Part shown: positions 1 to 64,000 of the stretch, piece by piece | How positions within the stretch are numbered: the first letter of the stretch is position 1 | Layout: each line of letters opens with the position of its first letter | Assembly (NCBI GenBank): GCA_027475525.1 | Contig: JAMWFC010000037.1 | Span: 1,121,419 to 1,185,418, forward strand | Reading direction: 5' to 3' | DNA from: Macrolepiota albuminosa | Taxonomy: Eukaryota > Basidiomycota > Agaricomycetes > Agaricales > Agaricaceae | DNA length: 64,000 nt | Program-made: the position numbers and the translations under genes | The notes under the pieces: model-generated | Database searches by the model: none | What the model saw: the letters and a program-made list of their open reading frames with translations, nothing else | Told to the model about the DNA's origin: nothing

Positions 1-194
1 TAGAAAAATGTTTATCTTTTTCTCAACTGTTTTACAAGGAAAAATGTCACCTTTTGCCACTGTTTTTCTGAAAAAATGCACTATTTCCAGGAAAAGGATG
101 GTAAAAAAATAGTATTTTTCATTGGGAAAAAGTTGGGAAAAAGGTGAAAATTTTTCTAACTATTTTAGTGGGGAAATATTGATATATTTCTTGG

Positions 195-348
195 GAAAAA
201 ACAATGTAGAAGTGGTATAACAGGTTTCTTTTGTACTTTTTCCAATGGAAATACTTTCCAGTGCCAGCAGTGAAAAAACAATGTAGAAGTGGTATAACAG
301 GTTTCTTTTGTACTTTTTCCAATGGAAATACTTTCCAGTGCCAGCAGT
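195..348. repeat. 77-bp exact tandem duplication (probable assembly junction)
   Basis: Copies at 195-271 and 272-348 are the same 77 bases. It is the only one of the fourteen 77-bp duplications lying outside a recognised element. The shared exact period points to an unmerged contig overlap. Confidence 0.85.
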
Positions 349-1395
349 GGGTAGTCCAACTAGTTCATCGAGTGCAATTCTGACGTGTTCCATTTTAGGC
401 AAAACGTTACACAAAGTCACAGGGAGTTGCAAAATGTGGTTTCTCACAAGATTTAGATGTCTGTATCTCTGATCCTTCTGTACTCGAGTTCAATATTACT
501 AGTGCTCCTGGGATCTCAAAATTCTGGGTGAATTGAATGTGCCATTGTATGGCGATTGCTTGATCAATAAGTAGAATTATATCTCTTTCAGAAAGACTGT
601 TCCCAGTTTTAATCTTGATGTTATATTTGAACTCCAGATATTAACTACAGGTTGCATACACTATGAGCAAGTCTACTTCAAGTTTTTAGGTGCCCCATGT
701 GTTGGAACTTGAGTACTCTATATCCTGGCAGATACATAAGTCTACAATCCTCAGTTCAATATATGATGGACTAAGGTAATTACCTGGCAGATACATAAGT
801 CTAGATAGTACAGTGAACATTATTTACCAAGTGCAAACATGTGACCTTGAAAACTGCTAGCTGCCCAAAACTAAGTGGACGTCCTCACTTGTTTTTTTTT
901 CTTTGATTGCCTTGCCTTGCATCATACATAGATCAAAAAAGTGTTGTGATCTACCACAATTCCAGCAATCAATTATAGCCACCATAAATGATTGACTACT
1001 CTCATAATAGATCACCAATGTTAAATAATAGACATATATATATTTCACTCTTTCTAATAGACACTCTTGGCCATTTGTATGCAGACTAAGGATAGGTCAG
1101 ATCACCTATTAATTATTAGATATTGAACTCATGAATACTATAGAATCAGATACTTGCTATATTTGCATCTAGATACATATCCATAATTTGCTTGTATGGG
1201 CTGTTGCTGGTATGGCATGTCTGAGATCTACCTTGTCACAAAGCTGACAACTTTTGTTTTCTTTTTTTTGTATGTTATTTTTATTTTTATTTTATTTTTC
1301 CTGTTTTTGAATAAAATGTATATACATGTATGTCTATGTATAATATTGATACAATATGTTGATACTACAATAAAATGTGCAAATTATCTGTATAA

Positions 1396-1836
1396 ATGAC
1401 TACTCTCAGATAAAGTAAGTTAGAGCATGCTCAGAAGAGCTGGAAGGCCTGTCCCAACTCCAACATATGTATTGAGTACATAACTATAGTACAAATTTAT
1501 GCCATGGAAGTGGTGTGAAGGATAGCTACAAATAAAGTAACTAGATCTATTTCTTGGTCATCTTCAATAACATTCCACTCAGCATGAAGACAACTCATCT
1601 AGAGAGCAGTCATCAAGATGAGACTCCACTGAGGGTAGGTCTCATCTGTGCCTTCTCTAGGCATTGTACATATTAACTCAGTACTCTGACTTCTGTCATT
1701 GGTTGCATGAAAACTATGTTTTAATTGCCACCAATGACTGCTTTCAGATAAAGTAACTTTACTGGTAAGTCAAAGCATGCTTGAAAAAGCTGTAAGGCCT
1801 GTCTCAACTCTGACACCTATAGTACAAATTTATGCC
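1396..1836. repeat. Diverged direct repeat of about 105 bp
   Basis: 1396-1503 and 1734-1836 share an ordered series of words (ATGACT, CAGATAAAGTAA, AGCATGCT, AAGGCCTGTC, AGTACAAATTTATGCC) with scattered substitutions. The unit is not coding. The segment just before the second copy (about 1703-1730) also resembles 24449-24475, next to element E. Confidence 0.6.
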
Positions 1837-3177
1837 TCATTTCTGTCCATTAAATTGCTATTGATGTGAGTGGAACAATTAGATATAGAGGCAAGTAAGG
1901 AATTTTTTTCTTTTTATTAATTAAATTTTACTTTAATCAATATTTTTTTTTCTTTTTTCACAGTATGTGTTATTATTATTTTTCTTTTTTTCTTTTTTTT
2001 TTTCAGATAGAAATGTCTGAATAAAATCAGGTGGTGTGCATGAATGAGTTTGAAGCATGGCAAGATGCCATGGCATGAATTATAATGGGATTTTTTCATA
2101 TATAGCATTGAAAAGCTTTGGAAGACTATTGACTAGCTGCTTGAATAAGATGCAGGGCAACTCCTATTTCAGCTAGAAAAATGGCACCATCTGCACATAT
2201 TAATTGGCTTGCAAAGAAAGATAGGAGAAAAAATCTGAGCCATTTCATAGAAAAGAATTGAGTTGGTTGTTGATCATCTTGCATTAGCCATAGCTCTCTG
2301 CAGAGGGGAAATCTTAATGATCTGCTGTGGAGATAAATAGAAAAATATTTCAGAAAATTAGCTAGATGTTTGGTCTTTATAACTACAATCTTGTTCTCTT
2401 CAAAGTGATTGCTGTAGACTTTAACAGAGAGATATTTGACTGTATTTTAGTCATTTCTCAGATATTCAGCATCTGGTTGGCACAGTTTTCTGAGGTGGCA
2501 GAGATTATAAAACTCTACCAAAATCAAGCTGAAAAATAGTAGGTTATCATAGTTTGTAGTAGATGAGATAGAGTTATCCAGGTAATAGACTTTGAGTTGA
2601 CTACAGATTCTCACAAGGTATGTCTGGACAGACTGTGGCTCAATGTGGTAACACATATAAACAATGTAAAAAGATAATGTGTCTTGCATAGGTTTGATGT
2701 CCATATTATAGATTTAGACAAAATTTAGATAGGAGTTTAATGCAGAACAGTAAGAAGAATAAGTACTAGAATCAACAAACAATACTAGAGCCAGCAACTA
2801 TTCTCTAATGAGTCTCTCTTGTGACTAAGAAGCTCTGACAAGCTGCCTGGCAGGTATTGATAAGTTATTTGTTTTTGGCCCCTAGTGCTTCTCAAAGGGG
2901 TAGAAAGGTTTAAATATGCAGTGACAGGAACATTCTATGAGCCTCATCAAATTGTTCTCTTAAAATCAAGTCTGCTACTTGGTTGTTTTAGCCTAGTATG
3001 TAGTAAACTTTTAGATTGTAGTTACTACTAAGTATGCAGTTAACTGCATGCTTTAGTAAAGTATTATACCTAGGTAAAGCATGAAAGCTGTTGAACATTG
3101 ATATTATGCTTGAATTATCTGTATAGATAATAATTTTGCAAGGTTTGTTGTATTTGTTACCAATAGTAAGAAGACAA

Positions 3178-3209
<32 letters not shown>
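3178..3209. repeat. (ATG)n microsatellite
   Basis: An uninterrupted run of about ten ATG units in non-coding sequence. Confidence 0.95.
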
Positions 3210-3210
<1 letters not shown>

Positions 3211-3668
3211 CAATTTGTTTAGTTAGAGAGTTATTTTGTACATGGGAATCATATCCTAATTCCCTCAGTATGTAAGAGTATGCTATTTATGGACATTCTA
3301 GTAGGTATTCCAGCCTGATGCTTTTTCAGACATACTGGTTATGCCTCATAGCCACTTTACTATGATTTGATCCTACTCAAGCTCTTCATTGGAGTTCATA
3401 CTACTTTGCATATGTAATTCCTTTCTATCTGCCACTAATGTGCCATCCCAATAATTGGACCTGTCTACTTTTGTCAATGCTTGCTGACAATGTGGCCAGA
3501 GCTCCATAACTCTAACTCTCCCCATACCCAGAGGCTATCTTTGGCCAAGTCCCCACCTCTCCTGCAGGGGCCATATAAGGGCCAGCAAGCTGGAAGATTC
3601 TGCAGTCCGTATGAGACCTAAGAACCCCAACCAACAGTGTCACACAGTACTTCAGCAACCAGGCAGAC

Positions 3669-3860
3669 TGTAACATATAATATTTTAGTTAATTAATTAA
3701 TATACACTTATATTAATTAGTTATTACTACTTTACATACATGCTGGCTGCCTTACATAAGGCAGCCAATTTTACTGTCATACTTCGTAGTACTAGAATCG
3801 AATTATCGATCTGGTTCTGTCAGTGTGACTGTAAGGCTAACCCTACTTGACTTTGTTTCA
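3669..3860 (+). repeat. Element A 5' LTR
   Basis: 192 bp, TG...CA, identical to the 3' copy as far as I can compare. It holds a perfect 10-bp inverted repeat with a 2-nt loop at 3745-3766. Bases 3783-3802 are largely complementary to 3881-3900 just downstream of the LTR, a possible leader stem. Confidence 0.95.
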
Positions 3861-3965
3861 CTTTTTTGAACCTTTCAGGTTCAATTCTGATACTACGAAC
3901 GAAGACTACGTGTCTAGACCAATAGCCTAGACTGTGATTGCATCGAACAGTGCATCAACTTCTTT

Positions 3966-4119
3966 GACGCACGCTTCCGGAGTAATAGAGACGTATCAAC
4001 GCCTGATTGGATGGAGACCAATCAATCTGCTGAACCAACACGGACGCACGCTTCTGGAGTAATAGAGACGTATCAACGCCTGATTGGATGGAGACCAATC
4101 AATCTGCTGAACCAACACG
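3966..4119. repeat. 77-bp tandem duplication, one mismatch
   Basis: 3966-4042 and 4043-4119 differ only at 3978/4055 (C/T). It lies in the element A leader and duplicates the region of the likely gag start, so two candidate ATGs exist (4011 and 4088). Confidence 0.9.
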
Positions 4120-6832
4120 CAATGGTGAGACCATCGACCAGTCGTTGGCATATCCTCAATCTGTGGTGACTGATCCAGGTCGTCCCAGGTCAGAATATAC
4201 AGAGGCCAAGCCTTCCCGGCAGCCTCAGGGGATGCCAGGAGGGATGCAATGGAGTGAAGTGCGGCCGACAGCTGCGCCAAGCGGTGCAGCGAGACCAGGG
4301 GCAGCTGTGGAAGACGTGGAACAGCAACACGGCAGGGAACATGAATTTCCCATGCAGACTGGGAGGTCTGGGTGACAGTTCCAGAGCAGGAGTAGCGCTC
4401 AGAGACCAACTGAAGGTCGCAGACCTTTGTCGTACTTCCTGGGGAAGATGCCGAGGCCTGAGGCAGGCAGTTGGAGAGTGCCAACTGAGTCCACTCCACT
4501 GACGCAACGTCAGCAGGGAGTTGGAGTGCCGCAGGAAACGACAATTTCCGAGCACAGAACACCGGCAATACATTGGGAAGACAAAACTTCCGATGACGAG
4601 GAGAGTGGATGGAGTGAGTCCACCCTTCAGGTTCAGTGTGCAATGCTATGGAAGAGATACCCTAGCATTACGAAGGATACCACTCGTGCTTGACTAGGAC
4701 TGTATGTACTGAAACACATACAGTTGATACAGGCTAGAGGTGATAATGTACCTCAATTAAATACCATTGAATACATTACATTGTATGTCCAGATTCTTGA
4801 GCTGGAAGCCCAAGCATATATGTACCGCAAGGCTAATCGAGGATCAGCTGCCTCGACCCCAGAGGGGGCAAACTTGATTCCGAGTATACCTTCGGTGGCA
4901 AAGCCAGATTTGTCTCCCCACCTGGAAGAGGCGATGAGCAATATATATGCTCCCCAGCAAGCAGGAGAGTCTGACGAGCAGTTTGCTGCAAGGTTTGCAG
5001 CAGCACAGAGACAAACTGTATTCAGAGGTCAACTAAGGAGACCTCTGTCGACGGCTGAATCGGTGTCTACCATACCTGTGGTAGATAGTAACCTACCCGA
5101 AATGGGGGGGACAAGGCACCCTCATCCAAAACAGGAATCAGTGGAGAATACTCCACTGACGAATCAAGTACCGTTGGCTGATAAGTTTGCGGAGAGGGTA
5201 GCTTATCAGCACATGCGGAACCAAGACCTGAAATGCCAGGGACACTCCTGGATAGATGACCAGGGGATTTTATTCGATGGGATAACACCCATTGATGAAA
5301 TGAGAAGGCAATATGTCCAACGGACACGTCAGCCTGACACCAGGAGGGGGGACCCGCCCATGGCAGATCCAAGCCGAGTCCCTGAAAGACAGGTGACAGA
5401 AGGGCTAGGGGGACAGGAGAGCCCACTGCATTGGAATGATGCGGGGAAGGCGCACTATACAGGTCACCGACCAGTACGTGCATTCTCTGTAGTACCTCCA
5501 GCAGAAGGTAGGAATAAAACACCTGGGATAACTGAGGCGACAAAGGTGTATACTGAGAATATGCACCAACACCTCAGTAGCATAATTGACGATGTGGTAG
5601 GCGTAGCATTGCACCTTCCCAAAGGCATCAAGCCGCGTAAGGCGGAATCAAAACACATCCAACCATACAGAGGGGAGTCCAAGTTTAGTGACTTGGAAAA
5701 CTGGACGATGAATGTGTGTAACCATCTGGCAGCATGCCAGTATGGGGGGGATCGTCTGGATCGAGAACGTGTATTCGTTCTCCCAGAGTTCCTAGACGGA
5801 CCGGCCAAGGCCTGGTTTTGCCATCATGTCTTGCACTATAATCGTGCACAACAGCAATGGACGTTCAAGGATGTAATCCTTGAATTGTATAACCGGTTTG
5901 TAAGTGCATCTACTATGCAGGATGCTCGGGAGGCGTTCATTGCAACGTCCTACACTGAACGATTGGGTGTTCAAGGTTTCTATGACATCTTGATAGACCA
6001 CGCACAGAATATGGCTATTTACCCAGACAACTGGGTAATGATTGATACCTTCCTGCGTGGGATACCCGATGCAATGAGAGAGTCTCTCATTTGTGATGAC
6101 GGGCTATTGCCCAAAGTGAATACTGTTGAGGAGTTTGTAGCGCATGCGTTGCGCTACGAGCAAGCCCACAAAATTGCTCGACACTTTGGGCTACATAGCT
6201 CAAAGGTTTGTTCAGCCAACAAGGCCAAGCCTCGGAAGGTAGGCACCTTCTGGGCCCGTCGAAAAGAAATGGTGGGCAATACAAACCCGCGGTTTGTGAT
6301 AAGAGCAGCACCTCAGCAGGAACGACGCGTCCATAGTGACCGGCCTGGGGACTGTAGGGATGCACCAGTGCAGGACGTTCAGAGGGGTCCGCGCCGAGAG
6401 AGTGCTCGGCCGCACCAGACTATTGGTGAGGCTAAAGTGCCGACACCAACTGGGCCACCAAAGTTTGAAGCAGCTCACCCTTTCAGGGCGAATAAGTGCT
6501 TCAAATGTGGCCAGCCCGGGCATTTCGCGAATGCATGTCCAGTGGGCGGTGGACGGCCTATGGTTAAGCCACGTGCATATATACGGGCGGCACACACTGC
6601 TATCCCAGATGCTGAAGGGATAGACTCAGGAAATGAACCTGATGTGGAAGACAAAGAGGTAGAGAACCTCAGTCCTGGTGCACCAGAGGATGAAAACGCC
6701 TCTGTGGTAGAGGAGTTGTCGGGTGACGAATACGTTGAGGTTAACGTATACGACAACAACTATTATGCTCGGGAGTCAGACTCAGAATTCATGGGAGCTC
6801 TGACGGACTACCCGGCCAGCACACTAGACTGA
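4088..6832 (+). pseudogene. gag: Element A Gag (capsid and CCHC nucleocapsid), interrupted
   Basis: Gag would coat the element RNA in cytoplasmic virus-like particles. One frame runs from the ATG at 4088 to 6832 with in-frame TGA at 4373, 4691 and 6830. The first two sit in a low-complexity N-terminal part. The central region (about 5690-6150) has the helical look of a retrotransposon capsid, with a conserved tryptophan-rich FL-GPA-W segment. A zinc knuckle CX2CX4HX4C lies at 6497-6538, followed by an acidic tail. Protease follows in the same frame after the TGA at 6830, so Gag and Pol are either one polyprotein damaged by mutation or separated by that stop. The ATG at 4088 is chosen because the frame is open from there and no closer in-frame ATG precedes the conserved part. 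Confidence 0.8.
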
Positions 6833-7357
6833 CCAGTTGGAGCAGCCAATGTGAAGGTGTATAAAGTACACCTTCGCAAGGCTCCAGAGAAGCTGGTACG
6901 GCCGGTTTTGAAGCATGAAGACAAAGAGTGTCTGGCGTCGTACGTTGAAGTGAATGGCCACAAGGCGTGGACATTGTGGGATTCAGGTAGTACGACTACT
7001 GGGGTGACACCTCAGTTTTGCCAAGTGCATGATATTTCTGTGAGTGAATTGAAGGAGCCATTACTCCTTCAATTGAGTACTGTGGGCAGCCAAGCTGCAG
7101 TACAGTTTGGTACGCAGGCAAGTATCACCTGTGCTAGATCAAGGTCGAAAGAGTACCTTGACGTGGCAAATTTTGATTGTTACGACATGATTATAGGCAT
7201 GCCGTATATGAGGAAGCACAAGGTTGTGCTTGACTTCACGAAAAATGAGATAGTGGTGGATGGCACCACCATTCCTGCAGTGCGAGTGACCATAGATAAT
7301 GGCGATGGACGTCTCCATCGACACCGTGCCATGGAGAAGAAGGTGCTAGTCAGGTGA
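6833..7357 (+). pseudogene. Element A aspartic protease domain
   Basis: Retropepsin-like protease that would cut the Gag-Pol polyprotein. The catalytic motif D-S-G-S-T is encoded at 6980-6994, and a hydrophobic IIGMP segment near 7192-7206 corresponds to the flap-distal strand of the fold. It is in the same frame as gag, with TGA stops at 6830 before it and 7355 and 7361 after it. The active-site Asp is present, unlike in element D. A linker of about 220 codons with further TGA/TAG (7691, 7718, 7913) connects it to RT. Confidence 0.8.
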
Positions 7358-7363
7358 CATTGA

Positions 7364-9490
7364 CTAGGCAGAGGCAAGAAACTGCCTACGGTGGAGGATG
7401 GAGAGGATGAGGAGCAAGCTTGTGCGAGCTTGCCAACGGATAGTCCTGCTGTGTTGATGCTGGAGAGTGAAGCTGTAGAGTACGAACATACTCTGAAGAG
7501 GGGGGAGAGCCCCAAGATGGAGTGTGAAAGGCAGGGTAAGCCTGAGGACAAGTGGCCTCAGCACACGGCAAGCACAGAGTGCCAGCCGACGTCGTCGCGA
7601 GTAAAGGTCGAGGACTTAGTAACGGGTGACAAACAAGGACTGATGGAGGACGAGGCATCCTCCACATATACGAATCGGTCAATCTGGGATTGACCGGTCC
7701 CTCATCCCACGTTTGAATAGGCGTTTGATCCACGAATGCCTGCTGAGTGGAATGAGCTAGTGGCCTCGATGTATGTGTGGAATGGACCACGATGGACGCT
7801 GAAGGAGGAGTCATATCGTCAGGCTAGTGATGACGAGATATCGCAACCAAGTGAGGTATTCTTCGACGGACTGTCGGTGACGTCGCGGAGAAGCAAAAAG
7901 GAAGTGCCTGTGTGACTGCACACGCCGGATGACAGTGAACTGAGGATTACTGCCCTCAGAGAGAAGTATGGCCACCCAGCCGTACAAGCAAAGCTGTCTG
8001 GGCATCCATGGAAGGATGTGGACCGGAAGGGCAAAGGTAAAACCAGTGGTTTTACGAAGGAGGACATTCTGGACCTACGCTCGCAGTGGCAGCAGGAATT
8101 TGGGGATATTCTGAATGGAACCAAGGAGGAGTTACCTCCTTGGTGTGAGGTCAATCATGAAATCAACCTTATTGATGAGAATAAGGTGTATAAATATCAT
8201 TTGCTGCGATGTCCAATGGCGCTACAGCAGCAGCTCCGAGACAAGACCAATCGGTACCTGAGAGCCCACTGGTGGGAGGCCCAACCGGCCTCCCAAGCTG
8301 CTCCGCTATTGTGCATTCTGAAGAAAGATGGTACATTGAGAACGGCGTTGGATGCTTGCCAACGCAACGACAACACCATAAAGGACGTGACGCCACTTCC
8401 GGATCAGGAAGTGATTCGAGAGGATGTGGCAAGAGCAAAGTTCAGGTCAAAAATTGACCTGACGGATGCTTATGAGCAAGTGAGAATTCGCTTGTCTGAT
8501 ATCCCGAAGACAGTGTTCTCGTTGATCACGGGAACATATGTGAGCAACATCATGCAGATAGGAGATTGTAATGCTCCTGCAACGTTTCAGAGGTTGATGA
8601 CCTCCATCTTCCGGGATGTTATCGGGAGGTTCGTCCATATATATTTGGATGACATATTCATATACTCCGATTCAATCAAAGAACACGAAGAGCATCTCCG
8701 TGTTATTTTCGAGCGACTGAGGTCTAATTTGCTGTACCTCAAGAGGAAGAAATGTGAACTATATGCTGAGACAGTAGATTGCCTCGGACATAAGATTGAC
8801 AGTCAGGGTATTCACCCTGACCAGGACAAAATTGATCGCATACGCGAATGGCATGTGCCTCGTAACTATAACGATGTGCAGAGATTCGTGGGACTAGTGA
8901 ACTATATTGGCAACTGTCTGCCTAATATAACAGCGTATACTGGACCTTTGATGTCCATCACGCAGAACGGAGCTCCATTCATATGGAGACCTATACACCA
9001 ACGCTGTTTTGAGATGATCAAGAGGATCTGCTCAAAGACGCCAGTCATTCGTCCCATAGACCCCAGACGTGATGAGCCGATTTGGCTCATCTGTGATGCC
9101 TCAAAGACCAGAGTAGGGGCAATGTATGGCCAGGGAAGTTCCTGGCAGAATTGTCGACCGGCTAGGTTCATGTCAAGGAAGTTCACCTCGGCCCAACAGA
9201 ATTATGCGGTCCATGAGCTCGAAATGCTGGCGATACTTGAGGCACTCCTCAAGTAGGAAGACAAATTGATGGGATATAAGATCCACATCATTATAGACCA
9301 TAAAGCACTTGAGTTCTTCAAAACTCAAGCAACGTTGTCCCCCCGGCAACGCCAGTGGATTGACTATATGTCTCGCTACAACTTTGACATCACATATGTC
9401 AAAGGCGAACTGAACAAGGTAGCTGACTGTCTCTTGAGGTATTTCGAGAGCGCTACAACTTTGACATCACATATGTCAAAGGCGAACTGA
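7364..9490 (+). pseudogene. pol: Element A reverse transcriptase and RNase H
   Basis: RT copies the element RNA and RNase H removes the template. RT motifs follow in order: LLCILKKDGTLR (about 8308-8343), IDLTDAYEQVR, DCNAPATFQ, and the catalytic Y-L-D-D at 8642-8653. RNase H begins near 9060 with LICDAS and includes HELEMLAILEA. The stop TAG at 9254 sits where relatives have Trp (ALLK-W-ED), so it is explained by TGG to TAG. The frame is the same as gag and protease. The 77-bp duplication at 9374-9527 then shifts the frame by two bases; removing it restores continuity into the integrase part. Confidence 0.85.
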
Positions 9491-9527
9491 ACAAGGTAGC
9501 TGACTGTCTCTTGAGGTATTTCGAGAG
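9374..9527. repeat. 77-bp exact tandem duplication inside RNase H
   Basis: 9374-9450 equals 9451-9527. It shifts the pol frame from coordinate phase 2 to phase 1, exactly what a 77-base insertion predicts. Confidence 0.92.
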
Positions 9528-11423
9528 CGATAGAGTTGGTGAACACCACAATACACATGATTATGTCAATGCGGATATTTGTATTGATCCACAGGACGAT
9601 GATCTTCCGTACCATCGCTACAAAGAGGTGAAGGAGCATGTGGTCGAGCTTCGTGCTATGCAAGCAACCGAGCTGCGACGCAGTCGACGACTGCAGGAGC
9701 GGCAAGAGGGGCGAGACATAGAAGCTGAGCAATTAGAGCAGGCTCAGCCAAAGGAGGTGACAATGCCACGCCAGGACGAGACTGGGAGCAGTCGTGGACT
9801 GTATGGCCACGACATTACGCTCGCTGATGCGTTATCGCCTACAGGAGAGTATTGTAACCCTCCTGTTCCTCAAACCGATGAGTACCTCTGGAAGGTACTG
9901 AGGGGCTATAGCCGTGATGCGTTCTACATGGAAGTCCGGCAGAACGCAAATTCCCACCCACGCTTCAGCGTGGATGAGAAAGGACTGGTCCGGATAATGA
10001 ATGTTTGAGGGCACGACGTGGTGTGCCTACCACGCGACCGAACATTAATCACGCAGGTTGTCACTCAAGCGCATGAGGTTGTTGGTCACTTTGGGACCAA
10101 CAAAACACTGGAATACCTGAGGCAATGGTACTGGTGGCCTCAGATGCAGAAAGAAGTGATGCAGTTCTGCCAGCGGTCAAAGACCAGCAATAGGAAGCCA
10201 GCAGGGAAGTTGCATTCCTTGCCCATTCCGACGAAGCCATGGGACTCCATTGGGATGGACTTTGTTGGTCCATTCCCCGAGTCCAAAGGTTATAACTACC
10301 TTTGGGTGGTTATTTGCCGGATGACTATTATGGTGCACTTAATACCGGTGCACACAACCATTACTGCGTCCGCATTATCCTGGCTTTATTTGAAGGAGAT
10401 TGTAAGGCTACATGGCCTTCCAAGTTCGATCGTAAGCAATCGAGACGCAAAGTTTATGTCTCATTGGTGGCGAGAACTCCACAAGCTCTTGGGAGCTAAG
10501 CTGCTCATGTCTACATTGTTTCATCCGCAGACGGATGGACAGACAGAGCGAGCAAATAGAAGTATTGCTCAGATCTTTCGTACGGTGGTCCGACCGGACC
10601 AACGTGACTGGGTAGATAGGATACCGCAGCAAATAGAAGTATTGCTCAGATCTTTCGTACGGTGGTCCGACCGGACCAACGTGACTGGGTAGATAGGATA
10701 CCGCTAACTGAGTTCGCGATCAACGCAAGTGTGTCAGAGACCACGAAATATGCGCCATTTGAGCTCAATGGAGGGTACATGCCCTCCATGCTGCACGAAC
10801 TGCAGACGGATGGAGTCGTTCACAAGGGGGTGAAGGACTTTGCACGGCAAGCATTGGAGAATCTAGCCAATGCACACGACACTATCATTGCCGCGCATGT
10901 TATACAGGCACGCCATGCAAATGATAGGCGGAGTGAGGAACCAGAGCTAACGCCTGGGATGTTAGTATACCTGTCAACGGAAAACTCGAATCTTCCGAAA
11001 GGAAGGGCGAGGAAGTTGTGTCCAAAATTTATTGGACCATACAAAGTCTTGGTCGTGGAACCAAGCACATCGAACTATGTTCTGGAGCTGCCTGCAGCTC
11101 TGCAAGCACGTCGGATTGTGCCTAAGTTTCATGTATCGTTACTTAGGCGATATAATGCAAGCGATGATGCTATGTTCCCTAATCGGGTGACACCCGAGCC
11201 ATATGACTTTGGTGCCAGTGACGAACAGGAATGGTTCCTCAAGGATATTCTAGGCCATTGGTGGCAGGGAGGAACGCACCTCGAGTTCGAGGTATGATGG
11301 AGTGCGGGTGATACGACATGGGAGTCGTATCACACTTGTGCCAAGTTGGCAGCGCTGGATTGGTACTTAGAACTGCAGGGTGTGAAGCGCCCAAATCAGC
11401 TTGCTAAGCGCTCACGTGCTTAG
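9511..11423 (+). pseudogene. Element A integrase with C-terminal chromodomain
   Basis: Integrase would insert the cDNA, and the chromodomain would guide it to modified histones. The HHCC zinc-binding region is near 10063-10190, but the second Cys of CxxC reads Ser. The catalytic core contains GMDFVGPFPES (first Asp) and DGQTERAN (Glu). The second Asp, normally in a VSDRD context, is Asn at about 10438, so catalysis should be lost. A TGA at 10006 and the 77-bp duplication at 10551-10704 break the frame. After the TGA at 11295 the frame continues as a chromodomain (W-S-A-G-D-T-T-W-E) ending at TAG 11421; that TGA occupies the Arg of the usual V-R-W and is best read as CGA to TGA. Confidence 0.8.
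10551..10704. repeat. 77-bp exact tandem duplication inside integrase
   Basis: 10551-10627 equals 10628-10704. The integrase frame resumes in the shifted phase after the second copy. Confidence 0.92.
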
Positions 11424-11729
11424 ATTGATGGCAGTGATAAGATGTAGGCCGGATCAGTCGGAGTTCGGATCGACTGATTAGCTGATTCGGATCGGATCAC
11501 AGTTGGTCTGGATAGATAAGATGGGATTGATCTATCTGATGAGATAATGCGGATTGTGATGCGGAGTTGGCGTTCGGATCAGGTTATGTAACCTGATGAT
11601 GGGGAATTTAGTGTGTTTTTTCCCACCGACACGTCGACATTTTCGTATTACCATGTCAGGTTATGTAACCTGATGATGGGGAATTTAGTGTGTTTTTTCC
11701 CACCGACACGTCGACATTTTCGTATTACC
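11424..11729 (+). other. Spacer between pol and ORF2 of element A
   Basis: About 230 bp of real sequence once the duplication is removed. It is rich in GGATC/GGATCA words around 11450-11580 and carries no open frame. A promoter or internal ribosome entry for ORF2 could lie here, but I see no clear motif. Confidence 0.5.
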
Positions 11730-11732
11730 ATG
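11579..11732. repeat. 77-bp exact tandem duplication upstream of ORF2
   Basis: 11579-11655 equals 11656-11732. Each copy ends at an ATG (11653 and 11730), so the apparent pair of starts is an artefact of the duplication. Confidence 0.92.
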
Positions 11733-12014
11733 TCGTACCCTTACCAGCGTACGACCAGTGAGCAGCAGCCTCAGAACCCACAGGGTTCTGGAGGAGGGGG
11801 GGATCGCCCCCAGCAAAACGTTCAGCAGTCTGTAACGACGCCGACTGTGGCGTCGTATCCAGTGGTGTCTCAGTTTGGGCAGAACCCAGCCCAATTTGGA
11901 CAACCTCCGCAGTTTTACCCACAGTTTTTCCAGATGCCATACTTCCCAGGACCAGCTGGTCCTGGACAGCAGATGGGAGGACAGGTTATGTGGAGAATGC
12001 CAATGCCGATGCAG

Positions 12015-12168
12015 CAGACGCAGACCCAGAGTGCAAGTACACTCCTTTCAGATGAGAAAGCACTAACTGCGCCACAGGTAGCACCCATGGACAGACGCAG
12101 ACCCAGAGTGCAAGTACACTCCTTTCAGATGAGAAAGCACTAACTGCGCCACAGGTAGCACCCATGGA
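12015..12168. repeat. 77-bp exact tandem duplication inside ORF2 of element A
   Basis: 12015-12091 equals 12092-12168. It shifts the ORF2 frame and accounts for the apparent early end at 12143. Confidence 0.92.
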
Positions 12169-13420
12169 CGTGGACGACAACGCGGGGCGTCAACAGCCAG
12201 TGAAGAGCGAGGTGGTGCAACCTCGACAACAACGAGAGAGGACGCCGCCCCCACAAGAGACATATAGAAGAGACCGGAGATGATCACCTCCGAGGAGTAC
12301 CGGGGCACAAGGAGGCGGGCCTTGGGATGTAGTAGGGCACAGACGGGATGAACCGTCAGTGAGGACGCAGACTCGAGGTCAACCCCGATCTCGAACACCA
12401 CCCCGACGAGCATCTCTGTCACCTCGTCGTGCACCATCTCCACAGCGCTTATCATACGCAGAGAAAGGGAAAGGAAAGGAGATTGGGACGCCATCAGAGG
12501 TGTTGGATCCTCAGGCAGAGGCAGTCTGGAGACGCCTCATATCTGCCAGCCAGCGAGTGCCACTGGAGTCCGCGTTTTTAGCAGATCCGGTGGCTCAGGT
12601 GGTAATTACGGGTCTGCTGGATGAGATTGTTATGCTGCAGCAGCGTAACAACAATACCATTAAAACTTTCACGAACGCTATGAAGAAGCGTCCGTCGTCA
12701 TCGGAGGAGCTACCTGAGGCAAAACGCCTCAGAGCGCGTGATGCAGGACCGGAAGTTGGGGTGCGGGAATCTGGAGAACTCACTCCGAGCCCGGCTGAGT
12801 TACATGACAAGCTGGTGGAGGTTGACAATAGTTTACGAGGACTGTCCTCGTCAACACATGCACCTCCCCAGCAGTCAGGGGCGAAGCGGCAGGATGAGGT
12901 GGTCCTGTCGGAAGTGGAGTTTGGAGCAGATGTCCCGCGAGGAGCAGACAGAGTTGTGATGCGGTTTGGAGCAGTGGTGCAGTTTGAGGCACCACTGAGG
13001 GCGTATGCATCCGCAGTTCCCATAAAGGACATGAGGACGGACGCCGAGGTCGAAGGGCGACTTTTAACGTTGGCTGCGCTCGGTCTGAATGAACCGAGTG
13101 ACGGGAGTGATTATGGGGAGTCATCAGATGAGACCCCCTCAGAAGGAGAAACCCCCACTAAACGCCAAGTGCGTTTAGACAAGAAACGCAAAAAGGAGGC
13201 TCGGAGGAAGCACAAGGCCGCCCGGCAGGCAAAGGTCGATAAAGACCGGGAGGAGCAGGCCACAGGCCGTATTCCTGATGGCCTCGGGGTGTTTGTCAGC
13301 AGGACGTTGGTGGAGCGGTCCAACTGGTTCTACAGCGGGGCACTTGACCACCATTTCTACTACTCCCGGCTCACCAACACGGTATTTGTGAGTGATGAAG
13401 CCTTGGCCGTGAAGACGCAC

Positions 13421-13574
13421 GAGGAAGAAAAGGGAGAGAGGTATTACCATACCTCAAAGGAGTTGAACTGAGTGGTACCGAGGGGATTCCCGATGAAGAG
13501 GAAGAAAAGGGAGAGAGGTATTACCATACCTCAAAGGAGTTGAACTGAGTGGTACCGAGGGGATTCCCGATGAA
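13421..13574. repeat. 77-bp exact tandem duplication inside ORF2 of element A
   Basis: 13421-13497 equals 13498-13574. The frame of ORF2 continues in the shifted phase after it. Confidence 0.92.
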
Positions 13575-14915
13575 TCCCCAGCAGTTGCAAAAGCTTTATG
13601 AGCTTTCGCAGAACAAGTTCACCTCAGTGTCTCTACGCACTGAGGCCTATTATCTGTTGCGCAAGTTTCAGCGCATCAGCATTAACTATTATACGTTGGT
13701 GAGGGATAGGACGATGACTCTGGTGTGTTCACCAGAGTACGAGCACATTTTGCCCCCTCTGGATCTATCATCCCATCACATGAACATCACGGTCATGCCG
13801 ACCCCAGACGGGTACCTGCGATGGAAGGACCGAGCCAGAAGACCATTTTTTACGCTTTCCGGGTTTGATTCCGAAGGTGTATGTTTCACCTTCGATCTGG
13901 ACAAGCTGGCGCAGAACGTACTTTACTTCTGTCAGCCAGGAATGATGAAGTCAGTGTACGGCATTGCAGTGGATCGAGCGTATCGCATTCACTGGCGTAC
14001 TCTCCTGGGCCACGCCTTGACGCGTGGATTGTCCCCTTTGGGAAGAGCTCGTGGACGGTTTGCAAGGCTGTTGGCCTTGATTCTGGCGCATCCCGGGTTG
14101 TATCGTGAGGCGGTTGCTGATTACGACGCCGCCAACCCTAGTACCCCCTTCGAACCCATGAGCTGGACTGATGTCCAGTTCTGACCCCCATATTTTGATG
14201 CGGCTAGTGCCGTCAACATCACCGATGCTGACGTGCTTTGTGCCATGATAGCCAACCGTGTACCTCTAGAGTGGGTAGACCACGCCTATACTTTCGGCGT
14301 GGTCTACCTCAAAAATCAATTCCTTGCAGCTACAGCCTCCATTGACCAGTTCCGCGAGGTCGACGATGAACGCCATCGTCGACTGGACATCTATGGAGAG
14401 CCCCCAGCCATCACGCGGTGGGATGATTGGCGACTGCCCACCGATGATGATATGATTTGTCTTCACACCCTCCTCGCCCGCGAATTCAATCAAGGTCATG
14501 AGTACCTTGAAAGTGGACTATATTATCCGGTGGGAATGAACCCCAACCATCGAGACTTATGGCAACACCGCTCTCAACATGGGCCATATCCCCCCTCTCC
14601 GTCTCACCCTTCAACATCAGTTCAGGCTCCTACCGCCTCAACATTGTCGGGCCCCGTCGCCTCATCATCCTCGGTTAACACCAACAATGAGATGAGGATC
14701 GATACAGTCCATGAGTTGTCGCGTCCGCCGTCTGTGTAACCCTTGTAGGCGGCTCATCTCTTTTTCAATTCATACTGTCGGTTAACGTCGGCGTTGTATT
14801 TTTTGACAGATGACCTGGACGTTTTCGAGCCGTGGAGGACCAGAGTGCCTCCACATTGACCTACTTAGTGACACGGACAAATTGTCCCTCTTTACATCGA
14901 GACTGATTACCAGTC

Positions 14916-14928
14916 TCAAAGGGGGGCA
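14916..14928 (+). promoter_or_regulatory. Element A polypurine tract
   Basis: The purine run AAAGGGGGG ends immediately before the TG of the 3' LTR at 14929, the expected place for plus-strand DNA priming. Confidence 0.85.
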
Positions 14929-15120
14929 TGTAACATATAATATTTTAGTTAATTAATTAATATACACTTATATTAATTAGTTATTACTACTTTACATACA
15001 TGCTGGCTGCCTTACATAAGGCAGCCAATTTTACTGTCATACTTCGTAGTACTAGAATCGAATTATCGATCTGGTTCTGTCAGTGTGACTGTAAGGCTAA
15101 CCCTACTTGACTTTGTTTCA
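14929..15120 (+). repeat. Element A 3' LTR
   Basis: 192 bp, matching the 5' LTR base for base, followed directly by the TSD CAGAC at 15121-15125. Confidence 0.95.
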
Positions 15121-15125
15121 CAGAC

Positions 15126-15871
15126 AACCACTTAAGGTCTGGACTGCTTTGTTATCTAACTTTGCCCCTACCCAGACTACAGCTTGCTTGGTCAGCGAGG
15201 TACAGTTTTCCCTCTCCCAAATCCTCTGCATTGGAGAATCCTCCCGTTTTTTAATTGGACATGAGCATGGTAGTCACGTTGATTCATCAAGTCATGTGCA
15301 AATTGGTCTCTCATATAACAGCCTGCACAGCAAAGCCTCTCTAGTATTGCACATGAGGACAGTGGCTTCCTGGCAGTGTTGAATAAGCCAGATACAGTGT
15401 CTAAAGTGTTTGCTACCAAAGGCTGCAGTACATAGGCAAGAGTCAAACTAACAATCTTGCCATTCCTACTCAGATACAAACCCTAAGGATACAATGGTGC
15501 CAGCTGAGCCACCATGCCTCCAGTGAGAAGACAGAAGTAACTATCAACACCTTGAGATAAAAATAAGATCATCTAGGGCCTCATTTGGTGCAAGTGCAAA
15601 AAAAACTACTCTGAGAGCACAGGTTCCAGAATTCCAAACTAGTTAAACATGTGTCTGACTCAATAATGAAATTCATGTCAAACTCATTCCATGCCACTGA
15701 CTTGAGGATATGTATGCCATTGAAAAGCTCCATATAGTGAATGGCCTGCAGAAAATCTGCCTTTATAACCTTATTTAACTATATACATACATTGAAGAAG
15801 TCCCTCACATTATTTAGTTTAAAGTATACATTGGCAAAGCACAGGGCTAGAAGCAGAAATATGTTCAACTC
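15126..15871. other. AT-rich flank, possible tail of element E
   Basis: On the minus strand the 15192-15479 frame reads as a protein-like segment (starting MYLSRNGKIVSLTL) and adjoining frames are broken by many stops. It may be the decayed downstream part of the reverse-transcriptase gene described at 16454-17301. No motif settles this. Confidence 0.35.
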
Positions 15872-16440
15872 TTGAAAAAAAAGTTGTTATATATAAGAAA
15901 CTGACTTTAGGTGACATCCTTGGATGTGCAATCATGAAAAGGTAGTATAAGGGAGATAAAGGTAACAGATGCTTCCAAACAATCCTGATCTCAGAAACAG
16001 CATACAAAATTTGGAAAATGAGATGTGAATGGAGAATTGGTAGAGACTCGGACCTAGATCAAGCAGCAATGTCAAATGAAATCACAGAGTGCATCAGATC
16101 TGCAATTGCAAGACATATAAAGGTAGATTGCCTAGCTACAGACATGGCAAGATTTGGTAAGAGGGCAACAAAATCTGGACTAGTAGCAGATACATGGATG
16201 AATTTTGCACAGGGATCCTTCAACCCACTAAGGTCTTGGAGGAAGGTTACTGTGGTTTTAGTGGGTATTGGTTAATCTGAGCCCCACACTCATGCATAAA
16301 TGTGTTTCTCTGGTGGTGGCCCCAAAACCTCTCCAAGACAACTTTCTGAACCCTGTTAGTGAGAAATTGCTTTATCCTGAACTGTGGAGGCTGACTATGT
16401 GAACTGTTCATGGCCTGTAGTGATACCACCAAAAAAAAAT
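15872..16440 (+). mobile_element. 5'-truncated non-LTR retrotransposon copy
   Basis: The C-terminal end of the non-LTR ORF2 (ending LRSWRKVTVVLVGIG before TAA at 16273) and its 3' UTR match the full-length element ending at 44140. The match includes the CATGCATAAATG-like word and the terminal ACCACC followed by A residues. A 13-bp TSD, ATATGTTCAACTC, flanks it at 15859-15871 and 16441-16453. The coding part has diverged clearly from the full-length copy and contains stops upstream of 15990. A 5' truncation with a long TSD and an A tail is the hallmark of target-primed reverse transcription. Confidence 0.92.
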
Positions 16441-16453
16441 ATATGTTCAACTC

Positions 16454-17301
16454 CTAGTTTATCTACCCTGCTAGCCTCTGCCAACTCTGTTTATAGATTT
16501 TCCTTGGGGCAACTCAGCAAATTGCCTCATCTCAGTTATGAGTTTCTCTTTTGCATTTGCTGGCAGAATCATTGTCATTTTGCTGGTGTCAACTAAGATT
16601 CTAATAAAAGCAAGTGGCAATCCAAAGACTTGTTTTTTTAGTTTGTGAAATATACCAAATTCATCCTACAACTCCAGCAATCTGCACTGATTGGTGGGTA
16701 AAAACTGGTCATAAGGTGCATAATGGAAAAAATCATCCTCATCATTCACTCCAAATGTGTTGTTATTGAGGAGAAATGGCTGCCACACATTTCTAACTTT
16801 TTAGCAATCTAGGTGATCAAACTGTTAACCAATCCCCAGTAGTACAGCAACACTCATCCTCCAAAACAATTGTACCTATTAACATACCATTCTCCATCAA
16901 TCATGACAATTTGTTTTATCTGCTACATCTTGTGCATTGAAATGAGACAATATGCTTCTGAGACATCAGATTTCTACAAGATCAATGGAGTAGTGCAATA
17001 ATCTTTAACTCTCAAAAGAAACTGCCCCAGATAGTTCAAGTTGTCAAGTGGGAACCATGCAATACTTTGATAAGGAACTATAGAATTTAGGGAATATGTT
17101 GCCATGGTGAGATCAGTCACAAGTTGAAAATCAGATGAACAAGGCTTTGGAACAGCATAAATAGCTGAACTTGTCATTGATTAGTAGAGAGCTTTCCTGA
17201 ATAAAGGAGAAAATCTTTGTTTTTTAATCTCAATGTTCTGCTGAGCCCTCAGAAAGTCTGCCTCAGCAGAATCTTCTGGGGTCCTATTTGACATGTCACA
17301 G
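16454..17301 (-). pseudogene. Element E: decayed reverse transcriptase, downstream half
   Basis: Reading on the minus strand from 17301, the frame gives SAEADFLRAQQNIEIKKQ, then IYAVPKP and LVTDLTMATYSLNSIV. After a stop come KSDVSEAY (RT motif A with its Asp) and a short NCFGG block (motif B). Several stops interrupt it and it fades by about 16600. The VPKP...LVTD...YSLNS arrangement is that of a reverse-transcriptase family common in mushroom genomes; I cannot say from this stretch whether it is DIRS-like or another class. Its upstream half is at 23267-24455, on the far side of element D. Confidence 0.65.
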
Positions 17302-17582
17302 TGTCAGAAACCCGTTCAGAGATCTGAAAGAACTTAGAACAAGAGAGAGAGAACGAGTTTATGAGAGAGACAACTGCGTTAATTGTACAACAAATATAGA
17401 TTGATACATGGGTTTTTATATGTAGTTTTTTAGGAGAAAAAGAATAGGAAGTTCTGAAACTGAGATACTCGTGAAATCGAAGAAATGTTTTATTAGAATA
17501 GGGAAGTAAGAAAAAAAGGAGATTATGACGTATGTTATTAGGAGACTTCTGGGTTTTCGGACTTGTCACGAGGATCGTGACA
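17302..17582 (-). repeat. Element D 3' LTR
   Basis: 281 bp, TGTCAG...GTGACA in plus orientation, same length as the other copy with a few transitions. The polypurine tract lies directly inside it at 17583-17594 (minus strand AGAAGGGGATGA). Confidence 0.93.
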
Positions 17583-19119
17583 TCATCCCCTTCTGAGGAT
17601 CGAGTCGTAATCTTTGGACTTTGGTGGTCGTGCGATTCGTCCAGATCGAGTTGTAGTTTGTAATGGAGGTTCGAAGTCGCGTTGAGAGGGAGCAGGAGGA
17701 GGAGAGGCTGAACAAATGGGATGATGAAGGATTACTCTGGAATGTGGAAGAGGTTCTGGAAGATTGGTTAAGGACACCGGTTCTCGATCAAAGTAGATTT
17801 GTGGAGGATGAGGGCGTCGTGGGTTGCGTTGGTGCCAGTGTTCGAGGATTTCGTAGAGTTCAGAAGGGATGTCGGAAAGAGGAATCCAAGAATTTTCTGA
17901 GTCTGGTAATCTCTTCCATGAGACGAAGTAGTCGAAACGACGTCCAACTTTTCAGGAATCAATGATGGTTTTGATGTTGTGTGGTTGCTCTGGGATGATG
18001 TCGGCTAGGGGAACAGGAGTAGATTGTAGTCGATCAGGGATGGAACTGGCTGGGGTGAAGGGTTCGAGCAGAGAAACATGAAACACAGGATAGAGTCGAG
18101 AATAGGATTTTGAAAGTTCAAGTAGATAAGATGAGAGTCCGTGGCGAGCTAGAATTTTGAAGGGACCAATTCAGCGAAAATTGAGTTTGTCTGAAGGACG
18201 GGTGGTTTTGATATTGCGTTGTAAGAGCCAGACAAGGTCTCCTGCTTTGAGTTCTGGTGCAGGCATATGGTGACGGTTGTAGTGCATTGCCATGTAGTCA
18301 TTTGCGTGTTGTAGTTCTAGTTGCAGTTCGGAATGAATTTCTTGAAGGCAATTAGCCAAATCTGTAGCAGCTGGATTGGTGGTGCGTTCCGTGATTTGGA
18401 TTTCAAAATCAGGATTGTAACCGAGGTTCGCAAAAAAAGGTGACTGCTGAGTAGAGGAATTAGTGCGGTTGTTGAAGGAGAACTCAGCGAGTGCAAGGTA
18501 ATCGACCCAATCATCTTGTTAGTAAGACGTATAGGCTCGAAGATAGGTTTTGAGGGTTTGATTGGTGCGTTCTGTTAATCCATCGGTTTGAGGGTGATAA
18601 GCAGTTGAGGGACGCATCTTGGTGCCGACGAGAGACATGAGGTTGGTAAGGAAAGAGGAAACAAAGATAGAACCGCGATCTGAGATGACGAAGTGAGGGA
18701 ATCCATGATGTCGGAAAATGCGGTCGAGGTAAAGCCGAGCTAGTTCTGGGGCATTCATGGATTCACAGATAGGAATAAAGTGAGCAGCACGAGTCATTCG
18801 GTCACAAATGACCCAAATAGCGTTGTAACCATGTGATGGAGGGAGTTTAGTGATAAAATCCATAGAAATGGACTGCCAGGGACGTTCTGGGATGTTCAGA
18901 GGTTGGAGAAGACCATAAGGTTTGTGAGTGGCGTTCTTGATACGGGCACAAGTTTCGCATGACTTAACGTAGGCGCGTGAATAAGTTTGCATACCGGGCC
19001 AGGAAAAGTCTTGACGAAGATTTTCGTAAGTGCCTGCTCGGCCAGGGTGACCGGAAATAACAGAGTCATGACGAGAGTGGAGGATCTTGGGACGAAGAGA
19101 GGCAGGAACAAAAAGGCAG
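17583..19119 (-). pseudogene. Element D integrase and chromodomain, interrupted
   Basis: The zinc-binding HHCC region (SGHPG...CETCARIK) is followed by a catalytic core with all three acidic residues in place: SMDFITKLPP, VISDRGSIF and DGLTERTN. The frame is stopped by TAA at 18519 (Gln context, CAA to TAA), by TGA near 18168 (Arg context, before I-G-P-F) and by TGA near 17959. Beyond the last stop a chromodomain is readable (FDYFVSWKRLPDSENSW), followed by a Pro-rich tail that ends at 17583 with KDYDSILRRG. The conserved core with only single-base stops suggests a fairly recent loss of function. Confidence 0.82.
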
Positions 19120-21280
19120 CCATTATGGAAAACAAGGTCATTGTGTTGAGTAATCAAGTTGTCGTGTTGTTGTAATAGGGTGCGCCATTCAGTGTCGGTA
19201 CGATAGGCAGTTTTGAAACTGTCTAGGAGCTCAGAGTTGTCCAGAGAGAATGTTGAAAGAGCATGGATTGAAAGCGAGGAAACGTCTGAAGGAATATCTG
19301 AAGGAAAAATTCGAGTGGTGTGATAGAGGTTCAGAAGTGCTTTTTGTTGATTGATGGAAGTCTCATCTCCTTCTTTAGGTTCGTAGTCTGGTTGGCGGGA
19401 TGCAGCATCCGCAGGATTCTTCCTTCCTGGGGCAAAATCCAGTTGGAAATCAAATTCCGAAAGAAATGAGGACCATCGAGCTTGCCGTCGATTCAGTAGG
19501 CGGGAAGTCATAAAGTATCGGAGGTTTGCGTGGTCTGTAATTACAGAAATTGTGTGAGGTGAGCCAACCAACCATGAATGCCATTCTCGAAAAGCTTCTA
19601 CAATGCCCAAAAGTTCCTTGTCATGGACTTCGTAATTTATTTCACTAGGCGCAAGTTTTCGTGAATAGTAGGCAACCGGATGTAAAAGAGAGTTTGAATC
19701 TGGTTGAAGGTGGATGGCTGACAGGGCATAGTCCGAGGCGTCTGTGACAACGGTGGACGGAAGTGTGGGATCAAAGTGACATAATACGGGAGCTGTAGTA
19801 AAAGCCATTTTAAGTTTTTTGAAGGCTTTGTGTGCTTCATTGTCTAAGCCAGGAAATCTCGTCTTATTCTGTTTTGTCATTAGCGCATGAAGAGGTAGAC
19901 AAATTTCAGAATATCGCGCCACAAAATCCCGATAGAAATTGCAGAAGCCAAGGAATTGCTGGATGGTTTTGACGGATGAAGGGAGAGGCCAGTTCTTAAT
20001 GGTGTCGAGCTTCCTTGGGTTCATCTGGACTCCATTTGCTGAAATGATGTAGCCGAGATATTCTACTTGTAATTTCAAAAATTCGCATTTCTTGATATTG
20101 GCAAATAGATTAGCATTTTGGAGGCGCTCAAGTACAGCCTTGACTCGTTCTTCATGATTTTCGCCAGGTCTAGAGAATATTAAGATATCATCGAGGTACG
20201 CAACACAATAAATTTCGAGTATATCGCATAAGACGTCTTGAATAAGAGCTTGGAAAGTAGCTGGAGCGTTCATGAGACCAAAAGGCATGACTGTATATTC
20301 GAAAAGTCCGAGGTGTGTACGAAATGCCGTCTTCCATTCATCCCCTGGATAAGATTGAAGGCGTTTTTTAGGTCGATTACAGTGAATTTGTCACAGCCCT
20401 GAACGCGATCGAGTAAATCGGAGGTAAGTGGAAGTGGGTAACGGTTTTTCTTCATAATGGCATTGAGCCCCCAGTAATCTACACATAGTCGTAGATCTCC
20501 TGTCTTTCTCTTGACAAATAAAATTGGTGAGGCTGCTGAGGATGTCGACCATCGAATAAATCCTTTAGCAAGTTGATCTTCTATGTATTCGAAAAGGGCA
20601 GCTCGTTCGTCCTGAGAAAGTGAGTAGATAGGGCCAAATGGGGGTGTTTTGCCTTCTATAATGTCAATTGCAATGTCGTAAGGTTGATGCTCAGGTAGTT
20701 TGTTGACTTCTATCGGGTCAAATACGTCAAGGTAATTGTGAAATTCTTGAGGTAGAAGACTGGTAGTTTTGTCCTTGTTTTTAGAGTTTTGATTTTTTCG
20801 GCAAGTAGGCGGCGGTTCAGGAGGAGGTGAGTCAGGATTAAGAATGTCTGATGGTGGTGAGGAGGAAAGAGAATTGATGTGAAATTCAAGTTCATCATTA
20901 TCCATATACCAAACACAAGATATTTTTTGATTTTTTGCATATTTTTTGAAACGCTGTAAAGAACAAAAAGAAACGTTAATAGGCTTGGGTTTTGGACCAT
21001 AAATCGGGTCCAGTTTCAAGGATGGTGTCGACCAGATAGCAAGTAATTCTTCACGACTAATGCCGTTCTGAATCGGGGGTTGTAAAATGGAAGCTGACAA
21101 AGTCAGGTAAGTTAATTGATAATCAGGAAAGGTAGGAGGCTTCTTGTCGCAGGGTGGATCAAGAACCTTCATGATTTCGGGGGTCGGCATCTTGGTAAGA
21201 CCTAAGCCTAGTCTGAGAGAACCGATAGATGAGACTGAGTGAGCGCCAGGTTTTATAGGACCATAGCCCCGACCAAACAC
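19120..21280 (-). pseudogene. pol: Element D reverse transcriptase and RNase H, frameshifted
   Basis: RT starts within the frame from 21280: LAKGFIRWSTSSAASPILFVKRKTG contains the usual finger-domain block, then LCVDYWGLN and FTVIDLKNAFN. A small deletion near 20349 shifts the frame. It resumes at 20288 with MPFGLMNAPATFQ, the catalytic Y-L-D-D motif in VAYLDDILIFS, then RNase H (VVTDASDYAL, EVHDKELLGIVEAF). About 8-10 bases seem to be missing at the break, judging from the usual spacing between DLKNAF and PGDEW in relatives. The N-terminal 150 residues form a linker from protease. Confidence 0.85.
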
Positions 21281-21539
21281 GGTAACTGGGAAGTCATGGT
21301 TAGCACCGCAGCAAGATAGAGAAAGTTGTCCGTGAGCCCAATCAATTGAGGGATTGTGTTGTTTTAGCCAGTCAAGGCAAGTAATATGGGATAAGGCATT
21401 GAGACAATGCCGAGATGAAGAACCTCTTGATGGTCACGGACTTTCAATTGCGTAATGACGTCATGAGTCAATAGTCCAGAATTCAGGGGTCGATTGTCAA
21501 TGGTGTAAATGGGGATTGGAGAAGATTTAGGAGCATGAG

Positions 21540-21840
21540 GTAAAGAGTGTCAGGAGGCAAAAGTATCAGAGATATGAGAGGCCGTAGCACCGCTGTTGAT
21601 AAAAGTGTATGTTTTGATAGGTTTTCTTCGAGTAAAAAAGAGTGTAACTGGAATAAAAAAGTGATTTTTATTATGAGGGGATAAGCGAACATGATTGGGT
21701 AAAAGAAAATTGGGAGAAGAAGTTGCACGAATTGTCCATTTGCCATTTGTAGTCCTATCAAACTTTAGCTTTTCGCAGCGACGGGGAAGTGGCTTGGTTC
21801 CTTCCATTGATGCCAAAGACCCTGGAACTAGTTGGTCTTT
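21540..21840 (-). pseudogene. Element D protease with lost catalytic Asp
   Basis: The protease frame (from 21816) reads TFI-N-S-G-A-T-A-S-H-I-S-D, where relatives have D-S-G-A-T. The catalytic Asp is therefore Asn (GAC to AAC), and the protein ends at a stop soon after. Later protease sequence continues in broken frames toward 21300. This alone should prevent Gag-Pol processing. Confidence 0.8.
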
Positions 21841-22962
21841 GGCTTGGCTTTTTCCGAGTTGCCATGTTTAGCCTTGCGCTTGAAGCAATCGGTCGCCTTG
21901 TGGCCTTCCTTGCCGCAATAAAGACATAAGTTGTTCTTGATGCGGTGTTCTCATTTGGCAGCAGTGAGAGGTCCACGAGGCTTTGAACCGGTTGTGACTG
22001 CATCAACGTCCATGAAAACTACATCAGAAGTAGAGTTGGAATTGGAAGTGGGAATAACGGGGTTAGAGCTTGGTTTCGAGTAGTGAGCATCGGAATCCTT
22101 CTTCTTTTTGCCAGTTTTGATACATTTTTCGATTTTGTGCTGGTGTAAATTGGTATCAATCGAAATGACGAGAGGCTCCCAGGCTTCGAGTGTAAGCGGG
22201 CGATCTACGATGTTGACAAGATGGTCTTTAACAGAAGGTTTAAGTCCTTTCATAAATCTCGTGATCTTCGTCTGTTCAGTCATATCCAAGTGGCTGGCAA
22301 GTTCCATAAATGCCGTAAGATAGTAATGAGCAGAGCCAGTTTGCTTGAGAGTGTCAAGCTTGAGTTCGGCTTTTGAATTAAGCTAGGATCCGAAAATTTG
22401 TGTCGGAATGCAAGGAGGAAACCATTCCAGTCATAAAGCAAGTGGGAGTTGGTTTGTTCCAGATGGTTAAACCATTCAATAGGCATACCATCCTTGAGAT
22501 GGAGACCGACATAGAGTACTCTAGAATGGTCATCGGGGAAGGATATACCATGGAACTGAATGATACGTTGGACTTCAGAAAGGAAAGGAGTGACATCACC
22601 GTGTTTCCCACTAAAAATACGCGCATCGCGAAGTTTGACATGACTGCCACGATCAGGAGTTGGCTGTTCAGGTTGTTGTTGGGCTACTTTGTTCATGACA
22701 TTGATGAGACTGTGCTGCAACAACGTCTGATTCTGCGTGAGCTGGGCAAGGATAGCGGTGAATTCTGGAGTCATAGCAGGAGGGTTCCTGGTCCCTGGAA
22801 CTTGATCTTGATTCATAAAAGGAATCGCTGTGGGGTCAAAGTTTCCAGCGAGTTGAGTGAAATTGATTACAGGGGTAAGTTGGGGATTATAAGCGTCTGG
22901 ATTGAGAGGGGAGGCTGGATAGTTGGGGAGTTGTAATCAAGGTTGACAGAAGTTGTTGCCAT
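21841..22962 (-). pseudogene. gag: Element D Gag, frameshifted
   Basis: The likely start is the ATG at 22962, 23 bases inside the 5' LTR border; the frame shifts once before MNQDQVPGTRNPP (22816). The capsid region (FSGKHGDVTPFLSEVQRII to RHKFSDPS) is followed by another frame change near 22370. It resumes as MTEQTKITRFMKGLKPSVK at about 22283. A CCHC zinc knuckle (C-L-Y-C ... H ... C) is at 21885-21926, after a TGA at 21951 in an Arg-like context. The role is particle formation and RNA packaging. At least two indels and one stop make it inactive. Confidence 0.8.
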
Positions 22963-22985
22963 AGAATAGTGGTACAATTAAACTT

Positions 22986-23266
22986 TGTCAGAAACCCGTT
23001 CAGAGATCTGAAAGAATTTAGAACAAGAGAGAGAGAACAAGTTTATGAGAGAGACAACTGCGTTAATTGTACAACGAATATAGACTAATACATGGGTTTT
23101 TATATGTAGTTTTTTAGGAGAAAAAGAATAGGAAGTTCTGAAACTGAGATACTCGTGAAATCGAAGAAATGTTTTATTAGAATAGGGAAGTAAGAAAAAA
23201 AGGAGATTATGACGTATGTTATTAGGAGACTTCTGGGTTTTCGGACTTGTCACGAGGATTGTGACA
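22986..23266 (-). repeat. Element D 5' LTR and adjacent primer-binding region
   Basis: 281 bp. In element sense the LTR is followed by AAGTTTAATTGTACC. The ten bases TTAATTGTAC are complementary to a GTACAATTAA word inside the LTR, which would allow self-priming as in Tf1/sushi elements. The match begins four bases from the LTR border, so this is weaker evidence than in elements B and C. Confidence 0.8.
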
Positions 23267-24455
23267 CACAGACAGAAGGATACATATTAGCATGCATGTC
23301 CACAAAAGGCCAGAATCTTTCCCTTAGACTTCTAATGACAGAGTTTACAAAAGGCTGATTGGGATGTAATTCCAGCAGAGTCTCAAATGGATCAACATTG
23401 ATGGGTGTGACTATTTTGAAGAGCTTGGGATGATTGCTAAGAGTTTGTTGTGTTCTAAGGTTCTTCAATTCATTCTCAGGAAGTTTGAGAAGAGGCTTAA
23501 CAACCTCACTCCAGGTGGCAGTAGTTAAAGCCCAGTCATCTTCAGCATTGAAGTAATGGAACTAAATGTATTTTGGTTTATAGTCTCTAATCATCTCAAT
23601 TCTTGTGTGTCTCTGTGCATTTGTATCTAAGATGAGGTCCTCCACAGTTTTTACACTGATGGGACCAGTAATATGCCCCAGAGTTGAGCAGACATCCTCA
23701 TATATGTTCCACCTCCTGCAAACTGTGCTCTTTGTAATGCTTCATGAGCCCACTTTCCTTTATCTAGTGCTTGAGAGTCAACTGTTTCCATAGTTGATGC
23801 TGTCCACATTAAGGTTGGAGTCTTGCAAGTCAATGAATTCATTTTGGTCAGTAAGTAGCAGTTTTGTTTTGCCTCCAACTCTTGTCCTAACTGCTTTGTT
23901 GTAGGCAATGACTTTCCCATGGGCACTCTCATGCTTGGCAGCAAATAAATTTCTGACTGACATAACATTGGAATTTGGAGTCTTGGTCTGGGAAAGCAAA
24001 GTGCAGGGCTTTGGCATAGATATTGGCAGCAACAAGCTATTTACCACTGGTTTGAACTTTGCAAGTTGGACTGCTGACTCCAAAGACAATCTCATGCTGT
24101 CCAAAATGGCCTGAGGCCTATTCTCTCTAAGAGCTCTCAAATATCCAACTGAACTGTATATGGTGTCAAAGCAGGCAGCTTCTCCTAGAAAGAGTTTGTC
24201 CCACTCTGAACTAGGAAAGTCTGAGGGAGCAGTTTGACTGGTGAGGATATTGCATTTGACTTCACTAAGGTTGAGCAAATATTGACAGAGCAATTCTCTA
24301 TTCCTGCTGCATTGGAGGTCCCCATGCTTTTGGGCCCATTTTTCATGCTCAAACCAGGGCAATCTAGTCTTGTCAAATTTTTGATGCTTACTTCTGGGCT
24401 CAAAATCCTCACAAGAAAAGCTGGAGATTTTGCCATCATCTTCTTGGATGCATGA
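23267..24455 (-). pseudogene. Element E: decayed reverse-transcriptase gene, upstream half
   Basis: Minus-strand frames from about 24455 contain HEKWAQKHGDLQCSRN, then SSEWDKLFLGEAACFDTIYSSV, then a broken stretch. Closer to the D border comes KLFKIVTPINVDPFETLLELHPNQPFV with SLRERFWPF. The HPNQPFV...LRE-FWPF block is a recurrent N-terminal signature of a reverse-transcriptase family in mushroom genomes. The frame enters element D at the codon for VCD and continues on the other side at 17301. Numerous stops and shifts show long decay, older than element D. Confidence 0.65.
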
Positions 24456-24475
24456 AAACTACATTTTAACTGCCA

Positions 24476-24559
24476 TAAAATATAAGGCCCAGTAAGATGA
24501 ATTACATACCAAATACAGACAGAATAGATACAATCTGCTCATGTGAGCTCTGTAACGTG
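24476..24559. other. Short flank between element E and element B
   Basis: No gene. The TSD copy CCTGC of element B occupies 24560-24564. Confidence 0.6.
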
Positions 24560-24564
24560 CCTGC

Positions 24565-25423
24565 TGTCAGGTTCCACTGACGACGGGGGCCTCCAGGGGC
24601 GAGCGGGTCCTTACTAGGCGGACTCGAAGTCTACGGAGAGTCTCCGGGTGAGTTCCGGAGTTTTAAGTAGGGTGTGGGGTGGCTACGGAGCGCCGGAGTT
24701 CGTAGGAAGAGGTGGAGCGGGATCCTGGGCTAAGTCCGGAATACAGGGTGGGGGTGGGCGGAGCCTTGCTAGGGCGGAGGGGTGATTGGAAAAAGAGACT
24801 GAGACCGGGAGACTGAGACTGAAACCGGGAGACTAAGTTAAAATTGAAGTGAGACTTTTAGTGGGCCGAGAAACTTGAGAGAGTAAAGCAGATAGATTGA
24901 GACAAGTAGGAAATAGACAAGAGAGTATAGAGACGAGTTATAGCAATATCAAGACTACCGTAACGTACTACGAGCTGCGGGTTAAGTACCAGGTGCCGGC
25001 TGAGCTCCGGCCCCCTGGGTAAGGTCCGTACCCCCTTCCATGTGGTGCGTCCCGTGCGGCGTATTGTCCGGGTGTCAGTCCTCTGCGGTCGTGTAGTCCC
25101 GGGGGGCGTAGATGGGTTGCGGTGTATTGCCCGGGTTCGGGAGTGGCGCCGGGAGGGTGGCGTCAAGTGGGGGGCGGCCTCTGGCATGATCGATCGAGGC
25201 TTGGGGCGGCGTCCGGGGCACGTGGCGTGTTGGCGGGGCTTCGGGCCTTATCCGGGGGTTGAGCATTGGGTTGGGCCGGGTCGGCCCTGGTCGGGGTGGC
25301 ATCGGATCTAGTCGGTCTTGTCCTGATGTGTTCCGGGGGCGCACTGGGAGGTTGGGTCTCAAAGGAGGGGTTCCAGGCAGGACTTACTGGGGGTTCGGGA
25401 TGGCGTAGGCGTGGCTCGTGACA
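24565..25423 (-). repeat. Element B 3' LTR
   Basis: 859 bp, same length as the other copy with scattered substitutions. The word AATATCAAGACT at 24945-24956 (plus strand) is the sequence whose complement would form the 5' end of the element RNA in the self-priming model. The polypurine tract (25424-25437, pyrimidines on plus) borders it. Confidence 0.95.
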
Positions 25424-25453
25424 TCACCCCCTCCTTTAGCGCTGAGTCCCTAC

Positions 25454-26352
25454 TGTCACGACCCCTCCCCTCCAGACCCACCCCGGGACACCCCCGGAAC
25501 ACCCTCTGGGACCCTCCCTCCGACCCCACAAGACACGCCCCACCATCACGACCGCCAACACTGCCATCACATGCATCAAGGACCGCCATCAGCCGCCACC
25601 AGCCCCGATCAACGATCAGATCACGCGAATTGTTCCTGGCCATCATGCATCACGCATCACAACTCCCTCCGTGCCAATTGATCGCGCGCCCCACATGCGC
25701 GATCCCGGTATACAGCCCCTGCCGCTACTCAATGACCCCCGGAACCCATNNNNNNNNNNNNNNNNNNNNNNNNNNNNNNNNNNNNNNNNNNNNNNNNNNN
25801 NNNNNNNNNNNNNNNNNNNNNNNNNNNNNNNNNNNNNNNNNNNNNNNNNATCCCGGTATACAGCCCCTGCCGCTACTCAATGACCCCCGGAACCCATCCC
25901 AGACACCCCGGAGCCCCGAGACCCGGTCCCGTAGTACTTATAGCACAGTTCCCTGTTGTATTCGGTAGTCTTGATATTACATACACTGTTACTTTGCTTT
26001 ACTTGGATTGTTGCGTGCCCTCTATTTGACTGGTACGCATTGACTGGCACGCTTGACTGGCACGCTTGGATATTCGCGTGCTCTAAGACTGGTACGCACT
26101 TCGCGACTTTAACTTACTAACTTGGTCTCGTCTTAGAACCTCCGGTTCACGACTCGACCCCCACCCGAACTCCCCAGTTACCACCACCCAAAACCCCCGG
26201 ACTAAGTCCCCTCTTCCGGGATTTCCCTGTCCACGTCTTGAACCCCGGAGTCCTAGCCCCGGAGTTCCAGACACCCGAGTATCCGTGGGTCAAGTCCGCA
26301 TTGTAAGGGCGATTGCTTTCCCAGAAAGCCCCCGACTCAGCGGAACCTGACA
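25454..26352 (-). repeat. Solo LTR of family C nested in element B, spanning an N gap
   Basis: Sequence from 25454 to 26352 is the reverse complement of the element C LTR, ending GGAACCTGACA. It is flanked by near-identical 5-mers CCTAC (25449-25453) and CCTAT (26353-26357), a likely TSD. Subtracting the 100 N and the 48 bases repeated on both sides of the gap leaves 751 bp, against 752 for the full element C LTRs, so nothing appears to be missing. It sits just upstream of the antisense gene start. Confidence 0.9.
25702..25897. other. 100-N gap flanked by the same 48 bases
   Basis: 25702-25749 and 25850-25897 are identical and flank N at 25750-25849. The contigs overlap here, so the gap is a scaffolding placeholder. 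Confidence 0.9.
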
Positions 26353-26475
26353 CCTATGAGGCGTTGGGGAGTGCCCTTCTTCATGGGAGCTGAATTCAAA
26401 GTTTCAAAGGTTGATGCCATCAGTCGAGGGGCTAGAAAAGGGCAGCGTCAGTCCTGGAAGGCTCCCTGTCTTCCC

Positions 26476-28383
26476 ATGTCGCGCGAACAGACGCCTCTCC
26501 GCTCCCCAACCCCTCCCCCGGCCGGGGATAACTCCCTGGCCGCCTGGGAAGAGTACGATGTGCGTCGGAGCGCTTACGAGGGACGCCGGGACTGCCGGCA
26601 CATTGAGGAACTTGCCCGTGGGTATTCCGGCGAGGCTCTCACGATACTGCTGACGTTATCCCATTGCAGGGAGGATCTCTCAAACTTCGGACCCGGCACC
26701 GGTCGCCAGGCCCTCGACAGTCCAGTCCCCCTCCATCCCCGTCCCTTTGGTCCGAGTCGAGCGGCGACCCACCCTCAGCATGGGCCAAGTGTGGGAGGTT
26801 CCGGTGGTACAGCGGATCCCCCAAGCCCAGGTGACGGCGGAGCAGTTTGCGACGGCTCAGGGGCGATATCAGGGGCCGCCGGAGCGAGCTTGGTGCGAGG
26901 CAGCGGGTTCGGTGCGTGGGTCTGCCTTCCGAAAGGTTTCTGCTGACCCCTGTAGTGTGTGATGTGTGCGCGTCGGGGGGTGTCTTGTGTCTTCGAGGAG
27001 CCTACGGCAGGGTCCCGCCGAGATACCTCCATGTGCGTGGCGTGCCGCCTTCGACACGAGAGGTGCTTGGTGGTGTTGGCGTGGCGGGCGCGCTGCATGG
27101 CCCGGGAGCAGGGATGGGACAAAGATTGGGTGATGGAGAAGCTGCGGGAGAGCCCCGGGACCAGGGCCCGAGCCAGGGGGTCTCCGGAGGCTGGGGCTGA
27201 GGGGGTTAGAGTCGCACGTCGTCGCCCCTGCGGGCGTCGTGCGGTCGCACCACGGGTTGTTCCGGAGTCGTCGCCTTCAGAGTCGCCCCCGGCCCGGCGG
27301 GTGGATAAGGGCAAGCGACGGACTTGAGAGTCGTTGGACGAGGAGGACGCGCCCCCTGCCCATCGTCGCCGAGGGTCCCCCGGGGCTGAGGTCGACAAGG
27401 ACAAGCGACGGGCCTGAGACTCGTCGGATGAGGACGACGTGCCCCCTGCCCAACGTCGCCGAGGGTCTCCAGGGATTGGGGTCGCGGGTCCTTCGAGCCT
27501 CCCGAGACGAGTGTTTTCCCCCGCCTCTGGTTGTCCGGTGTCTGGCCTATCACGCGTACCCGGGGCAGAGGAGGACCTTGCTGCCTCCCGCTGTCAGCTC
27601 AAGGAGGCCGGTGCTCGGGAGCGCCATCTGCTGTCGTGACTCCGGGACATTGTCGAGGAGGGCCAGCAGGAGCGGCAGGCGAGGGAGGGGTTGCAGGAGG
27701 AGATGGGCGTGGTCGTGCGGGCCTGGGAGGTCTTGGAGGTGGAGGTGGCGGGCTTGAGGGCCCGCTTGGAGCAAGGGGACGGGGTAGGGTCAGGACAGGT
27801 GGTGTCGGAGACGTGGGAGGCAGAGTTGAGGGAGTTGCTGGGGAGGGTGGAGGGAGCCCAGGCGACCCTGGTGCATCGCCGGGGCTGGCTGGTGGGGAGC
27901 GTGGCAGCCGCCCGTGGCAAGGCTATGCGTGAGTGACCTTGCACGCGTCCTGGGGTTCCGGCTGATCCTGTTTTAGGTTGGGCTCGAGAACACCATCTCC
28001 TGCTGGACGGAGGGGCTTCGGCGTATGCCTTCGTCCAGCAGGGTCTTGCAGCAACGCCGGGGCTTTCGTCGACGGAGGTGAATCGAGGGTTGAAGCAGTG
28101 GGGACGATTACTGGCGGCCCACCGGAGGCGCAATGTAATTGTTTCGGGGTCGTGGGTGGAGATGGCAACGGATGCGGGGGAGCCCCTCCCCTCATACGAG
28201 GAGCGGGTGGCCGTGGTCCTGTTGTCGATGGAGGCTGCGATGGGGGCTCCCCCAGCGGCCCCGGAGTCGGGGGTGTCGAGGGAGGCGTCCGGTGGCGTCG
28301 GGGAGTGCCGGAGGACCTTTGAGGTCGTAGGGGGCGTCTTGGTAGTCTTTTTTCTTCTTTTTCTTCTTGGGCATTGTATCTAG
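26476..28383 (+). pseudogene. Element B antisense gene: Zn2Cys6-like coiled-coil protein, four exons
   Basis: Exons 26476-26617, 26670-26911, 26956-27928 and 27977-28383 (GT-AG introns of 52, 44 and 48 nt) join to 588 codons, with only three in-frame TGA, each explicable as CGA to TGA. The start ATGTCGCG is shared with the element C gene. Exon 3 opens with C-x2-C-x6-C, a 15-residue loop, then C-x2-C-x6-C: the fungal Zn2Cys6 spacing with a longer loop. A 28-residue acidic/basic unit is repeated twice (about 27298-27473), then a Leu/Glu-rich coiled coil (about 27640-27900). The last exon begins W-A-R-E-H and includes LLAAHRRRN. It converges on the pol gene end. Inferred role: DNA binding; function unknown. 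Intron positions and phases match element C. Confidence 0.82.
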
Positions 28384-28520
28384 TGTAGTAGTAGCGTGTA
28401 TATAAACATCTGGGGTTTTTTGGTAAGCATAGGGGAATAAGAGTTGGGCATTGTATCTAGTGTAGTAGTAGCGTGTATATAAACATCTGGGGTTTTTTGG
28501 TAAGCATAGGGGAATAAGAG
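28367..28520. repeat. 77-bp exact tandem duplication between the antisense gene and pol
   Basis: 28367-28443 equals 28444-28520. The stop of the antisense gene (28381-28383) lies in the first copy. Confidence 0.92.
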
Positions 28521-28615
28521 TCAGGGGAAGAGGATGAGGAAACTTATGGGTGGGAGTTGAATCCCGGGTGAATCCAGAGGCAGGGGTTACGCCCTTGTAG
28601 GCTGTCTGTGGGGTT

Positions 28616-30168
28616 TCAGCCCCAGGGGGCATGGGGCTTGCCAGGGTGGGCCCGATGGAACTCCCGGAGCTTGTCGGGAGCGGTCCTCAGGTTTCCTGCG
28701 AGTTCCCAGGTGTCGTCTTCTGGTCCGTAGCCGACCCATCGTACGAGGTAGTTTACCCGCCTGCGGATGATTCGGGAGTCGAGGACATGATCCACCTCGT
28801 AGTGATACTCGTCGTCTACTTTGAGGGGCAGAGGTCGGTCGGGGCGTTGTCCCGGGAGCGGGTCCGGGGCGTGTCTCTCGAGGAGTCAGACATGGAACAC
28901 AGGGTGCAGCCCCTTGAGGCCTGGAGGGAGGTCGAGCCGGTAGGCATGGGAGGATACCTTCTGGACGATCTTGAAGGGGCCGAAGCGTTTGTGGTCAAGT
29001 TTTACTGAGGGGCGCCGGGTCCGGAGGTTGCGTCGGTCAAGCCAGACTAGGGTCCTGGGGGGCCAGTCGGGCGTGTTTTCCCGCCAGGGGTTCACATGCT
29101 TGGAGTAGGCCTTATTCGCGATGTCAATCTCACTCTGGAGGAATTCGTGGAGGTTCCGGAGGTCCTGGGCCGCTTCATGGGCAGCATGGGCCGGGATATC
29201 CCGGAGGGATAGGGTCAACCGGAGGTGGTATCCCTTGTTTGCGAAGAAAGGGGACACTCCGGTGGCGGAGTGGGGGGTGTTGTTATAAGTGAACTGGGCA
29301 AGAGGGAGTTCGGCGTGCCAGTCGTTCTGGAGGTAATTGACGTAGATCCGGAGGTACTGTTCGAGGGTCTGGTTGACGCGTTCAGTTTGGCCGTCGGTCT
29401 CCGGATGGTAAGCGGTTGACAGGTTGGTCTGGACGCTGAGGGCCTTGCACAAGGACGTCCAGAACTTCGAGACGAAGAGGGGGCCTTGGTCAGAGACGAT
29501 GTCGTCAGGTAGTCCGTGCTTCGAGAACACGTGCTTGAGGAAGAGCCGGGCGAATCTCGGGGCGTCGTCGGTGGTGTGGCACAGGACAAAAATGGCCTGC
29601 TTGGTGAGTCTGCAGACAATGACAAGGATGGCATCGTACCCTTCCGATTCCGGGAGCTCGACGATGTGATCCATGGAGATGGATGACCACGGGCGCCTCC
29701 CCACGGGCAGGGGCGGTGCCGGGGGACTTTGGCCCGGAGACAGGGTTCGCACGCCTGGACGTACCGGGTGACGTCCTTCTTCATTCCTGGCCAGAAGTAA
29801 GTGCGGGAGATAAGTTGGAGTGTTTTACGGATTCCCGGGTGGCCACGGAGCTTGTGGTCGTGGTGCTGTCGGAGGATGTCGAGGCGTACATGCTTGAAGT
29901 CCGGGGCGTAGATGCGGCCATCCCGGAGGAGCATTTTGTTATCCGGAGAGAGGGTGAAGGAGGGGTCGGGGCTTCGTCCGTTGGGGAAATTGTTCCGGGG
30001 GTCGTGCTGGGCGAAGTAGCTATCTTGGGGGGCGTCCCGAACTTGCCTCAGGATGCCTTCTTCGTTCAGGATCAGTACCGCGTTGAGGTGCTCAGGAGGG
30101 ATCACCACGCGGTGGTTGAAGGCGTTTCGCTCGGCTTCGAAGGATTTCTTGGGGTAGACGTTGGGTCG
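28616..30168 (-). pseudogene. Element B integrase with chromodomain, frameshifted
   Basis: After the TGA at 30169 (Arg in element C), the frame gives YPKKSFEAERNAFNH, then the HHCC zinc region (HDHKLRGHPG...CEPC). About 16 bases are missing near 29712 relative to element C, shifting the frame. It resumes with SMDHIVELPESEGYD, IVSDQGPLF and TDGQTERVN, so all three catalytic acids are present. A TGA at 28886 replaces the Arg of FHV-R-LLERH. Beyond it a chromodomain is clear ([16 protein letters not shown]), ending at TGA 28616. The integrase would join element cDNA to the genome, with targeting by the chromodomain. Confidence 0.85.
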
Positions 30169-31700
30169 TCAGGTGAGGGCGTCGGGCTTGGCTCCAAGTC
30201 GTCCGAGACGGTAGTGGATGGTAAAATCGTACTCCGAGAGGACCTCGGACCATTGGGCTTGTTGGCGGCTGAGGAGCTTGGTGGTCGTGAAGTACTGCAG
30301 GTTGTTATGGTCCGAGTAGACTTGGATCCGGTGCGGGGTACCCTCGAGGTAAGCTCGCCATTGCTTGAAGGCTTCGACAATCGCGAGGAGTTCCTTGTCG
30401 TAGATGTCGTAATTGAGCTCGGCCGGGATCATTGATCGGGTGTAAAAGGCCACGGGTCGGAGCTCCTGGTTGTCCGGCTCCATTTGCGAGAGGATACCCG
30501 CGATGGCATAGTCGGAGGCGTCGCACTCCAGGACAACCGGGAGGGCGGGGTCGTAGTGCCGGAGAATCGGGGCTGAAGTGAAAACTTCCTTGAGTAAGGT
30601 GAACACACTTTGGCACTTACTGTCCCACCCCCAGGGGATATCCTTCCGGGTTAGCTGGTTGGCCTTGGTGATACCGGAGTAGTTGTCGATGAAGCGTCGG
30701 TAGAAGTTTGCGAACCCGAGGAAGGATTGCACTTCCTTGACGTTTTTTGGAGGCGGCCAGTTGAGGATTGCTTCAACCTTTGCGGGGTCTATGCGAACTC
30801 CGTCCGGGGTGACAATGACGCCGAGGTATTCGACTTCCGTAGTGTGGAACGAGCACTTCTCCGGTTTCGCGTGTAGGTTGTGACTTCGGAGTTGTTCGAG
30901 AACTTGTCGGACGTGGATTCGATGTTCGTCGAGGGAGTCCGAATAGATCAGGATGTCGTCCAGGTAGACAATGACAAAGACGTTGTTCATGTCATGGAAG
31001 ATGTCGTTCATGAAGTACTGGAAGGTTGCGGGGGAGTTAGTCATTCCAAATGGCATTACCAGATATTCAAAGAGGCTGTAACGGGTGCGGAAGGCCATTT
31101 TCCATTCGTGTCCCAGGGCAATCCGGACATTGTTGTAGCCCGACCGGAGGTCGATCTTTGAGTAAACCTTGGCTTTGCTGAGTTGGTCGACAAGGTTTCC
31201 GATGAGGGGTAGGGGGTATTGGTTTTTCTTGGTGATCTTGTTCAAGCCCCGGTAGTCGACGCAGAGGCGGAGGGATCCGTCCTTCTTCTTGGCAAAGAGA
31301 ACCAGTGCGCCAGCCGCGGAGATCGAGGCGCGAATGAAACCCTTACCAAGCATGTCGTCGAGGTAGTCCTTGAGTGCCCAGAGCTCGACCTCGGACATGT
31401 TGTAGATTTTGCCAAGCGGGGGACTCGCGCCGTCCTCGAGGTCGATCTTGTGGTCGTACGGCCGGTGCGGGGGGAGGTCCTTGGCGCTACCTTCGGAGAA
31501 GACGTCAGCAAACTCGTGATACTCGGGAGGAACAACTTCGGCAAGGAGTTGGTCTTCAGTCTTAGCGTCGGGGCCGGTGTTTTCGGCCCAGAGGTGTTCC
31601 TCAGGTAGCGTCGGGGATACCTGGAGTTGGTAGGCCAGGGTGCCGTCCTGGAGAATTCGTGCGAAGGGGGTGCAGCCGATGATTTTGATGTCCGGGGTTC
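30169..31700 (-). pseudogene. pol: Element B reverse transcriptase and RNase H
   Basis: This stretch is open from protease 2 to the TGA at 30169, with every RT block in place: [48 protein letters not shown] and the catalytic YLDD of [13 protein letters not shown]. The connection leads into RNase H ([39 protein letters not shown]). The usual SG-A-P block reads S-A-A-G-A-L-V, a mild deviation. This is the best preserved pol segment in the window. The terminal TGA corresponds to CGA in element C (ALT-R-QPDVYPKK). Confidence 0.9.
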
Positions 31701-32931
31701 CCGGTGAGTCGGGGGGGTCGTTGGGTTTGGAGCTGGGCCCAGGGGGTTGGTGGTTCCAGGCGGGGTAGTGAGGCCCCTTGTAACGATTTCGAGGGATGTT
31801 GGGGGGAAACTTGATGGGTTCCCTTCGGGGGTTTTCAGGGCGTCTCGGGTCTTCCGAGGCCCGCGGGTAGAGGTGGATGGCGGCGGCGAGGCGGGCCCCC
31901 AGGTTAGGGAAGGTCATGGTGAGGTCTTCCCAGCAGATGTCGGGGTTTACCTCTCGGAGCCAAGGGAGGCCTAGGACGATGGGGGTCGTTTTGGGGAGTC
32001 GCGTGACCAGGAAGTCAGCCGGGAACGTTAGGTCATTGTCTAGCGTTATGGTGGTGGAGTGTCCCTTCGTGATAAGTCCGGCGGTGGCGTTGTTCCCATC
32101 GAAGAGCTGGAGGCCGAGAGGTTTGTCGAGCTGGGTGTGGGGAAGGGCGAGACGGTCGCTGATGAACATTCCGGTGGCTCCGCTATCGACGAGGGCAGGG
32201 AGACGTTTGGTGGTGGCGCCGAGGCGGACATGGATCACGAAAGAGCGGGTGGCCCAGGAGCGGAGGCCGGGGGGCTCCTCCCAGGGGCACCGGGGGTCCT
32301 CCGGGCCCGTTGGAGGTGGCGGGGATTCAAAGGGGATTGCTTCTTGGGTTGCGTCTCAGTCGAGGGCAAGCGTGAGGGTCCTCTAGTCGATTCGGGGATT
32401 GGTGGCACGCAACCATGGGAGTCCAAGGACAAGGGGGGCGGCGGCGTGGAGCCTGGTGACCAGGAGCCGGAGCGTCTGATGATGGCCGGAGGCGAAGGTC
32501 ACGGGCATTTGCACGAAGTGGGTGATGTCGCCAGTGGAGGAGGAGTTTCCGTCGAAGAGTCGGAGATGGATGGGAATGGGGAGCCTTTGGGAGGGCTGGG
32601 GGGCAAGGGCCACCCAGGCTTCATCGATGAAGTTGTCGGTGGCGCCGCTGTCAACGAGAGTGTTGACGGGCTCCGGGGAGGAGGCGAGGGTGGTATGAAG
32701 GAGGAGGGATTGTGGGGAGTGTGAAGGGAGGTGGGCCAGGAGGGTGTCCGAGGATTGTTGAGCTGTGGCGCGAAGATGGGAAACCGGGGTGGAGAAGACG
32801 TCGGGGTCTGGACTGCGATTCAGAATGTCTTCTAGTTCTAAATCGCTTGGTCGTTTTCCGTAAATTGGAAATCGCAGTCTTCTCCGTTGATGGTCCAGAC
32901 GGCCCGACCCATGGTCTGGCGCTTTGGGCAA
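31701..32931 (-). pseudogene. Element B tandem aspartic protease domains
   Basis: Two retropepsin-like domains follow each other. PR1 has LVDSGATDNFID (Asp codon at 32650-32652) and ends [15 protein letters not shown]2 has LVDSGATGMFISD (Asp codon at 32185-32187) and ends [13 protein letters not shown]. Between them lie TAG at 32381 (Trp in element C) and TGA about 36 bases later (Arg in element C). The domain enters in the -1 frame relative to Gag: the nucleocapsid frame closes at TAG 32838 while the protease frame is already open through GKRPSD. Retropepsins normally dimerise, so a fused pair could act as a single-chain dimer; that is inference. Confidence 0.88.
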
Positions 32932-35582
32932 CTGCTGATGAAGTGTCCGGGTTCCCCGCAGAGGAGGCAGGTGCCCTTCCGGCGTCGCTATTTCTGAACA
33001 TCTTCAGGAACATTGATCCAGGGGCGGTCGGGGTCCCTGACTCGGTTTGCACGAAGAGCTTCCTCTTCGTTGTCTTCGGGGTGTTCGTCGGCTGGGACGT
33101 CGGGGTCGTCGGGGTCTCCGGGGAGGGGGTTGGGGATATCGTTGATGTCAGCTGCGTTGAGGGCGGCTGGTGGTCGTGGTGCCGGGGCGCGGGGCGGTCC
33201 AGGGGGTCCTCATTCTGGGGTCGGACGCGTGGTGGGGTCTTGTGGCACCTGGCTAGGGACTCCTGAGTGATTAGCTTTTCAAGAAGTTCCTCCCGGAGGG
33301 GCCCACTGGCCTCGAGAGCCGGAGTACTTGTTGCGATCTTCCCAGTACCTCTGGTCGATCTGGGTCACCAGTGCCTTGTAGCCGTTGTATGTTGCCTGCT
33401 TGGGTGCGAGGCGGAGGACGTCCTTGATTTGCTGAGGGAGTGCTCGCCGGAGGGCGAACCGGAGGGCGTTGTAGTTCCAGCCCGTCTCATAGGCCTCCTT
33501 CTCGAATCGGACGATGAAGGTGGCAAAGCGCTCCTCGGATCTCATTCGGAGGTTGAAGAGGTTTTCCTCGGCTTCCGCAACAGTGTCGAAGATGCCGAAG
33601 CGGCCGGAGAATTCCTGCACAAAGGCCGCCCACTGGGATAGTACGGGGTTGTTGGGGTCGAACCGGAGGAGGGCCGTGTAGTGATCGAAGGCCAGTCCCT
33701 GCAAGTACGAGGCGGTGAATGCGACGCGGGATCCTTCGAGCTGAAACGTGACGGGTTTGGCTTGAAACATGTTGAGGCACTGCATCAGGAAGGTTCGCCA
33801 CTTCCGGGGGTCACGTCCGTGGAAGGGTTCGGGCTTTTGTATGTCGAGCTTACCTTCTTGGGCGAGGGCGTCCCGGGTATCGTCCTGCAGGTTCGGTGGG
33901 CACGGGGGGGGAGCGGCGTGGTAGTAATAGTAGTAGTGGTTCCCTCCTCCCTGCTAAGATGGGAAGGCGCCGGCGGTGGCGCCCCATCCCCCAGAAGGTC
34001 CTCCGTCTGGCGGGCCTCCTCCGGGGGGCTGGCCGTGCCCCCCGGGCGGGGGTCCAGGGGCCCATTGGGGGTTGGGGGGCTCCCGTGGGGGCGGCGGGGG
34101 GCCGTCGGGTCCGAGGGGGTGGGCAGCGAGAGGAGGTCGTCCCGGGGGGGAGGGGGTGGATGGGGGCCCTGTCCGGGATGTTGGGGGAGTGGACCGTAAG
34201 GGGGTCGAGGGGGTCCCGGTTCGGGGCCATGCGAGGGTCGGGGGGGCCCGTGGTCGGGGAAGGCCCGGGGGGGTCCTGGCCCGAAGGGGGGCCGAGGCGG
34301 GGCTGGTTGTGGCCGGGTGTCGTCCTGGGGTCCCAGGGGTCCTTTGCAGCCTCGGAGGGGCGTAGGTCCAGGTGGGGTGGGCGTTTGCGGTTAAATTCAG
34401 GGGCGGTAGCGGGAGGGGGGTCCCGGGTTCTGGGGTTTGTCAATGTACAAGAGGGTGTCGTCTGAGGTGTCGTCGCCCTCGGGTCGGGGTTTACCTCCCA
34501 GAGGCAGGGGGTTGCCTTCGGCCGCCTGTGCCCACGTGTTGAAGGTGCCGGGCACTGAGTAGGCTCGGAGGCGGGCGGAGAGTCCGACGGTGTGGGCGGC
34601 GAGTTGGTCGAAGAGGCCCCCAGTCGGGTTTAGGGACCGCAGGGTGGCAGAGGCGGCGTTGAGCTCCTCCTGCCGCCGTTGGTCTCGTGGCGGGGAGTTC
34701 CCTCGGGTACCTGAGCGGGGCTTGTCCCTCTGGACATGGAACAAGCGGGCCGGATCCAGGGGGTCCTCGAAGCGGCGGGGGTTGGGGCTGGTGTGGATTT
34801 TGTCTATCAGGCTCTGGAGTTTGTCCCGGAGCGTCGGGTCCACTTGCAGCGTTCTTTTGGTGTTGTCAGGGAGGGTCCCTTTTAGGAATTGGTCGTAGAA
34901 GCAGAGGAGGCAGTTGGCCCATTCTTTCAGCGTGCCCCGGAGGTCGTGGTTGCTGAGGGTGACCAAGAGGGCGCGCGTGCGTCGGGCGAACTCCTCTGGG
35001 GAGGTGCAGAGCACACGCAGCACTTCGTCTCGCTGTCGGAGGTAATCCTCCATTCGTCGCTCCAGAGGGGAGGTCAGAGGGTGGGCTGGCGGGGCCGCCA
35101 TGGGACGTGGCCGATTCTGGAGCAGTTTCAGAGTTTCTGTATTCGAGGGGGGTGGTTGGGGTTGGGCGGCCTGCGGCCAGGGTGCGAATGGCCCTCTGCT
35201 GGCAGGAGGTAGAGTGGCTCCCCACGGGGTTTCGGGGAGTCCCCCGGGTACCATCCTGTAGGTGCCAGAGTTGACGGGAGGGTTGGCGTACATCCTCCCC
35301 ACGGGGTTTCGGGGAGTCCCCCGGGTACCATTCTGTAGGTGCCAGAGTTGACGGGAGGGTTGGCGTACATCCGCCAGTCCGGAAGGTGCAGGAGCTGGCT
35401 GGCCGAGGGGCCGTAGGCTCCATTCAGGTTGGGGCCCAGAATCGGGGTGCGGGGTAGATTTTGGGGATCGGGGGTGGGTATATGGGTTGGGGGGTACTGT
35501 GGCTATATTGTTCAGGTAGTGGGCGACCGTAGGCATCGGTTTGGTAGCCCACGGGATAGTAGACGGGGGTGTACATGGACAT
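32838..35582 (-). pseudogene. gag: Element B Gag, frameshifted
   Basis: The start ATG at 35582 gives a Tyr-rich N-terminus (M-S-M-Y-T-P-V-Y-Y) that matches element C. The frame shifts near 35430, again near 34400 and again near 33900. Readable blocks are LERRMEDYLRQRDEVLR (about 35050), a Pro-rich linker, a poly-Tyr run (NHYYYYY, about 33930), and the capsid block GRDPRKWRTFLMQCLN to LVTQIDQRYWEDRNKY (33810-33300). A CCHC zinc knuckle C-L-L-C-G-E-P-G-H-F-I-S-S-C lies near 32930-32970, and the frame ends at TAG 32838. Gag would form the particle and bind RNA. Several indels make it non-functional as assembled. Confidence 0.8.
35218..35371. repeat. 77-bp tandem duplication in element B gag, one mismatch
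   Basis: 35218-35294 and 35295-35371 differ at one position (CCATCCTG/CCATTCTG). Confidence 0.9.
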
Positions 35583-35601
35583 CGAGAACGGGGTAAGGGG
35601 G

Positions 35602-35614
35602 AGTCTTGATATTA
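35602..35614 (-). promoter_or_regulatory. Element B self-complementary primer-binding site
   Basis: In element sense TAATATCAAGACT follows the 5' LTR without a gap. Its first twelve usable bases are complementary to AGTCTTGATATT inside the LTR (plus-strand AATATCAAGACT at 35995-36006). This is the arrangement of Tf1/sushi elements, in which the folded 5' end of the RNA primes its own cDNA. No TGG typical of a tRNA-primed site is present. Confidence 0.8.
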
Positions 35615-36473
35615 TGTCAGGTTCCGCTGACGACGGGGGCCTCCGGGGGCGAGCCGGTCCTTACTAGGCGGACTCGAAGTCTACGGAGAGTCTCCGGGTG
35701 AGTTCCGGAGTTTTAAGTAGGGTGTGGGGTGGCTATGGAGCGCTGGAGTTCGTAGGAAGAGGTGGAGCGGGATCCCAGGCTAAGTCCGGAATATGGGGCA
35801 GGGGTGGGCGGAGCCTTGCTAGGGCGGAGGGGTGATCGGAAAAAGAGACTGAGACCGGGAGACTGAGACTGAAACCAGGAAACTAAGTTAAAATTGAAGT
35901 GAGACTTTTAGTGAGCCGAGAGACTTGAGAGAGTAAAGCAGATAGATTGAGACAAGTAGGAAATAGACAAGAGAGTATAGAGACGAGTTATAGCAATATC
36001 AAGACTACCGTAACGTACTACGAGCTGCGGGTTAAGTACCAGGTGCCGGCTGAGCTCCGGCCCCCTGGGTAAGGTCCGTACCCCCTTCCATGTGGTGCGT
36101 CCCGTGCGGCGTATTGTCCGGGTGTCAGTCCTCTGCGGTCGTGTAGTCCCGGGGGGCGTAGATGGGTTGCGGTGTATTGCCCGGGTTCGGGAGTGGCGCC
36201 GGGAGGGCGGCGTCAAGTGGGGGGCGGCCTCCGGCATGATCGATCGAGGCTTGGGGCGGCGTCCGGGGCACGTGGCGTGTTGGCGGGGCTTCGGGCCTTA
36301 TCCGGAGGTTGAGCATCGGGTTGGGCCAGGTCGGCCCTGGTCGGGGTGGCATTGGATCTAGTCGGTCTTGTCCCGATGTGTTCCGGAGGTGCACTAGGGG
36401 GTTGGGTCTCAAAGGAGGGGTTCCAGGCAGGACTTACTGGGGGTTCGGGGTGGCGTAGGCGTGGCTCGTGACA
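35615..36473 (-). repeat. Element B 5' LTR
   Basis: 859 bp, TGTCAGG...TGACA in plus orientation, followed by TSD CCTGC. If the self-priming word marks the RNA start, U3 would be about 36007-36473 and R-U5 about 35615-36006. Confidence 0.95.
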
Positions 36474-36478
36474 CCTGC

Positions 36479-36738
36479 ACTAATAAAATTAGACCATGGA
36501 TTAACGGAAGATGGAATACTCACAATCCTTCTCAAAGCATTATTGAAAACGTGATGAGGAGTTATGCAGATTGGAACGATGTGAGTTACTGTAATACAGC
36601 AAGCCGTCCAGCTGTACGATGCACCAGAATACAAATAAGTGAATGCTTCATCTCATAAACACGCCATATTAATCAACCTCAATCTTCATTTCAACTGAAC
36701 AGCCATTGTTCATTGTTACAAGTACAACTACAAGCCAA
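36479..36738. other. Host-side spacer between element B and the non-LTR element
   Basis: AT-rich, no recognisable gene or motif. It was contiguous with 24564 before B inserted and with 44186 before the non-LTR element inserted. Confidence 0.6.
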
Positions 36739-37292
36739 ACGTGAAATCATATGAGGGGGGCCCCTTGATCTCATACCACCATGTGCACCACTGACAATGG
36801 TTGCAGCGTCCGCGCCTGACCCGCCGGATCGCATTTATCAATGAACCAACCTCTGACAGAGGCCCTGCCTCAGCAGGCTGATCACAACATGGGCCCCCCC
36901 AGACCCGTCAGCCAACTAAACGCAAACCTATAGAGGGCCAAACCCCAACCGGGCATGTTGAACTTTCATGATGCATTCCTCTAGGAGATAACCCCCCAAA
37001 ACCAACATACCGACCCTGACCGGGAACGCCCACCCTGGAAACACCTGCATATACCAGAAAACACATGCGCGACTGGGTATTTGAAATCTGGAGCAAGCCA
37101 GGGCATGAGACCGTGATTCTCCTGAATACCACGTAACAAATACCAACAACATCTCCAGACTAACACACCTATGTCGACCCCCCCCCAGACGACGCTAGGA
37201 AAAGGCTTCAGGAAGCTAGCCCTGAAAAGCAAGCCGGAGTAAGGCGTCACGAAAAGAAGAAGAGGAACAAGACAATTGCCCCCTCCTCAAGT

Positions 37293-38723
37293 ATGGAGGA
37301 ACTGGACGTTGGGCTTGACGGATCCCTCCTATCCACAAACCCAGCCACCCCAAACCTGACTGGACAGTCCGTTCCCGACCCTGGTGACATGATGGACTGG
37401 ATTCACAATGGTAAGGGGGATACAACCATGGTAGACCACTCCACCCCCCCTCCTCAATCCCCGAACTCACAAATGGTCAACCCCCCTCTCCAGTCTATAC
37501 AGCCAGACAACTACGCCAGAGGCCAGGACCCAGCATGGGTACCAAAGGGACCTAAATCCACTAACCCCTGCGAAGCAGACGAGCCGGAGTCTAGCCCACC
37601 CTCCACACAGACTCGTGCCCAATCATATAGTACAGCCCCTGCCAACCAGACCGCAAGATCCACACCTAGACTCCCAGCCAGCCTGACCCGAACAGCGACA
37701 CCTATCGGGGGATTCCCCGAGATACACCTGTCCACCCCTCCATGGTACAATCTGCGTCCAGAACAGAGATCCCACTTCGATCAATATCCGGACCCAAAAT
37801 TCTGGGTCCGCAGCTGGCAAGGCAGCAAGATGGACGACCTGGTCGTGACTAGTGAAAATCTCAAGGAGTTGATCCTGAAGATGACTGGAGAGAGGGCTAA
37901 ATTATCTTCCCCCCAACAGGAGAAACCCCTTGCGTCATCAGCCAGGTATGAGCGGCAGAAGCCGCCCTTCCATTTCCTTGTCTCCGGACTATCCGAACGA
38001 GCTTTCGAGATTGTGTCCAACAACAGCATCATTTCAACACCGGAACTCTCGGCCTTCTTCCTGCCATACATCCCCTCTATCCCAAGATTCCTCTGCACGA
38101 TTGAGGGCTTCACGCTCAGCGTTAAGGATGACATCACCATCCGTGAATCCGAAGAAGAAGTCACATGCATAGTAACGGACTCTCTTTTATCCAATGACGC
38201 CTTCATCGCATCCCTAAAGAGTAAGCTCACAGGCGACGACACCTCACAACACGACCTAGGACCAGCGACATCTATTATATCCGCTATAGAAATCCACTAC
38301 TCGAAACCTGAGGTCTTGGCTAACCCTCCGAAAAAACAGTTCGTACGCAAATCTTTGTGGAACCTGTACTTCCGCCAGCACCCAAACATTACATGGCCAA
38401 GCTACTTCTTCCTACTACAAAGCCTGCGTAACATCACCTTCGCAGATATGGACTATGGAAGCGCTACCTTAGTTGTGGAGGAACGTTGCCTGCATTGTTT
38501 CAAATGCAAAGGGGCGGACCACAAAGATTTCAACTGCCCGTACTCCTCACTCGAAGGCTGGTTGGCAAATAAGGATAGAACACTCGAAGAAACCGCCGAG
38601 TTCGCACATTCAAGTAGATTTACAAGTGAGCAGAGAGGTTGTCGTGGCTACTTCAGAGGCGGTAACAGAGGATCCGGAGGTAGATTCCAAGGCCGCACAG
38701 ATAATGGTTATGAACGTCGGTAG
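37293..38723 (+). CDS. Non-LTR element ORF1 protein
   Basis: 476 residues, uninterrupted. The N-terminal 150 residues are Pro/Ser/Thr-rich and likely disordered. The middle region (about 190-370) has hydrophobic blocks such as FLVSGLSERAFEIVSNN, consistent with an RNA-binding fold. A CCHC zinc knuckle C-F-K-C-K-G-A-D-H-K-D-F-N-C is at 38496-38537, followed by an Arg/Gly-rich tail. ORF1 proteins coat the element RNA as a ribonucleoprotein. The frame is open without ATG back to about 37160, and 37293 is its first ATG. A short overlapping upstream frame starts at ATG 37171. Confidence 0.88.
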   Translation: MEELDVGLDGSLLSTNPATPNLTGQSVPDPGDMMDWIHNGKGDTTMVDHSTPPPQSPNSQMVNPPLQSIQPDNYARGQDPAWVPKGPKSTNPCEADEPESSPPSTQTRAQSYSTAPANQTARSTPRLPASLTRTATPIGGFPEIHLSTPPWYNLRPEQRSHFDQYPDPKFWVRSWQGSKMDDLVVTSENLKELILKMTGERAKLSSPQQEKPLASSARYERQKPPFHFLVSGLSERAFEIVSNNSIISTPELSAFFLPYIPSIPRFLCTIEGFTLSVKDDITIRESEEEVTCIVTDSLLSNDAFIASLKSKLTGDDTSQHDLGPATSIISAIEIHYSKPEVLANPPKKQFVRKSLWNLYFRQHPNITWPSYFFLLQSLRNITFADMDYGSATLVVEERCLHCFKCKGADHKDFNCPYSSLEGWLANKDRTLEETAEFAHSSRFTSEQRGCRGYFRGGNRGSGGRFQGRTDNGYERR

Positions 38724-38961
38724 TATTATGTAGCGCACCCCCTGCAACCCTATAAGATACAAAAATCGTATCCTCACTCCGAACCTGTAAACTAAGATGA
38801 ATTTACTGCGCCCATGGGCGACAGGTAATTTTAGCTAGGCTCCCCGACTGAGCTGGGAAATGCCCGGACGGCATCGTATTCACGAGGGTAGTGCTGTTGG
38901 CAGCAGCCCTGCCTAAGTCTCCGGTTACCCGGCGACATTACCCAAACCCAATCCTGAAACA
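38724..38961 (+). other. Spacer between ORF1 and ORF2 of the non-LTR element
   Basis: About 240 bp without a long frame. It is GC-rich around 38830-38935 with several short complementary words; an RNA structure helping ORF2 translation is possible but not shown. Confidence 0.5.
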
Positions 38962-41900
38962 ATGAATACTTTTACACAATACCTGGATGACAACTTCGGC
39001 AATGGTTCCCTCCCCGCCCAGGCAGGAGAGGCCTATGGGAATACCATCAACCAGGGCCCCGATGACAGCCTGGGAGGGATCGGTGATGGAGCGCGGCTGA
39101 CTCAGACACAGTTTCAGATAGTTGGTAACGACATCTACACTGAAAATACGGGTCAAAACAGGGGGTCGCCCCCCCCCTGACTACAAAACAGGTCGGCAGA
39201 AATAGGAAAGGTGCATTGACCTTTGCCTCTTTAAACATAAAAGGTGGTGGATCACAGACAACACGACAAAAGTGGTACTGCATGTGTCAGATAATGAGAG
39301 AAAATGACATAGATGTCCTAACCCTACAGGAAACCCACCTAGATGAGGAGAGAACAAAGGAACTGAACCTTCTCTTCGATAGGCAACTACTCTTCATATC
39401 TAGTATAGACCCAGATAAACCTAATGCAAAGGGTGTAGCCTTCGTATTGAACAAGAAAAGTGTTAAATGGGCCGAGACTCGACATAGGGTCCTAGAGCCC
39501 GGAAGAGCTCTAATAATCAAGATACCGTGGTATGACGCTACCACAATAAGTGTACTAAATGTCTATGCCCCAAACAATCCCAGAAGCAACGAAACCTTCT
39601 GGAGAAACCAGAAAGCCCACTGGAACATAAGGCCCCTCATGCTGGAACCTAGCATTATCCTGGGAGACACAAACATAGTAGAAGAAGCAATCGACTGCCT
39701 ACCTGCACACACCGATCCCCCCAGAAGCGTTAATGCTCTCCTCGCACTTAAGTCATGCTTCGACCTCGCAGATGGCTGGCGCAGAGAAAATCCTGTAACG
39801 CTGGACTTCACATTCCAAATGCAAAACAGGCCCATACAATCCCGTATAGATCGCATATATGTAAAGGAAGACCTCATACCATTCAGTTGGAACTGGAAAA
39901 TCAAAAGAACAGCCGTCAATACAGATCATGCAATGACCCAGATGACGCTCATACACCCAAGGCTACCTCACATAGGTAAGGGTAGATATGCAATGCCAGC
40001 CCTGCTAACGAAAGATGCCAAACAAATGAAAGTTATCACAGAACTAGGACGGAAGCACCAAGCAAACCTCAAGCTATCTGTCCAGGAGCGACGACCGGAC
40101 TTTAACCTGCAAACCTTGCACAAAGCTTTCAAAACATGGGTAATGGAAAAAGTCCGCCGTTACTCAAAAGCCCTAAAGCCAAAAATCCTAAAAGAAAAAT
40201 TAGCGCCCTGGCAAGTGATAGACTGAAAACTCTGAACAATGCAAGTCTAGACGAGGATGTAAAACAGCAAGAGGCTGCGGTAATTGATGAAAGAATAAGA
40301 AATCTGGAGATGGTAAGATTTGCAAGAGCCAGGGATACAGTAGCGGCAGGCTGTTACGTACATGGAGAAACAATATCCAAACTGTGGATAAATATGAACA
40401 AAGACCATGCACCAAAGGAAGTAATAGCAGCACTAAGACGTCCCTTCCCCCTTAATGACAAACTTGAGAGGAAATCGAACAAAATGGCAGAGATTGCACG
40501 ACAACACCATGAGAACCTCCAAAAAGACAACCTTCCAAGAAATGACACCACATACAAGACACAAACAAAGAGAGTACTTTCACACATAAAAAGCCACATC
40601 TCACCAACACAGAAACAAGATCTAGTGGAAAAGGTGACTAGAAAAGAAGTCCAAGAGGCCATGCACACACTGAAATGCAGCAAAGCAGCAGGCCTTGATG
40701 GAATCCTACATGAACTGTGGCTGTCCCTGGAATTAGCGCCTGATGACTCACAGGAAGAGGAAAACGTGGGCTTTGATAGTGCAGAGGCCCTTACAATAGT
40801 CTTCAATGACATACAGGAATATGGTATGGCACCGGGCACCGACTTAAGGCTGGCTATGCCCTCTCTACAAAAAGGGAGACAAAACTGACATTGGAAATTA
40901 TAGACCTATAACCGTTCTAAATACAGACTACAAGATCTTTACTAAAGTGCTTACAACTAGATTAAGTAGGGTAGCACAAGACATTATACACACCGACCAG
41001 GCAGGCTTTATGGCAAAAAGAAAAATAGAGGATCAAACTAAACTGGCCCAATTAACTATAAAATGGTGCAGCAGAACTGAAACCAATGGCATGATAGTAT
41101 GCCTGGACCAAGAAAAAGCTTACGACCGGATACTGCACCCCTTTCTTTGGGCCTCCCTAAAGAAATTTGGTATTCCAAAAGACTTTATAAAAACGGTAAA
41201 AGCCCTATACGTAGATGCGCATACAAAAGTCATACTAAATGGAGAGGTCAGCAATACTTTCAAAGTAATGAGGGGTGTCAGACAGGGAGACCCCTTGTCA
41301 TGCATGCTTTTCAACCTAGCAATCGAGTCCCTTGCCCAGATGATCCGAGACTCAAACCTAAAAGGTATCAACATTGGAGAAGACATCGAAAGGCTGATTG
41401 TAACCCTCTTTGCAGATGACATGACCGTCTACCTTGGAAAAGATGATAGTTTCCAAGACCTAAAGAGCACACTTAAAGGCTGGTGTAAAGCCTCAGGTGC
41501 GAAGTTTAATATACCAAAAACAGTAATAGTCCCTGTGGGTTCGATTGAACACAGAAGAGCAATACAAATAACCAGAAAATCAAATACAGACGACAATACT
41601 ATCCCAGATAACATTAAAATCGTAGATGAAGGGGAGGCAACACGTCTATTAGGAGCCTTTATAGGTAACAACATCGAACACACGAGCGTGTGGACGCCTA
41701 CAGTAGAAGCAATAGAAAAGGACCTCAAGAGATGGGGCAAGAGCAACCCAACCCTAGAAGGCAGACGCCTAATAATAGGGATGGTAGTCGGTGGCAGGTC
41801 GCAGTACCGAACGTGAGTACAGGGCATGCCAAAACATATAGAGGATCTCCTGATAAAGATGTCGAGGAAGTTTTTATGGGAGACAGAAAAACCACCCATG

Positions 41901-43976
41901 ATAGGCCTAAACACCCTACGCCTTCCCTTTGAACAAGGAGGTCAGAAGGTACTAGACATCAAAATAAGAAATGAAGCCATAGAACTTATGAAAACTCAAC
42001 AGTACCTAAAACTAGATGGTGAGAGACCAAAGTGGGCGTACATAGCCGACAAGCTAGTAAGTAGTAAGATTGCGAAAAAACCCACAGGAGAGATAACCCC
42101 TACCCTCAACATATTCCTACAGGACACCACGGTGGATACAAGAATGAGCGAAGTAGGCCTACCAACATCCCTGAGAAGGATGATAAAGACAGCCAAGAAA
42201 TATAAGGTTGCCTTTGCCCCCCTAATAGTCAGCCAAGAGGTAAAAGAATCAATGCCCATGTGGCTACACAGAGGTATAAAAAAGGATAAAAGAATCCTGA
42301 TAAACTCGGAGTCAATGATATGCCTGCGTGACGTACACAAAATTCGGACAGTGGGAGACATGATAAGGTTTGGGGAGTCCCTGACCTCCACCACAAAGGA
42401 CCATAAGGCAAGGAGAAACTGCGCCTGCCAGGTATGCAGGGACCTGAGAAGCAGAGGCTGCACAAACCCACATAAGTGCAGCCTCTCCGCGAGACAACAT
42501 ATCAGTAAGCTGGAGGAAAAGTGGGACCTGTACGCACCTCAAGAGACGAGGACTCTCGGCGAAGAGGAGTTGCAATGGACCCAGAACTGCATCGGGAAGC
42601 TCTTCAGTCTGAACATTGAGATGACAACCCCGCTGAGCAATGGCTTCCGTGTATTTACAGATCAAACTGACGAACATATCGGTCTCATAAATTACAAAAG
42701 GGCCCCAGAAAACACACCCTCCTTCATAACAATCTATACAGATGGTTCGTGCATAAGAAATGAGAGGGGAGGAGCTGCGGCAGGAGCGGGGGTTTGGTTT
42801 GGCCACGGCGATGCCAGAAATAGGGCCATCAAACTCCCCTACTACATAACACAAACCAACAACACCGGGGAAACAATCGCCATATTAGAGGCAGCGAGGT
42901 CAGTGCCGAAAACACAGTCAATCATCATAAAGAGTGATTCACAGCTGGTAATAGACAGCTTGACAACCCTACTGGCGAAACGAGAAGATGAAGGATGGAT
43001 TGGTGCTGCCAACAAAGATATTCTACGCCCCCTTATAGCAGTGCTTTGTGAACAGACGGGATTAACAATACTAGAAAAAGTTAAGGGGCATTCAGGAGTA
43101 ACAGGAAATGAGGAAGCTGACTGTCTAGCTAATCAGGGCGCCCAGAAAAATATGCAAGACGATGTTGACCTCAGAATCCCTAGAGGTTACAATGTGACCA
43201 GGGCCAAACTGGCAAAGGCGACCCAGGCACTGCTATATAAAGGCATACTCGAAATACAGCCAGCCCCGGACAGAAGAGGGACACAGGCAAACTTAAACGA
43301 AATTAGATGGGCCATAAAGGAAACCACAGGCCTCATGCCTACAAACAGTGTAATATGGAAATCGATCCGAAGCAGAGCACTCTCGAAAGAAATAAGAAAT
43401 TTCCTATGGAAGACCATACATAACTTGTACAAGATAGGAAAGTACTGGAACAATATACAAGGCTTTGAAGAGAGGGCTGCATGTCCCGCTTGTCGGACTG
43501 AAGAATCTATGAGCCATATCCTCACGGAGTGTAGAGTGTCAGGACAAGAACATGTTTGGGGTTTCGTTGAAGCTTGTATGGCTAAGAGAAATATACAATT
43601 CTCCAAACCTTCCCTGGGTGAAATACTGGGATGCGCCATTGCAGGCGAAGAGAGAGACCAAGGAAAATACAGATTCCATGCCATCGTAATATCGGAAGCC
43701 GCCTACACTATATGGAAAGCTAGGTGTGAATGGAGGATATCAAGGAATGCAAGCCCAGGACAGACTTTAACAAAAACCGAGATGGTACTAAGAATGAGAG
43801 TCGCGCTGGAGAGAAAAATAAAGCTGGATTGCTTAGCGACAGACGCGGAGAGATTCGGTAAGAAAGCGACTAAACCCAAGGTGGTAAAAGGAACGTGGAA
43901 GAATCTCATTCCAGCTAATACATCACCTCTCAGGTCGTGGAGAAAGATTACCGCGGTTTTAGTGGGTATTGGTTAA
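38962..43976 (+). pseudogene. Non-LTR element ORF2: endonuclease, reverse transcriptase, RNase H
   Basis: The polyprotein probably starts at ATG 38962 and shifts frame in the C9 run at 39169-39177. The APE endonuclease (39216 on) shows TFASLNIKG, LQETH, ILGDTN, SRIDRIY and NTDHAM. A second shift occurs in the A-run near 40195 and a third near 40855. RT has VCLDQEKAYDRI, RGVRQGDPLS and the F-A-D-D catalytic motif (about 41412). The TGA at 41814 stands where relatives have Arg before VQGMPK. A Cys-rich block follows (CACQVC...CTNPHKC). RNase H has TIYTDGS, ETIAILEA, IKSDSQLVID and GHSGVTGNEEAD. A C-terminal CX2CX8HX4C finger (about 43492) precedes the end LVGIG-TAA. Three shifts and one stop make it inactive as assembled, but two of the shifts are at homopolymers. 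Confidence 0.9.
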
Positions 43977-44139
43977 AGGTACGCTCCGAGTCCCACACGC
44001 CGTGCATAAATGCATTTCCGTCGGGGTGGCTCCAAATGACCTAGGTGTACTTTCCGTTCAACGAGCGGGTATCCCGCACATGTCCTGACCAATAGAGGCT
44101 GACAACGATGCGCTGTCTATTGGCCCAATGCGACACCAC

Positions 44140-44140
<1 letters not shown>

Positions 44141-44170
<30 letters not shown>
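44141..44170 (+). other. Non-LTR element poly(A) tail
   Basis: About 30 A residues after ACCACC, directly before the downstream TSD copy. Confidence 0.95.
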
Positions 44171-44172
<2 letters not shown>

Positions 44173-44185
44173 GTGAAATCATATG

Positions 44186-44582
44186 GATCATATTCAAGAT
44201 GCGATATCGTACCCAGGTATAAGTAGGTATCGGTATGTAGGTATCCTCGTTTATTTAGTCTTCAGATCAATGTACATTTATTTCGGTTTGGGAGGGACGT
44301 GAGAATGACATCGCAAGAGGTCACGGGTCAAGGGTCAAGGTCGAAATGTTCAGACCTAGAAAAAACAGAAAGAAAAGCGAAGACTCGCCGTCTCCGTATA
44401 TCCCAATTCCTATCTATATTCATCCATCGTTCTCCATTCTAGGACCCCTCGCCGACGACATCCTCGTCTCTTCATAGATCCACACATCCATACCCTTCCT
44501 TCCCCTGCTCCCCTCTACTCCTGTCCCACTGTCCCACCGTCTCACCGCCCCTCCCCACCACCCAAGCCCAGAGTCATCGCAG
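44186..44582 (-). other. 3' flank of the WD40 gene
   Basis: No separate gene. Presumably the 3' untranslated region and terminator of the minus-strand WD40 gene. Confidence 0.5.
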
Positions 44583-46488
44583 CTACCTTATCGTAGCTCC
44601 CAAAAAGCTCGGAACCCTCTTCACCTCCTTCCTCTTCGCCCATACCTCCACAACACTCATCTTCCCTTCCCCATTCGCAACGACGATCCGTGTTCCTGCC
44701 CCATTTAGCACGCTCCCCACAATCGCCTGCTTCTCGCTGCCACCTTCAGCCTCCCCCTCGGTTGTCTGGGACTGTGAATGCGATGAGGAAGAGGAGGGGG
44801 AGAGTGGTGGGTTGAGAGTGGTGACGTGCCGAAGGGAGGGGTAGGCGTGTATCGCGATTGCGTTGGTTGGGGTTTGACTCGGCAACGGCAGGAGAGGGAG
44901 GGAAAGGGACATGTTCGTGGAAAGGGAGTTGGGGGCTGTGTTCGTGTTCGCGCTGGTGCGGGGATGTATATTCGTGACGCGTGTTGTATGGGTGTTGGTG
45001 GGGGTGTTCGTTGTGTTCGTGGTGGTGGTACTGTTTGGACAGGAGGCCGTACATGAGTGCGTTGTGAGGATCTCCTTGCAATGTGGCGAGAAATGAATGC
45101 TCGTGATCGGCGCACCGAGCTCGAGTTTACCGGGTGTCGTAGCATTTGAATGCTGGTTGAGAGGATTGACATTCCAGAGCTGCATCACTCCTTCTATGTC
45201 ACCCGTCGCTAGGAGACGGGGCTGCCAAGGGCAGAACGCGAGAGCCTGTGTCAATCATGCGTCACACACCTGTTAACACTCATCGAACTTGTGGCGCACG
45301 TACCGAAACGGCACCACCGTGCTGCATCTTCTTCCTCCTCTGCACAAACTCGCCCACATCAAGCGGGACCCTCTCCTTCCCATTACCGTCCCAACAATAA
45401 ACAATTCCGCTTGAGTCCCCACTTGCCCAAATTCTCCCATCAACATTCCATTCCAAAGCTGTGATGCACCCCTGATGCCTCGTTACTTTCCTTGCTTGTT
45501 CCTTCATCTTGCTCACATTCTTCAATCCGATCCTCATATCGTAATGTCGTATGGTCCCCTTCTCGCCACCGATGGTCAGTATATCTCCGTTCGCGCTCCA
45601 CGTCATGGCGCTGACAGTCTTCTTATTCATCCAACTCACAACTTTTTTCCGCGCCTTAATATCCCAAAGCTGTACCAAGCCCGTGCTTGTGCCCACGGCC
45701 AACCAATCTCCAACAGGAGCACACTTCAGGACCTTCAGGTCGCCATCACCCTTTCTCAACCTTAACAGTTGACCCACCTCCTCCCCAGTGGCGATATTCT
45801 TATAATGAACCCGATCACCACGACTGAAGAAAATTATGTTATCACCGGAACAACTCATCACCGCGCCAACGCCAGGCGGCGCCGCAAAGTCCCACGTTAT
45901 CTTAGTATTTCTCATATAATGTTTTGCGGAACACTCGGGGTACGTCGGGACTGCGGTTGCTGAGGCGAGAGATGCTGAAGACACGCTCCGCATGAGCGCC
46001 ATCCCCGAATGACTGATTAAACCATCGTCGGTACCAGGGCTGCATGCACGAAACGTGGAAGTGAAAGAGGAAGCTGAGCTGAGAGGACGAGGGTGGTGAA
46101 GAGGGGCACTGATACCAATGCTCGTTAGGTCGAGCTCAGAAGTGTGTATTGGGCGTGTGCGTGGGAGACGGTCAAGGGTCTGTAAGGTGGGAAATGTCGT
46201 GAGCTTGCAGCTCGCAATGGTGCGATTCTGAGAAAAAATGATCAGGAAACTTACACGAGAAGTGATGGATGGCGACACGCCTCGAAGCGCGTTTTGATAG
46301 CCTACGGAGATCGAGGAGACCCTTGCGCGCTTTCTAAGTACTGGTCCGCCCAAATACGCGCTGGCGGACGCAGCCTGGGACTCGTCGCCCAGGGAGAGGA
46401 GACGTTTGCGCGGAAGGTTGATCGGCGCACTGGAAGTCACACTCACAGCTGGAGCCGGCATTGCAGCGCTCGAGCTGGGAGGATCCAT
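44583..46488 (-). CDS. Divergent Cdc20/Cdh1-like APC/C activator (WD40)
   Basis: Exons 46488-45304 and 45245-44583 join in phase 0 over a 58-nt intron (45303-45246, GTACGT...CAG) to give 615 codons. The 5' ATG is the first that yields a plausible start (MDPPSSS). The N-terminus is Ser/Pro-rich and basic, with a C-box-like D-R-L-P-R-T-R. A seven-blade WD40 propeller follows, with LVQLWDIKARK, IRHYDMR, VYCWDGN and the family signature ALAFCPWQPRLLATG across the splice site. The protein ends in Ile-Arg, the IR tail that docks Cdc20/Cdh1 on the APC3 subunit. The expected role is substrate recruitment to the anaphase-promoting complex. Propeller and C-box are divergent, so an Ama1-like meiotic form is possible. 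A low-complexity Thr/Asn insertion sits in blade 6. Confidence 0.85.
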
Positions 46489-47963
46489 GGCCAAACTAGA
46501 AAGTTGGTAAAGTTTATAGCAAAGAACAAGAAATTTCAGAATTGCCCAGGTTATAATAATGATCACATTTGTATGTATTGACGTGTTGTTTGGCTTCGCG
46601 TCTGGCCATGACCAATTTTAATTTTATTTTAGCTCATTGTTTTTCCTCCCCACTGTTCTTGCTACTGCTGGCAATTCGCGGGAACAGGGTCTCCATCAAC
46701 GAGCAGTGGCCATGGCGAGTCTGCCTTAGCTATTAATGACTCAACTAATCTGTCCTTCGAGTCGGCCTCGCGGATTTTCAGGTGTCTTCGCGCTATGACT
46801 TATTAAGTGTTCTTCATACTAGCTTCAAGACCTATTCGGCAACCGTTCAGTTAGATCTTGTATCTCGATCATTAGAAGTACATCGGCGACTCTTCATCTT
46901 CTACATATACATTTGTCCGTTGAGAGATGGAATGAATTGAAGCATGTTCAGCTGGTCTTGTCACATCATGATATGAGTTTTGGGCTCACAATCAACGATC
47001 TGTCAACTACTACATTGTATGACCTCTTTTAGCTCTTCCTTTTTTTTATTGTCGTCGCTGACATGTGTTTCATCTTTAATTATCACACTGAGAACCGCAA
47101 GCTGCCAATGCATAACGAGTAAGTCTGAATCATTTAGATTCCTTCGTATCTTATGTGACCGCGATTCTAGCCTCCGGTCTTCTTATGGAATCATGTACAT
47201 GAAGCTTCCCCTTGCCATTTACCTCTCTGATGGTTCTCTGTGGTGCATCACGTCATTCTTATCCCAAACCGTTCGTTCACTCAATAGGGACTGGTACTTA
47301 TCCATCAAGGTTTCAGTTCCTCATCACACTGTTATCCAAGAATGTTTAGAGCAAGGATAGCTTCCAACTCGCAAGGAGTTATTGTCATGTCTCTTGCGGA
47401 CGTCGTTATCGCCGGTGCTGCAAATAGACAGCTTTCATGTGCGGTGTACTCGGACATACAGGACCGGCGTAACATCAGGTCCAAAAGGCTCTCAAATGAC
47501 CTGAAACAGGTGGAGCCTTGCCTCAGTTACGTGTCCGACGGCATGATATCAAATTTTCTGTTGCATCTGGCAATTCAAACCAAAATGAGGACAGGACTGT
47601 GCTTACAAAAGAAGTCCCTAAGGTCGTAAGGTTGCGATGGGAGCTTTGATTATATAAGAAAAGTCGAAGACTAGGTACGCTGTAAATATGAGAGACAACT
47701 CTTGTCAAACTCATGAAGATATAGTCGTGTTTCTGCTTCATACCGAGAAGTGTAAACGATTCAGAAAGAACCTCCAAAACCAGCCAGAGTGAAAAGGGGA
47801 ACAAAGGCATCAGCATTCAATATCCGGATGAATCATACATAGTTCGACATGTGCTGCTTTACCCAAAAGGGAGCGACAAAAACAAACTCTTTATAAGCGC
47901 ACTAGTACCTATGAAGGTACGTTATTATTCACCCCGTCCATCTGTAAAATAGCCCGACCAGCG
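46489..47963. other. Divergent intergenic region
   Basis: About 1.5 kb between two genes transcribed away from each other. Frames present are short and unlike known proteins. It should hold both promoters; no specific element is recognisable. Confidence 0.6.
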
Positions 47964-49828
47964 ATGTCCAATGGATCTATACCGTCTTCGTCATGCAATG
48001 ATAGAACTGCTTTGGACATAGTCTGGAGCTGCCTTACGACCATTTTTGCCTGTACTTGGATTGCCATCCACCCCAATCTCCCAGTAAATGGAGAACGCCC
48101 TTTCAGACGTCGTCTCAAGATCTTTGTCATTGCATTGTTCCTTCCTGAACTCATCATCGCGTGGGCCACGCGGCAATGGTTGTCGTCTCGCAGATTGGCT
48201 CGTAAATATAAAAGTGCGCCAAATGGATTAACCAATTTTAGTATTACAGCTCATTTATCTGTTATTGATCCTCTTCCAGAGTATAAGTGGTCTCAAACCC
48301 ACGGTTTCTTTGCGATTATGGGTGGCTTTCGAATTCGTGATGCAGATGGTACCAATTCTAGCACATTAAATCCAGATGACCTGGAGCGATACCTGCAAAG
48401 TGGAACCATCACAATCTCAGAGGACGAAATCCTTGATAGAAGCAAAGGAGATTTCTTGTCAAAGGCCCTTGTACTTCTCCAAGGTTCCTGGTTTGTCCTG
48501 CAAGTTCTGGCACGTGCCGTGCAGCATCTTGCTATTGCCGAGCTTGAGCTCGTCACACTAGCATATGCTATCCTAAACTTTGCCATATATTTCTGTTGGC
48601 GGAACAAACCTCTTGATGTCCAGTGTGCAATAATAATCAACTACCACCAAACCGTCACAACTCAAACCAATTTGTCATTTTCGGAGACAGACATTTCTGG
48701 ATGTAATGCCAGCCAATGTACAGGTCAAACTACAGCTGGATCCTCGAGGTCTAATCACAAACTCACATCAACCAGCCAATCTCTTCCTTGCCCACACCTT
48801 TTATCAACCTCTGAACTAAACAAGGGTATTCAAAAGGGCTCCAATACTAATGGCCATTATGTCACTGGACCCATTTCCTTCCCCCTTCAGGCATCCAATC
48901 CCTCACTTGTAGGTCAAACAGTATGTAGAAATGGGGCAGATAATTCAGCAATATTCATTCCTCAACCAAACTCTCCAATGTGCCAATTGCACACAGAGGA
49001 TATCACAACTAGTTTCAGCCCTCTCTCATCTTCCACATCAAATGGACAGCCTACTTCTGGTGCAGACAGATTAGGAATTTCATCAGCTCCTACCTCATCT
49101 GCTATGATCTTTATTGAGGAAGGTATGTTACATTTTCACAGTAAATCTGTCTGTAGCATGAATCCTGTTATATTTATTGTCACGCAGATGAAAATTCTGC
49201 ACTTGAAATGACTTACTCATCAGGTCACAAGTTCTGGTTATACATGGAAATGTCATACAATGAATATATGAGACTTTCACATTGGGTCTTATGTGAAATC
49301 CTCAAATGTTCAATGTTGCAAAGGTTTATAGAACACTTCAGCATGCTGGCCATAGGTGATGATTCAGGAAATGGTCCATATGCATCTGGAACATTAATAG
49401 CTAAGGAAAAAGCTGCTCCTTTATTCTTCATCTACATGTCTAGCATCATATTTGGAGCCACTCATTGTCTGGCATGGCATTTCAAATTTCCATCTGAAGT
49501 TGAGAAATGGCTATGGCATGTATCATCCATTGTCATTACTTTTACTTTTCCCTCTGCAATATCCTATCATACTATAGTATGGGTTTTGAGCTGGATCAAC
49601 TCTCAACTATGCTATTGCAAGCATGCACTTGCAAAAATACTACTTTGGATGTTGAAGGTGCTTTTTGTTGTTTTAAAATTCTTGATTTATATCTTCTTGC
49701 AGACAAGTTTATTGATTCACCCTTTGGCACGTTTAATACTTTTAGTTGAGATGTTTGTAGTGTTGAGAAATCCTGACTCTGGGATATATAGTTCAGTTAA
49801 TTGGGTTACTTACATACCTCATTTCTGA
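47964..49828 (+). CDS. Fungal integral membrane protein, function unknown
   Basis: Exons 47964-49122 and 49188-49828 join in phase 1 across a 65-nt intron (GTATGT...CGCAG) to give exactly 600 codons including TGA. It belongs by pattern to a large agaricomycete family of polytopic membrane proteins. The family marks seen are WSCLTTIFACTW, IHPNLP, ALFLPELIIAWA, HGFFAIMGGF, DRSKGDFLSK, LLQ-WF, ELELVTLAYAILNF and, in exon 2, FGATHCLAWHFKFPS and a final YSSVNWVTYIPHF. Hydrophobic segments fall near residues 17-35, 53-68 and 185-212, and several follow in exon 2. A Ser/Thr-rich hydrophilic loop separates the halves. No catalytic motif is visible. The frame is intact. The start is the first ATG of the open frame; a short upstream exon cannot be excluded. 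Confidence 0.82.
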
Positions 49829-50055
49829 TACTTATTCCAAGGTCTAACAATCACTGAGGTTTTTTATTCTGGTGGCCTACGTGTAGAATTTTCCTTTTCA
49901 AATTTTAAAGCCAGATCTTGCATATAGCCAATAGAAACTTTTACTGGATTTGGAATTATGTTATTTGGTTGATCCTGGCATTAACAAGCAACTCTTTTAA
50001 AGCATTGCTAACATTCACTTACATACTTGTCAAGAGATTGACTTGCTTGTATAAG
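49829..50055. other. 3' flank of the membrane-protein gene
   Basis: AT-rich, no gene seen. Confidence 0.5.
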
Positions 50056-50392
50056 TGTCAGGGGACTTCCTTTTTTGGAATACCTCAGCACCTCCCAGAC
50101 ACCTCAGCAACTCCCTCAGCACTCTCCAGCACTCCCAGGGTTTTTTGAGCCCTCTCAGAGGCCCCTGAAGCCCTCCTGATTTATCTCAGAGTAAGTTCAA
50201 AGTACTGTACAATTGTTTTCATGCCACTCTCACTGTGCTATGGCAGAGGAATTCTTAGACTTATTCTTTTTGGATTTTTCTCTGCCAGGTGATTAGTTGT
50301 TCTCCTTGTTGTATGCTAGTCTGTCTAATATACTTTGGATTTTCTTCTGCCAGTTGTGTGATTAGCTGCAACCTCTGGAGGTCACTCTTACA
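50056..50392 (+). repeat. Old solo LTR
   Basis: 337 bp, TGTCAGGGGACTT...CTTACA. The reverse complement of 58074-58394 aligns along its length, including GGCAGAGGAA, CTCTGCCAGGTGATTAG and CTCTGCCAGTTGTGTGA words. The two copies have diverged considerably. No matching TSD is visible here, which fits greater age. Confidence 0.8.
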
Positions 50393-51221
50393 AGTTTACA
50401 TCAAGTGCAAACTTTTGGATTATAAAGTACCTCTAAAAGGAGTGCATAAGTTGTGGGAGAAAGTGGTCAAAGAGTGAAATGAAATACTATCAGAGATATG
50501 CCAAAGCCTCATAAAGAGCATGCCTAGAAGGATCAAAGCAGTTATAAAGGCAAATGGGGACTGTATTAAGTATACATTAAATATGAAAATTAGAGTAGGT
50601 CAAAAAACTGCCTCAATATTGAATATTTAATTTAATTTACTGATTAGTGAGTTTTTGTACAAATCACATAATTTACATATACATCATTATAAAGCCAGGA
50701 TGCCTCTGCAGTTGAAGAGTTTGAATAGCACCAAAACCAGTCACATGTGAACATGACTGTGTGAATTGAAGAGTAGAGGCGACAAGCGACGAGTAGCTAC
50801 ACTATTATACAGGGTGAGGTGGGAGGGTTGACGAAAATACAAATGAATAGAAGTACAGTAATAGAATACTATCACAAAAAAGTGAGTAAGGGGCCGATGC
50901 GACCTTCCCATCACGTACTTACTTTAGATATTTTGCTTTTGAGATGGCGCAATGCAAAATGAGTTTTATGGGGTGAAATATCTAAGGTGAGAGGTGAGCC
51001 CAGCTCACCGGGTGGCCATAAGAAAAGGTGTCTCACCAGTGAAACGTGGGGTGAAGCAGAATAGTACAAGTAATATAGTATAAATAGAAGACTGGAAAGA
51101 AGAGAAGAACATGGTGAGACAACCTGGCAATGTGAGAGAGCGCAAAGACGCTCACCTGGGCAGCTGAGGGGAAAGGAGGCGGACGGAGGAGAGGGCCACC
51201 CAGAAAGTCTCAGACCGCATG
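50393..51221. other. Non-coding region before element C
   Basis: No gene. It contains one copy of a 97-bp repeat (50703-50799). An inverted pair TTAGATATTTT / AAATATCTAA spans about 50926-50996, followed by a short hairpin GGTGAG-CCCAG-CTCACC. It ends with the element C TSD copy GCATG (51217-51221). Confidence 0.55.
50703..50799 (+). repeat. 97-bp repeat, copy 1
   Basis: Matches 62922-63018 with a few transitions and no length change (CCTCTGCAGTTGAAGAG ... GACGAGTAGCTA). Both are in the same orientation on either side of element C. Confidence 0.9.
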
Positions 51222-51973
51222 TGTCAGGTTCCGCTGAGTCGGGGGCCTTCTGGGAAAGCGATCGCCCTTACAATGCGGACTTGTCCTACGGATACTCGGG
51301 TGTCTGGAACTCCAGGGCTAGGACTCCGGGGTTCAAGACGTGGACAGGGGAATCCCGGGGAAGGGGATTTGGTCCGGGGGTTTTGGGTGGTAAGTAGCTG
51401 GGGAGTTCGGGTGGGGGTCGAGTCGTGAACCGGAGGTTCTAAGACGAGACCAAGTTAGCAAATTTAAGTCGCAAAGTGCGTACCAATCTTAGAGCATGCA
51501 AGTATTCAAGCGTGCCAGTCAAAAGCGTGCCAGTCAATGCATACCAGTCAAGCAGAGGGCACGCAACAATCCAAGTAAAGCAATGTAACAGTGTATGTAA
51601 TATCAAGACTGGCGAATACAACAGGGAACTATGCTATAAGTACTACGGGGCCGGGTCTCGGGGTTCCGGGATGTCTGGGATGGGTTCCGGGGGTTATTGA
51701 GTAGCGGCAGGGGCTGCATACCGGGATCGCGCGTGTGGGGCGCGCGATCAATTGGCGTGGATGGAGCCGTGATGCGTGATGCACAATGGCTGGAACGAGT
51801 CGTGTGATCCGATCGTTGATCGGGGCTGGTGACGGCTGATGGCGGTCCTTGATGCGCATGATGGTGGTGTCGGCGGTCATGATGGCGGGGCGTGTCCTGT
51901 GGGGTCGGAGGGAGGTCCCGGAGGGTGTTCCGGGGGTGTCCCGGGGTGGGCCCAGAGGGGAGGGGTCATGACA
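51222..51973 (-). repeat. Element C 3' LTR
   Basis: 752 bp. Plus-strand TAATATCAAGACT at 51598-51610 is the self-priming counterpart. The polypurine tract (plus-strand pyrimidines TCACCCCCCCCCT) starts at 51974, directly inside the LTR. Confidence 0.95.
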
Positions 51974-52101
51974 TCACCCCCCCCTCAGCGCTGAGACCCT
52001 CCAAGGCGCGCGTAGCCGGTGGTTCGGACCGGGGTTCAACCGTGGGATCTGGCACCTGACTTGCCACGTATTGAAAAAAAATTTTACTGTCAAGTTCAAA
52101 C

Positions 52102-53765
52102 ATGTCACGTACGCCAACCCATTCCCCGACGCCCCCACAAACTAACGAGGTTGCGCCCCTCATGGCTTGGGAAGCCCGGGACGTGCGATACCGAGCCCGC
52201 CTCGACCAGGAGCGCATGGTGGAGCTTGCCCAGCAACGTGAGTGTCTTCCCGCGTCGTCCGCCTATCCTACTGACCTTCCTATTTCAGAACAACTCAGCA
52301 ATCCTGTCGCGGGTCCCAGCCGGCACCCAGAGCCTGCTCCCGATGCGGGTCCCAGTGTTGTTCCGGAGGCCCGCCTGAGTCGTCCCGTGCCTACCTTTGC
52401 GCGGATGACTGTCTGCCCTCCCCGCCCTCAACCCCCTCCCTGCCCCAGGCTACCTGCCCCTCGTTTCCGTCGTTCCGGGATGGCGGTGGGGGCCGTATCC
52501 GAAGTTCCAGAGGGTCAGCGCGTTGCATGGGCGGACGCGACGCAGGAGCTATTTGGGGAGGCCCTGGAGAGGCCCCGGGGTTTACCCACCCACGCCTGGT
52601 GCGTGAGTAATGGACCGGTGAGTGTTTCCTTACCTCGGGTCTCGTCGCTAACTTTGGCGCAGTGTCTTCACTGCGCTCGACGAACGGTCCCCTGCCTGTT
52701 CGAGGTCCCAGGCCCCTCGTCCCGCCGGGACACGTCCATGTGTGAGGCATGCTGCCTCAACCATGAGCGATGTTCTGTGTCGGCGCTGTGGAGGGCGCGC
52801 TGCGTCTCCTGGGAGCAGGGGTGGCCGCTGGGGGGGGTCACCCGGAGGATGGGGGTCGAGGAGTGGGATTGGGTCGCGGAGCCGGTGGAGGAGGCGGCCG
52901 CGGCGGGTCCAGGGGGGTCGGGGAGCGGGGGTGCCATTTGGGTAGGGGGCCGGGGCCGGCCCGTGGTCCTCATCACGCGCCAAGTGACCCGGGCCGGGGG
53001 AAGCTGGGAGGGGCGCGGGGGGCGCCCTGACAAGGAGAAGCGGCGGGCGTTGCCAAGCCCTTCCCCAGGGCCGTCGAAGAGGGCGCGTCTGCCCTCCAAG
53101 ACCCCGCCCCCAGTTTCCCTGCCACGCCTCTCCCCGGTGGTGTTTTCGCCTCTGTCAGGGCGGACGTGGGGGTCCTGCTGGAGTGCCCAGGGGAGTCCGA
53201 GGAGGCCGACGTGCGGAGGAAGTTGGAGGCGCGTCGACAGCTGGAGGAGGCCCGAACCGCTCGGGGGGAGGCGGAGGCGGAGCTGGAGGCGTTGCGGGTG
53301 AGGTTGGAGCAGGGAGTGGGGATCCCGGAGAGGGCCCCCTCGGGACAGGAGATGATGGAGGCTCTGCGCCGTGACGTGGTGGTTGCGCGCATGGCATCTC
53401 TTAGTAAGTCCTCTGTCTCCGGATTACTTCATCTGCTAACGTCTCCAGGCTGGGCCCGGGAGCATCGTCTGCTCCTGGATGGGGTTGCCGCGGCACTGGC
53501 CTCGCTACAGGAGGGGCAGTGCCCGGAGGTGACGACCCCCGGGGTAGAGCGCGGGCTTGACCTCCTGGGGCGATTAGTGGTCGCCCATCGGCGGAGGAAC
53601 ATACCTGCCCCGGAGTCCTGGTTCGAGCGAGTGTTGGACGAGGGTGAGCCCCTGGCCGAGGAAGTGTGGCGGGAGCATGGTCCAGAGGAGGTGGGGGAGG
53701 ATTTCAGGGGGTGGCCGAGGGGAAGGAAGGGCGAGGGGAGTCACGGTCCGGGGCCCCAGCGTTAG
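52102..53765 (+). pseudogene. Element C antisense gene: Zn2Cys6-like coiled-coil protein
   Basis: It starts ATGTCACG, 128 bases inside the 3' LTR, and ends TAG 53763. Introns are 52238-52288, 52618-52662 and 53404-53448, all GTGAGT or GTAAGT to AG with CTGAC or CTAAC branch-like words. Their phases (1, 0, 1) and positions match element B. The cluster C-L-H-C-x6-C, 15-residue loop, C-E-A-C-x6-C opens exon 3. A Gly/Arg-rich region and a coiled coil (LEEARTARGEAEAELEALR) follow. The last exon reads W-A-R-E-H-R-L-L-L and VVAHRRRN. One frame change near 53150 inside exon 3 is either a small indel or an unrecognised intron. Likely a DNA-binding accessory protein; whether it serves the element or the host is unknown. 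Confidence 0.8.
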
Positions 53766-54065
53766 GGGTGGCGTTTCGACGTTTTTTTCTGTTTTTCTCC
53801 TTCGTCCGTTGTGTTTCTTGTCCCGGCCTAGAACTGTAGATAGTGTAGCTATAGTAAAATGTATATACCTGTCCTTTTGAAGTAAGTAAGAAGGGAGTCG
53901 TGTAAGTAATGAGGCGGGAAAGCTGAGAAAAGACCTTGCCCCGACTCCGGAGCGCTACTTATGAGAAAAGGGTACTAAAAAAGGGGGTAAGTTCTAGAAA
54001 GGGAAAGTAGAAAGTATACATGGGAGTTGAATCCCTACTGAGCCCAGAGGCGGGGGTTACGCCCA

Positions 54066-55664
54066 CTACTGCCGTCTGTGAGTCCTGCACCCGGGAAGGT
54101 CGTTTCCCAGGCGCCGCTGTTGGAAGTCCCAGAGTTTGTTGAGGGCGCCTTTGAGGTTTCGGCGCGGTTCCCAAGTGTCGTATTCCAGGCCGTATCCCTT
54201 CCACCGTACGAGGAAGTGGGGTCGTCCACGAATATCCTGGGAGTCGAGGATGTCTTCAACTTTGTAGTGGTACTCGTCCTCGACCTCGACCGGGGGAGGG
54301 GGCTCGGGGCGTCGCTCGGGGAAAGGATCCGGGAGGTGTCGTTCCAGGAGGCGGACGTGGAATACCGGGTGCAGACCTTTTAGTCCCGGAGGGAGCTCAA
54401 TCTTGTAGGCGTGGGATGAGACCTTCTTCAATATTTTGAACGGGCCGAGACGCTTGTGATCGAGTTTTGGGGAGGGCCGGCGGGTGCGGAGGTGTCGTCG
54501 ATCTAACCATACCTTTGTTCCGGGGGTCCAGTCGGGGGTGTCTTCCCGTTTCCGGTCGGCGTGTTTCACGTAGGCCCGGTTTGCAGTGTCGATCTCTTCC
54601 CGAAGAAACTCATGAAGGGATTGGAGATTCCGGGTGACCTCATAGGCGGCGTGCGACGTTGTCCTGGAGCGAGAGTGTTAGTCGGGGGTGGTATCCCTTG
54701 TTGGCAAAGAAAGGAGATACCCCGGTGGCAGAGTGCGGCGTGTTGTTGTAGGTGAACTCGGCCAGGGGGAGCTCGGCGCGCCAGTCGTCCTGCAAGTAGT
54801 TGACGTACAGTCGGAGGTACTGCTCGAGAGACTGGTTGACCCTTTTGGTTTGGCCGTCGGTTTTGGGGTGGTAGGCGGTAGAGAGGTTAGTCTTCACTTC
54901 AAGTGCCTTACACAGGGAAGTCCAAAACTTGGACACGAAGAGGGGGCCACGGTCGGAGACGATGTCGTCCAGGAGTCCATGTTTGGCAAAGACGTGCTCA
55001 AGGAACAGCCGGGCGAAGTCTGGGGCGGTGTCCGTGGTGTGGCAGGGTAGGAAAATGCCCTGTTTGGTTGGCTTACACACAACAACGAGGATGGCATCGA
55101 ACCCTTCAGATTCTGGGAGTTCGACAATGTGGTCCAGAGATATGGAGGACCAGGGGCGTCGTCCAACCGGCAGGGGTTTCAGGAGTCCATACGGTCGGTG
55201 TCGGGGGACCTTGGCCCGGAGGCAGGGCTCGCATAATCGAATGTAGCGGGTCACGTCCTTTTTCAATCCTGGCCAAAAGTAAGTCCGGGAGATAAGCTGG
55301 AGGGTCTTACGTATCCCAGGGTGTCCCCGGAGCTTGTGGTCGTGGTGCTGGCGCAGGACGTCCGGGAGATAAGCTGGAGGGTCTTACGTATCCCAGGGTG
55401 TCCCCGGAGCTTGTGGTCGTGGTGCTGGCGCAGGACATCGTAGCGGAGTCGGGCGTGATCCGGGATGTAAATGCGGCCGTCCCGGAGGAGGAGTTTCTCG
55501 TCGGGGGACAAGGAAAAGGCGGGGTCCCGGTTGGTTCCGTTGGGAGGGTTGCGGGGGTCATGATCGGCAAAATACTTGTCTCGGGGGGCGCGGCGAATCT
55601 GGCTCAGGGTTCGTTCGTCGTTTAAGATCAGTACGGCATTCAAATGTTCGGGAGGGATCACCAC
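54066..55664 (-). pseudogene. Element C integrase with chromodomain, inactive
   Basis: HHCC zinc region (HDHKLRGHPG...CEPCLRAK), then SLDHIVELPESEG and IVSDRGPLF with both Asp present. The catalytic Glu of DGQTERVN reads Lys (DGQT-K-RVN, GAA to AAA), so strand transfer should be lost. A frame change near 54660 precedes the C-terminal domain ([31 protein letters not shown]). A complete chromodomain ([30 protein letters not shown]) ends at TAG 54066. The 77-bp duplication 55283-55436 interrupts the zinc region. Compared with B this chromodomain is uninterrupted. Confidence 0.85.
55283..55436. repeat. 77-bp exact tandem duplication in element C integrase
   Basis: 55283-55359 equals 55360-55436. 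Confidence 0.92.
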
Positions 55665-55995
55665 GTAATGATTGAACGCATTGCGTTCCGCCTCGAACGA
55701 CTTCTTGGGGTAGACGTCCGGCCGACGGGTGAGGGCGTCGGGTTTAGCTTGAACGCATTGCGTTCCGCCTCGAACGACTTCTTGGGGTAGACGTCCGGCC
55801 GACGGGTGAGGGCGTCGGGTTTAGCTCTAAGTTGTCCTGGGGGGCGCGGCGGATCTGGCTCAGAGTTCCTTCGTTGTTTAAGATCAGTACGGCATTCAAA
55901 TGTTCGGGAGGGATCACCACGTGATGATTGAACGCATTGCGTTCCACCTCAAACGACTTCTTGGGGTAGACGTCCGGCTGACGGGTGAGGGCGTC
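55582..55995. repeat. Diverged duplication of about 165 bp plus a 77-bp junction
   Basis: 55582-55748 and 55829-55995 are the same integrase-linker segment with several substitutions. Between them 55672-55748 is repeated exactly as 55749-55825. It looks like contigs from two different element copies joined end to end. Confidence 0.8.
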
Positions 55996-57995
55996 GGGTT
56001 TAGCTCCAAGTCGTCCCGGGCGGTACTGGATCGTGAAGTCGTACTCTGAGAGGATCTCGGACCACCGGGCCTGCCGTCGACTAAGTTGCTTGGTTGTGGT
56101 GAAGTACTGCAGGTTGTTGTGATCCGAGTAGACCTGAATCCGGTGCCGGGCTCCCTCGAGGTAGGCTTGCCATTGCTTGAAGGCTTCGACGATGGCGAGG
56201 AGCTCCTTGTTGTAGATGTCGTAGTTGAGCTCGGCGTCGATCATGGACTGGGTGTAGAAGGCGACTGGCCGGGGCTCCCCACCATCAGGCTCCATCTGTG
56301 AGAGAATCCCGGCGATGGCATAGTCGGAGGCGTCAAGGCGACTGGCCGGGGCTCCCCACCATCAGGCTCCATCTGTGAGAGAATCCCGGCGATGGCATAG
56401 TCGAAGGTGTCGCATTCTAGGATAATTGGGAGGGTCGGGTCGTAGTGCCGGAGTACGGAGGCGGCTGTGAAAGCCTCCTTGAGCAGGTTAAAGACGCTCT
56501 GGCACTTACTGTCCCAGTTCCAGGCGACGTCCTTGCGCGTGAGCCGGTTGAGGGGTTTCGTGATACCGGAGTAGTTATCTATGAACCTCCGGTAGAAGTT
56601 AGCGAAACCCAAGAAAGATTGTACTTCCTTGACGTTCCGGGGCTGCGGCCAGTTGACGATGGCCTCGACCTTGTGGGGGTCCATGCGGACGCCGTTTGGG
56701 GATACGATGACGCCAAGATACTCAACCTCTTCCGTATGGAATGAACACTTCTCGGGCTTGGCGTGGAGGTTGTGCTCCCGGAGGCGTTCGAGGACTTGCC
56801 GGACATGCTTCTGGTGGTCCTCCGGTGAGTCGGAATAAATGAGGATGTCGTCCAGGTAGACGATCACGAAGACATCACTCATGTCGTGGAAAATGTCATT
56901 CATGAAGTATTGGAACGTGGCGGGGGAGTTAGTCATTCCGAAAGGCATTACAAGGTACTCAAACAGACCATACCGCGTGCGGAACACGGTTTTCCACTCG
57001 TGTCCCGGGGCGATGCGGACATTGTTGTAACCAGAGCGGAGGTCGATTTTTGTGTAAACCTTGGCACTGCGGAGTCGATCGACCAGATTGCTGATGAGCG
57101 GGAGCGGATAGCGGTTCTTCTTGGTGATCTTATTGAGTCCCTGGTAGTCGACGCAGAGCCGGAGCAAGCCGTCCTTCTTCTTGGCGAATAGAACCGGGGC
57201 TCCGGCAGCAGAGGCGGAGGGTCAGATGAATCCCTTACCGAGCATTTTGTCGAGGTAGTCCTTGAGGGCCCGGAGTTCGACCTCCGACATATTGTATACT
57301 TTGCCAAAAGAGGGGGTGGCTCCTTCCTCGAGGTCGATGGTGTGGTCATAGGGGCGGTGCGGGGGGATTTCCTTGGCGTCTCCTTCGGAGAATACGTCAG
57401 TGAACTTGTGATACTCCAGAGGAACTACTTCTCGGAGGATCTGCTCCTCGGACTTCCTTTCCGGGGAAATAGCGTCCCCTCGTAGATATTCTTCCGGGAG
57501 AGATGGCGAGGTGTGTAGCTGAAACGTGGGTGTTCCATCTTTCATGAGGCGGGCGAAGGGGGCGGCTCCGATGATCCTAATGTTGAGTGCGTTCAGGTCG
57601 ATTGGGGTCGCGGGCGCATCAGCCGGAGCAGGTTTGACGCATGTCTGAGACCGGTCAGGGTAGTTCGGCCCCTTGTACTTGTTCCGAGGAATGTTTGGGG
57701 GCCGATTAGGGGCCTTGCGGTCTCGGACTGGCGTGGGGGGTGAATGCGTGAGGGGCGCGGCAGTCGTCCTGGGGGTGTCGGGTGTCGGGTCGCTTCCTAG
57801 GGCTCGGAGGTGTACGGCGGTCGAGGGGTGGTCTTCGGGTCTCAGGAATGTCATGGTGAGTGTCCTCCAATCGATGTTGGGGTTCGTGTCGCGCAGCCAG
57901 GGTAGTCCCAGCACCATCAGGGTCGACTCGTGAAGTCGCGTGACCAGGAAGTCGGAGGTGAATTTGTAGTCGTTGTCCAGGGTCACGCGTTTCAA
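55830..57995 (-). pseudogene. pol: Element C reverse transcriptase and RNase H
   Basis: The frame from 57995 carries the end of PR2 ([23 protein letters not shown]) and a linker. RT follows: [31 protein letters not shown], then TGA at 57222 where element B has Arg (GFI-R-ASI). [39 protein letters not shown] and the YLDD motif are intact. RNase H begins [14 protein letters not shown], in which the second acidic-rich position differs from B (D-T-F versus D-A-S). It continues past the 77-bp duplication 56258-56411 with YNKELLAIVEAFKQW and YSDHNNLQYF. Confidence 0.87.
56258..56411. repeat. 77-bp tandem duplication in element C RNase H, two mismatches
   Basis: 56258-56334 and 56335-56411; the differences are GGAGGCGTC versus GAAGGTGTC near the ends. 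Confidence 0.9.
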
Positions 57996-59100
57996 GTGAG
58001 ACCTCTGGATGGGGCCGGAGGAGGAGGGGGTGCCGTCAAGGCGTTGCAGGCGGAGGGGCTAGTCGAGGGAGTCTGTAAGGGCGACCTCCGGAGGTTGCGG
58101 CACTATCACACAACTGGCAGAGGGAAATCCAAAGTATATTAGAGCCAGTAACGACAGTACAATCAATAACTAATCACCTGGCAGAGGGAAATCCAAAGAG
58201 AACAAGTCTAAGGATTCCTCTGCCAGTGCGGCACATCAGTACGGGGGCGGACGGGCATGGGAACGACTGTACAGTATCCAACGGCTAGCTTCGGGAGGCT
58301 GGGAGAACTCCGGGGCATGGGAAATGCTCCATAGTTCTCCGGAAACTCCGGAAAAGGAAATTGTGACCAGACAAGAGCGAGGAGTCCCCTGACAGAGTCG
58401 TGGGGGAGGTCGAGAGCGTCGCTGATGAAAACTCCGGTGGCTCCGCTGTCGATGAGGGCCGACACTGGCTCTGGGGCGCCATCCAGCCTGGCATTGATGA
58501 CAAAGGATTGGGACGACCAGGACTGGAGTCCGGGAGGCGATGGGGGCCCGTCCTTCGGGGTAGGGTCCGGGGAGTGGGGGATGTCGAAGGGAAGTTGCTG
58601 GTCATCGGGCGTCGGGTCCCGGGTCAGGCGAAGGGTGAGATGTCGCCAATCGATGCGGGGGTTGGTGTCTCGGAGCCACGGAAGCCCTAGGACCAGGGGT
58701 GTGGAGGGGTGGAGTTTGGTTATCAACATCCGGAGGGTGTGAGTCTGTCCGTTGGCGAAAGTGACGGGCATACACACGAAATGAGTGATGTCCCCCGCCG
58801 TAGAGGCGTCTTCGTCGAAGAGGCAGAGCCGTACCGGGACCGGGAGTCGCTGAGCGGGTTCTGGGGCGAGGAGAGACCATGCTTCGTCGATGAAGTTGTC
58901 GATGGCACCACTGTCAACGAGGGTGTCGAGGAGGATTCCAGAGGGGGTGAGGCAGGTTTTGAGGAGGAGGGAGTGCAAAGAGTGGGAGGGTAGATAAGCT
59001 GTGAGGGTGTCCTGTATGAGTGTCATAGAGCGAAGATGTGAGACCGGGGCGGAGAAGACGTCGGGGTCGATTCCGCGATTTAGGGCGTCTTCCGGGTCTA
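57996..59100 (-). pseudogene. Element C tandem aspartic protease domains, split by a solo LTR
   Basis: PR1 has LVDSGAIDNFIDEAW (Asp codon at 58913-58915) and ends [19 protein letters not shown]2 begins LIDSGATGVFISD (Asp codon at 58448-58450) and is cut by the solo LTR. On the far side a TAG follows SLD and then PLRLQRLDG and FLVTRLHES continue the domain. The PR1-PR2 linker is intact here (IDWRHLTLRLTRDPT), which shows that the two stops in element B replace Trp and Arg. The protease frame is -1 relative to the Gag frame that ends at 59098. In the -1 frame a TGA follows G-K, where element B has CGA. Confidence 0.87.
58074..58394 (-). repeat. Solo LTR inserted in the second protease domain of element C
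   Basis: 321 bp, in minus orientation TGTCAGGGGACTCC...CCCTTACA. It is flanked by the 5-bp TSD GAGTC (plus strand, 58069-58073 and 58395-58399). It interrupts the PR2 frame between LDLPHDS and the strand leading to PLRLQRLDG. It is the same family as 50056-50392. Because it has a perfect TSD and lies inside C, the family was active after C inserted or in an ancestor of this copy. Confidence 0.93.
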
Positions 59101-59242
59101 AATCGCCGGGTCATTTTCCGAATACTCGTAGGTGGCGTCCTCCCCTTCGAAGGTCCAGATGGCACATCCCATGACCTGTCGTTTGGGGCACTCGGAGATG
59201 AAATGGTCTTTCTCACCACAGAGTATGCAGACACCCTCCCTT

Positions 59243-59396
59243 CTCCGTCGTTCCTGCACATCTGTCGGGACTTCGATCCAGGGTCGTCCCTTCTTTTGAA
59301 GCCGGTTGGCCCGGAGGGCCTCCGTCGTTCCTGCACATCTGTCGGGACTTCGATCCAGGGTCGTCCCTTCTTTTGAAGCCGGTTGGCCCGGAGGGC
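59243..59396. repeat. 77-bp exact tandem duplication in element C gag
   Basis: 59243-59319 equals 59320-59396, just upstream of the zinc knuckle in element sense. Confidence 0.92.
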
Positions 59397-61700
59397 CTCT
59401 TCGTCCCATTCGTCGTCGAAGTCGAAGTCTTCGGGGTCTTCCGGGGGTTCCTTGGGGCTTGGCGCGTCGCCCGGGTCGTGGGTGGCCACGGCGGCGTTGA
59501 GTTGGGCCTGGGGGCGGGCACCGCTGCCAGGGTTAGCATTGGGCGGGCCGCGACTCACCGGGGGTCGGCCGCCAGGGAACGCGGGGGGACCGGAGTTCCG
59601 ACCTTGGGGGTCGGGGGCTTCGCCGGAGGGCCAAGGGGGTCCTCCTCTAGAGTTCCAGGGGGGTCGGGAATTTGAATACTCGCTGCGGTCTTCCCAGTAG
59701 CGTTGGTCAATCTGCATGACGAGGGCCTTGTATCCATCGTAGGAGGGTTGTTTCGGGGCAAGTCGGAGGACGTCCTTGATGCGTTGTGGCAGGGCGTGGC
59801 GGAGGGCGTACCAGAGGGCGCTGTAGTTCCAACCTGTTTCCTAAGCTTCCTTCTCAAAACGTACGATAAAGGTGGTGAAATGTTCTTCTGAGCGCATCCG
59901 GAGGTTGAAGAGGTTGTCCTCGGCTTCGGCCACGGTGTCGTAGATTCCGGACTTCCTGGAGAACTCGTCGACGAAGGCCTGCCAGCAAGCGAGTGCCGGG
60001 TTGTTGGGGTCAAACTGGATGAGGGCCGTGTAGTGATCAAAGGCGATCTCCTGGAGGTACGATGCGGCAAAGGCCACCCGGGAGCTGTCAACCTAAAACG
60101 TGAGCGGCTTTGCCTGAAATGTATTGAGACACTGAGTGAGGAAGGTACGCCATTTTTGGGGGTCCCGGCCCGTGAAAGCGTCGGGCTTTTGAATGTCCAG
60201 TCGTCCTTTGCGGGCGAGAGCGTCGCGAGCGTCGTCCGGTCCGGCAGCGTTGCGGAGAGGGGAGCCAGCATTGTAATAATAGTAGTAGTGATTACCCCCT
60301 CCTCCTTGAGGAGGAAAAGCACCAAGGGCGGGACCCCACCTGCCTGGAGGGCCTTCTCCGGGTGGCTCACCTGGGGGTCCACGCCCGGGGGGTCCGTTAT
60401 CCCAGGGGGATTCGTTTCTGCCGGGGGGAGGCCCGGGTCTCCACGCAGGGGGTGGCGGAGGTGGAGGCCCTGGGGGTCGTCCTCGAGGTTCGGCTGGGGG
60501 TGGCGGGGGCGGTCGGGGAGGGTTCAGCGGCGTCGGGTCGGGCAGAGGGGGGCCGGGTGATGGGTCAGGTGCCGGGTTGCGCGGAGGACGTTCAACCCGG
60601 GAGGGTCGTGCCTGCATCGGGGGTCGCAGGGGGTTTTGTAGGTCGAAGTGAGGTGGCGGGTCGCGGCGGAAGTTGCGTTCCGGAGGGACCGGGGCTGACG
60701 TAGGGGGCGGTACCGGGACGGGTGCGGGCGCGGAATGTGGTTCGTTGTTGCCACGTGTGAGCTCGTCGATGTAGCACAGCGTGTCGTCTGTGCTAGGGGT
60801 GTCCGCGTGGAGTCTACCGGGGTTTGCCGGGGCCAGGGGTCGGGCGTTGTCTGTTCGCGGGAGGGGTTCCAGGGGTCTTTGGAGCTGTCCCCAGGTCTCA
60901 AAGGTACTAGGAACGGAGTTAGCCCTGCGGCGAGTTGACAAGCCTACCGTGCGGGCAGCGGGTTGATCGAAGAGGCCTCCAGTCAGGTTGAGGGACCGCA
61001 ATATGGCCGAGGCGTTTTGTCGCTCTTCCCGTTGTCGTTGTTCCAGAGTGGGGTCTGCGGAGGCTGTCGGGGCTGCCAGGGCCAGCTCCGGGGGTTCCCG
61101 TCGAACGTGAATTGAGCGACCTGGGTCCGCAGGGTCGTTGAGGGGTCGAGGGGAGGGGGACGCGTGGACTTCGTTGAGCAGCTGTTGCAATTCTTCTCGG
61201 AGGATCGTATTGCACCTATACTTTACCATAGTTTGCTTCGGGAGTTCTCCTCACGTGAGGCGGTCCCCAAATTCGACCAAGCAATGAGCCCATTCTTCCG
61301 GAGTGCCTTCGAAATTGTCGTGCTCAAATTCCGTGAGCAGCGCCCTTGTTCGTTGAGCGAAGTCCTCCGGCGTAATCCTGAGTGAGCGGAGTACTTCGTC
61401 CCGTTGCCGTTTATACTCCGCGAGGCGTCATCGTCCCATTGGCGAGGGAGAGGTTCGAGCGGGTGGAGCAGTGGCCGGGTAGTGACGAGGGGGGTAGTTG
61501 AGGTAGAGGGGTCCTCGGAGTTCTCGGGGCTGGGGGACGGGGCGCTGGTAGCCGTAGTAGGGGGTGGGTGCAAAGGGGCCCTTGCTGGGGGGGATTGGGC
61601 GAGGTCCACTGGGTACTGGTGGGGTCTCCGGCAGGCCCCCAGGGATGCTCCGGTACGAGGGGACCTCCACAGGTCGTGCCATGGCTAAGTTGGGCGGAGG

Positions 61701-61854
61701 AGCCCAGCTGGCTGAGGGCCCCAGATCGTAGAGGGATGGGTCGGGGGCCCAATGGCGGTGGAGGTACGGGGGTTCGTAGCCCAGCTGGCTGAGGGCCCCA
61801 GATCGTAGAGGGATGGGTCGGGGGCCCAATGGCGGTGGAGGTACGGGGGTTCGT
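61701..61854. repeat. 77-bp exact tandem duplication in element C gag N-terminus
   Basis: 61701-61777 equals 61778-61854. It changes the gag frame from phase 1 to phase 2, as 77 bases should. Confidence 0.92.
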
Positions 61855-61992
61855 ACGGAAGGGGTGGATAGACGGGGCGGGGGGTCTGCGCGGAGTAATG
61901 CTCGGGTACCGGGCGCCTGTAGGGGTCGGTCTGGTAGCCCATGGAGTAGTAGGTGTGAGTATACGTAGCCATCAAGAACGGTGTAAGGAGGG

Positions 61993-62005
61993 AGTCTTGA
62001 TATTA
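61993..62005 (-). promoter_or_regulatory. Element C self-complementary primer-binding site
   Basis: In element sense TAATATCAAGACT begins immediately after the 5' LTR. All thirteen bases are complementary to AGTCTTGATATTA in the LTR (plus-strand 62382-62394). This predicts RNA starting near 62394 and Tf1-style self-priming. Confidence 0.85.
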
Positions 62006-62757
62006 TGTCAGGTTCCACTGAGTCGGGGGCCTTCTGGGAAAGCGATCGCCCTTACAATGCGGACTTGTCCTACGGATACTCGGGTGTCTGGAACTCCAGG
62101 GCTAGGACTCCGGGGTTCAAGACGTGGACAGGGGAATCCTGGGGAAGGGGATTTGGTCTGGGGGTTTTGGGTGGTAAGTAGCTGGGGAGTTCGGGTGGGG
62201 GTCGAGTCGTGAACCAGAGGTTCTAAGATAAGACCAAGTTAGCAAATTTAAGTCGTGAAGTGCGTACCAATCTTAGAGCACGCAAGTATTCAAGCGTGCC
62301 AGTCAAAAGCGTGCCAGTCAATGCGTACCAGTCAAGCAGAGGGCACGCAACAATCCAAGTAAAGCAATGTAACAGTGTATGTAATATCAAGACTGGCGAA
62401 TACAACAGGGAACTATGCTATAAGTACTACGGGGCCGGGTCTCGGGGTTCCGGGATGTCTGGGATGGGTTCCGGGGGTTATTGAGTAGCGGCAGAGGCTG
62501 CATACCGGGATCGTGCGTGTGGGGTGCGCGATCAATTGGCACGGATGGAGCCGTGATGCGTGATGCGCAATGGCTGGAACGAGTCGTGTGATCCGATCGT
62601 TGATCGGGGCTGGTGACGGCTGATGGCGGTCCTTGATGCGCATGATGGTGGTGTCGGCGGTCATGATGGCGGGGCATGTCCTGTGGGGTCGGAGGGAGGT
62701 CCCGGAGGGTGTTCTGGGGGTGTTCCGGGGTGGGCCCGGAGGGGAGGGGTCGTGACA
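62006..62757 (-). repeat. Element C 5' LTR
   Basis: 752 bp, same length as the 3' copy with scattered transitions; followed by the TSD GCATG at 62758-62762. Confidence 0.95.
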
Positions 62758-62762
62758 GCATG

Positions 62763-63159
62763 CCATGCTGACCACACCATGGCATCTGCCAGGCTCTGGC
62801 ACCGTGCCGTGATCGGCTCACGATCTTAGAAGAGAAAGGTGTGGGAAAGATTGGAGAAACTCCTGAGCACGCAGAGGCCTCCGAAAACGCTCACAGCCTT
62901 TGGCGCTCGCCTTTATGCCGACCTCTGCAGTTGAAGAGTTTGAATAGCACCAAAACCAGTCACGTGTGAATGTGACTGCGTGAATTGAAGAGTAGAGGTG
63001 ACAAGCGACGAGTAGCTAAGAAGCAGCTGTTGAGGAGAGAGGTGGGGTGGTGGTGGTGATAAGATGTCGTGGGAGCTGAGCCGAAGAGGAAGGAAAGGGC
63101 ATCATGAATGAGAAGAATGATGGAGACGTTCATAGACAGCGTGAATACGCACGAGTGTG
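62763..63159. other. Region between element C and the recombinase gene
   Basis: No gene. It contains copy 2 of the 97-bp repeat and the 3' flank of the minus-strand recombinase gene. Confidence 0.5.
62922..63018 (+). repeat. 97-bp repeat, copy 2
   Basis: Aligns without gaps to 50703-50799. Before element C inserted, the two copies were only about 680 bp apart. Confidence 0.9.
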
Positions 63160-64000
63160 CTATAATTCGTGAATGAAAGTACGGGATGATGATGAAAAAC
63201 GGCAATGATGGCAAGCTGAAGAATGGCTATACTTGTGGTTCAGGAAGGCTAACTGAAGCTCTGCTCGCACAGAAGGGTTGTCCCTGAGATATGATTTCCA
63301 GGCTTGAGAGGTCCAACGCCCAATGGCCATGATTATATCCTCAGACAGGCCGAGGGAGGCATAAAATGTTGCTCCTCCCGCTCTTGGAGAATGGCCTCCA
63401 TAAGATCTGTCAAGGAATGATGAAAGCTTTGCGTCGAACCATGCACGTGTGGGGATTGAACCGTCACGGCACAAAAAAAGAGCAAATCTCGCACCGTGAA
63501 TAGCATCGCAGCGGCATGTGTATTCATATAGGAGTTTAACCAGGTCGGCAACATCGTGGTGAGCAAACATTACCTGCAAACCTGTGAAGAAACGGTCAGT
63601 TTTATGGTAAGGGAGGTCGTATGAAGCGTAGCCGTGTGAGAAACGAAGCGAGGAGCGTTTGATGATTTTTCTCCAATCCAAAGATGCCTTTGTTTTTATC
63701 ACGAGTTCTCCTGACCGGTGACACGCGTAAAATGCGCAGGACATTAGAGTCGCAAATAACAGATCGTCAAAATCATTCGATGTGTGAGCACGAGCAACAA
63801 AAGCATTTAAGTGGGAGAGACAAAGGGGAAGCTTCCGATGGATTGAATCTGCACATATTTTCTTCGCCCCTTTTATCGCAGATTTTATGAGAGGGTGCGC
63901 TCTGTTGGAATCAAAGTCAGGATAAATGTTGTGGAGGAAGTGGCCTGCGCCTGATAGATATTTGGGTCCAGAAGCGATGAATTTTGATGTGAACGCAATA
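63160..64000 (-). CDS. Tyrosine recombinase, partial (runs off the window)
   Basis: The frame is open from the window edge to the stop at 63160, about 280 residues, with no internal stop. Catalytic residues of the DNA-breaking-rejoining fold can be placed: Arg in Y-A-C-H-R-S-G-E-L, Lys in the following strand region, H-S-P-R-A-G-G-A-T (HxxR), Trp in I-G-R-W-T-S-Q-A-W and the nucleophile Tyr in K-S-Y-L-R-D-N-P. The upstream part (KYLSGAGHFLHNIYPDFD, KLPLCLSHLNAF) is typical of recombinases abundant in mushroom genomes. Such genes occur in Cryptons and in DIRS/Ngaro retroelements; the missing N-terminal side prevents a choice. The gene appears undamaged in this window. Confidence 0.82.
   Translation of the reverse strand, partial: IAFTSKFIASGPKYLSGAGHFLHNIYPDFDSNRAHPLIKSAIKGAKKICADSIHRKLPLCLSHLNAFVARAHTSNDFDDLLFATLMSCAFYACHRSGELVIKTKASLDWRKIIKRSSLRFSHGYASYDLPYHKTDRFFTGLQVMFAHHDVADLVKLLYEYTCRCDAIHGARFALFLCRDGSIPTRAWFDAKLSSFLDRSYGGHSPRAGGATFYASLGLSEDIIMAIGRWTSQAWKSYLRDNPSVRAELQLAFLNHKYSHSSACHHCRFSSSSRTFIHEL

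Follow-up and report, generated by a model that had tools for sequence, protein, structure and literature searches.

Why should an LTR retrotransposon carry what is predicted to be a spliced gene on the strand opposite to gag-pol, and does that gene matter as a protein? The question is raised by the window analyzed here, a 64,000-nucleotide stretch of the Macrolepiota albuminosa genome (contig JAMWFC010000037.1), in which a four-exon gene (52102-53765, plus strand) lies between pol and the 3′ LTR of a retrotransposon, element C, and is convergent with pol (Table 1). Most antisense genes reported so far from LTR retrotransposons are those of plants.

On the minus strand lies element C, a complete insertion with LTR ends TGTCA..TGACA. 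Its pol has the order RT-RNase H-integrase, with Pfam matches to RVT_1, RT_RNaseH_2 and Integrase_H2C2, and because it terminates in SH3_Tf2-1 and a chromodomain (Chromo, E 2.3e-12), element C is a chromovirus-type Ty3/Gypsy retrotransposon; the TG..CA LTRs with a 5-bp target site duplication (TSD) and the pol order with chromodomain are both those of a chromovirus. Gag gave no recognisable Pfam match. Separately, the 13 bases that adjoin the 5′ LTR on its internal side (61993-62005) are complementary to LTR positions 364-376 (sense), a site lying by eye about 28 bases past a TATA-like sequence; the 12-mer occurred in none of 2000 shuffled LTRs, and the arrangement resembles Tf1-type self-priming. 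The identical exact self-complementarity test gave no match in element B, a second element of the window. A 97-bp repeat (95% identical; 50703-50799 and 62922-63018) flanks element C on the outside and is not a target duplication. At the protein level, a further element, A (3669-15121), has an RT with only some 37% identity to the RT of C.

Table 1 Features of elements B and C in the window
Feature	Position	Strand	Details
Antisense gene of element B	26476-28330 (end uncertain)	+	Exons 26476-26617, 26670-26911, 26956-27928, 27977-about 28330
Introns of B gene	26618-26669, 26912-26955, 27929-27976	+	Phases 1, 0, 1 (by arithmetic)
Solo LTR of family C, between 3′ LTR and antisense gene of B	25454-26352	+	Flanks CCTAC/CCTAT; 100-N assembly gap inside
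C gene, exon 1	52102-52237	+	136 nt
C gene, intron 1	52238-52288	+	GT..AG, 51 nt, phase 1
C gene, exon 2	52289-52617	+	329 nt, Pro-rich, ends AWCVSNGP
C gene, intron 2	52618-52662	+	GT..AG, 45 nt, phase 0; open in frame in the C copy
C gene, exon 3	52663-53403	+	Six-Cys cluster CX2CX6CX15CX2CX6C, Gly-rich part, basic motifs, probable coiled coil
C gene, intron 3	53404-53448	+	GT..AG, 45 nt, phase 1
C gene, exon 4	53449-53765	+	Starts W-A-R-E-H; helical prediction at low confidence; stop TAG 53763-53765
LTRs of element C	51222-51973 (3′), 62006-62757 (5′)	-	752 bp each, 97.2% identical
TSD of element C	51217-51221 (left), 62758-62762 (right)		GCATG, 5 bp
Spacer, inner 3′ LTR end (polypurine-tract side) to antisense-gene ATG	51974-52101	+	128 bp, read from sequence
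Chromodomain PF00385, integrase C-terminus of C	54114-54266	-	Coordinates by arithmetic
Integrase H2C2 and core of C	54640-55383	-	Pfam
Reverse transcriptase and RNase H start of C	56412-57221	-
Exchanged cassette (coiled coil, intron 3, exon 4, 3′ side)	~53100-53950 vs L015; ~53550-53950 vs L024	+	The shorter stretch applies to L024

Introns 1 and 2 were located in all 20 C-group copies, the window copy included, and intron 3 in 18 of them; exon 4 is unmatched in the two copies without intron 3. One splice donor among the 20 copies is GC, and the automatic intron edges in copy L011 are off by a few bases. Over 19 C-group copies, divergence is 0.26-0.43 in intron cores, 0.035-0.144 in the first six bases and 0-0.035 in the last three, and divergence at codon position 3 exceeds that at positions 1 and 2 by a factor of 1.85-3.5. 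Intron 2 measures 45 or 48 nt in the C group and can be read in frame in many copies, so that only the 44-nt introns of the homologues in element B and in a third family, F, compel splicing at this point. The window copy of C has a frame change inside exon 3 (between about 53031 and 53301) and that of B has in-frame TGAs, so that neither encodes the whole protein. The window also holds eleven exact tandem duplications with a unit of exactly 77 bp (at 195, 9374, 10551, 11579, 12015, 13421, 28367, 55283, 55672, 59243 and 61701), with similar ones at other loci. These are very likely an assembly artefact of a k-mer size of 77 and, since several fall inside elements A and C, some frame breaks in A and C may not be real.

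The original prediction held that C carries the homologue of the B gene in the same place, with introns at phases 1, 0 and 1, the same Cys spacing and the same W-A-R-E-H start of exon 4, and within an element that has an LTR sequence of its own. All of this is borne out: apart from a C-family solo LTR inserted in B, a single B-C match reaches into an LTR, 172 bp long, 78% identical and spanning the LTR/internal edge. The solo LTR lies upstream of the antisense gene in an orientation opposite to that of B, and the mismatch between its flanks is a CpG-type change; in two other B copies (L040, L043) the LTR end leads to the gene start without it.

Family F provides the third homologue, which is AT-richer, shows about 50% identity over the Cys domain and has its introns 2 and 3 in the same positions. 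It was found in a multi-copy repeat of tens of copies (L047, L048 and the flanks L053-L056). Two 7.5-kb stretches of family F gave no RT match, and neither an RT-like long ORF nor LTRs were found in 19.5 kb; terminal inverted repeats were considered and rejected, since an apparent 44-bp match is a TAA/TTA microsatellite. With a homologue in a repeat lacking detected RT or LTRs, the gene is not bound to the C/B type of element.

We searched the genome (100.1 Mb, 129 contigs) for further copies and obtained at least 250 C-group gene loci, as the union of four lists of gene matches of at most 150 rows each (two lists whole, 33 of the 150 rows of a third, judged by eye to be new, and 40 of the 41 rows of a fourth), with rows up to 900 bp apart on the same strand counted as one locus. 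Among the best 150 of 3365 RT candidates, 112 have a listed gene downstream in convergent orientation (median distance 3.9 kb), none has a gene solely in another arrangement, and 38 have no listed gene. Two of these 38 were read, and both carry a gene of a diverged subfamily (a 379-bp LTR stretch 94% identical to C; matched exon parts 74-84%), so that at neither of them is the gene lacking. Counted from the gene side, 112 of the 250 listed loci have a convergent listed RT, two are arranged otherwise and for 136 no RT is listed; among the 150 gene loci of one list alone, 67 have a listed RT within 10 kb, 65 of those convergent. On contigs C59 (about 229 kb) and C114 (about 146 kb and 351 kb), pairs of matches recur at constant offsets; these are large duplicated blocks, either real or unmerged haplotypes, and they inflate the copy counts.

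We examined 20 C-group copies, the first 20 of 150 listed gene loci with 8 kb each, and modelled the gene in 18. Nine of the 18 have an uninterrupted ORF of 522-539 aa, amounting to three distinct proteins: seven (L014-L016, L018-L021) belong to one subfamily and encode the same protein, and the others are L013 and L028. A further ten copies and six copies of F were selected for long open frames, so these samples lean to well-kept copies.

That the protein is under selection had been argued from its retention in two diverged LTR families, and codon comparisons now bear this out. The NG86 dN/dS has a median of 0.24 (range 0.16-0.59; 189 pairs of 20 sequences, 19 from the C group plus B), and by exon, from 1 to 4, it is 0.15, 0.23, 0.30 and 0.18; near-duplicate or unmodelled copies (L013, L014, L016-L022, L027) and L031, in which the start motif was unmatched, were left aside. 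Within the C group (171 or 170 pairs) the true frame gives 0.24, the codon-mirrored antisense frame 0.43 and four wrong frames 1.25-1.55. Coding on the other strand was rejected, the mirrored frame having 4.6 stops per copy against 0.5 in the true frame; a chance ORF in GC-rich DNA is ruled out by the introns together with the frame-specific dN/dS. For exon 3 of B (8 copies, 27 pairs) the values are 0.28 in the true frame, 0.37 mirrored and 1.34-1.49 in the other frames, a smaller true-to-mirrored contrast than in the C group. The RT of ten C-group elements gives 0.12, and 0.21 mirrored (45 pairs). Family F, with 0.47 against 0.59-0.96 in wrong frames (6 copies, 15 pairs), provides weak evidence. 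Pairwise NG86 is rough for copies that are partly dead, recombining and in some cases chosen for long frames, while the contrast between frames is large. Taken together, the codon comparisons support the view that purifying selection maintains the antisense protein.

These values also bear on the suggestion that the antisense transcript matters and the protein little, with convergent transcription yielding dsRNA and small RNAs by which the element is silenced or its activity tuned. The convergent layout at 112 of the best 150 RT loci would suit it, and antisense RNA roles are discussed for plant elements in parts of PMC7264820. Set against this are the frame-specific dN/dS, the conserved splice ends and the conserved Cys residues, which show selection on the protein, and the position of the gene, whose end leaves about 300 bp to the pol stop (54066), with no overlap between its exons and pol. 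We consider this reading most improbable, and the transcript as the sole explanation is already disfavoured by the selection on the protein.

An alternative named with the original prediction is capture of the gene by a recent recombination between B and C. Per site, B and C differ by 0.43-0.46 in the gene and by 0.22 in the RT, so there was no recent swap between the families, and that scenario is rejected; judged by these distances, B and C are old relatives. The same data weigh on the proposal that the gene is a captured host gene riding as a passenger. Fungal genomes have many Zn2Cys6 genes, and a homologue sits in the non-LTR-looking repeat F, both of which would favour capture; yet the gene is old, constrained, and in the same place at 112 of the best 150 RT loci as well as at both of the two others read. 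We find the passenger proposal very unlikely, and whatever its origin, the gene is not a passenger now.

The predicted protein comprises a conserved N-terminal part, the Pro-rich exon 2, the Cys cluster, a Gly-rich stretch, basic motifs resembling nuclear localization signals (DKGKRRASPSP/KRAR), a probable coiled coil (weak Pfam and PDB coiled-coil matches) and a C-terminal part. When 24 chosen copies from families B, C and F are aligned, 18 columns of the Cys block prove invariant, among them W-x-A-x-C and Q-G-W, which follow the cluster. Zn_clus is the commonest Pfam match (22 of 24 members, best E 0.0086) and is partial; the PF00172 gathering cut-off of 21 bits was not reached, member 1 scoring 11.8 bits over 14 of 39 profile positions. 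Zn2Cys6 factors characteristically have two half-clusters, basic residues and a following coiled coil, with a canonical pattern of CX2CX6CX(5-12)CX2CX6-8C. The antisense protein shares the two conserved CX2CX6C halves, the basic residues and the coiled coil after them, and differs in a 15-residue linker that exceeds the canonical range (in the B, C and F copies read), in its sub-cut-off Pfam scores and in the extra conserved W-x-A-x-C..QGW block. An AlphaFold model of the Cys domain places a helix at each CxxC at moderate confidence (pLDDT 73), and one of the C-terminal part is helical at low confidence (pLDDT 62). Foldseek of the Cys-domain model returned no significant PDB match and no Zn-cluster fold; a PDB sequence search with the whole profile gave weak coiled-coil matches, and one with the Cys domain gave none. 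The cluster thus resembles Zn2Cys6 by sequence pattern, and to identify it as Zn2Cys6 would go beyond the evidence.

Relatives are scarce. A search of 5.8 billion proteins returned a single one, P0001, 52% identical over 72% of the query. The three-family alignment used against proteins returned none, a search that low-complexity words may crowd and whose length limits leave P0001 outside; the Cys region alone as query yielded no relative among 10 candidates, and no relative was confirmed in the viral contigs searched.

A structural or replication accessory role, as a Gag partner or in nuclear import or integration targeting, was also weighed. Cys clusters occur in nucleic-acid chaperones too, and the C-terminal cassette described below could contact Gag. 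The Cys spacing is, however, unlike that of CCHC knuckles, Zn_clus is the commonest match, and the motifs resembling nuclear localization signals with the probable coiled coil suit a nuclear dimer. An accessory function seems unlikely to us on these features.

The original prediction also suggested a defined two-gene architecture that it did not recognise as a named group, which holds in part: the kind is known from plant antisense ORFs (aORFs) and from brtn of Botrytis, while searches of open-access papers listed neither this variant nor any antisense retrotransposon gene that is spliced or from a basidiomycete. The word "antisense" is absent from the main text of a survey of fungal LTR retrotransposons (PMC3248453). 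Plant aORF-3R genes (Grande gene23, RIRE2, Retand/TRP28) are antisense genes between pol and the 3′ LTR, kept across copies and suspected to be nuclear or DNA-binding, with a function given as not established in portions of two reports (PMC7264820, PMC11963269). The gene of element C shares this layout: it lies on the strand opposite to gag-pol, in the interval from pol to the 3′ LTR, and its coding sequence is conserved. It differs from the plant aORFs in its predicted four-exon splicing, its six-Cys cluster and its chromodomain elements; Retand is a non-chromovirus with TRP28 (PF04195), whereas the element C gene had no Pfam match to PF04195 at E up to 1, 5 and 10 (whole proteins in one scan only). 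In fungi, Boty of Botrytis cinerea is a Gypsy element with a chromodomain and an extra gene, brtn, which is antisense according to the title of Zhao et al. 2011 as cited in passages of PMC8365987 and PMC4227169. The likeness to brtn is by description only, and its host is an ascomycete.

By domain resemblance and analogy, we think it rather probable that this is the second gene of a chromovirus-type Ty3/Gypsy element and encodes a nuclear, DNA-binding regulator that acts in trans on the transcription or silencing of its own family. With introns on the antisense strand, the gene would need an antisense promoter of its own, situated within the 3′ LTR or beside it, and its transcript would then be spliced. 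The introns would be retained through retrotransposition because the sense genomic RNA holds them in antisense, where they are unspliceable; the layout is an example of how introns can persist in a retrotransposon. The protein would be nuclear by way of its basic motifs, would dimerise through the coiled coil and would contact DNA through the Zn2Cys6-like cluster, and the dimer would in this way control, in trans, how its own family of elements is transcribed or silenced. The abundance of the gene, its uninterrupted copies and its conserved introns make expression and DNA binding directly testable.

Such regulation could have either sign. HBZ of HTLV-1 is antisense, near the 3′ LTR and spliced, and is a nuclear regulator with a coiled-coil dimerisation part that damps sense transcription. 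By analogy, the antisense protein could be an HBZ-like repressor or copy-number control factor, whose odds overlap with those of the regulator explanation. The layout is similar (antisense, near the 3′ LTR, predicted to be spliced, nuclear-looking, with a coiled coil), and parts of the plant aORF papers draw the HBZ comparison (PMC7264820, PMC11963269), the latter also giving the nuclear localisation of HBZ. The likeness is one of layout only: HBZ is a bZIP protein of a retrovirus, and our protein has a Cys cluster and no Pfam match to bZIP. Hundreds of copies also count against strong self-limitation, though not decisively. We regard a repressor as possible, if on the unlikely side, and slightly favour an activator or anti-silencing factor over it. 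VANDAL elements are Arabidopsis DNA transposons, unlike the LTR element C. They provide a parallel in VANC, a transposon-encoded anti-silencing protein whose targets have diverged between families, as described in part of PMC5735166. CpG to TpG changes are in excess relative to L015 in six of nine copies (ratio 1.5-2.4) and absent or slight in three (L012, L024 and L025; ratio 0.6-1.2); the window C copy has 0.135 against 0.041 for the reverse change, and window B compared with L041 has 0.115 against 0.023. This excess fits a methylating host, in which an anti-silencing role would be natural but is unproven.

A new and unexpected result concerns the C-terminal half of the protein. Recombination was found among C-group elements, mainly in the 3′ half of the antisense gene: over 10 copies, the correlation with RT distance falls from r 0.77 for exons 1-2 to 0.48 for exon 3 and -0.05 for exon 4, and the median dS (10 copies, 45 pairs; 36 for the coiled coil) is 0.19 for the RT, 0.18 for exons 1-2 and 0.11 for the Cys part, as against 0.76 for the coiled coil and 0.74 for exon 4. 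Between L013 and L015, both with full ORFs, LTR windows are 97-99% identical except one at 86%, the leader is 92% identical, and exons 1-2 with the Cys part are 97-100% identical; identity then drops to 70-77% over 750 bp to past the stop, and the last two windows stand at 86% and 97%. As read from these alignments, a coiled-coil/exon-4 cassette of about 750 bp has been exchanged between elements that are mostly 97-100% identical around it. The dN/dS of exon 4, near 0.18, points to exchange between old, constrained versions and not to decay. We infer that it probably came about by template switching during reverse transcription.

Such exchange suggests that varied C-termini are maintained on a constant, putatively DNA-binding head, which would be unexpected of a passenger gene. 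As a decidedly tentative extension of the regulator reading, the antisense protein might set a "compatibility class" of the element, in that lineages would retain one DNA-binding head and LTR while a live lineage would replace its coiled-coil/C-terminal cassette through recombination. If this were true, a cassette swap would stop the regulator from pairing with, or being poisoned by, proteins made by its decayed relatives, which number in the hundreds, or would let it escape a host factor, and the retrotransposon would hold a module-swapping self/non-self system with a logic like that of immunity-region exchange in temperate phages. The exchange thereby offers a testable account of the means by which rival lineages of a single element may escape mutual interference. 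The pol of window C is 90-97% identical to that of L015, and L029, L033 and L038, which have a different N-terminal part, share their exon 4 cluster with L012 and L013.
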